The translations under genes were made by a program, and so were the position numbers. Below, piece by piece: positions 1 through 34,729 of a DNA stretch of 34,729 nt. The stretch spans positions 3,746 through 38,474 of the forward strand of contig PMZT01000290.1 of assembly GCA_003170085.1 (NCBI GenBank), given 5' to 3'. The stretch's first letter is position 1. Each line of letters starts with the position of its first letter. The notes under the pieces were generated by a model that was given only the letters and a program-made list of their open reading frames with translations, was not told where the DNA came from and ran no database searches. This DNA comes from Planctomycetia bacterium. Lineage in GTDB: Bacteria > Planctomycetota > Phycisphaerae > FEN-1346.

Positions 1-7
1 CGATGTT

Positions 8-90
8 GGGTGGCCGTGCGCCTTACGTAGGCAAGCACGGCCACGCAAAGGCGCCCGCCACGGCGGGTCTTCGACGAGGCCGTGCCACCC
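8..90. repeat. GC-rich palindromic interspersed repeat (GGGTGGC...GCCACCC type)
   Basis: The outer arms GGGTGGC (8-14) and GCCACCC (84-90) are inverted repeats. Inside, GGCCGTGC (12-19) pairs with GCACGGCC (35-42), and a further palindrome CCCGCCacGGCGGG (54-67) follows. The same words recur at 3651-3703, and the CCCGCC-GGCGGG core recurs at many sites up to 22,670. No open frame of interest covers it. It is a dispersed non-coding element of the left genome; its function is unknown. Confidence 0.7.
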
Positions 91-128
91 TTTATCCGGA
101 GAGGAATACGGATTGGCGAGATTTGCAC

Positions 129-156
129 TTGACCTCGCCGCCGAAGCGGTGATTAT
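129..156 (+). promoter_or_regulatory. candidate sigma70-like promoter for the lipoprotein gene
   Basis: TTGACC (129-134) is followed after 16 bases by GATTAT (151-156), four of six matches to TATAAT. It lies about 110 bases before the chosen start at 269. No other promoter-like pair stands out in this spacer. Confidence 0.35.
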
Positions 157-268
157 AGGGCCTATCGGGTGGCTGGCTGGACCCGCTTGGGCGGGGTGCA
201 GGCATCTTGCGCGGGCCGGGCGACGGGCGCGGCACCGGCCCAGAGGCCATTCGACGAAAGGACGCCTG

Positions 269-1117
269 ATGAGTCCATCCAGAATAATCACGGGAATCCT
301 GGCCCTCGCCGCCCTCTCACTGGCGGCCGGCTGCGCGAAGCCCCGGGCGTCTCTCCAATATGTTGCCGGCGGCCCCGAAGAGGTCGTCAACTACGACATG
401 GCGATCTACCAACTGGCCCGCGGCGACAAGGTTCAGCTCATTCTCTATCACCGCACGGCGGCGCCCGTGGGATACGCCGACCCCGACTTCGAGTACGTCT
501 TCTTCGAGTTGCCGCAACGGCCCACGTTCGGATGGCTCAAGGAAGACAACGTGCCCATCTACCGGTGGGTCCGCCATCGCGAGCACGACTTCCTGTGGCA
601 GGGCACCGCCGGCCAGGTGGAACAGCGAATCACCCAGTTCCGGGACGATCAGCGCTGCCACCTCACGTTCAAGGTCACGATGGAGCCGGTGGCCGGAACG
701 GCGGGCGGCGAATACGTCTTCAACGGCAGCGTGAGGTATCGCGAGGACATCGTTGCGACGCAGGGCCTCGTGAACCGGTACAACGACTGGATGCTCTCGG
801 TCCTGGGCCTGAAGCCGAAGATCACGGAGAGGCCGAGTACGCCCAAGGTGCCCGCCACGGCGGGTGCCGCCAAGTCGTCGTCGAAGAAGAAAAAGTCGCC
901 GCTGACGTCGACCGGGACCGCGCCGCTTTTGAACGGCCCGCGTCCGGCGACGCCGGATGAGCCGCCCGCTGCGCCTGCGGCACCGGCCGCGCCCGCGGCG
1001 CCGGGTTCCACGCCCTCGACGCCGTCGCCCGAGCCGTCAGGCCCTGCTGCCACGCCACCGCCGTCCGGGCAGTGGCCGATGGCCAAGCCGGCGGAACCCG
1101 CGCCGGAGAAGCCGTAG
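269..1117 (+). CDS. exported lipoprotein of unknown function, basic and Pro/Ala-rich tail
   Basis: The protein has 282 residues. The start at 269 is chosen over the in-frame upstream start at 113 because it has AAAGGA eight bases ahead and opens directly into a lipoprotein signal: MSPSR, a hydrophobic stretch, then the lipobox LAAGC with the lipidated Cys at residue 22. Residues about 25-185 are a compact domain rich in aromatic and charged residues that I do not recognise. From about residue 190 the sequence becomes low complexity, with an SSSKKKK patch and then Pro/Ala/Ser-rich runs typical of a wall- or envelope-spanning tail. A PATAG segment (bases 849-863) is encoded by a CCCGCC-GGCGGG palindrome also found in other genes here. 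It converges on the symporter gene with only 12 bases between stops. The envelope location is well supported, the function is not. Confidence 0.75.
   Translation: MSPSRIITGILALAALSLAAGCAKPRASLQYVAGGPEEVVNYDMAIYQLARGDKVQLILYHRTAAPVGYADPDFEYVFFELPQRPTFGWLKEDNVPIYRWVRHREHDFLWQGTAGQVEQRITQFRDDQRCHLTFKVTMEPVAGTAGGEYVFNGSVRYREDIVATQGLVNRYNDWMLSVLGLKPKITERPSTPKVPATAGAAKSSSKKKKSPLTSTGTAPLLNGPRPATPDEPPAAPAAPAAPAAPGSTPSTPSPEPSGPAATPPPSGQWPMAKPAEPAPEKP
849..863. repeat. CCCGCC-GGCGGG palindrome inside the lipoprotein gene
   Basis: CCCGCCacGGCGGGT sits in frame and encodes PATAG. The same palindrome in the same frame (Pro-Ala-Thr-Ala-Gly) occurs in the sulfatase gene at about 12,687-12,703 on the other strand. 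Confidence 0.6.
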
Positions 1118-1129
1118 TTGTTGGTAGTC

Positions 1130-3340
1130 TTACCCGCCCACGGTCACGATCAGCCAGAGGAGCGCCACGCACCCCGCGACGCCGATGAGCGTTCCCGCGA
1201 TGCCGACCCAGTCGTCGCGGTCCCACTTCTGGAACTCCCAGTTCGACCGCGGGAAGAGTTTCGTGTGGTCGAAGCGGCGCGGGTCGGCGATCGTCAGCGC
1301 CATCTCGCGGGCATCGTCTTCGTGCGAGCCGCGGACGGGCGTCTTCATGCGCCCGTAGAACATGGCCAGCCGGCGCGGGTCCTCCGGCCGGGCGATCAGC
1401 GAGACCAGAATGATCACGATCATCGGCAGCAAAATCCTGAGGATGAACGTGAGCGTCTCGTTCAGCGCCGACGGGTTCTTCGTGAGGTCCCACCCCAGTT
1501 TATCCAGCACGACCAATTCCCCGTAGAGGTATCCCTTGCCCTGCAAGACGCCTTCCTTCAGGGTAAGGCCCTCGCTCCAGAAGACCGCCTTCTGCGGCAA
1601 GGGGTAGGTCTTCTCGAACTTCTGGCCCACCTCGAGGGGCTGCGGCCGCTCGCCCTTGGCCTGGCGGCGCGCGCTCAGGTCGTCCCACCGGGCGATCTGC
1701 TTCTCGCGGTCCGTCACGTCCATCTCGCGGGCCGTATAGACATGGGTCACCGGCTCGGGGTTGGTGGTCTTGAGGAGGTACTCCTGCGTGGTCATGCCGG
1801 GGATCAGCGGCAGGCCGAAGGGCAGGACGAGCGTGATGACGAACGTGATGATCATCGAGGCCCAGGCGCCGATGCGGTTGGTCCGTCGCCACAGGATGCC
1901 CAGCCAGAAGGCGGCCGCCAGGATGCAGTTGAACGTAGCCTGGAACTTCAGGAGGTCGAAGATGTTGGTGAACTTGGCGGCGATCAGCACGGCCACGACC
2001 AGATAGAACGTGCTGAACACGCGGCCCACCCACACGTAGTGGCGCTCCGACCGGCCCGGCACGAGCGGCCGGTAAACGCTGCCGGTGAGGATGGCGGCGG
2101 TGGTCAGCATGAGCATCGAGGCCATTGACATGAGTGCCGCCATCAGGCACGCGATCATGAGGCCCACCAGCCCCAGCCCCACGGGGCCCAGCAGGTCGCG
2201 CGTGGCGTAGCCCCAGATGTAATCGGCGTCGCGGATCGAGTCGCCGTAAATCACCAGGCACATCAGGGCCACGAACCCCATGATGATCATCGCGTACCGC
2301 TTCATGAAGATGCCGGTGACGAACCCGTAGCGGGCGGTGTGCTCGTCCTTGGCCGACCCGGTGCTCGTGAGCTGGTTGGCCTGGACGGCCACGTTCAGCA
2401 CGCCCAGGACGCTGAAGGCGGCGATCCAGTACCACGTGAAGTCGATCAGCTTGGGCGAGCCCCAGAGCTCGAAGAACGACTCCGGCAGCTTCGCGTGCAT
2501 CGTCTGGAAGACGCCCCAGAAGCCCGTCGTCCCGTTCGCCGCGTTCACTTGCATCATGGCGAACGGAATCAGGATGAACGTCAGGATGATGATGAAGCAG
2601 CCCTGGATGAGGTCGGTGATGAACGCGGCCTCCAGCCCCCCGGCCACCGTATAGAGGAGCGTGACGGCCGCCACGACCACGATCAGCACGTTCTCGTCGA
2701 TATAGGAGAACTCTTTGCGCGGGTTCGCCTTGCGGATCTCCTTGATGCGGTCCTGCTGCGCGGGGGTCAGCGACTTGTAGTCCTTCTGCTCGAGGGTCTG
2801 GAGCTCCCTGGCCATGTCGTACTGCGCCTTCTCGGTGACGGTCAGTTCCACCGCCGGTTTGAAGCTGATGGCCGCCACCGTTTTCGACATGGCCACGAGG
2901 CCCATGGCCGCGGTCATCATGAAGAACAGGGCCTGGATCACGGCGAAAAAGCCGGCCATGGATTTCGAGCCGTAGCGCTCCTCGAAAAAGTCGGCCAGCG
3001 TGAGCAGCCGCATCCGCCGATACCACACCGAGGTCATCCAGAAGACCGGCATGTTGAAGAGGCCGCCGGCGATGTTCATCCAGATGCCCGAGGCCCCGTT
3101 CTTCGCCACCGTGGTCGTGATGGTGACCACGGCGCTGGCCGACGTGGCCTGGCCGAACGCGGCAAACGTCTGGATCAGCTTCCCGAACTGCCGGTTGCCC
3201 AGGAAGTAGCCCTCCTGGTTGTGGACGTGCTTCATCGACCAGTACCCGATGAAGAGCATGCCGCCGAAGTAGAGGACGATTGTGGTGATGTCGGCCGTCG
3301 TGAGGCCGTACACCATGAAGGCGAGCGGCAGCGAAGGCAT
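1130..3340 (-). CDS. sodium:solute symporter family protein (SSS, TC 2.A.21)
   Basis: The protein has 736 residues and many hydrophobic membrane segments. The start at 3340 (MPSLPLAF) is preferred over an upstream in-frame start at 3409 because AAGGAG lies 10 bases before it; 3316 is a third option. Early residues (TIVLYFGGMLFIGYW, then a glycine-rich VVTITTTVAKNGASG segment) match the N-terminus of SSS transporters, which couple Na+ to import of sugars, organic acids or amino acids across the inner membrane. Two hydrophilic insertions stand out: about 55 residues after the fourth or fifth membrane segment and about 110 residues before the last segments (bases about 1,480-1,800). They make it longer than the usual 500-600 residues. 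The polysaccharide-degradation context suggests a sugar substrate, but specificity cannot be read from sequence. Confidence 0.88.
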   Translation of the reverse strand: MPSLPLAFMVYGLTTADITTIVLYFGGMLFIGYWSMKHVHNQEGYFLGNRQFGKLIQTFAAFGQATSASAVVTITTTVAKNGASGIWMNIAGGLFNMPVFWMTSVWYRRMRLLTLADFFEERYGSKSMAGFFAVIQALFFMMTAAMGLVAMSKTVAAISFKPAVELTVTEKAQYDMARELQTLEQKDYKSLTPAQQDRIKEIRKANPRKEFSYIDENVLIVVVAAVTLLYTVAGGLEAAFITDLIQGCFIIILTFILIPFAMMQVNAANGTTGFWGVFQTMHAKLPESFFELWGSPKLIDFTWYWIAAFSVLGVLNVAVQANQLTSTGSAKDEHTARYGFVTGIFMKRYAMIIMGFVALMCLVIYGDSIRDADYIWGYATRDLLGPVGLGLVGLMIACLMAALMSMASMLMLTTAAILTGSVYRPLVPGRSERHYVWVGRVFSTFYLVVAVLIAAKFTNIFDLLKFQATFNCILAAAFWLGILWRRTNRIGAWASMIITFVITLVLPFGLPLIPGMTTQEYLLKTTNPEPVTHVYTAREMDVTDREKQIARWDDLSARRQAKGERPQPLEVGQKFEKTYPLPQKAVFWSEGLTLKEGVLQGKGYLYGELVVLDKLGWDLTKNPSALNETLTFILRILLPMIVIILVSLIARPEDPRRLAMFYGRMKTPVRGSHEDDAREMALTIADPRRFDHTKLFPRSNWEFQKWDRDDWVGIAGTLIGVAGCVALLWLIVTVGG

Positions 3341-3372
3341 GGGTATGCGGCTCCTTTGCGTCAGTCGCGCAA

Positions 3373-3392
3373 GCCCCCGGCATCGCCGGGGG
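3373..3392. repeat. CCCCCGGC-GCCGGGGG hairpin repeat, copy 1
   Basis: A perfect 8-base stem CCCCCGGC (3374-3381) and GCCGGGGG (3385-3392) has a three-base loop. An inverted copy with the same stem lies at 22764-22782. It sits just upstream of the symporter gene. It could act in RNA as a hairpin, but no T-run follows. Confidence 0.6.
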
Positions 3393-3479
3393 ATCTGATC
3401 CCCACGCATGTCGAAGATCCGCCGCGGCGGGCGTGGGGCTTGTCGCTTACGGCCCCGTCGCGGCGCGGTGGATTCGCAT

Positions 3480-3568
3480 GACAGCGCTCAATGGCCATTT
3501 GCGCCCAACGACGATTTGCGCGGCGGGTCTCCGCACCCGCCGCGCAAGACCTTGGGAGTAGCGCTGTC
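3480..3568. repeat. nested palindromic repeat (GCGCGGCGGGT stem), copy 1
   Basis: The core is a perfect 13-base stem, TTGCGCGGCGGGT (3516-3528) with loop CTCCGC and ACCCGCCGCGCAA (3535-3547), followed by GACCTTG. Outer arms GACAGCGCT (3480-3488) and AGCGCTGTC (3560-3568) are perfect inverted repeats. A second copy with identical core and loop is at 9652-9725. The architecture is that of a small REP- or MITE-like element. No coding sequence is visible here. Confidence 0.75.
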
Positions 3569-3650
3569 CTATTCGCGTGGTATCTTCGCCGCCGCGGCGC
3601 GGCTTGCAACTGTTTTCTTCGGGGGAAAGTGCCGCTTACTTACGGGTGCC

Positions 3651-3759
3651 GGGTGGCACGGCCTCTGTTACCCGCCCTGGCGGGCGCTGTTGGGTGGCCG
3701 TGCTTCCTGAGAAGGGGTGTGACTCCGGCAAAAAGGGCCACGGCGCGCCCGAGATGTGA
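3651..3759. repeat. interspersed palindromic repeat of the 8-90 family
   Basis: GGGTGGCACGGCC (3651-3663), CCCGCCctGGCGGGC (3671-3685) and GGGTGGCCGTGC (3692-3703) repeat the words seen at 8-90 in a new order. The spacer 3341-3786 is otherwise without a gene and consists largely of such elements. Confidence 0.6.
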
Positions 3760-3786
3760 ACCTGCGACCGGTGGGGTTGTGAACCC

Positions 3787-3816
3787 TTGGCAACGTCACG
3801 ACGGACGGTGTATACT
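3787..3816 (+). promoter_or_regulatory. candidate sigma70-like promoter upstream of the MBL/beta-helix gene
   Basis: TTGGCA (3787-3792) and TATACT (3811-3816) are separated by 18 bases. This is the best promoter-like pair in the spacer. The transcript would have a leader of about 180 bases before the start at 4006, containing the small open frame at 3837. Confidence 0.5.
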
Positions 3817-3836
3817 GCGGCCGGCAGGAATGCATC

Positions 3837-3953
3837 TTGAACCGTCGCCGGAAACTCAAGACAAAGACGCTGGCGCGCCGCCGGCGTCTGAACCACGGAA
3901 TGCCCCGACTGAAAGAACCTGACCGGCCCGAGAAACCCTCACTTGCGCCGTGA
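3837..3953 (+). CDS. possible small basic protein (38 residues, TTG start)
   Basis: A TTG codon with AGGA eight bases before it opens a frame encoding a very basic peptide (NRRRKLKTK, then ARRRRLNHG) ending at the TGA at 3951-3953. It lies directly after the promoter at 3787-3816, in the leader of the large gene. Arg-rich frames arise by chance in GC-rich DNA and I do not recognise a family. An overlapping 30-residue ATG frame from 3830 is less likely, because the AGGA then touches the ATG. Treat as a candidate only. Confidence 0.22.
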   Translation: MNRRRKLKTKTLARRRRLNHGMPRLKEPDRPEKPSLAP

Positions 3954-4005
3954 GCTTGTGGGCTTAATCGTGCCATGTACGCTACAGACATACAGGGAAT
4001 ACCAA

Positions 4006-7000
4006 ATGAAACGATGGACGGCTCTCACCCTGGGCGTCGTGGCGTTACTTCTGGCGACAGTTGCGTTAGCGGCCGAGACGCCGTCTCGCCCGTCGGCGAC
4101 GCCGGAAGACTTGATCCGCATGTTCGACCGCGATGGAGACGGGCGGATCAGCCGCGAAGAAGCCCCGGAGCGGATGCGGCAACGCTGGGACCAGATCGAT
4201 ACCGACCATGACGGGTTCATCACGCCGGAAGAACTCAAGGCACGCGACGCCCGCGTGGGCGCGACGGGAAGCCCCGCCGGGCAGCTCGCGCCCGGGTCTT
4301 CCGGCGGCGGGCGCCCGCAAGACGCCGGTCTGGCTGCCCGCTTTCAGCCCGGCGGCAAGTTCACGGTCATCACCGTGGGGACCGGTTCGCCCCGGTACGA
4401 TCCTGAGCGGTCCGGCCCGTCCGCGATGATCCAGTACCAGCGACGGTACTTCCTTGTAGATATGGGCAACGGCACCCAGGCCAAGCTGCACGAGGCGGGC
4501 ATCACGCCGAGGCAGATCGACGCCCTCCTCCTGACCCACCATCACCTGGATCACAATGAGGAGTTCATCCCGCTGTTCATGGGCACGCGCCTGGCCGGCG
4601 GGAAGCCGGAGATCGTCGGGCCGCCCCGGACCAAGGCCCTCGTGGATTTCATCACGGATTTCTACGCCGAGGACATCCGCTATCGCCTTCAGCGCAGCGG
4701 CCGGACTCCGGAGGACTTCGCCCCGGCTTCGATCCGCGAAATCCAGGGCGGCGAGAGCTTCGACTTGGGCGGGCTCAAGGTGACCACGGCCCGGGTGAAC
4801 CACACGATCCACACCGTGGCCTATCGCTTCGATGCCGACGGCCTGTCAATCGTCATCTCCGGGGACCTTTTCTACTCGGAAAGCCTGGTCGATCTGGCCC
4901 GCGGCGCGGATGTACTGGTGATCGATTCCGGCGGCGCCATCGTCAGAAAGGGTGAGCCTGCGAAGGGCGGCGGTCCGCTCGCCGGGGCCGCCGAGGGGCG
5001 AGGCCGTGCCGATGCCCTGAAGGCGCACTCGAGCTTGCAGGAAATCATCGCCATGGCCCAGAAGTCCGGCGCCAAACGACTGGTGCTGACGCACATTGCC
5101 CCGGGCGAGGTCGACGAGCAGGCCACGATCCGCGCCATCGGCGAGGGCTACAAGGGAGAAGTCATCGTTGCCCACGACCTCCTGGAAGTGTCCCCGGCGA
5201 CCGGGCAGGTGCCGGCGGCGGCCGGGCAAGCACCTGCGCCAACTGCGGGCAGTGCCCGTGTCCACGTCAGTGCCGCGGGCAGCACCGCGAAGCCGGACGG
5301 CAAGAGTTGGGCGACGGCCTTCCAGGCGGTCCAGACCGGCATCGATGCCGCGGCGAATCAGGGCGGCGGCGAGGTCTGGGTGGCCCAGGGCGTTTACAAG
5401 CCCACCAGCGGCAGCGATCGCAACATATCGATTCAACTGCGCAGCGGCGTCGCCCTCTACGGTGGGTTTGGGGGAACCGAACGCCAACGCGATGAGCGCG
5501 ACTGGCAGCGGAATCCGACGGTTCTGTCGGGCGACATCGGCCAGCAGGGCGTGGCGACGGACAATTCCTATCACGTCGTGACCGGCGCCGACGGCGCGGT
5601 GCTGGACGGATTCGTGATCACGGGCGGATATGGGCTGGATGCGGGAAGGCCGGCCGGGATGGGCCGGGAGGGCGGCGGGCAGGCTCGGCAAGGGCCGCCC
5701 GGCCAGGGGCCGCCGATTCACATTACGCCCGAGACGATTCTGGCCGGCGCAAGCCCCGGGTCCGGGGCCGGGATGTTGAACTTTCAGTGCGCCCCGACCG
5801 TGCGCAACTGCACCTTCAAGGACAACTCCGCCGGCAAGGGCGGGGCGATGTACAACATGGCCAGCCGGAGTTTTCCGCCGCGGCGCGATGCCGCCGCACC
5901 CGCGCCGCTCGTGGTCGATTGCCGGTTCGTTGGTAACAATGCCAAGGGCCGGGGTGGGGCGGTCGCCAACGACCTGGGCACCAGCCCCACTTTCCGCGGC
6001 TGCGCGTTCGTTGACAACTCCTGCGACGCCAAAGGCGGCGCCGTCTACAATGATTTCGGTTGTTCGCCCACGCTGGTCAACTGCCTGTTCGCCCGGAACT
6101 GCGCCCTTGAGGCCGGGGCGATGGGCAACGACGGCGGCTCGGCGCCGCTGATCGTGCATTGCACCTTCACGCGCAACGTGGCCGAGGAGGAAGGCGCTGC
6201 CCTTTACCAGGGGACCGGCCCGGCCAACAGCCCGGTGGTGTTCGGCTGCATCCTTTGGGACAACCGATGCGAGCACGGGCCGGCGGAGATCTTCAACTGG
6301 CACGACAACGATCCGCAGGTGACCGGTTCCTGTATCCAGGGCGGGTATCCAGGCCAGGGCAACTTCGAAAGCGATCCGAAATTCGTCGATCCGGACAAGG
6401 GCGATTACCAGTTGCGCCCGGACTCGCCGTGCAAGAACATCGGGTACACGGCTGCCGCGCCTGAGGATCTGGTGAAGCGGGCCGACACGCGTCCGGCGCC
6501 GGGCATGGACTCCCGGCCCGCTCCCGAAACGAAATCCCCCGTCGCGGCGCGTACCCCGGCGGGCACCCCGCCGGCGATCCTCTACGTTAACGCCGGCAAC
6601 GCGCAGGGGCCGTGGGACGGAACTTCGTGGGCGCGGGCCTACCGGTCTCTCGAGGAGGCCCTCGCCGCCGCTTCGGGCCGGCGGGCGGAAGTGTGGGTCG
6701 CCGCCGGTACGTACAAGCCCGCGACCGGCGCGGACCGTGTCGCAGACTCGCCGGGGCGGGCAGCGGCCTTCCAGTTGCACGACGGCGTTGAAGTGTACGG
6801 CGGCTTCCGCGGCCGCGAAACGCAGCGGTCCGAGCGCGATTGGCAGGCCAATGCGACGATCCTCAGCGGGGACGTCGGCCGCGCGGGCGACGCTTCCGAT
6901 AATGCCTATCACGTCGTGATCGGCGCGGATGGCGCGGTGCTGGACGGGTTCGTGGTTTGCGACGGAAACGCCGACGGTCGGACGTACGACGCCAAGGGCG

Positions 7001-7722
7001 CCGGGATGATCAACTACCGCCGGGCCGCCCAGGTGGGGCCGATGGGCGCGGCCACCGGCGTCTCGCCGGTCGTCCGCAACTGCACGTTCACGCACAACCG
7101 GGCCCGCGAAGGCGGCGCGGTCTACAACTACGACCGCGGCGCGCCGGAGTTCATCCACTGCCGGTTCGTGGAGAATGCCGCCGACTATGGCGGCGCGATG
7201 GTGGATCGCGTCGGCGTCAGGTCCGTCCTGACCGGGTGCGAGTTTCAGGGCAACACGGCCCGGTGGCGGGGCGGCGCGGTCTATCTCGACTACGGGTCGC
7301 GCCCGCGCATGACCGACTGCCGCTTTACCGGCAACCGCTCGGAGTGCCACGGCGGCGCGCTGGCCACCATCAGCCGCGCCTCCCAACTGGAGAACACGAT
7401 TGCCGTGCTGAAGAACTGCACGTTTGCCGGAAACAAGGCGACGATGCGCGGCGGCGCCCTCTCGAATTTCGACAACGGCATCCTGGGGCTGGACGCCTGC
7501 ACTTTTTCCGACAACCTCGCCGGAACAGGGGGCGGCGCGATGTCGAACGAATCCCGCAGCCGGGCGGTGCTCGTGGACTGCCGGTTTGCCGGTAATCGGT
7601 CCGAGCGCGGCCAGGCTGATGTCGCCACGGACGACACTTCCAGCGTCAGTCGCGACCGCTCGGACTGGCCGGATCAGACGGTCCGACCGAAGCCCATGGG
7701 CTTCGGGCCGCCGCGCCGGTAG
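4006..7722 (+). CDS. exported EF-hand / metallo-beta-lactamase / double beta-helix fusion protein
   Basis: The protein has 1,238 residues. The start at 4006 has AGGGA upstream and opens a Sec signal peptide (about residues 1-23, cleavage after LALA-A); an earlier in-frame start at 3943 adds only residues unlike a signal. Residues 40-78 hold two EF-hand loops, DRDGDGRISREE and DTDHDGFITPEE. Residues about 116-395 are a metallo-beta-lactamase fold: GTGSPRYDPERSGPS near the start, zinc motif HHHLDH (178-183), VNHTIHTVAYR, GDL with Asp287, and LTHIAP with His363. This pattern resembles the RNase Z-like/AtsA-type arylsulfatase branch. From about 418 and again from about 857 there are two right-handed beta-helix domains, with repeated FxxN and GGAxYN units like those in chlamydial Pmp repeats. 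A secreted or surface hydrolase is likely; a sulfatase role fits the neighbourhood but is inference. Confidence 0.85.
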   Translation: MKRWTALTLGVVALLLATVALAAETPSRPSATPEDLIRMFDRDGDGRISREEAPERMRQRWDQIDTDHDGFITPEELKARDARVGATGSPAGQLAPGSSGGGRPQDAGLAARFQPGGKFTVITVGTGSPRYDPERSGPSAMIQYQRRYFLVDMGNGTQAKLHEAGITPRQIDALLLTHHHLDHNEEFIPLFMGTRLAGGKPEIVGPPRTKALVDFITDFYAEDIRYRLQRSGRTPEDFAPASIREIQGGESFDLGGLKVTTARVNHTIHTVAYRFDADGLSIVISGDLFYSESLVDLARGADVLVIDSGGAIVRKGEPAKGGGPLAGAAEGRGRADALKAHSSLQEIIAMAQKSGAKRLVLTHIAPGEVDEQATIRAIGEGYKGEVIVAHDLLEVSPATGQVPAAAGQAPAPTAGSARVHVSAAGSTAKPDGKSWATAFQAVQTGIDAAANQGGGEVWVAQGVYKPTSGSDRNISIQLRSGVALYGGFGGTERQRDERDWQRNPTVLSGDIGQQGVATDNSYHVVTGADGAVLDGFVITGGYGLDAGRPAGMGREGGGQARQGPPGQGPPIHITPETILAGASPGSGAGMLNFQCAPTVRNCTFKDNSAGKGGAMYNMASRSFPPRRDAAAPAPLVVDCRFVGNNAKGRGGAVANDLGTSPTFRGCAFVDNSCDAKGGAVYNDFGCSPTLVNCLFARNCALEAGAMGNDGGSAPLIVHCTFTRNVAEEEGAALYQGTGPANSPVVFGCILWDNRCEHGPAEIFNWHDNDPQVTGSCIQGGYPGQGNFESDPKFVDPDKGDYQLRPDSPCKNIGYTAAAPEDLVKRADTRPAPGMDSRPAPETKSPVAARTPAGTPPAILYVNAGNAQGPWDGTSWARAYRSLEEALAAASGRRAEVWVAAGTYKPATGADRVADSPGRAAAFQLHDGVEVYGGFRGRETQRSERDWQANATILSGDVGRAGDASDNAYHVVIGADGAVLDGFVVCDGNADGRTYDAKGAGMINYRRAAQVGPMGAATGVSPVVRNCTFTHNRAREGGAVYNYDRGAPEFIHCRFVENAADYGGAMVDRVGVRSVLTGCEFQGNTARWRGGAVYLDYGSRPRMTDCRFTGNRSECHGGALATISRASQLENTIAVLKNCTFAGNKATMRGGALSNFDNGILGLDACTFSDNLAGTGGGAMSNESRSRAVLVDCRFAGNRSERGQADVATDDTSSVSRDRSDWPDQTVRPKPMGFGPPRR

Positions 7723-7809
7723 TCCTTCGCACGTGATGGCGTGAGTGGGTCGGATAAGCCGATCTCCCATGAGGCACCGAGGATGCCTCAAGCGACAAAG
7801 GAGACCGGC

Positions 7810-7899
7810 ATGAACAAGAAGTACGTGGTGCGGTTGACAAGTGAGAAATGCCAGACGCCTCGTTCAATTGCGGATTTCGAATTGCGAATTGCGGATTGA
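7810..7899 (+). pseudogene. truncated N-terminus of an IS630-type transposase
   Basis: An ATG with AAAGGAGA seven bases before it encodes MNKKYVVRLTSEK, which resembles the start of IS630-family transposases (MNKKYVVRL-T-E-E type). After about 16 residues the frame enters a dispersed repeat and stops at 7897-7899. Only the first piece of the gene remains. No terminal inverted repeats are evident. Recognition is from a short stretch, so confidence is moderate. Confidence 0.5.
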
Positions 7900-7957
7900 A
7901 ACGGCACCCGCACGTCGCTTTTTCTAATTCGCAATCCGCATTCCGCAATCCGCAATC
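7863..7957. repeat. AT-richer dispersed repeat (GCGAATTGCGGATT words)
   Basis: The words GCGGATT and GCGAATT are repeated on the left arm (7868-7899), and their complements AATTCGCAATCCGC and CGCAATCCGCAAT on the right arm (7925-7957), around a GC-rich middle. This type of inverted repeat is common between genes in several environmental phyla. It separates the transposase remnant from the VOC remnant. Confidence 0.6.
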
Positions 7958-7960
7958 GCG

Positions 7961-8128
7961 TTCGCCGCCTACGGCAAGCCCCTCGAACTCATGACCGGCA
8001 AGAACCACAAGCGGCAACTCAACCTCTTCGGCCCGGATGGCGTCCGCGTGGAGTTGATGGAGCCGGACACCTTTGACGGCAAGCCCGTTCCGCCCGCCGA
8101 TGCCCCGCTGCCGAAAAAGGAGAAGTGA
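7961..8128 (+). pseudogene. C-terminal fragment of a VOC/glyoxalase family protein
   Basis: An open stretch of 55 codons ending in TGA at 8126-8128 encodes KNHKRQLNLFGPDGVRVELM and then a Pro-rich end. The pattern RQLN-LF-PDG-RVELME is the last beta strands of vicinal-oxygen-chelate (glyoxalase/bleomycin-resistance) proteins, including the metal-ligand Glu. The N-terminal half is missing, replaced by the repeat at 7863-7957, so this is a broken gene. Confidence 0.6.
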
Positions 8129-8129
8129 A

Positions 8130-8240
8130 ATCACGCGCCACCTTACGGCGCTGCGGTCTCTGCTCGCGCTGCTTCTCGGCAGCCCTCTGGCGCTGGCCGA
8201 ACAGGCGAACTACGAGCCTCCCACGGCGCGAATCCGGTAA
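8130..8240 (+). pseudogene. signal-peptide-like fragment without a normal start codon
   Basis: Starting one base after the VOC stop, an ATC codon stands where a start would be, with AAGGAG placed correctly before it. The frame reads ITRHLTALRSLLALLLG and continues to an LALAEQ cleavage-like site, then stops at 8238-8240 after 36 codons. It looks like the 5' end of a secreted-protein gene whose ATG became ATC and whose body was lost. Genuine ATC initiation of a tiny peptide is possible but much less likely. Confidence 0.35.
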
Positions 8241-8272
8241 AGGTCCACGGCGCTGCCGCGGCCGGCAACCGC

Positions 8273-8278
8273 TATAAT
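8273..8278 (+). promoter_or_regulatory. candidate -10 box before the Gfo/Idh gene
   Basis: A perfect TATAAT lies 80 bases before the start at 8359. No good -35 hexamer is visible at 16-18 bases upstream, so the call rests on the -10 alone. Confidence 0.3.
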
Positions 8279-8358
8279 GAAGGTTCTGCCGCCGGCCGTG
8301 TCGCGGCTGCGCGGGGTTCAATGGGTCGGACACCCGTTCCTTCGAGAGGAGAGCTTCC

Positions 8359-9633
8359 ATGAAGCCTGGTTGCCCGTCGTCCTCTGAATCCGCCGCCGAG
8401 GTCCCGCTGAGCCGCCGCAAGTTCGTCGGAGGCGCGATCGCCGCCGCGACCGCGGCCTCGCTCCTGGGCGCCGCACCGGCCCGCGCTGCCGAAGCGCCGG
8501 CACCGGCGGCCGCGCCGCCCGCGATCACGCGCAAGATCAAGGTGGGCCTCATTGGCGCCGGCGGGCGGGGAAGCTGGATCGCCAGGCTCTTCAAGAAACA
8601 CGGCGGCTACGAGTTCCACGCCGTGGCCGACTACTTCCCGCAGGTGGCCGGCGCCGCCGGCGAGGCCCTCGGCGTCGACCCCTCGCGCCGGTTCTCGGGC
8701 CTTTCGGGCTGCCAGAAGCTGATCGCCAGCGGCGTCGAGGCCGTCCTATGCGAAACCCCGCCGTACTTCCTTGCGCAGCAGGCCGTGGCCGTGGCCGAGG
8801 CTGGCCTTCACGTGTACATGGCTAAGCCCGTTGCGGTTGACGTGCCGGGGTGCCTGGCGATCGGCGCCGCCGGCAAGCGCTCGACCGAGAAGCAGCGGTG
8901 CTTCCTCGTCGATTACCAGATGCCCACCGATCCGATCAACATCGAGGTCGCCCAACGCATCCGCGACGGCGGCCTGGGGCCGATCGAGCAGGTGACCACC
9001 GTGGGCATCTGCGGCGGCTTCGCCGATCCGCCCAAGACGGCCACGATCGAGAGCCGCCTTCAGCACCTCATCTGGGTCAACGACGTCGCCCTCGGGGCCG
9101 ACTACATCGGCAACTTCGACATCCACGCCATCGACGCCGCGCTCTGGGTGCTGGGCCGGCGGCCGATCGCCGCGATGGGCGCCTCGCGCATCGGCCGGGC
9201 CGACCCGCACGGCGACGCCCGCGACGTCTGCTCGGTCGTCTTCGACTACGCCGACGGGTTCGTCCACAACCACCTCGGACAGGGTCTGGCCGACAACACC
9301 GACGGCGAACTCAGTTGCCGCATCTTCGGCCAGAAGGCCAACGCCCTCGTCAATTACTGGGGCAAGGCATACCTGCGCGGCGGGCCGAAGCACTACGGCG
9401 GCGGCGCCGTCGAGAATCTCTACGAGGCCGGCGCGGTCCGCAACATCGCCGCGTTCTACCAGAACGTGACCGAGGGCCGTTTCGAGAACCCGACCGTCCA
9501 GCGCGCGGTCGACGGCGCCCTGACGTGCATCCTCGGGCGCGAGGCCGCCGCCCGGCGGACGCGCCTTACGATGGACGAACTTCTCAAGGAGAACAAACGC
9601 CTCGAGATCGATCTGACGGGCCTCAAGGCCTGA
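8359..9633 (+). CDS. Tat-exported Gfo/Idh/MocA family oxidoreductase
   Basis: The protein has 424 residues, preceded by AGAGGAGAG. The N-terminus carries a twin-arginine signal (SRRKFVGG, residues 18-25, then an Ala-rich core ending near ARAAEA). The Rossmann domain begins at about residue 59 with GLIGAGGRGS (NAD(P) binding). The usual E-K-P of the family is here AKP (155-157); the Lys is kept. The GNFDIHAIDAALW segment (Asp254, His256, Asp259) holds the residues that normally sit near the nicotinamide. Such exported Gfo/Idh proteins are numerous in Planctomycetota next to sulfatases and hydrolases and are thought to act on sugars or related compounds. The substrate cannot be told. The gene is followed after 18 bases by a palindromic repeat and then the galactanase gene. 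Confidence 0.88.
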   Translation: MKPGCPSSSESAAEVPLSRRKFVGGAIAAATAASLLGAAPARAAEAPAPAAAPPAITRKIKVGLIGAGGRGSWIARLFKKHGGYEFHAVADYFPQVAGAAGEALGVDPSRRFSGLSGCQKLIASGVEAVLCETPPYFLAQQAVAVAEAGLHVYMAKPVAVDVPGCLAIGAAGKRSTEKQRCFLVDYQMPTDPINIEVAQRIRDGGLGPIEQVTTVGICGGFADPPKTATIESRLQHLIWVNDVALGADYIGNFDIHAIDAALWVLGRRPIAAMGASRIGRADPHGDARDVCSVVFDYADGFVHNHLGQGLADNTDGELSCRIFGQKANALVNYWGKAYLRGGPKHYGGGAVENLYEAGAVRNIAAFYQNVTEGRFENPTVQRAVDGALTCILGREAAARRTRLTMDELLKENKRLEIDLTGLKA

Positions 9634-9651
9634 CGCGCAGCCTGTCAAATG

Positions 9652-9725
9652 CGACAGCGCAACTTTGCCATTTGCGCGGCGGGTCTCCGCACCCGCCGCG
9701 CAAGACCTTGAAAGCTGTGCTGTCG
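9652..9725. repeat. nested palindromic repeat (GCGCGGCGGGT stem), copy 2
   Basis: The core stem TTGCGCGGCGGGT (9672-9684), loop CTCCGC and ACCCGCCGCGCAA (9691-9703) are identical to copy 1 at 3516-3547, including the GACCTTG that follows. Outer arms CGACAGC (9652-9658) and GCTGTCG (9719-9725) pair. It lies between the Gfo/Idh and GH53 genes and ends 18 bases before the GH53 start. Confidence 0.75.
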
Positions 9726-9742
9726 TACAAAAGGGGAGAGCC

Positions 9743-10930
9743 ATGCTTTTCACAATGAGACGACTTCAGACCTGTCCCGCAGGCGGCCGCACGATCGCAG
9801 CCCTTGTGGCCGTCCTCGCGCTACTTGCAGCGGCGCTGCTTGCCGACAATCTTATGGCGGGCGAGGGGCCCCAGGCCGCGGCGAAGGCGGGCGACCTTCC
9901 GTTCCTCGCCGGCGGCGACATCTCCCTTGCGGCGAAGATCGAGGAGCACGGCGGCGTGTACCGCGACGGCGGCGCGCCGCGCGACCTGCTTGAGATCTTT
10001 CGTTGCCGCGGCGCCACGTGCATGCGCCTCCGCCTCTTTCACACCCCCAACGGCGTGGGGGCCGTGTGCAACGACCTCGCGTACACCACCAAGCTCGGCA
10101 AGCGGATCAAGGACGCGGGGTTCCTGCTGCTCCTCGACTTCCATTACTCCGACACGTGGGCCGATCCCGGCCATCAGCCCAAGCCCGCCGCGTGGAAGGA
10201 CCTGCCGATGGACGACCTCGAGCGGGCGGTCTTTGAGTACACGCGCGACTCGATCAAGGCGATGGCCGCCGGTGGCGCGCGGCCCGACATCGTGCAGGTG
10301 GGCAACGAGATCACGCCCGGCATGCTCTGGCCCGACGGCAAGACCGACAAGACGCCGGAGTCGTGGGTGCGCCTGGGGCGGCTGATCAAGGCAGGCCTCC
10401 GCGGCGTGCGCGAGGCGGCCGGCTCGGGGCCGCCCCTCCGCACCATGCTGCACGCCGATACGGGCGGCCGCCGCGCCGCCACGCAGTGGTTCTTCGATCA
10501 CGTGAAGGAACAGGGGGCCGAGTTCGACCTGATCGGCCTGAGCTACTACCCCGTGTGGCACGGCACGCTCGACAATCTGCGTGAGAACCTCGTTGCCACG
10601 GCCGCGCGGTACGGCAAGCCCATCGTGGTCGTCGAGACCGCGTACCCGTGGACGGCCGGCGACCCGAAGTGGGACAAGTGGCAGGGGCCGGATAATAAAG
10701 TTCGAGATAAGTATCCGCTGACGCCCGAGGGGCAGCGGCAGTTCCTGGCCGATCTTGTCAAGACGGTCCGCGAGACGCCCGAGGGCCTGGGCTGCGGCAT
10801 CCTCTGGTGGGCCCCCGAGTGGATCGCCGTCAAGGGGTTCGACGGCCACGGCGCCAGCCTCGCGCTCTTCGACCGTGACGGCAACGCCCTGCCGGCGCTG
10901 GATCTCCTGCGCGGCGGGCTGGCGAAATAG
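9743..10930 (+). CDS. exported glycoside hydrolase family 53, endo-beta-1,4-galactanase
   Basis: The protein has 395 residues. The start at 9743 follows AGGGGAGAG; an upstream in-frame start at 9665 would translate the palindromic repeat. Residues 1-40 are a signal with a long Ala/Leu core. The rest is a TIM barrel close to GH53: ISLAAKIEEHGGVYRDGG, MRLRLFHTPNG, LLLDFHYSDTWADPGHQ, IVQVGNEITPGMLWPDG and VVVETAYPW. Glu189 (in GNEIT) and Glu298 (in VETAYPW) match the acid/base and nucleophile of this retaining family. GH53 enzymes cut beta-1,4-galactan such as arabinogalactan I side chains, giving galactooligosaccharides outside the cytoplasm. Next to five sulfatases it suggests the target polymer contains galactose. 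Confidence 0.88.
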   Translation: MLFTMRRLQTCPAGGRTIAALVAVLALLAAALLADNLMAGEGPQAAAKAGDLPFLAGGDISLAAKIEEHGGVYRDGGAPRDLLEIFRCRGATCMRLRLFHTPNGVGAVCNDLAYTTKLGKRIKDAGFLLLLDFHYSDTWADPGHQPKPAAWKDLPMDDLERAVFEYTRDSIKAMAAGGARPDIVQVGNEITPGMLWPDGKTDKTPESWVRLGRLIKAGLRGVREAAGSGPPLRTMLHADTGGRRAATQWFFDHVKEQGAEFDLIGLSYYPVWHGTLDNLRENLVATAARYGKPIVVVETAYPWTAGDPKWDKWQGPDNKVRDKYPLTPEGQRQFLADLVKTVRETPEGLGCGILWWAPEWIAVKGFDGHGASLALFDRDGNALPALDLLRGGLAK

Positions 10931-10937
10931 TTTCGCC

Positions 10938-11001
10938 TTACGCCAGGTTCAGCGTGAACTGGCCCGAGGCCCCGTTGTATCCGTCGATCGCAATGCGGTA
11001 G
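10938..11001 (-). pseudogene. 3' tail of a lost gene (PPC-like or similar beta-sandwich end)
   Basis: Reading leftwards, the last 20 or so codons encode YRIAIDGYNGASGQFTLNLA and then TAA (10938-10940). This ending (Y-I-A-V-DGYNGA-G-FTLN) is typical of pre-peptidase C-terminal type beta-sandwich modules at the end of secreted proteins. The frame is lost at 11001/11002, exactly where the CAGGGC of the ISAs1-like left end begins. The rest of the gene is absent from the window. Confidence 0.55.
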
Positions 11002-11363
11002 CAGGGCAATCACATCTAAATGTTTTGTGAGGCAAAATTTCTGGCGCGTTCGGGCAAAGTTAGAGCCTTTCACGCGCGGCTGTAGCTGACACTGTGCGGC
11101 CGCCGCGCATAGGGCTACGGGCACGCGTGAATTGCTCTAGAATTGCGCCCGGCGTCGTGTCGTGGTAGTGTGCCGCCTCGAACAACCGGTAAGGCCTCGC
11201 CAACAACCCAACCTGTTGGTGGAAGGAGCGACGACATGGAGGCTCGCGCCCCGCGGGGCCTGCGGCGCTATTTTGCCGAGTTGCCCGATCCGAGGATGGC
11301 CCGGACACGGTATCATGGGCTTTCAGATATCCTGACACTTGCATCTGTGCCGTGATCTGCGGC
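11002..11363 (+). mobile_element. ISAs1-family insertion sequence remnant, left part only
   Basis: CAGGGC at 11002, immediately after the interrupted gene tail, fits the outer end of ISAs1-family inverted repeats. An internal inverted-repeat pair is seen at about 11059-11082 (TTTCACGCG) and 11113-11135 (CGCGTGAA). The transposase start follows at 11236. Similarity ends at about 11363 inside what is now the 3' end of the sulfatase gene on the other strand, and no right end is found. The left boundary is inferred from the broken reading frame and the CAGGGC word. Confidence 0.5.
11236..11363 (+). pseudogene. ISAs1-family transposase, N-terminal fragment with a frameshift
   Basis: An ATG with GGAAGGAG before it encodes RRYFAELPDPRMARTRYHG and then SDILTLA, matching the conserved ISAs1 N-terminus (HFAELPDPR-RT-H-L-DIL). 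A one-base deletion at about 11344 shifts the frame: restoring a C there gives LALCAVICG, the next conserved block, while the present frame stops at 11353-11355. Sequence after about 11363 no longer matches. It is a dead fragment. Confidence 0.75.
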
Positions 11364-13034
11364 GTCGTCGGACGTGGCCACGCGGCGAATCTCCTCGGCG
11401 GCGCGAGTCCAGCGGTCCGACAGTTCGCGGACCTTCTCGGGGTGTTTCTCCGCGAGATTGGTGGACTCCGCGCGGTCGGTCCGCAGGTCGTAGAGTTCCC
11501 ACGGTCCCTGGGCGCCCTCGGCCACAACCTTCCAGTCGCCCACGCGGATGGCGCGGTTGCCCGAGTGGCACCACCACAGGTACTCGTGCGCCACGGCGCC
11601 GTCGCGCGCGAAGGCCGGCACAAGGCTCATGCCGGGCGGCGGCGGAACGGGCTTGCCTTCCCACGTTTCCGGCCGGTGCCCGCCGGCGAGTTCGAGGAGC
11701 GTCGGCACAAAATCAATGAAATGACATACGTCGCGGCGCAACTCGCCCCGGGCCGGGATGCCCGTGGGCCAGTGGACGATCAGCGGCGACGAGATGCCGC
11801 CCTCGTGCACCCAGACTTTGTGCAGGCGGAAGGGCGTGTTGGAGGCGGTGGACCAGCCCGGCCCTAAGCAAGCGTACGTCTTCGCCGAGCCGAGCGGCGC
11901 CGCCGGGTCGTGGCCGTCGCCGCGGATCATCTGCTCGGCGCTGGCGCCGTTGTCGGAGACGAAGAGGATGACCGTGTTCTCGAAGGCGTTCATCGCCCGG
12001 AGCTGGTCCAGCACGCGGCCGATTTCGCGGTCGACGCGGTCGATCATCGCGGCGTGGATGGCCATCTTGGTGGCCTGGAAGCGTTTTTGCTCGTCGGTCA
12101 GCGTGTCCCACGGCACCGCCTGGGGCACCTCGCCCGGCCCGATTCGCGTCTTCATCTCCTCGGGCTTCAGGTTCCAGTTAGGCAGGCTTTTCGGATCGGG
12201 CTTCGACAGCGGACAGTTAATGAGGCCCATGTCGGTCATGCGCTTGTGCTTTTCGCGGCGGAGCTCGTCCCACCCCTTGAGGAAGCGGTCGCGATAACGA
12301 TCGATATCCTCCTGCGGCGCCTGAATGGGAAAGTGCGGCTCCGTGAACGCAAGATACTGGAAGAACGGGCGGTCCGCGAAATTCTTCGCGTGGTCCCGCA
12401 GGCAGCGGATGGCAAAGTCGGCGATGGCCGTGCTGGCGTAGTAGCCCTCGGCGGACTTGACGGGCTCGAGCGGCGGGTCGATCTCGGCCATTCTCTTGGC
12501 GGAGAGGAAGTGATGGTCGGTGTCGCTGTACTCAAACGCGAGATCGAAGCCGCCCGCCACGGGTTTGCCATCGACGTGCCACTTGCCGGAATGGTACGAG
12601 CGGTAGCCGAGGGGCCTCAGCATCTCCGGCAGCAGCCGCGCCCACGCGGGGCGCTTGCCGCCCGTGCCGCCGGCCAGGCCGGGCATGCCCGCCGTGGCGG
12701 GTAGGGCGTCGCGCCGCACCTGCTGGGCATAATAGCCAGTCAGGATGCAGGCCCGCGACGGCCAGCAGCGGGCCGTGGAGTAGCACTGCGTGAACCGGAT
12801 GCCGCCGGCGGCAAGGCCGTCGATGTGGGGCGTGGCGACGGGGCCGCCGTAGCATCCGGGGTCGGAGTAGCCCATGTCATCCATCACGATGACGAGGAAG
12901 TTGGGCTTGGGTGCCATGCTTTCGCGCCGCTCGGAAAACATGGTCTCGCCCGCCACCCCGCGGGCCCACGACGGCACCGCGGCGGCCGCCGCGCCCAGGC
13001 CGGCCAGTTTCAGGAAACCGCGACGATTCAGCAT
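11313..13034 (-). CDS. Tat-exported Cys-type arylsulfatase (sulfatase 1)
   Basis: The protein has 573 residues; the start has AGGAGG before it. A Tat signal, RRGFLK (4-9), leads to an Ala-rich core. Family S1 sulfatase hallmarks: VMDDMGYSD with Asp52/Asp53 as metal ligands, CWPSR with Cys90 as the residue converted to formylglycine, and LFVSDNGAS as the second metal site. It hydrolyses sulfate esters outside the cytoplasm. Two palindromic repeats are translated in frame: TMFSERRESMAP (31-42), between signal and catalytic domain, and PATAGMP about 20 residues after the active site. The last 15 or so residues and the stop come from the antisense strand of the ISAs1 remnant, so the natural C-terminus was probably replaced. 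It is the last gene of the minus-strand block. Maturation needs an anSME or FGE enzyme, not in this window. Confidence 0.9.
   Translation of the reverse strand: MLNRRGFLKLAGLGAAAAAVPSWARGVAGETMFSERRESMAPKPNFLVIVMDDMGYSDPGCYGGPVATPHIDGLAAGGIRFTQCYSTARCWPSRACILTGYYAQQVRRDALPATAGMPGLAGGTGGKRPAWARLLPEMLRPLGYRSYHSGKWHVDGKPVAGGFDLAFEYSDTDHHFLSAKRMAEIDPPLEPVKSAEGYYASTAIADFAIRCLRDHAKNFADRPFFQYLAFTEPHFPIQAPQEDIDRYRDRFLKGWDELRREKHKRMTDMGLINCPLSKPDPKSLPNWNLKPEEMKTRIGPGEVPQAVPWDTLTDEQKRFQATKMAIHAAMIDRVDREIGRVLDQLRAMNAFENTVILFVSDNGASAEQMIRGDGHDPAAPLGSAKTYACLGPGWSTASNTPFRLHKVWVHEGGISSPLIVHWPTGIPARGELRRDVCHFIDFVPTLLELAGGHRPETWEGKPVPPPPGMSLVPAFARDGAVAHEYLWWCHSGNRAIRVGDWKVVAEGAQGPWELYDLRTDRAESTNLAEKHPEKVRELSDRWTRAAEEIRRVATSDDAADHGTDASVRISESP
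12687..12703. repeat. CCCGCC-GGCGGG palindrome inside sulfatase 1
   Basis: CCCGCCgtGGCGGGT on the plus strand encodes PATAG on the minus strand, in the same frame as the copy in the lipoprotein gene at 849-863. It falls in a surface-loop position of the sulfatase, between the active-site helix and GGKRPAWARLLP. Confidence 0.55.
12909..12944. repeat. GGGTGCCATGCTTTCGC repeat inside sulfatase 1
   Basis: The 36-base segment starts GGGTGCCATGCTTTCGCGCC and ends GGAAAACATGGTC. It is nearly the same as the intergenic segment 18184-18220. Here it is read through in frame as TMFSERRESMAP, directly after the Tat signal peptide. Confidence 0.65.
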
Positions 13035-13081
13035 CGGCTTGCCCTCCTGAACAGCACGCCCTTGTGCTACAACGCCAAGAC

Positions 13082-13300
13082 TTCACCGCGGAGCACGCAG
13101 AGACCGCAGAGAAAAACAGAAACGACTTACGGATTGGGGAAAAACGGAAAAACAAACGGATTCAACGCAAGAACGCAGAGAAAGACAAAGAGAAAAGAGG
13201 GCAAAAAAACGGCTTGAGTTGTTGTGGCTTTTTCCATTTTTTACCAATCCTTCCGTCGTTGCTTCTTTTCTCTGCGTTCTCCGCGGCCTCTGCGGTGAAT
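13082..13300. repeat. large inverted-arm repeat (CACCGCGGAG...CTCTGCGGTGA), copy 1
   Basis: Left arm TTCACCGCGGAGCACGCAGA (from 13082) pairs with the right arm (13270-13300, ending CCTCTGCGGTGAA). The A-rich middle has ATTGGGGAAAAACGG. A second copy in the opposite orientation is at 16032-16164; the shared segment AAACGACTTAC-GATTGGGGAAAA shows that the inner part is conserved as well. The 314-base spacer 13035-13348 between sulfatase 1 and the lipoprotein gene consists mainly of this element. Confidence 0.75.
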
Positions 13301-13348
13301 CCGTTGCCGTTGTTCTCTGCGGCGAAACCGAACGGCCTGGCACCCCCG

Positions 13349-14407
13349 TTAGCCCCGCTTGACGAACTTCCGCACGAAATCGAGCACCGAGCGCGTGAAC
13401 GTGAACTCGCCCGTCTCGGGCAAGGTGTGCTCGGGGCCGCTGACCCAGCTCTCGATGACGAACTGGTCGGGCGCCCCCTGCGCGAGCAGGTAGTCGTAAC
13501 CCTGCTGCATGACCGCCACGTACCACGTCGAATCGTCGGCCAGCCCGCGCTTCTGCATGGCGGGGTAACCCGAGGCCCAGTAGATCAGGCTGAAGGGGAG
13601 CTTGTGGCCGCGGCAGAACCGTTCCAGCTTCTTCACCTCGGGCCACGTGCCGCGGTCGAACACGACGAACTCGGCCCAGTTCACGTCGAGCCGGTAGAAG
13701 TCGAGGCCGCGGACGCCTATCTCGGCCAGCCGCTTCTCCAGGGCCTCGATCCACGCCACCTGGTCGGCATACGGGATGAATGGATACGGCTCGATGTCGC
13801 CGATCAGAACCCGCGGGTAGTTCTTACGCACGAGCGCGATGTAGGCGGCCGTCTCCCGCACCGCGTAGTCGTCGGTCTGGTGGATCTCCTTGCGCGCGCA
13901 GCAGAGCGGCTCATCCAGGGCAATGGCGTGGATCACGCCGCCCAGGCGCTCGACGCGTTCCCACAGGGGGCGCTCGATGTTGAAGGTCTTCTCGCCCGTG
14001 GTGCCCCACGGCTTGACGGCGCCCACCTCCATGCCCAGCTTGACGCCCCATTCCTGGAGTTTCGGCAGCCAGGCGCGGAGCTCATCGTCGGTGAACTGCT
14101 TTTTCAGGTTGAGGTCCGTGTAGCAAAGGACGTCGATCACGGACCGCGTTTGCTTCCACTCGTCCGGGTGCTCGAAGAGCGCGCGAAAACACTTGCCGCC
14201 GTCGTACGCCGACGGTCCCATCCAGACGGTGGGCTTCGGGCCGCCGGCCGGGGTAGTCGCAGGTTTCGGCACAGGCTGCGACACCGGCTGAGGCGCGGGC
14301 TGCGGGGGCGTAGCGGCCTTCTCCTCCGCCCGGAAACAACCCGGTAGCGCCAGCGCCGCGCCCGTGGCGGCGACCTTCAGGAAATCGCGTCGGGTCCTCG
14401 CGTTCAC
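13349..14407 (-). CDS. Tat-type lipoprotein, putative TIM-barrel glycosidase
   Basis: The protein has 352 residues. I prefer the GTG at 14407: AGAGG precedes it, and it gives a Tat signal of the same short form (NARTRRDFLK) as its neighbours. An ATG at 14440 overlapping the upstream stop (ATGA) is the alternative. A lipobox LPGC follows, so it is probably both Tat-exported and lipidated, then a Pro-rich linker. The domain alternates hydrophobic strands with acidic ends (ALDEPL, LIGDIEPYP, LDFYRLDVNW, FVIESW), as in the beta-alpha barrels of retaining glycosidases. I do not recognise the family. It lies 29 bases downstream of sulfatase 2 and is probably co-transcribed. A role in the same polysaccharide is inferred from context. 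Confidence 0.7.
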   Translation of the reverse strand: MNARTRRDFLKVAATGAALALPGCFRAEEKAATPPQPAPQPVSQPVPKPATTPAGGPKPTVWMGPSAYDGGKCFRALFEHPDEWKQTRSVIDVLCYTDLNLKKQFTDDELRAWLPKLQEWGVKLGMEVGAVKPWGTTGEKTFNIERPLWERVERLGGVIHAIALDEPLCCARKEIHQTDDYAVRETAAYIALVRKNYPRVLIGDIEPYPFIPYADQVAWIEALEKRLAEIGVRGLDFYRLDVNWAEFVVFDRGTWPEVKKLERFCRGHKLPFSLIYWASGYPAMQKRGLADDSTWYVAVMQQGYDYLLAQGAPDQFVIESWVSGPEHTLPETGEFTFTRSVLDFVRKFVKRG

Positions 14408-14436
14408 GTTGCACAACCTCTTTTCAGGCAACACGG

Positions 14437-15948
14437 TCATGCCTCGCCGACGCGCTTCAGCCATGCGTGGAGCTTCGCGTCGAGTTCCTTGCGCGTGTCC
14501 GCGTGGGCGGGGTCCTCAACCAGGTTGTCCATCTGGTGCGGATCCTTCTCATTATCGTAAAGGAGCCACGGCTTCAAGCCGTTTCCCTCTTGGGCCTTGG
14601 CGTAGGTGTAGCGCGGCGTGCGAAGCCCGCGCCACTTGCCGCCGCCTTTCTTGGCAGCGCGTTTGTCCTGCCCCTTTCCCTTCTCGGTGCCGTTGCCGCC
14701 TTCTTCCTCTTCGCCTTCCGTGGCGCCGGGGCCGGACATGATGAAGGCCGACTCGGGTCCGGGGGCGTCCTTGCCCTTGAGAATGGCCGAGAGGTCCGCC
14801 CCCTGCATCTGGGGCAAGACCGCCTCACCCGCCAAGCCGAGCAGCGTGGGCGTGATGTCGACGGTCGAGAAGAGCGTGTCCAGGCGCCGGCCGGCCGGAA
14901 TGACGCCGGGCCAGCGGATGATGAAGGGCACGTTGATCGCCTCGTCCCACGGCACATTCTTGCCCCATCGGTCGAAGGAGCCGAGCATATCCCCGTGGTC
15001 GCTCGAGTAACAGACGATGGTGTGGTCGGCAATGTGCAACTCGGCGAGTTTCTTCATCAGGCGCCCGACCTCTTCGTCCATCGCCGAGATGTGGGCGAAG
15101 TACTCCACTTGGTTCTCGCGCACCCGCCGGACCTCGTCCGCCTTGGGCACGTTCGGCCGGAGCTTGATCTGGTCGGCCGGGTACAGCTCGGCGAACCGTT
15201 TCGGGGCCTCCTTGTACGGCGGGTGCGGCGGATGCCACGACAGAAAGACACAGAACGGCTTGGCTGCATTCTTCTCGACGAACTCCAGCACGAGGTCCAT
15301 CTGCCCCTTGGGCGCGTAGCCGTCGATCGTGATTTCCTTCCCGGCGTCATCGTAGTACCGCGTGGCGTAGCGGTTGCGGTAGTTGTAACAGACCCGCCAG
15401 TAGTCGAACCCGTGGCGGTGCGGCCCGGGCGGCACGATCTTCCCCGATTCCCACCCCGCATACAGGTGCCACTTGCCGACGTAGCCGGTCGCGTAACCGG
15501 CCTTCTTCAGGACATCGGCGAGGGTGACCTCCGTGAGGGGTAGTCCGCTGCCGTTGGCGCCCACGTTCCCGCTGACCGTGTGGGCCTGCTGGTATCGGCC
15601 GGTCAGGAGGCTGGCCCGGTAGGGCGAGCAGAGCGGGTGGTTGCTGATGCAGTGCGTGAAGACGGCGCCCTCGCGGGCCAGGGCTTCAAGGTTCGGCGCC
15701 TTGACCTGCGGGTCGCCGCCGCCCGGCCAGGAGCAGTTGCGATGCTGGTCGGGAAAGACGAAGACGATGTTGGGCCGGCGCTTGTCCGGCCCGCCACCGC
15801 GGGTCTCTGGCGCGGGCGCGGCCTCCTCGGCCCGCCCCGGCGGGTCTGCGACAAGATGGCGTGGACCGGCGGCGCCCATCACGCCGGCGGTCACGGCCCC
15901 GGCGCCCGCGGCCTTCAGGAATTCCCGGCGGTTCAGCTTGCGACGCAT
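14437..15948 (-). CDS. Tat-exported Cys-type sulfatase (sulfatase 2)
   Basis: The protein has 503 residues, with AGGAGA before the start. The Tat motif is NRREFLK (6-12). The catalytic domain starts at about residue 57: FVFPDQHR places Asp67 and Gln68 at the first metal site (Asp-Gln variant), CSPYR holds the formylglycine Cys107, and SSDHGDMLG is the second metal site. The pattern DQHR with DHGDMLG is closer to the choline-sulfatase/phosphonate-hydrolase-like branch than to arylsulfatase A. A low-complexity acidic then Lys-rich loop (EGEEEEGG, then KGKGQDK, about residues 415-440) is unusual. Between the signal and the domain there are two in-frame palindromes, giving ADPPGRAEE and ETRGGGP. 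It is followed by the putative glycosidase lipoprotein and preceded by a repeat-filled spacer. Confidence 0.9.
   Translation of the reverse strand: MRRKLNRREFLKAAGAGAVTAGVMGAAGPRHLVADPPGRAEEAAPAPETRGGGPDKRRPNIVFVFPDQHRNCSWPGGGDPQVKAPNLEALAREGAVFTHCISNHPLCSPYRASLLTGRYQQAHTVSGNVGANGSGLPLTEVTLADVLKKAGYATGYVGKWHLYAGWESGKIVPPGPHRHGFDYWRVCYNYRNRYATRYYDDAGKEITIDGYAPKGQMDLVLEFVEKNAAKPFCVFLSWHPPHPPYKEAPKRFAELYPADQIKLRPNVPKADEVRRVRENQVEYFAHISAMDEEVGRLMKKLAELHIADHTIVCYSSDHGDMLGSFDRWGKNVPWDEAINVPFIIRWPGVIPAGRRLDTLFSTVDITPTLLGLAGEAVLPQMQGADLSAILKGKDAPGPESAFIMSGPGATEGEEEEGGNGTEKGKGQDKRAAKKGGGKWRGLRTPRYTYAKAQEGNGLKPWLLYDNEKDPHQMDNLVEDPAHADTRKELDAKLHAWLKRVGEA
15787..15851. repeat. two CCCGCC-GCGGGTCT palindromes inside sulfatase 2
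   Basis: CCGCCACCGCGGGTCTCTGG (from 15791) and CCCGCCCCGGCGGGTCTGCG (from 15831) lie in the linker after the Tat signal. The second is nearly identical to the one inside the esterase gene at 18029-18050 and is read in the same frame, giving DPPGRA in both proteins. Confidence 0.65.
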
Positions 15949-16031
15949 AAGTGGTCTCCTATGATCCCCCCCGTATCAACGGTCACGGCCCCGTCTGTGT
16001 TGGGCGGTTTCCGACGTTTTCGGCCGTTTCA

Positions 16032-16164
16032 TTCACCGCGGAGCACGCGGAGAAAGACAGAGGCGGAGAATAAAGAAAACTATATCCGTCCGCTTTTTCC
16101 GTTTTTCCCCAATCAGTAAGTCGTTTCTGTTGTTCTCTGCGTTCTCCGCGGCCTCTGCGGTGAA
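16032..16164. repeat. large inverted-arm repeat, copy 2 (opposite orientation)
   Basis: Left arm TTCACCGCGGAGCACGCGGA (from 16032) and right arm CTCCGCGGCCTCTGCGGTGAA (ending 16164) enclose TTTTTCCCCAATCAGTAAGT, which is the reverse complement of the inner part of copy 1. It fills most of the 233-base spacer between the esterase and sulfatase 2. Confidence 0.75.
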
Positions 16165-16181
16165 ATCCTTTTTTGGCGCGG

Positions 16182-18143
16182 TTAAGTCTTCGCGCTCGGT
16201 ATCCACCGCAGGTTACGAAATTCGCGTGGGCCTTGCCACGGTTTGCCGCCGAGCTTGACCTCTTGCCCGTCCTTGACGGCTGCGCCGCTCGGGCTCATGC
16301 TGAACTCCGCAACCTGTTGCCAGTTCCTGGGCGGCTCGTCTTTCTTGCCCTTCTTTTCCTTCTTCTCGGCGGCCGGCAGCAGGTCTTCAAGGCCGACCTC
16401 AACGGTCTGCCAATCGTCGGACGCCTTCAGTTTCTTCTCCGCCACCCAGGCCGTGGCCGGGCCGTTGGAGAACGCTCCCCATTCATTTACTTGAAACGTG
16501 AAGACCAGCGTGTTTTCTTTCGTGGACTTGATGTCCACCGCCAGCCGCGCGCCGTCCGGCCCGCGCCATTTAGGGTCCTTCAGTTTGCGGGTACACGCGG
16601 TCCAGAGCGGCGGATGGTCCCAGTTGAGCACGTACCAGTCGTGCCAGCCGCGCGCGCCGTCGTCGATCATAAGCTCGGGCCGGTCGGTCGCCTTGACGCC
16701 CGCGGCGGCAAGCTCGGCCGCGCCCGCCCACAGCATCCTCGAACTGATCGCAAACGTGTCGATCTTGTCGAGCGCGCGGTACGATTCGGGCAGCTCGTAG
16801 AGAACGTTGGCGAGGACAAAGAGCGGTTGCTGGGTGCTCATGACCGGGCAGAGGGCGGACCACTTCTCGCCCTCGCGCCTGGCCCCCGCGTCGCGCCAGA
16901 ACCGGGTTGTGATCTGCGGGTCGATCGCGTAGTAGAGGTCCACGCCCTTGACCGGCCGCGCGGCGTCGGGCGTCACGGTCACCGCGGGCACGCCGTCGGG
17001 CGTCTTCAGGGCGAGTTCGATCCGCGGCGTCGCCGGCATCGCGAACGTGCCCTTCAGGTGCTGGTCGAACCAGAGATACCGGCAGACCTCGAACTCCGGC
17101 CCGTGCCGGTGGTTCATGTGCGGCGTGATGCTGAAACGCACCTGCCCGGCCGGCAGGTTCCGCCACGTGTACATCATGTTATCGAGATGCCCGTTGAAGT
17201 CGTTGGTGGGGCCGAGGTACAGGATCGGGCACGCGATGCGGTCGAGGTACGCGTTGTCGGCCACGCAGGCCAGGTCGAGCGGGGCCGGCGTGGTTTTTTG
17301 CGCACCGGGCACGTCGGCCTGGCTTTCGAGGACGACGCCCGCGCCGCCGCACGACGGCGCGGACGCCTTGATCCGCCGGTCGATGCCGGAGACGTCGGTC
17401 GTGAGCTTGCCGCCCATCGAGTGGCCGTGGACGCCGATCCGCGCCGGATCGGTCTCCGGCTGCTGCGCAAAAAACGTGATTGCCCGCCGGACGCCGACGA
17501 GCACGATGAACCAGTTGCTGTTGCGGGGCGACTCGACGGGGTCGAGCGTGAATTCGTCCGGGGCGAACGACGACGCACCCCCGACGAAGTGATTCTTGGG
17601 CGTTCGCTGCGGCGGGTGAGTGCAATCGAGCCTGCCCCAATCGGTGTTCGGCCCGTCGTACTTGACCTGACCGGTATCCATCGGGTTGCCGCCCCAGTTG
17701 ATCGAGAGGCAGGCGTAGCCGTGCCGCGCATCTTCAATGACCGCTCTTGCACTGGCGTGCTGGCCACCGCCGTGGACCTCCACGAGTGCGGGCAGCTTGC
17801 CGCCGCCCTTGGGAAATCCGTAGATCGCCGCCATCGTCGACCGCGCGCCCTTGAAGACGCCCACGCGATACCGCACCACGCGGAGGACGATGCCGTCCTG
17901 CTCCCACTCCTTGCACGCTTCGATCTCAAGCGGCTCCTTGGCCGGGTCGTATCCGCCCCAGAGTTCATCGAGGTTCTGCGGCGCCTTTCCGCCCTTGAGC
18001 GGCGGGAGGGAGTCCTGCAAGGGGTCGGCCCGCCCCGGCGGGTCTCCGACGCGAGTCTCGGCGGCGAAAGCGGCCGGGCCAATGAGCGCAGCCCCTGCGG
18101 CGGCGGCTACACCCTTCGCGAGATCACGACGAGTCAGCGGCAT
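16182..18143 (-). CDS. Tat-exported alpha/beta-hydrolase (acetyl xylan esterase / dienelactone-hydrolase-like) with C-terminal beta-sandwich
   Basis: The protein has 653 residues, with AGGAAGGG before the start. The Tat motif is TRRDLAK (4-10), followed by an Ala-rich core. The linker contains DPPGRAD, encoded by a palindromic repeat. Residues about 75-380 form an alpha/beta-hydrolase: VEVHGGGQ (oxyanion region), GHSMGG with the nucleophile Ser242, Asp315 in GPTNDFNGH and a His in PHMNHRHG (342-347) as the likely triad. Distant resemblance to PhoPQ-activated PqaA proteins is also possible. Residues about 400-650 include a beta-rich domain with a Lys-rich loop (EKKEKKGKKDE), likely carbohydrate-binding. 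In this cluster a deacetylase of the sulfated polymer or its fragments is the simplest role, by inference. The gene sits between sulfatases 2 and 3. Confidence 0.82.
   Translation of the reverse strand: MPLTRRDLAKGVAAAAGAALIGPAAFAAETRVGDPPGRADPLQDSLPPLKGGKAPQNLDELWGGYDPAKEPLEIEACKEWEQDGIVLRVVRYRVGVFKGARSTMAAIYGFPKGGGKLPALVEVHGGGQHASARAVIEDARHGYACLSINWGGNPMDTGQVKYDGPNTDWGRLDCTHPPQRTPKNHFVGGASSFAPDEFTLDPVESPRNSNWFIVLVGVRRAITFFAQQPETDPARIGVHGHSMGGKLTTDVSGIDRRIKASAPSCGGAGVVLESQADVPGAQKTTPAPLDLACVADNAYLDRIACPILYLGPTNDFNGHLDNMMYTWRNLPAGQVRFSITPHMNHRHGPEFEVCRYLWFDQHLKGTFAMPATPRIELALKTPDGVPAVTVTPDAARPVKGVDLYYAIDPQITTRFWRDAGARREGEKWSALCPVMSTQQPLFVLANVLYELPESYRALDKIDTFAISSRMLWAGAAELAAAGVKATDRPELMIDDGARGWHDWYVLNWDHPPLWTACTRKLKDPKWRGPDGARLAVDIKSTKENTLVFTFQVNEWGAFSNGPATAWVAEKKLKASDDWQTVEVGLEDLLPAAEKKEKKGKKDEPPRNWQQVAEFSMSPSGAAVKDGQEVKLGGKPWQGPREFRNLRWIPSAKT
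18029..18050. repeat. CCCGCC-GGCGGGTCT palindrome inside the esterase gene
   Basis: CCCGCCCCGGCGGGTCTCCG starts at about 18029. It is read in frame as GDPPGRAD just after the Tat signal. It matches the sulfatase 2 copy at 15831-15850 with one difference in 20 bases. Confidence 0.65.
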
Positions 18144-18183
18144 GAGTTTCCCTTCCTGTTCTCTCCGATCCGGCTGCTTCGCG

Positions 18184-18307
18184 GGGTGCCAGGCTTTCGC
18201 GCCTTTGCGAAAGCATGGTCGTTCGACGTTCGAACGATTGCTGTCCGGTCCTTAAGGCATGCTTTCGTCCGCCACGGCGGATCTTCGACAGCGAAAGCAT
18301 GGCACCC
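18184..18307. repeat. composite palindromic repeat between sulfatase 3 and the esterase
   Basis: GGGTGCCAGGCTTTCGCGCC (from 18184) and its inverted counterpart GCGAAAGCATGGCACCC (18291-18307) are outer arms. Inside lie GCGAAAGCATGG (18208-18219), CATGCTTTCG (18259-18268) and CCGCCacGGCGGATCTTCGAC (18270-18289). The outer word also occurs inside sulfatase 1 at 12909. The element fills the 187-base spacer 18144-18330, leaving the sulfatase 3 to esterase junction without a visible terminator or promoter. Confidence 0.7.
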
Positions 18308-18330
18308 ACAAGCGGCAGCGGCGCCGGTAT

Positions 18331-19791
18331 CTACTCGTTGTTCTTTGCCTTGCCCTTCTTGCCTTGCTTGACGGGCGCATCACGGCCGGTGCCGCCCTTG
18401 TTCGCGGCAACGTCGGGCGGTTCGAGGGTCTTACCCTGGTCGTTCGTCTCCTCGATCCACTTCTCGAGCGCCGCACGGAGGCGCTTCAGCGTGGCCTCAT
18501 GTTCGGGCAACTTAGCAAGGTTCCTGATCTCGTGCGGATCTTCCTGCAGGTCGTACAACTCCTCTTCCGGCATGGTCGGCGCGCACAGCACTTCCTGGGC
18601 GGGCGTCAGCTTGCCCTGATCGTGAAGCTCCTTCAGGAGGTTCCAGACCGGGTACTGCCTCTCCTTGTAATCGTTCTTCTGCAGGAAGGGCCGGTCCGGC
18701 GTGAAGTTGCGGATGTGGCGGTAGCGGTTGTCGCGCACCGTGCGAAGGCGGAAGACCGTTTCGTCGCAGCGGTCGCGGGCGCCGAAGGTGTACTGGCGCG
18801 GCGGGCCGGCGCGGGCGCCCAGAAACACGCGGCCCTCCATCTTCTCGGGAACCTTCGCACCGGCCAGGTCGAGCATCGTGGGCGCCAGGTCGATGGCCAT
18901 GAGCAGCCGCTCGTCGACCGTGCCGGGTTTGAATCCCGCCGGCGGCGTCAGCCCTTTCGGCCACCGGATGATGAGCGGCACGATCAGCCCTTCCTCGTAA
19001 ACGAACTGCTTGCCGCGCACGTGCGGTTCGCCGTTGTCGCCGAAGAAGATGATGACGGTGGTGTCAGCGAGGCCGTCCTTCTCGAGCTGCGCGAGGGCCT
19101 CGCCTACCTTGCCATCGAGGGCCGTCATGCTGTCGAGGTAGGCCGCCATGTCGGCGCGGGTCACAGGATGGTCGGGGTAGTACGGCGGTATATCGACCTT
19201 GGCCGGATCGGCCCGTTTCGGCGCCTTGAAGGTGCGGTGCGGTTCGATGTAGTTGATCTGGGCGAAGAAGGGCTGGTGGGCCTTGAGGTCGCTCCACTGG
19301 TTGGTATCGAACGGCTTTGCGGGCGGCTCGAAGTTCCAGTCGGTCTTGCCCGTGCCGCGCCAGGCCACGCCCTCGGGCATGGTCGTGATGTTGGCCGTAT
19401 AGTAGCCGGCGTCGCGGAACCATTCGGTCAGCACGCGTACGCCGTCGGGCAACCGGAACCCGTCGCCGCGGTGCGAGCGGTGGTTGTGCGCGCCGATCGT
19501 CGTCTGGTACATGCCCGTCATGAACGCCGAGCGGCTGGGCGAGCACACCGGCGCCGTCGTGTAGAAGTGCGTGTAGCGGACGCCCTCGGCGGCCAACTGG
19601 TCGAGGTGGGGCGACCAGACCTCTTTCGTCCCGTAGCAGCCGAGCGCCGGGCCGGCATCGTCGCCGATCAGCCAGAGGAAGTTCAGCGGGCGCAGCGGCG
19701 TTTCCGCTGCGCGCAGGCCCTGCCCGAGCGCCAGGGCCCCGGCGCCAGCGCCGCATAGCCTCAGAAAATCGCGACGTGTTTGAGTCGGCAT
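18331..19791 (-). CDS. Tat-exported Cys-type sulfatase (sulfatase 3)
   Basis: The protein has 486 residues, with GGAGAG before the start. The Tat motif is TRRDFLR (5-11). The catalytic domain: LIGDDAGP with Asp44/Asp45, CSPSR with Cys83 (formylglycine), IFFGDNGE as the second metal site. RWPKGLTPP and MLDLAG mark the usual C-terminal part. The shape (CSPSRSAFMTGMYQT, HNHRSHRGDG) is close to the heparan N-sulfatase-like branch common in Planctomycetota. The protein ends in a Lys-rich tail, KQGKKGKAKNNE, very like that of sulfatase 4. The stop of sulfatase 4 is 13 bases upstream, so the two are surely co-transcribed. Confidence 0.92.
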   Translation of the reverse strand: MPTQTRRDFLRLCGAGAGALALGQGLRAAETPLRPLNFLWLIGDDAGPALGCYGTKEVWSPHLDQLAAEGVRYTHFYTTAPVCSPSRSAFMTGMYQTTIGAHNHRSHRGDGFRLPDGVRVLTEWFRDAGYYTANITTMPEGVAWRGTGKTDWNFEPPAKPFDTNQWSDLKAHQPFFAQINYIEPHRTFKAPKRADPAKVDIPPYYPDHPVTRADMAAYLDSMTALDGKVGEALAQLEKDGLADTTVIIFFGDNGEPHVRGKQFVYEEGLIVPLIIRWPKGLTPPAGFKPGTVDERLLMAIDLAPTMLDLAGAKVPEKMEGRVFLGARAGPPRQYTFGARDRCDETVFRLRTVRDNRYRHIRNFTPDRPFLQKNDYKERQYPVWNLLKELHDQGKLTPAQEVLCAPTMPEEELYDLQEDPHEIRNLAKLPEHEATLKRLRAALEKWIEETNDQGKTLEPPDVAANKGGTGRDAPVKQGKKGKAKNNE

Positions 19792-19804
19792 GGTTTCTCT
19801 CCGT

Positions 19805-21253
19805 TTACTCGTTGCCCTTCGCCTTGCCCTTGGCCTTCGCCTTCTTCGGCAGCGTCTCGGGCTTATTGAAGAACTCGAGGTTCACCTCCGCCGGCTGCGG
19901 GCTGGCAACGGTCAGCGGCAATGTGTCGCCGTAGCGTTTCTGCTCTTCGGCCAAGAGGGCCATCAGCTCCTTGATCCGGTCGGCCTGGGCGGGGTCGGCG
20001 GCAAGGTCCTTCATCTCGAACGGGTCGGCGGCAAGGTCGAAGAGTTGGGTCTTGTTGACCTCGGGGTAGCGGATGAGCTTCCACTGGCCGCGCCGGACGG
20101 ACCGCTGGACGTCGCGGTAGGCCAGGAAGATCGCGTCGCGCACCGCCTGGACTTTCCCCTGCATGACGGGCACCAGGCTGCGGCCGTCGATCGCCTCGGG
20201 AGGCTTGGCGCCGGTGAGTTCACAAACGGTTGGATAGATGTCGAAGTGATACGCGAAGGCGTCGGATGCCTTGCCCTGCGGAATACCGGGGCCGCAGAAG
20301 ATGACGGGCACGTTCATCGCTTCCTCGTACAGGTTCTGCTTCCCCAGGAGACCGTGGCTGCCGATGGAAACGCCCTGGTCGCCGGTCCAGATGAGGATCG
20401 TGTTGTCGAGTTCGCCGATTTCCCTGAGGGTCTGGAGGATGCGGCCGAACTGCGCGTCGAGGCACGTGATGTCGGCATAGTAGTCGCGGAGTTGGCGGCG
20501 GATCTCGTCCTCGGTACGCGGCCAGGGGGCGAGTTTCTCGTCGCGGACGAAGAGTTCACCGTTATTGAACGGGTGGAAGGGCAGGTAGTTGGGCAGCAGC
20601 GGCATCTTCGCCACGTCGTATTTGTCGAGGATCTCCTGGGGCGCGCTCCGCGGATCGTGCGGGTGCGGCGGGGCCAGGTGCATGAAGAACGGCGGGGCGG
20701 TGCCCGCGTCGCGCTGCTTCTTCCAGTCTTGCAGGAACGCGATGACGCCGTCGGCCATGACCTGGCCGGGGACTGCAACGGGTCCGCGGCGATCGTCGAA
20801 GTTCTCGGACTTGAAGACTTTGAGCACCGGCCCATCGTTGTTGCCCGCCTTGCCGAGGAAGAACGTGGAGTACCCGGCGTCGGCCATCGACTTGGGAAAG
20901 TTCTGTTCCTGCCACTCCTTGAAGCGCGGCGAGAAATACGTGCGGCCCCTCAGGATCATCTGCCGCGCGGGCAGGCACACCGCCCCCGTGTACCCGCCGA
21001 GGCAATACGCGCGGCGGAAGGTGAAGCCGCTCTTGACAAGGGTATCGAGGTTCGGCGTCTGGATGACGGGGTTGCCGAGGGCCGCGATCGTGTCGCCGCG
21101 CTGATCGTCGGTCAGGAGGAAGATGACGTTGGGCCGCCTGGCGGCGGGCGCGGGGGCCGGACTCTCGCCGGCGAAGGCATACCGGCCCAGGGCGGCAGCA
21201 GCGGCGCCTGCGGCACAGAGGGACCTTGCGAACTCGCGGCGGGTAATGTTCAT
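19805..21253 (-). CDS. Tat-exported Cys-type sulfatase (sulfatase 4)
   Basis: The protein has 482 residues, with AAGGAG before the start. The Tat motif is TRREFAR (4-10). LLTDDQRGD gives Asp49/Asp50, CLPAR holds Cys93 as the formylglycine precursor (C-x-P-x-R satisfied, Ala at the fourth place rather than Ser), and WTGDQGVSIGSHGLLGKQN is the second metal site (Asp-Gln). The subfamily therefore differs from sulfatases 3 and 5. The Lys-rich end KAKAKGKAKGNE repeats that of sulfatase 3 although the bodies differ. Ten bases separate it from the stop of sulfatase 5. Confidence 0.92.
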   Translation of the reverse strand: MNITRREFARSLCAAGAAAAALGRYAFAGESPAPAPAARRPNVIFLLTDDQRGDTIAALGNPVIQTPNLDTLVKSGFTFRRAYCLGGYTGAVCLPARQMILRGRTYFSPRFKEWQEQNFPKSMADAGYSTFFLGKAGNNDGPVLKVFKSENFDDRRGPVAVPGQVMADGVIAFLQDWKKQRDAGTAPPFFMHLAPPHPHDPRSAPQEILDKYDVAKMPLLPNYLPFHPFNNGELFVRDEKLAPWPRTEDEIRRQLRDYYADITCLDAQFGRILQTLREIGELDNTILIWTGDQGVSIGSHGLLGKQNLYEEAMNVPVIFCGPGIPQGKASDAFAYHFDIYPTVCELTGAKPPEAIDGRSLVPVMQGKVQAVRDAIFLAYRDVQRSVRRGQWKLIRYPEVNKTQLFDLAADPFEMKDLAADPAQADRIKELMALLAEEQKRYGDTLPLTVASPQPAEVNLEFFNKPETLPKKAKAKGKAKGNE

Positions 21254-21263
21254 GCCTTGCTCC

Positions 21264-22745
21264 TTAGTCCACCACCGGCATCTCGCCCGAGAGCGTAAGC
21301 GGCCTGGGCTTCGCCGCCGTGTCGTGTTCGCGGACGCCGGGGCCGCTCCCGGTCACGCCCAGGTCCTTGTCCATCTTGTCGATGAGTTCCTGCATGCGTT
21401 TGACGACCTCGGGGTTTGCGGCCGCCACGTCGGTCGTCTCGCCGATGTCTTTGTCGAGGTGGTAGAGCGCCGTTTCCGGCTTCAGCCGGTACTTCCACGA
21501 GCCGCTGCGCACGGCCTCGAGCGGACCGGTGCCGCCGGCGAAATAGTAGAACGCCTCGTGCGGGCTCTTGGCGCCGGGCTCGCCGAAGAGCAGGGGCCGG
21601 ATATCGCGGCCGTCGATCGCACGGTCGGCGGGCACCTGGCCGCCGGCCAGGCCCACCAGCGTCGGCAGCACGTCCATCGTCGAGGTGATCTCGTCGCACG
21701 CGCGGCCGGCCGGCACGCGACCGGGCCACCACGCGATCACGGGTTCGCGCAGGCCGCCCTCCCACGTGGATCCCTTGAAGCCGCGCAGCGGGGTGTTGTC
21801 GCCCGTCTTGGTGGCCCCGTTGTCGGAGGCGAAGATCACGAGCGTGCGCTCGGCCAGGCCCAGTTCGCGCACCGCGTCGAGGACCTTGCCCGCGCTCCAG
21901 TCGGCCTCCTCAACCCAGTCGCCGTAAACGCCGTTGAAGGACTTGCCCTTGAACGCATCGCCCGGGTGATACGGGTTGTGCACGGCCGTGTGCGCCAGGT
22001 AGAGGAAGAACGGGCGGTCCTTGTTGGCGCGGATGAACTTGAGGGCCTCGTCGGTGTAGATCTCGACCAGGCGGTCCTGGTCGCGCGGCGCGACCTCCTG
22101 CACAACCTTTTCATCGCGGAGGAGCGGCAGCGGCGGGCGCTTGGGGGCCGGGTTGGCATTCTCGGCCTTCTTCGCGGCGGCCTTCGGGCCGGGGGGCTTC
22201 TCGGCCGGCCCCATGTCGTTCGAGTACGGCAGGCCCAGGTAATGGTCGAAGCCGCGGCGCGTCGGCAGGAACTCCGGCTGGTCGCCCAGGTGCCATTTGC
22301 CCACGCACATCGTGGCGTAGCCCTGCGGCTTGAGAAGCTCGGGAATGATCTTCTCACGCCGGCTGAGGCCCACCGGGCTCACCGGGAAGAGCACCGACGG
22401 CATGCTGCACCGCTTGGCGTAGCAGCCGGTCATAAGCGTGGTGCGCGAGGCCGTGCACAGGGGCGCCGCGTAGAAGCTCGTCAGGCGCGTGCCCTCGGCG
22501 GCCATGCGTTCGAGGTTCGGCGTGCGGTTCTTCTTCGACCCGAACGGCCCGACGTCGCCGTAGCCCATGTCATCCATATAGATGATGATGAAGTTGGGCT
22601 TGCCGTCCGCCGGGCCGCTCGCCGCCGGCGTCTCGGCGGCTGCAAGGTGCCTCCCCGCCACGGCGGGTCCTTGACACGACGGGAGCAGCGCGGCGCCGGC
22701 ACCGGCGCACGTCCACTTGACGAATCCGCGGCGCGTCAGGGCCAT
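21264..22745 (-). CDS. Tat-exported Cys-type arylsulfatase (sulfatase 5)
   Basis: The protein has 493 residues, with GGAGGA before the start. The Tat motif is TRRGFVK (4-10); a Cys at residue 24 (LLPSC) could even be a lipobox variant. YMDDMGYGD gives Asp58/Asp59. The active-site motif is CTASR (Cys97): Ala replaces the usual Pro, a variant accepted by sulfatase-maturating enzymes. FASDNGATK and LRGFKGSTWEGGLREP are typical of the arylsulfatase A/GALNS-like branch. A palindrome encoding QGPAVAGRH is inserted just after the signal. It is the first of the minus-strand sulfatase block, 52 bases downstream of the purB stop. Confidence 0.92.
   Translation of the reverse strand: MALTRRGFVKWTCAGAGAALLPSCQGPAVAGRHLAAAETPAASGPADGKPNFIIIYMDDMGYGDVGPFGSKKNRTPNLERMAAEGTRLTSFYAAPLCTASRTTLMTGCYAKRCSMPSVLFPVSPVGLSRREKIIPELLKPQGYATMCVGKWHLGDQPEFLPTRRGFDHYLGLPYSNDMGPAEKPPGPKAAAKKAENANPAPKRPPLPLLRDEKVVQEVAPRDQDRLVEIYTDEALKFIRANKDRPFFLYLAHTAVHNPYHPGDAFKGKSFNGVYGDWVEEADWSAGKVLDAVRELGLAERTLVIFASDNGATKTGDNTPLRGFKGSTWEGGLREPVIAWWPGRVPAGRACDEITSTMDVLPTLVGLAGGQVPADRAIDGRDIRPLLFGEPGAKSPHEAFYYFAGGTGPLEAVRSGSWKYRLKPETALYHLDKDIGETTDVAAANPEVVKRMQELIDKMDKDLGVTGSGPGVREHDTAAKPRPLTLSGEMPVVD
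22652..22671. repeat. CCCGCC-GGCGGGTC palindrome inside sulfatase 5
   Basis: CCCGCCacGGCGGGTCCTTGAC (starts about 22654) resembles the intergenic copies at 54-74 and 18270-18289. It is read in frame as GPAVAG, immediately after the signal peptide. Confidence 0.6.
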
Positions 22746-22763
22746 GGGATCCTCCGCATTTAT

Positions 22764-22782
22764 CCCCCGGCGGTGCCGGGGG
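22764..22782. repeat. CCCCCGGC-GCCGGGGG hairpin repeat, copy 2
   Basis: CCCCCGGC (22764-22771), loop GGT, GCCGGGGG (22775-22782). Same stem as 3374-3392. It lies between the purB stop and sulfatase 5 and could serve as a weak purB terminator, though no T-run follows on the minus strand. Confidence 0.55.
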
Positions 22783-22797
22783 CTAAGGCGTTACCGC

Positions 22798-24246
22798 CTA
22801 CACGTTGATTTTCGCCTCCGCCGCAATGCGGCCGCGATGGGCGCGGAGGATCGGGCGGACGTGCTCGGCCAGGAACTCATCGACCTGCTCGGGCGCGCGG
22901 CCGATGAAGCGCGCGGGGGCAAGCTCGGCGGCAATGTTGACCTTCGCGAACGCCGGGTCGGCCTCCAGGAGGTCGAGCAGGTCATTCGTCCCACCCTCCC
23001 TCTTCACCCGGCGCGCCGCATCATGGCTGTGATGGCGGATCCGCTCGTGCAGGTCCTGGCGGTCGCCGCCGGCCTGCACCCCGGCCATCAGGATTTCCTC
23101 GGTGGCCATGAAGGGCAGTTCGGCCGCCACGTGGGCGGCGACCGCGCCCTCGTACACCACCAGCCCGCCGGCCACGTTCAGGATGATCTTCAGGATGCTG
23201 TCGGCCGCCAGGAACGCCTCGGGCAGGGCGATCCGCTTGTTGGACGAGTCGTCCAGCGTCCGCTCCAGCCACTGCTCGGCCGCGGTGTGCAGCGGCGAGA
23301 CGGCCACGTCCATCAGGTACCGCGCCAGGCCGGTGGCCCGCTCGCAGCGCATGGGGTTGCGCTTGTAGGCCATGGCCGACGAGCCCACCTGGCCGCTCTC
23401 GAACGGCTCCTCGATTTCCCGCAGATGCATGAGGAGCCTGATATCGTTTGAGATTTTATGGAACGACTGCGCGATGCCGGACACGATTGCCAGCGCCGAC
23501 GCGTCGATCTTGCGCGAATAGGTCTGGCCCGACACCGGCACCGTCATGTCGAACCCCATTTTCTTCGCCACCATTATATCAAGCTTCTTCACCTTGGCCG
23601 CATCGCCCTCGAACAGGCTCATGTAGCTCGCCTGCGTGCCGGTGGTGCCCTTGACGCCAAGGAACGGCAACGACGCGCAGTACTGTTCGAGCGCCGTATA
23701 GTCCATGACCATCTCGTACAGCCACAGGCTCGCGCGCTTCCCCACGGTGGTGAGCTGGGCGGGCTGGAAATGCGTGAATCCGAGCGTGGCAAGGTCCTTG
23801 TTCTTGAGCGCGAATTTTTTGAGCGCAAAAATCACGGCCGAAAGCCGCCTCAGCAGGATGATTGCCGCCCCTTTCATCTGGATAAGGTCGGTGTTGTCGC
23901 CCACAAACGCGCTTGTGGCGCCAAGGTGGATGATGGGCTTTGCCGCAGGGCAGCGGTCGCCGTATGCAAGAATGTGGGCCATCACATCGTGGCGGGTTGT
24001 CGCCTCATAGTTCCGGGCCGCGCCGTAGTCGATGTCGGTGAGGTGCTCCTTCATCTCGTTCACCTGCTCCCGCGTTATAGGGAGACCGAGTTCACTTTCG
24101 CATTCGGCAAGAGCGACCCACAGCTTTCTCCACGTGCTGAATTTGAAATCCGGGGAAAACACATGCGACATTTCCTTGCTTGCATAGCGCTCAAGCAGGG
24201 GATTGCTGTAGATATCGTTTTTGGATTGCCGCTTTATGCCGCCCAT
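22798..24246 (-). CDS. purB: adenylosuccinate lyase, apparently a hybrid of two organisms
   Basis: The protein has 482 residues, full length for the family; AAAAAGGA precedes the start. PurB makes AMP from adenylosuccinate and AICAR from SAICAR in purine synthesis, in the cytoplasm, as a homotetramer. NPLLERYASKEM, KFSTWRKLW, IIHLGATSAFVGDN and GFTHFQPAQLTTVGKR mark the N-terminal and central domains; GSSAMAYKRNPMRCER is the family signature with the flexible catalytic loop. The first half (about 24246-23430) has moderate GC and ATA, TTT and AAA codons, like the genes to its right. The second half has nearly all G/C third positions (42 of 60 bases GC at 23221-23280), like the sulfatases to its left. 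The switch coincides with the signature motif. As a protein it looks intact, but it may not exist in any one cell. Confidence 0.93.
   Translation of the reverse strand: MGGIKRQSKNDIYSNPLLERYASKEMSHVFSPDFKFSTWRKLWVALAECESELGLPITREQVNEMKEHLTDIDYGAARNYEATTRHDVMAHILAYGDRCPAAKPIIHLGATSAFVGDNTDLIQMKGAAIILLRRLSAVIFALKKFALKNKDLATLGFTHFQPAQLTTVGKRASLWLYEMVMDYTALEQYCASLPFLGVKGTTGTQASYMSLFEGDAAKVKKLDIMVAKKMGFDMTVPVSGQTYSRKIDASALAIVSGIAQSFHKISNDIRLLMHLREIEEPFESGQVGSSAMAYKRNPMRCERATGLARYLMDVAVSPLHTAAEQWLERTLDDSSNKRIALPEAFLAADSILKIILNVAGGLVVYEGAVAAHVAAELPFMATEEILMAGVQAGGDRQDLHERIRHHSHDAARRVKREGGTNDLLDLLEADPAFAKVNIAAELAPARFIGRAPEQVDEFLAEHVRPILRAHRGRIAAEAKINV
23330..23430. other. composition breakpoint inside purB (suspected chimeric junction)
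   Basis: Left of this interval codon use, repeats and gene content are Planctomycetota-like; right of it they are not. The interval encodes the segment from REIEEPFESGQ through the GSSAMAYKRNPM signature, the most conserved part of PurB and so the likeliest place for two genomes to share a long identical stretch. The exact join cannot be fixed by eye. Confidence 0.65.
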
Positions 24247-24264
24247 AAAAATCCTTTTTAATAG

Positions 24265-24289
24265 TTAAATCGTGATAATCCCGATTTAA
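24265..24289. promoter_or_regulatory. inverted repeat upstream of purB
   Basis: TTAAATCG (24265-24272) and CGATTTAA (24282-24289) are perfect inverted repeats spaced by nine bases, 19 bases upstream of the purB start in an AT-rich spacer. It could be an operator or an RNA hairpin in the purB leader. Confidence 0.4.
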
Positions 24290-24331
24290 TCAGTAAAATC
24301 CTGGTTAGCTTTTTAATATAGTTTATTGATA

Positions 24332-24350
24332 CCCCGTTCTCAGAACCGGG
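24332..24350. promoter_or_regulatory. dyad operator candidate between purB and the TPR gene
   Basis: CCCCGTTCTcAGAACCGGG is an odd-length dyad with eight of nine pairs matching around a central C. It is a GC-rich island in otherwise AT-rich DNA between divergent genes, which is what a repressor site looks like. No regulator is encoded nearby. Confidence 0.4.
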
Positions 24351-24381
24351 AATGTTAAAAACAGATAATTTAAGATAAAAC

Positions 24382-24410
24382 TTGATAGCAGCGTCCTACA
24401 TTGCTATTTT
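24382..24410 (+). promoter_or_regulatory. candidate promoter for the secreted TPR gene
   Basis: TTGATA (24382-24387, five of six) and TATTTT (24405-24410, four of six) are 17 bases apart. It lies 58 bases upstream of the start at 24468. The spacer 24247-24467 holds no gene. Confidence 0.4.
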
Positions 24411-24467
24411 AAACTATTAAATAGGAATATACCTTTATACCTCTTTTCCTAAAACGGGAGAGTCTTT

Positions 24468-25553
24468 ATGAAAAAAGCGACCTTCATCTTCATTATGTCG
24501 GTTCTCTATGCCACGCTTTTCCTTGTCGTGCCGGCGCAAAGCCAGAATTCCGTTGAAGAGCTCATGTCATCGGGCAATAACCTGCTGAGGAACGGCGCGT
24601 TTACGGAGGCCGCTTCCGCTTACAAGCAGGTCCTGGCCAAGGAGCCAAGGAATTTCGAAGCGCAGGCAAATCTCGCGTTTGCATACCTTCAGGCGGAGCG
24701 GTACGACAAGGCGGTAGCGGAATACAACAAAGCGATAAAGCTTGATTCCAGAAACGCGGAATGCTGGTCCAACATAGGTTTTGCCTATGAGAAACTCGGA
24801 AGGAATAAAGAAGCTGCCAGTGCCGTTGCACACTCGGTGGAGCTTAATCCGAGCAATGTTGAGGCACGCATGAACCTCGCCGCGATGTATGAGAACGCGG
24901 GCGCGTTTGATAAGGCAATCGCCCACTATGAGGCCGCGATCAAGACCGATGCCAGCCGCGGGGCGGCCTACAGCGGCGTTGCGCGCTGCCTCACCGAAAA
25001 AGGCAATATTGCGGGTGCAAAAAAATATTGCCAGGAGGCAATCGCCAATGACCCGAAAAACGCGGACGCCCGCTGGCAGCTCGGCAACATCCTGTGGAAA
25101 AAAGAGAACAAGCAGGCGGAGGCGCTCAAGGAATACGAGACTTCCGTGAAGCTCGATGAAAATTCGCAGGTCTTTTATGAAAACCTCGCCCTTCTTCAGG
25201 AGGAAATGGGTAAAAAGGACGTCGCACTGGCCACTTGGAAAAAGTATCTCATTTATCTTAATGATGCGATGAAGAAGGAAGAGGTCCAGAAGCGGATAGA
25301 CAAGCTCGAAGGCGGCGAAACCGTCTCAACCGGAAAAGCGGACGCCAAGCTGAACCGCGAAAAAGCGTCCCAGCAGAACGAAGATCAGATGCAGCAGATG
25401 AAAAGCGAGCTGCGCAAAGACCCAAAAACTGAAACAAAGCGCCTCGACACAAAATCCGTGGATGTGGGCTCCGATTTTGACAAAATAGGTAAAGACACGG
25501 GCGAAGCCCTTGACCTGCGCAAAGAGGCCAAGAAAAAGGCCGATGCGAAGTAA
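24468..25553 (+). CDS. secreted TPR repeat protein
   Basis: The protein has 361 residues; GGGAGAG precedes the start. A Sec signal (MKKATFIFIMSV through VPAQSQ, about 26 residues) is followed by about six tetratricopeptide repeats (residues about 30-265), e.g. AEYNKAIKLDSRNAECWSNI and YEAAIKTDASRGAAYSGVAR. The remaining 95 or so residues are highly charged, rich in Lys, Glu and Gln, and probably helical. TPR proteins of this kind act as periplasmic or envelope protein-binding scaffolds; the partner cannot be told. It is divergent from purB. It shares the style, though not the sequence, of the large TPR protein at 31699-34729. Confidence 0.85.
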   Translation: MKKATFIFIMSVLYATLFLVVPAQSQNSVEELMSSGNNLLRNGAFTEAASAYKQVLAKEPRNFEAQANLAFAYLQAERYDKAVAEYNKAIKLDSRNAECWSNIGFAYEKLGRNKEAASAVAHSVELNPSNVEARMNLAAMYENAGAFDKAIAHYEAAIKTDASRGAAYSGVARCLTEKGNIAGAKKYCQEAIANDPKNADARWQLGNILWKKENKQAEALKEYETSVKLDENSQVFYENLALLQEEMGKKDVALATWKKYLIYLNDAMKKEEVQKRIDKLEGGETVSTGKADAKLNREKASQQNEDQMQQMKSELRKDPKTETKRLDTKSVDVGSDFDKIGKDTGEALDLRKEAKKKADAK

Positions 25554-25576
25554 GCAGGATTAAAGGTTAAACGGTG

Positions 25577-25631
25577 ATGGGTTTATGAGTTGACGAGGGC
25601 TAAAAACCGCCTCTTCGACCCGTAAACCCAT
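25577..25631 (+). terminator. imperfect hairpin after the TPR gene
   Basis: ATGGGTTTA (25577-25585) pairs perfectly with TAAACCCAT (25623-25631). The stem continues imperfectly to GAGG/CCTC around the loop GGCTAAAAACCG. It lies in the 108-base spacer before the radical SAM gene. Only a weak T-rich run follows, so it may be a terminator or an mRNA-stabilising hairpin. Confidence 0.45.
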
Positions 25632-25661
25632 TGTTATATCACCTCATCAAAAAAAGCATCT

Positions 25662-26561
25662 ATGATCCGATACAACTCATATCGTTCCTATCTTAAAAAG
25701 CGCTTTGGGAAGCCCGTCCTTAAAATTCCGCTTAACGCGGGTTTCTCCTGCCCCAACCGCGACGGGACAATAAGCGCCGAAGGATGTTCGTTCTGCGACA
25801 ACCGCAGTTTCTCCCCTGTGGCGGGATCAATGGCCCCGGTACTCGGCCAACTGAAACAGGCGATCGAAACGGACAGAAACAGGCACGAAGCGTTCATCGC
25901 CTACCTGCAGCCGTTTTCAAACACCTACGGCGACACAAAGCTCCTTAAAAGCATTTATGAACCAATCATCGAGTTTCCTAAAGTCATCGGGCTCGCAGTG
26001 GGTACAAGGCCCGACTGTTTCACCCTAGAAACCTACGACTATCTCGAAGATGTGTCAAAGAGAACATATATGTCCGTGGAAATCGGTTTGCAGAGCGGCA
26101 ACGATGAAACGCTCCGGCTCAACTATCGCGGCCTCGATGTTAAGGCGTTCGTCAATGCCATAACAGAGCTTTCCCAAAGAAAAATCGAAATCGTTGCCCA
26201 TGTTATGATCGGCCTGCCGTTTGAAACGCGAACGCAGACAATGGAAACCGCCAGGCTTCTCGCCTCGCTCCCAGTCACAGGTATAAAAATCCACCAGCTT
26301 ATGATTATCGCGGGAACAAAAGCGCATGAATGGTACAAAGAAGAAAAAGTCAAACCATTATCGCTTGAAGAATATGCGGATATGCTGTGCGATTTTCTGA
26401 CGCAGGTGAGGCCGGACCAATGTATTCACAGGATTATGGCGGATTCAACAATAAAAAACGGGCTTGTGGCGCCGTTATGGAGCGCGGAGAAATTGAAATC
26501 AATCGCATTCATTCATGATGTGATGGAAAAGAGAAAACTTGTTCAGGGATCAGAATATTAA
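25662..26561 (+). CDS. radical SAM protein, TIGR01212/YhcC family
   Basis: The protein has 299 residues, close to the family length. SCPNRDGTISAEGCSFCDN holds Cys30, Cys42 and Cys45: the C-x11-C-x2-C spacing of this family, which should bind the 4Fe-4S cluster that cleaves S-adenosylmethionine. YGDTKLL, AVGTRPDC, VEIGLQSGNDETL and HVMIGLPFET are the barrel strands typical of YhcC-like proteins. The biochemical substrate of this family is not settled as far as I know. There is no clear Shine-Dalgarno before the ATG. The gene converges on parC. Confidence 0.88.
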   Translation: MIRYNSYRSYLKKRFGKPVLKIPLNAGFSCPNRDGTISAEGCSFCDNRSFSPVAGSMAPVLGQLKQAIETDRNRHEAFIAYLQPFSNTYGDTKLLKSIYEPIIEFPKVIGLAVGTRPDCFTLETYDYLEDVSKRTYMSVEIGLQSGNDETLRLNYRGLDVKAFVNAITELSQRKIEIVAHVMIGLPFETRTQTMETARLLASLPVTGIKIHQLMIIAGTKAHEWYKEEKVKPLSLEEYADMLCDFLTQVRPDQCIHRIMADSTIKNGLVAPLWSAEKLKSIAFIHDVMEKRKLVQGSEY

Positions 26562-26699
26562 AAATGTCCGCGGGTGCCCCTTGTCAATAAAGGATGAATC
26601 TTGAATCGGATGGTACCTCGGGGACACCCAGGAGGGGGTAGCGAAACGAAGTGGAGCGAGGGGGATACTTCCCCCACCAGAATTTTATCTACAGGTATT
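26562..26699. other. convergent spacer with hairpins
   Basis: No gene is seen. GGGTGCCCC (26572-26580) and GGGGACACCC (26620-26629) are imperfect inverted repeats. GGGGG-atactt-CCCCC (26660-26675) forms a compact hairpin next to a purine-rich stretch (GCGAAACGAAGTGGAGCG). It lies between convergent stops, so bidirectional termination is likely. Confidence 0.45.
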
Positions 26700-28610
26700 T
26701 TAATTGGAAAGCTTTAGCACCGATTGCAGCTTCACTGTTTTCGCTTCCTTGTTCGATAGCCTCACCCCCTGCGCCTTGACGCCCTTGATCAGGTAGTCGC
26801 CGAGGTTGAACTTCTCCTCGAGCACGCGCAGATACGGCTTGGGCTTGTATTCCACCTCGATGGCGCCCTCGGGCTCGGTGGTGAACATCTGCACCGTGCT
26901 GCCTTCCGGCGCGAGGAGGTAGGCCTTCTGCATGATGAATTGTTCGATCCTGCAGCGTTTGATATAGGGGAACTGGTTTTCGGGGCTCTTATAGACGAGC
27001 GAATACACGACGTCCTTGTCGATAAAGCCGCAAAGCAGCATACCCTTGTCCACGAACATCTTGTCGGGCGCGTTGATCACCGAATACATGCCGTTCTTGC
27101 GGATCACGAGAATGCGGTCGTAGAGCGACACGTCGAACAGCGCTGTGCCGTTCACCTCGTAGCCGAGGTAGCCGTTGTCGCGGTCGTAGCGGAGTTTGAG
27201 GTTGCGCTGGGCTACTTCCCGCACGTCAACTTTTTCAAACGACACGACCTCGGTGCGCCGCGGGTACTGCTTGCTATATTTAAGGATGAGATCCTGCATG
27301 AACCCAACGGCGTAGTCAATGATGTTGTCGAGGGAATGCTTGATTTCCTTGAGCCTGGTCTTGATCTCGTCCATCTCATGCTGGGCCTTGTTGATGTCGT
27401 AGGCCGAAATGCGGCGTATGGGGATCTTGAGCAGGGTCTCGACATCGTTAGCGGTCACCTCGCGCTTGATGTCCTTCGCAAACGGTTCCAACCCGTCAAT
27501 AACGGCCTTGACAACGCCCTCCTGCGTTTTCTTGTCTTCGATACGCTTATACACACGGTTCTCGATGAAAATCTGTTCCAGGGTCTTGGCATGGAGCCGG
27601 TCGCGCAGATGGCCTTCTTCGACTTTCAGCTCGCGGCGCAGCAGTTCCACGGTGCGGTCGGCATTGTACTTGAGCACGTCGGACACGCTCATGGTGACCG
27701 GCTTGTTGTCCTTGATTACCAGGAGGTTGACCGTCGTTGACACCTCGCAGTCGGTAAACGCGTACAGCGCGTCCACCGTGTCCTGCGTGTGTACCCCGCG
27801 CGCAAGGTGGATCTCGATCTCGACCTGCTCGGAGGTGAAATCCGAAATGCCCGCGATCTTGATCTTGTTCTTGCGCGCCGCGGCCTCGATGCTCGCGATG
27901 AGGCTCTCGGTGGTGGTGCCGAAGGCGATCTCGCGCACCACGATGCGCTTGTCGTCCTTGGCATCGAGGCGCGCCCTGATGCGCACCTTGCCGTTGCCGT
28001 CATTGTATTCCGTCATGTCAAGCATGCCGCCCGAAGGGAAATCGGGCTTAAGCGAGAATGTGTCCTTGTTGAGATAAGAGATCTGCGCCTGAAGGAGTTC
28101 GATGAAATTGTGCGGCAGGATCTTGGTTGCCATGCCCACCGCGATGCCTTCGGCGCCCTGCGAAAGCAGCACCGGTACCTTTGCCGGCAGCGCCACGGGC
28201 TCCTTGTTCCGGCCGTCGTAGGAGTCCACGAATTCGGTGATCTCCGGGTTGAACAGCGTCTCCCTGGCGAGCGGCGTGAGTCGGCATTCGATATAGCGCA
28301 TGGCCGACGCTTCGTCGCCGGTGAGGATGTTGCCGAAATTTCCCTGCTTGTCGATGAACTGGTCCTTGTTAGCAAGGCCCACGAGCGCGGAGAAAATGGA
28401 CTGGTCGCCGTGCGGGTGGTATTTCATGCACTGGCCAACGGCGTTGGCCACCTTGTGGAACTTGCCGTCGTCCATTTCGTGCAGGGTGTGCAGGATGCGG
28501 CGCTGCACCGGCTTGAGCCCGTCTTCTATATCGGGAATGGCGCGGTCCTTTATGACGTAGCTCGCGTACTCGATGAAATAGTTTTTATACAGGGCGGGGA
28601 CGAAGGCCAT
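26700..28610 (-). CDS. parC: DNA topoisomerase IV subunit A (GyrA/ParC family, short form)
   Basis: The protein has 636 residues. It breaks and rejoins DNA as the partner of the ParE protein encoded just upstream. IPDIEDGLKPVQRRIL and YHPHGDQ open the DNA-cleavage domain. Tyr106 in SAMRYIECRLTP is the active-site tyrosine. The tower and coiled-coil region reaches about residue 470, and the C-terminal part is only about 160 residues, much shorter than the six-bladed GyrA propeller. This size fits ParC of spirochetes and relatives. At the quinolone-binding helix it has Gln70 and Ser74 where E. coli GyrA has Ser83 and Asp87. The start lies one base after the parE stop (TAA-T-ATG), without its own Shine-Dalgarno, implying translational coupling. 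A GyrA assignment is less likely given this length. Confidence 0.88.
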   Translation of the reverse strand: MAFVPALYKNYFIEYASYVIKDRAIPDIEDGLKPVQRRILHTLHEMDDGKFHKVANAVGQCMKYHPHGDQSIFSALVGLANKDQFIDKQGNFGNILTGDEASAMRYIECRLTPLARETLFNPEITEFVDSYDGRNKEPVALPAKVPVLLSQGAEGIAVGMATKILPHNFIELLQAQISYLNKDTFSLKPDFPSGGMLDMTEYNDGNGKVRIRARLDAKDDKRIVVREIAFGTTTESLIASIEAAARKNKIKIAGISDFTSEQVEIEIHLARGVHTQDTVDALYAFTDCEVSTTVNLLVIKDNKPVTMSVSDVLKYNADRTVELLRRELKVEEGHLRDRLHAKTLEQIFIENRVYKRIEDKKTQEGVVKAVIDGLEPFAKDIKREVTANDVETLLKIPIRRISAYDINKAQHEMDEIKTRLKEIKHSLDNIIDYAVGFMQDLILKYSKQYPRRTEVVSFEKVDVREVAQRNLKLRYDRDNGYLGYEVNGTALFDVSLYDRILVIRKNGMYSVINAPDKMFVDKGMLLCGFIDKDVVYSLVYKSPENQFPYIKRCRIEQFIMQKAYLLAPEGSTVQMFTTEPEGAIEVEYKPKPYLRVLEEKFNLGDYLIKGVKAQGVRLSNKEAKTVKLQSVLKLSN

Positions 28611-28611
28611 A

Positions 28612-30417
28612 TTATACCAGATTTTCCATGATGAAATCTTTGCGTTCGGGCGTGTTCTTTCCCATGTAGAACTCGAGCGTTTCCGGAATGTTCTTGATGG
28701 ATTTCACATTCACTTCCACGAGCCGTATGTCCTCGCCGATGAATTGGCCGAATTCATTCGGGGAGATCTCACCGAGTCCCTTGAACCGGGTGACCTCGGC
28801 GCCTTTAAGCCCATGAACCGCGGTGTCGCGTTCTTTCTCACTGTAGCAGTAGCGCGTCTCCTTGTTGTTGCGCACCCGGAACAGCGGTGTTTCGAGTATG
28901 TAAAGATGGTTCGACATCACGAGGTCTTCGAAGTAGGTGAGAAAAAACGTCATAAGCAGGTAGCGGATGTGAAAGCCGTCAACATCCGCGTCGGTGGCGA
29001 TCACGATGCGGTTGTACCGCAGGGTCTCCATGTTCTCCTCGATGCGGAGCGCCATCATCAGGCTGTACAGTTCCTCGTTCTGATAAATTGCGGTGCGGTT
29101 CCTCGAAAACACGTTTTCGGGCTTGCCCTTGAGCGTGAAAATCGCCTGCGTCTGCACGTCCCGCGCCGACACGATGGAGCCGGCGGCGGACTGCCCCTCG
29201 GTGAGGAATATGGTTGATTCTTCGCCGCGCTTCGCGTCGCCAAGGTGGTATTTGCAGTCCTTGAGGCACGGAATCTTTATCTCTATCCGCCTGGCCGCCT
29301 CCTTGGCCTCTTTCTTGACCGCGTTGAGTTCCTTGCGCAGGTGCTCGTTCTGGACGATTTTGCTTTCCAGCGCCTTTGCGCTCTCCGGGTTCTTGTGCAG
29401 GAAATCAACAACGCCGCTCTTGACCTCCGCAATCACCCAGCCGCGGATTTCGGTGTTGCCGAGCTTGTTCTTGGTCTGGCTCTCGAACACCGGCGCCTTG
29501 AGCTTTACCGCGATGGCGCCCGCGATCCCTTCGCGCACGTCGAGGCCCGAAAAGTCTTTTTTATAGAATTCGTTGATGCCCTTGAGGATGCCCTCGCGGA
29601 ACGCCGACAGATGCGTGCCGCCGTCGCTGGTGAGCTGTCCGTTTACAAAGGAAAAGTAGGTCTCTCCGTAGGTGGCGGTGTGGGTGAAGGCGAACTCGAG
29701 GAACTTGGTCTTGTAATGGCCGATGTCGTACACGGTCTTGTCGCCCACCTCTTCCTTGAGAAGGTCAAGGAGCCCATTTTTCGATTCGAACGTCTGCTTG
29801 TTGAAGATGAGCTTGAGGCCGGTGTTGAGGCAGGCGTAATTCCAGAGCCTGCGCTCTACATATTCGTAATTGAAAGTAAAATCGTTGAAAAGCTCGGGGT
29901 CGGGCGTGAACTCGATGAGCGTGCCGTTGTGCTCCCCTTTCACGCTGCCCTTGCGCTTGGAAATCTGCTTGCCTTTTGAAAAGGTGGCCTCGAAAAATTC
30001 GCCGTCGCGGAACGACGCCACGCGGAAATGCGATGACAGGCCGTTCACCGCCTTGGTGCCCACGCCGTTCAGCCCCACCGAAAACTGGAACACGTCGTCG
30101 TTGTACTTTGCGCCGGTGTTGATCACGGAAACGCATTCGATCACCTTGCCGAGCGGGATGCCGCGCCCGTAGTCGCGCACCGAGATGATTCCCTCTTCAA
30201 TGGCAATCTCTATTTTTTTTCCGAACCCCATGATGTATTCGTCAATCGAGTTGTCGATCACTTCCTTGAGCAAAACGTAGATGCCGTCGTCGGGATTGGA
30301 TCCGTCGCCAAGGCGGCCGATGTACATTCCGGGGCGTAAACGGATGTGCTCGAGGGAGCTGAGGGTCTTGATCGTTTTTTCGTCGTAGACCGGGATTGAA
30401 AGTCGAGTATCTGGCAT
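28612..30417 (-). CDS. parE: DNA topoisomerase IV subunit B (GyrB/ParE family)
   Basis: The protein has 601 residues. It supplies ATP-driven strand passage for the topoisomerase. HIRLRPGMYIG and KEVIDNSIDE (catalytic Glu in the first GHKL box), DYGRGIP, and GLNGVGTKAVN form the ATPase site; the transducer domain follows. FLTEGQSAAGS, DADVDGFHI and RFKGLGEISPNE are the TOPRIM metal-binding motifs. The length of about 600, with no insert, is the ParE type. No Shine-Dalgarno precedes the ATG; a promoter 7 bases upstream suggests a leaderless message. parC follows after one base. Confidence 0.9.
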   Translation of the reverse strand: MPDTRLSIPVYDEKTIKTLSSLEHIRLRPGMYIGRLGDGSNPDDGIYVLLKEVIDNSIDEYIMGFGKKIEIAIEEGIISVRDYGRGIPLGKVIECVSVINTGAKYNDDVFQFSVGLNGVGTKAVNGLSSHFRVASFRDGEFFEATFSKGKQISKRKGSVKGEHNGTLIEFTPDPELFNDFTFNYEYVERRLWNYACLNTGLKLIFNKQTFESKNGLLDLLKEEVGDKTVYDIGHYKTKFLEFAFTHTATYGETYFSFVNGQLTSDGGTHLSAFREGILKGINEFYKKDFSGLDVREGIAGAIAVKLKAPVFESQTKNKLGNTEIRGWVIAEVKSGVVDFLHKNPESAKALESKIVQNEHLRKELNAVKKEAKEAARRIEIKIPCLKDCKYHLGDAKRGEESTIFLTEGQSAAGSIVSARDVQTQAIFTLKGKPENVFSRNRTAIYQNEELYSLMMALRIEENMETLRYNRIVIATDADVDGFHIRYLLMTFFLTYFEDLVMSNHLYILETPLFRVRNNKETRYCYSEKERDTAVHGLKGAEVTRFKGLGEISPNEFGQFIGEDIRLVEVNVKSIKNIPETLEFYMGKNTPERKDFIMENLV

Positions 30418-30423
30418 ATATAT

Positions 30424-30452
30424 ATTGTAGCTGTTTTTGGCGACTGATACAA
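30424..30452 (-). promoter_or_regulatory. candidate parE promoter, leaderless transcript
   Basis: On the minus strand TTGTAT (30452-30447) and TACAAT (30429-30424) are 17 bases apart. The expected transcription start, about seven bases past the -10, coincides with the parE ATG at 30417. Confidence 0.45.
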
Positions 30453-30501
30453 GATATTGTGTAAATAGAAATATAATTAATGGGAAACGAAGGGGTAAAT
30501 T

Positions 30502-30564
30502 ATGGAAATGCTAATCAAACCCTCCGGAATTATTTTAAAGACAAACAATGATACCCCTCAGTAA
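30502..30564 (+). CDS. possible leader peptide overlapping the aldo/keto reductase start
   Basis: AAGGGG stands seven bases before an ATG opening a 20-codon frame (MEMLIKPSGIILKT...) that stops at 30562-30564, 17 bases inside the reductase gene in another frame. The reductase itself lacks a clear Shine-Dalgarno, so translational coupling through this small frame is conceivable. It may also be chance. Confidence 0.25.
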   Translation: MEMLIKPSGIILKTNNDTPQ

Positions 30565-31633
30565 AATCCTCATCGGCGCCATGCGCTTCCGCGACCGCAA
30601 AAGCGCTGCTGAAATCATCCATAAAGCCATTGATTACGGCTTCAATTATATCGACACATCGCCGTGTTATTGCCATAAAAGTGAAACCGAGAACTCCGAG
30701 GCCTGGGTCGGCGAGGCCCTGTCGGCCCCCGGATACAGAGAACGCGTGATGGTATCCACGAAATGCGCGCCGGGCGACGGCGGCAGAGGCCTGGGGCCTT
30801 TTGTGCCGGCCCAGGGGTTTGGCGTGCGGACAAAAGAACAGCTTGCGCAGGTTTTTAACCAGTCGCTTCGCAGGCTCGGCATGCAGAGCCTTGACTATTA
30901 CCACCTCTGGACCACACACACCATGGAGCAGTTCGACGCCGCCATGCAGCCGGGCGGCTGGTACGACGGCGTGATGGAGTATAAAAAGAACGGGGCGTTC
31001 AACCACCTCGGCATTACGACACATGCCGGCCCGGACACCATCATCGCGTTCCTTGAAACGGGAAAATTCGAGACCGTGACGCTTCCGCTTAACGTTATCA
31101 ACCTGACACGGCTCACGGCGGTTGACTATTGCGCGAAAAAAAATATTCCCGTGATTGCCATGAACCCGCTGGCGGGCGGGTTCTGCGCAGCAAACGGCCG
31201 TCTGAAAGAGCTCGCGTTCCGCTACCTCATGGCCCTGCCCAATGTCCATATTCTGGCGGGATTTTCCGCAGCAAACGAGGTGGACTACGCAAAGTGGATA
31301 CTGGACACGGCGCCCAACTACAAACAATCCGCAGACCAGATCCTTGCTAAGGTAGACCGGCTCATAGACGCCAGAGAGCCCCGCTGCACGTCATGCGGCT
31401 ACTGCCAGCCGTGCCCGAACAATATTAACCTGGGCGCATGCCTTTCCTATTACAATATTTATAAGTACATGAAAATCCCGCACGCAAAAAAATCCTTCAA
31501 GGAAAAACAATGGGAAGACGGCCTACGCCTTGACCGGTGCACCGCCTGCGGTGCCTGCTCTGCACGGTGTCCCAATCAACTGCCGCTTCAGGACATCATC
31601 CGTGACGCGCAAAAGCTGCTGTATGAAAAGTAA
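30548..31633 (+). CDS. aldo/keto reductase with C-terminal ferredoxin-type 4Fe-4S motifs
   Basis: The protein has 361 residues. The barrel starts with ILIGAMRF, AIDYGFNYIDTSPCY (Asp and Tyr of the catalytic tetrad) and MVSTKCAP (Lys); the fourth residue, His, lies in LDYYHLW. GITTHAG and VIAMNPLAGG follow. Residues about 278-345 carry CTSCGYCQPCPNNIN and CTACGACSARCPNQLP, two ferredoxin-like cysteine sets, each with the last Cys followed by Pro. Such fusions form a known group of predicted iron-sulfur aldo/keto reductases; the natural substrate is not known to me. The insertion between residues 55 and 95 is longer than in plain members. It is divergent from parE and ends at a strong terminator. 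Confidence 0.9.
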   Translation: MIPLSKILIGAMRFRDRKSAAEIIHKAIDYGFNYIDTSPCYCHKSETENSEAWVGEALSAPGYRERVMVSTKCAPGDGGRGLGPFVPAQGFGVRTKEQLAQVFNQSLRRLGMQSLDYYHLWTTHTMEQFDAAMQPGGWYDGVMEYKKNGAFNHLGITTHAGPDTIIAFLETGKFETVTLPLNVINLTRLTAVDYCAKKNIPVIAMNPLAGGFCAANGRLKELAFRYLMALPNVHILAGFSAANEVDYAKWILDTAPNYKQSADQILAKVDRLIDAREPRCTSCGYCQPCPNNINLGACLSYYNIYKYMKIPHAKKSFKEKQWEDGLRLDRCTACGACSARCPNQLPLQDIIRDAQKLLYEK

Positions 31634-31639
31634 AATAAA

Positions 31640-31671
31640 AATGCCCCTTTTCCGTTAGGAAAAGGGGCATT
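31640..31671. terminator. bidirectional intrinsic terminator
   Basis: AATGCCCCTTTTCC (31640-31653), loop GTTA, GGAAAAGGGGCATT (31658-31671): a perfect 14-base stem between the convergent reductase and TPR genes. The A-rich flank on the left serves as the T-run for the minus strand; on the plus strand the T-run is weak. Confidence 0.85.
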
Positions 31672-31698
31672 ACATTCTGAAAACAGCAGGACGATTGC

Positions 31699-34600
31699 TT
31701 ATTTCCCTTTTTTCGTCCCCGCTTCCTCCTGAATCTGCTTGTCGTTGGGATCGAGCTTTACCGCTTTGCCCAGATGGAGCTGGTATTCGGCCTGGTTTTT
31801 CTGGACTTTAGCCATCTTGGCAAGCCCGAGCTCCGCGAGCGCGTAATTCGGGTCCGCCTTGAGCGCGCGGTCGTAAAAAGTTTTCGCCCACGGCAGTTTC
31901 GACTGCATGAGGTACACCTCGGCGCGCTCATACATGGCGGGCGCGAAGTTGGGATTGATATACGATATTTCCTTGTACGTTTCGAGCGCATCGTCCCACT
32001 TGCCCTGGATAGACTGGATTTTGCCGTAAAGCATGAGCGCGGGGATGTTTTCCGGGTCAGTTGCCGTAATGTCCTTGATCGTGCTCTCGGCCGTGGCATA
32101 GACGCCGGAGAGGTACAGCGCCTCGGCGTATTTGAGCAGGGTCTTGGGATCGCGTTTCTTCTGGACAATCGCCTGCATCACGTCGAGCGCCTTTTTCGCC
32201 TGACCCGTGGATTTGTACAACTCGAACAGCGTCATTTTAATGTTCTCGTCGTCAGGCTTCAGACGGTCAGCCTTTTCCAGCAAATCAAGCGCTTCTTTGG
32301 AGCGGTCGGTCTCGATGTATCCCTGGGCAAGCGGCACCATGAACTTCGGCTCGTTTGCCTTGAGCGCGTTGGCCATTTCGAGGAACACCATGGCGTCGTT
32401 CACCTTGTGTTTGGAAAGCAGGATTTCGCCTATTTTTCCTGCGGCGTCCGCGTTCTCCGGGTCGAGCTGGATGAATTTGCGGTACGCGTCGAGTTCTTCC
32501 TTGTCCTTGGAAAGCTTGCCGTACACCTGCCCCATTTCGAACCACATGGCGGGGATGGTGTCGGCGAGCGCCGCGCACTTTTTAAGCAGGCCGAGCGCCT
32601 TGTCGAGCGTCGCCTTCTGCTTTGCATAGTACAGGCCCGCGGCGAGGAAACTTTTATAGTCCTTGGGGAACATGACTGTGTTGTCCTCGTACATCTTCGC
32701 GGCCGCGGCTGGATTCGTTGCTTCTGTCAGCTGGGCCTTGCGCAGCGAGGCATCGGGATCATGCACGCTGGTGAACTTCGTGTAGACCGTATAGACTTCG
32801 AGCGCCTTTGCCTGGTTTCCCGTTTTATCGTAGGCGTCGCCGAGCAGCTTTAACACCGTAACGGCACCCGCATGCTTCACAGTGGCCTTCGCATTAATTT
32901 CGCGGAAACGCTCGAATAGTTCTATGGTCTTTTTATAGTCCTTGGTATAGTAACACGACTGGCCGTAGATGAATATGAAATCCAAGGTCCTGGCGGCTTC
33001 GCTCGGTACCATCGAGAGATACTTGACCGCCTCATCGTAATTTTTCGTATTGAACGCCGCCTCCCCCACCGATTTCGCGACGGAGACGTCCTTCGGGTTC
33101 TTGTCGAGGTACTTCTTATACATTGAAAGCGCCTGGGATGCCTTGTTCTGCTTTGTATACAGGTCGCCCAGGGCCTTGTAGTCCGCGGTCGCGTCGGGGT
33201 TCATCGCGATTGACTGTTCATAGGAGATCACGGCCTCGTTGACCTCGCCGTTGCTCGCCTGGCACTTGGCCAGCGAAGAGAGCACGGTCACGTTTCTCGG
33301 ATCGAGCGCCAGCGCCTTCTGGTACATCGCGACTGCCTTGGCATATGATCCCTGTTTCTGGTAGATCGCGCCGAGCGATGCGTACATCGCGGCATCGGCC
33401 TCACCTGCCGCGACCGCGCCCGCAAGTGCCTTGCCCACCTCGTCGGGCGTGCCTTTCGACATCACGAGCTCGTTATAGCGTTTGTAAAACCCCTTGATGG
33501 AGGGATCCGCCTTGAGCGCGGCGCGGTAGGCAACGAGGGCGCCGGCCATGTCTTTCTGCTCGTACAGCATGTCGCCGAGGTTTTTCTGCGCGGCAGCGTC
33601 GGCCGGGTTGAGCGTCACGTATTTCTTGAGATACACGGCGGCGTCGGCGGTGTTGCCGGCCTTCACCGCGATATCGTAGAGGGTCTTGAACACCTCGGGG
33701 TTCGTGGGCGTAAGGACCGCGAGTTCCTTGAAAATATCGGTTGCCTTTGTGCAATTCTTGCTCTTGTAGCACGCCTGCCCGTACAGAAGCAGGAAGGAGG
33801 CGGTCTTTGCGTCGGCGCCAGTAACCATGCCCAGATATTTCACGGCCTCGTCATAGTTCTTTTTCTTGTTTTCGAATTCGCCGATAGCCATGGCGGTCTT
33901 GGAATCGTTGGGGTTCTTTTCCAGGCATTTCTTGTACATATCCATGGCCTGGTCGTTTTTATTCTGCTTCGCATACAGGTCGGCAAGCGCCCTGTATTCT
34001 TTTATGTCCTGAGGATTGAGGGCGACCACCTGTTCGTAGGTGATGGTGGCTTCCTTCACGTTGCCGTTCTTTGCCTGGCAGAACGCAAGAGCGGAGAGGG
34101 CCTCGTTGCTGCGCGGGTCAAGCTGGAGGGCCTTGGTGTACATCTCGATTGCCTTGGGGTAATTTGCCGCATTCTTGTACACCGCGCCGAGGGTCATATA
34201 CATCGCGGCATCGGCCTCGCCCGCGGCGATGGCGCCCTTGAGGGCCTTGACGATGTTCTCCTGCACGCCCTTTGCGGTCACCAGTTCGACATACCGTTTG
34301 TAAAAGCCCTTGGCCGCGGGGTCTGCAAGGAGCGCGGCGTTATAGGCCGCCAGCGCGCCGTCCGCGTTTTTCTCCTCATACAGAATGTCGCCGAGGTTCT
34401 TCTGCGCCGCGGCGTCGGCCGGCTTGAGGCTGAGGTATTTTTTGAGATACATGGAAGCGTCTTTTTTGGTGCCGCCCTCTTTTGAGGAAATATCGTACAG
34501 CATCCTGAACACTTCGGGATTGAGCGGCGTCAGCTTCGCAAGCTGGAGAAGCACTTCAGAGGCCTTTTTGAAATTCTTGGCATTATAGCATGCCTGCGAG

Positions 34601-34729
34601 TATTTGAAGAGAAACTCCTTGCTGTTTGTTTCGGCTCCTCCCACCATGCCGTAATATTTCATGGCTTCGTCGTAATTCTTCTGGTTGTTGAGGTAATCAC
34701 CCACGATAAGGGCGATCTTGGAGTTCTGC
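31699..34729 (-). CDS. very large TPR repeat protein, 5' end outside the window
   Basis: The frame is open to the window edge, so at least 1,009 residues are present and the N-terminus is missing; the GTG at 34704 is internal, since homologous sequence continues upstream of it. The whole visible protein is tetratricopeptide repeats, about 34 residues each, for instance YTKALQLDPRSNEALSALAF and YQKALALDPRNVTVLSSLAK. A block of 272-273 residues is tandemly duplicated (33799-34614 and 32980-33798), and the upstream edge starts with the end of a further block. It ends EEAGTKKGK. Such proteins are scaffolds, often envelope-associated. Its start and export signal cannot be seen. Confidence 0.85.
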   Translation of the reverse strand, partial: QNSKIALIVGDYLNNQKNYDEAMKYYGMVGGAETNSKEFLFKYSQACYNAKNFKKASEVLLQLAKLTPLNPEVFRMLYDISSKEGGTKKDASMYLKKYLSLKPADAAAQKNLGDILYEEKNADGALAAYNAALLADPAAKGFYKRYVELVTAKGVQENIVKALKGAIAAGEADAAMYMTLGAVYKNAANYPKAIEMYTKALQLDPRSNEALSALAFCQAKNGNVKEATITYEQVVALNPQDIKEYRALADLYAKQNKNDQAMDMYKKCLEKNPNDSKTAMAIGEFENKKKNYDEAVKYLGMVTGADAKTASFLLLYGQACYKSKNCTKATDIFKELAVLTPTNPEVFKTLYDIAVKAGNTADAAVYLKKYVTLNPADAAAQKNLGDMLYEQKDMAGALVAYRAALKADPSIKGFYKRYNELVMSKGTPDEVGKALAGAVAAGEADAAMYASLGAIYQKQGSYAKAVAMYQKALALDPRNVTVLSSLAKCQASNGEVNEAVISYEQSIAMNPDATADYKALGDLYTKQNKASQALSMYKKYLDKNPKDVSVAKSVGEAAFNTKNYDEAVKYLSMVPSEAARTLDFIFIYGQSCYYTKDYKKTIELFERFREINAKATVKHAGAVTVLKLLGDAYDKTGNQAKALEVYTVYTKFTSVHDPDASLRKAQLTEATNPAAAAKMYEDNTVMFPKDYKSFLAAGLYYAKQKATLDKALGLLKKCAALADTIPAMWFEMGQVYGKLSKDKEELDAYRKFIQLDPENADAAGKIGEILLSKHKVNDAMVFLEMANALKANEPKFMVPLAQGYIETDRSKEALDLLEKADRLKPDDENIKMTLFELYKSTGQAKKALDVMQAIVQKKRDPKTLLKYAEALYLSGVYATAESTIKDITATDPENIPALMLYGKIQSIQGKWDDALETYKEISYINPNFAPAMYERAEVYLMQSKLPWAKTFYDRALKADPNYALAELGLAKMAKVQKNQAEYQLHLGKAVKLDPNDKQIQEEAGTKKGK
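32980..34614 (-). repeat. tandem super-repeat of eight TPRs within the large TPR gene
   Basis: Unit 1 (33799-34614, 816 bases) and unit 2 (32980-33798, 819 bases) align along their whole length: FLFKYSQACY / FLLLYGQACY / FIFIYGQSCY mark successive borders 272 and 273 residues apart. PADAAAQKNLGD and AAGEADAAMY are identical between the units. Confidence 0.8.

Follow-up and report, generated by a model that had tools for sequence, protein, structure and literature searches.

A rare, undescribed family of predicted exported barrel proteins, probably glycoside hydrolases, in Planctomycetota and Sumerlaeota

The barrel gene and its neighbours

The window, by which we mean the whole stretch of 34,729 nucleotides analysed here, from a Planctomycetia bacterium, carries at 13349..14407, on the minus strand, a coding sequence for a 352-residue protein that is predicted to be exported and to fold as a TIM barrel (hereafter the barrel protein). 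The frame opens with a GTG at 14407 and closes with a stop codon at 13349-13351; AGAGG, a probable ribosome-binding site (14417..14421, minus strand), lies nine bases before the GTG. An alternative ATG at 14464, 57 bases farther upstream, gives 371 residues and would run into the end of the gene for sulfatase 2. The first-pass annotation, made from the sequence alone, had given the right coordinates without naming a strand; it is the minus-strand frame that holds 352 residues and a stop, the plus strand of the same interval containing a different, antisense frame. Sequence comparison indicates that the minus-strand frame is a real gene: relatives align to the whole core of the window protein at 59-73% identity, with E values down to 5e-150, and five of them are 61-72% identical across 292-296 aligned residues, with codon changes mainly at third positions. 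Compared with the relative L002, the differences by codon position amount to 62/41/123 over 296 codons. The gene is present in one copy in its own genome.

The N-terminal signal (14336..14407, minus strand) begins the protein with MNARTRRDFLKVAATGAALALPGC, within which lie a twin-arginine motif, TRRDFLK, and a loose lipobox, LPGC (Cys24). A Tat signal and a lipobox had both been proposed on first inspection, and both motifs are there. The twin-arginine assignment is backed by TIGR01409 (20.9 bits for a cut-off of 16.7), the Pfam TAT_signal model remaining at 17.8 bits, under its cut-off of 22.7. The lipobox stands only in its loose form, because LPGC has a Pro at -2, a residue that the strict PROSITE-style pattern (PS51257) does not permit at that position; the protein may nonetheless be lipidated. 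Leaders of the close relatives (L002, L003, L004, L005, L006 and L007), judged by eye, are Sec-like and differ from that of the window, so that these relatives keep export and not the Tat or lipoprotein form.

The barrel gene lies within a minus-strand run of sulfatase genes. In the order of transcription, this run comprises sulfatase 5 (21264..22745, motif CTASR), sulfatase 4 (19805..21253, CLPAR), sulfatase 3 (18331..19791, CSPSR), an esterase-like protein (16182..18143; AXE1, 27.2 bits for a cut-off of 21), sulfatase 2 (14437..15948, CSPYR), immediately upstream of the barrel gene, the barrel gene itself and sulfatase 1 (11313..13034, CWPSR), with successive gaps of 10, 13, 187, 233, 29 and 314 bases. 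All five sulfatases match PF00884 and have the C-x-P/A-x-R active-site motif, and the spacing of 29 bases after sulfatase 2, already noticed at first reading, corresponds to the gap 14408-14436. Farther left are a GH53-family, endo-galactanase-like protein (9665..10930, plus strand; PF07745, E 2.2e-93), a GFO/IDH/MocA oxidoreductase (8359..9633, plus strand) and a sodium:solute symporter (PF00474; 1130..3409, minus strand). A plus-strand frame of 1259 residues, at 3943-7722, combines EF-hands, a metallo-beta-lactamase fold domain and right-handed beta-helix/Chlam_PMP repeats.

The sulfatase run adjoins purB. Of five same-family genomes searched, four have a purB product with 59-61% identity to that of the window and one gave no match, so that this part of the contig, the sulfatase half, agrees with the host lineage. 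Family matches in the phylum sample of G424, the genome of the relative L003 (titled Pirellulales), coincide in contig number, coordinates and score with those in the window's own phylum, which would place the host in Planctomycetota. A sharp break in composition occurs at about 24050-24500: GC per kb is 0.61-0.70 on the left, where purB lies, and 0.49-0.58 on the right, and it falls to 0.30 at 24275-24499. Past this break, identity of the topoisomerase B subunit to its counterparts in same-family genomes is only 35-38%, and the contig may be chimeric, or its part beyond about 24.25 kb may be foreign DNA. The same side holds a gyrase/topoisomerase IV-like pair of A and B genes (26700-30417); a further B-type gene is found on another contig of the same genome (C120). 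Closer to the barrel gene, a dispersed imperfect-palindrome repeat with the core CCGCGGAGAACGCAGAGA is found at 13082-13299 and at 16032-16164, the two copies bracketing the barrel gene and sulfatase 2. In the window's own genome, a search for the core with at most one mismatch gave 56 occurrences, versus 0 for the reversed control. An Rfam scan of 13000-16400 gave no match, and a MITE- or REP-like element is our guess.

Family searches and the loci of relatives

Searches of the window protein against Pfam and NCBIfam returned nothing above noise other than signal-peptide models, and the same two collections gave no convincing model for the 20 members of our family alignment. PDB sequence searches with the window protein and two profiles gave no convincing match either, hits at E 0.45-2.3 being taken as chance. 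The initial impression that the protein fits no recognised family is therefore borne out by these searches. Among the weak matches of alignment members, we took as chance those to polynuc_phos (0.0035), GHL6 (0.018), Gp44_lid (4/20 members, best 0.041), ComA (0.097) and FMN_dh (0.11). No match to the family in viral contigs was confirmed by protein or profile, none was found in plasmids, and our literature searches yielded no description of the family, which has no name to search by.

Members are few. A related-locus search with the barrel gene found four loci; protein searches matched 2 of 41 relatives' genomes, the window's own included, and 10 of 392 genomes of the phylum, several of these by the signal only. 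Three matches within residues 2-87, which cover only the signal-peptide end (G100, G285 and G250), were left out of the family, as was one that runs through stops (G377). Profile searches matched 7 of 384 phylum genomes with profile A1 and 9 of 384 with profile A5, two of the latter matches being weak and partial (G146 and G180). In Sumerlaeota, the phylum of the relative L004, matches came from 2 of 40 genomes, with three places in that of L004 and six in a second one (G778). These six copies are diverged, lie on six contigs (L033, L035, L036, L038, L039 and L040) and show motifs including LLSNFPNWGWKG and DFPYDYA. All these copy and genome counts are lower bounds, since in the large searches no more than five or six top candidates per genome were scored.

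Alignment A5 takes in 20 of 21 distinct family frames, its rows coming from Planctomycetota and Sumerlaeota; L034, a shortened additional copy in the genome of L004, a fragment from the genome of L005 (C128) and the partial matches G146 and G180 were left out of it. One row, L005, stops at a contig edge and is missing its last quarter. In the IQ-TREE tree of the family, a group of 9 rows with the window protein (100/100) stands against a group of 11 rows (100/100), and within the former seven close rows, including the window protein, form a group of their own (100/100). This close group consists of Planctomycetota rows, one Sumerlaeota row and L002, which is titled Candidatus Nealsonbacteria and may come from a mislabelled bin. 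The best reading of these sequence comparisons is that the family is rare, undescribed and present in Planctomycetota and Sumerlaeota.

We collected the DNA around relatives at 20 loci; for 13 of these, selected genes were compared with Pfam. A recognised carbohydrate-related partner was found in 7 of the 13, a raw count. These partners are diverse: GH36-like, PfkB and AP_endonuc_2 (xylose-isomerase-like) genes beside L003; a GH99-like gene (below cut-off) and GH38C beside L004; a PL11 (rhamnogalacturonan) lyase beside L005; GH95 and GFO/IDH/MocA beside L046; a sulfatase and an esterase beside L042; and a GH42-like gene beside L049. At L047 (8619-10715, plus strand), the barrel relative is fused to a WbsX-like domain (PF14307, 26.7 bits for a cut-off of 25.1). 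No carbohydrate-cleaving neighbour was recognised among the scanned genes of L002, L041, L043, L044, L048 and L050. Two caspase-domain proteins (PF00656), one of them with WD40 repeats, are encoded near the relative at L044 (976-3849 and 4032-7976, plus strand). No single neighbour is conserved across loci, and L042 is the only scanned locus of a relative in which a sulfatase was recognised.

Predicted fold and candidate active site

The first-pass annotation had read the alternation of strands and acidic ends as a beta-alpha barrel enzyme and had suggested structure prediction and comparison with CAZyme barrels as a check; the predictions support a TIM barrel. With five close rows as input, an AlphaFold model headed by the window protein reached a mean pLDDT of 57.1 and a pTM of 0.64; it is poor, and its Foldseek list is excluded from our claims. 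The model headed by L003, which is 70% identical to the window protein, reached a mean pLDDT of 68.8 and a pTM of 0.75 and shows eight strands alternating with helices (model residues 5-8, 37-42, 68-73, 104-110, 146-153, 182-188, 217-222 and 260-263), pLDDT being mostly below 50 past residue 240, in the last quarter of the barrel. We place a predicted complete (beta-alpha)8 barrel, at about residues 60-352 of the window protein (13352..14230, minus strand), with moderate confidence from these models and the A5 alignment. Foldseek searches with the L003-headed model returned mainly barrels as top matches, early ones including tagatose/psicose 3-epimerases. The 50 VIA-align rows have Z-scores of 12.0-14.6 and are, by name, 42 glycosidases (among them GH18, GH53, GH26, GH10, GH39, GH44, GH5 and GH191, together with Cwp19 and a beta-amylase complex, which we take to be glycosidases) and 8 other enzymes. 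These rows are close to tied, so that no family can be assigned from them; Z-scores of TIM barrels do not separate hydrolases from other enzymes, and glycosidases are common among the barrels of the PDB.

We mapped the conserved columns of A5 onto the L003-headed model, the strand places given below resting on this model of moderate confidence. Three acids are invariant in 20/20 rows and are all predicted to lie at carboxyl ends of strands: E127 at the end of strand 3 (codon 14027..14029, minus strand, as are all codons listed here), D165 at the end of strand 4, in a D-E-P motif (13913..13915), and D241 at the end of strand 6 (13685..13687), the two Asp being 76 residues apart. S320-W321 at the end of strand 8 (13445..13450) are kept in 19/19 rows reaching this position and E331, in a P-E motif in the loop after strand 8 (13415..13417), in 18/19. 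All four motifs singled out at first reading (ALDEPL, GDIEPYP, FYRLDVNW and FVIESW) are present in the translation, and the proposal that they place acids at strand ends holds for D165 of ALDEPL and D241 of FYRLDVNW. It fails family-wide for the Glu of DIEP (E206), kept in 9/20 rows, and for that of ESW (E319), which is Glu in 10/19 rows and Gln in 9/19; E166, the Glu of DEP, is likewise kept in 9/20. We take D165 and D241 as the most probable catalytic pair.

This arrangement can be compared with those of known barrel enzymes. In clan GH-A, the catalytic Glu residues lie at the ends of strands 4 and 7. The barrel fold is shared with this clan, GH53 structures being among the best VIA-align rows (Z 12.8-13.8), but at strand 4 the family has an invariant Asp, followed by a Glu in 9/20 rows, and at the strand 7 positions (W277/S279) A5 has no invariant acid and the window protein no acid. 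Clan-A Pfam models gave no match to the 20 members at E<=1, and a profile test against the GH53 protein of the window, a single-sequence comparison and hence a weak test, gave no link. Membership of GH53 or clan GH-A was thus rejected for want of the Glu/Glu pair and of a Pfam or profile match, and since the pair is absent the barrel protein is not simply another GH53-type enzyme. Membership of a GH99-like group was rejected as well, the profile comparison, again a weak single-sequence test, giving no link. Clan GH-D (GH27/GH31/GH36) has a catalytic Asp at strand 4 and another at strand 6, places that D165 and D241 would match on the model in 20/20 rows; unlike members of that clan, none of the 20 proteins matches the Melibiase or GH31 models of Pfam. 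According to PMC12054363, the endo-galactosaminidase families GH114/GH135/GH166/GH191 have an Asp nucleophile, a later Glu as acid/base and a three-stranded insertion after strand 3. D165 fits the place of their nucleophile, and TM1410 and TmGH191 (2aam, 9euz) appear in the VIA-align list with Z 12.1, a score on a par with those of many other barrels. In contrast to their acid/base Glu, the barrel family has an Asp, D241, in 20/20 rows; their insertion after strand 3 is not seen in the predicted model, and none of these families was matched in the Pfam scan of the 20 members.

Function of the barrel protein

We propose that the gene encodes an exported enzyme with a (beta-alpha)8 barrel, which belongs to a rare and undescribed family and is probably a glycoside hydrolase, a reading to which we give a probability of roughly 0.55. 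Computation gives the export motif, the family, the fold with moderate confidence, and the places and invariance of the residues; that the protein cleaves glycosidic bonds, what each residue does and which substrate is used are inferences. Export would be through the Tat system, and the protein, which may be a lipoprotein, would work in the periplasm or at the cell surface on a polysaccharide or oligosaccharide that the neighbouring sulfatases, esterase and GH53 enzyme would make accessible. Its active site would lie at the carboxyl ends of the strands, with D165 and D241 as catalytic pair, and E127, S320-W321 and E331 would shape or assist it. The first-pass annotation had called a new glycosidase family plausible; the barrel fold, the lack of a recognised family, the export signal and the place beside sulfatases are supported, and a glycosidase is plausible. 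Its link to desulfated galactans finds no support outside this window. The GH53 gene and the five sulfatases are a feature of this window, and with a sulfatase recognised at only one of the relatives' loci scanned the sulfatases are not a conserved partner, so that the galactan idea belongs to this window only. The sulfatase/GH53 logic of the window is reasonable in view of an arabinogalactan system of Bacteroides plebeius, for which PMC8406133 reports that galactanase action can require a sulfatase first.

The barrel family adds a new family to a familiar kind of protein and is no novel sort of system. Its invariant strand-end acids, together with the lack of a Pfam, NCBIfam or PDB sequence match, make it a candidate new glycosidase family, and E127, D165 and D241, with the small gene cluster, are named targets for tests. 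PMC11131199 describes the carbohydrate enzymes of Planctomycetota as for the most part uncharacterised and far removed from database entries; if the barrel protein is a hydrolase, one step in how these bacteria break down glycans now escapes annotation pipelines. A more ambitious version, to which we would give somewhat less than even odds, takes these proteins as founding members of a new GH family, perhaps of a new clan. On this view, the active site combines a Glu at strand 3 with an Asp at each of strands 4 and 6, and the family, which is thinly scattered across Planctomycetota and Sumerlaeota and expanded to six copies in one Sumerlaeota genome, acts on a type of glycan whose hydrolase is still unknown.

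Other functions have to be weighed against a glycoside hydrolase working with the sulfatases. The barrel could be carbohydrate-active on another glycan, for example a pectic one or an exopolysaccharide, and owe its place in the cluster to chance. Close relatives lie beside PL11 rhamnogalacturonan lyase, GH36-like, GH38/GH99-like and GH95 genes, the sulfatase at L042 is the only one recognised at the relatives' loci scanned, and the repeat copies bracket the barrel gene and sulfatase 2, so that this pair may be a recent arrangement; the spacing of 29 bases in a same-strand run with sulfatases and esterase, and the GH53 gene in the same window, speak against this reading, and we consider independence from the sulfatases unlikely. 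A sugar enzyme other than a hydrolase seems to us improbable. Such a protein could be a lyase or an isomerase/epimerase that depends on a metal, E127, D165, D241 and E331 serving as ligands or general bases. Its invariant candidate residues are carboxylates, the barrel fold is shared with the xylose-isomerase-like group (PF01261, AP_endonuc_2), epimerases of that type are among the early Foldseek matches, and one of the 20 members matches AP_endonuc_2 (E 0.017). Enzymes of this group, however, bind metal through Glu-Asp-His-Glu ligands, and A5 has no His among the columns conserved at 75% or more; moreover, isomerases of this type normally work in the cytoplasm, whereas the barrel protein carries an export signal. 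Membership of AP_endonuc_2 was rejected on the missing His and on a profile comparison that gave no link, a weak test against a single sequence.

We give little credence to an exported barrel that binds glycan and has no catalytic role, or to a degenerate enzyme. Such a protein would accord with the fact that no activity has been measured anywhere in the family and with the poor conservation, across the wider family, of E166, E206 and E319, which are acids of the window's subgroup; it is at odds with the invariance of E127, D165 and D241, at the strand ends where barrel enzymes classically have their active site.
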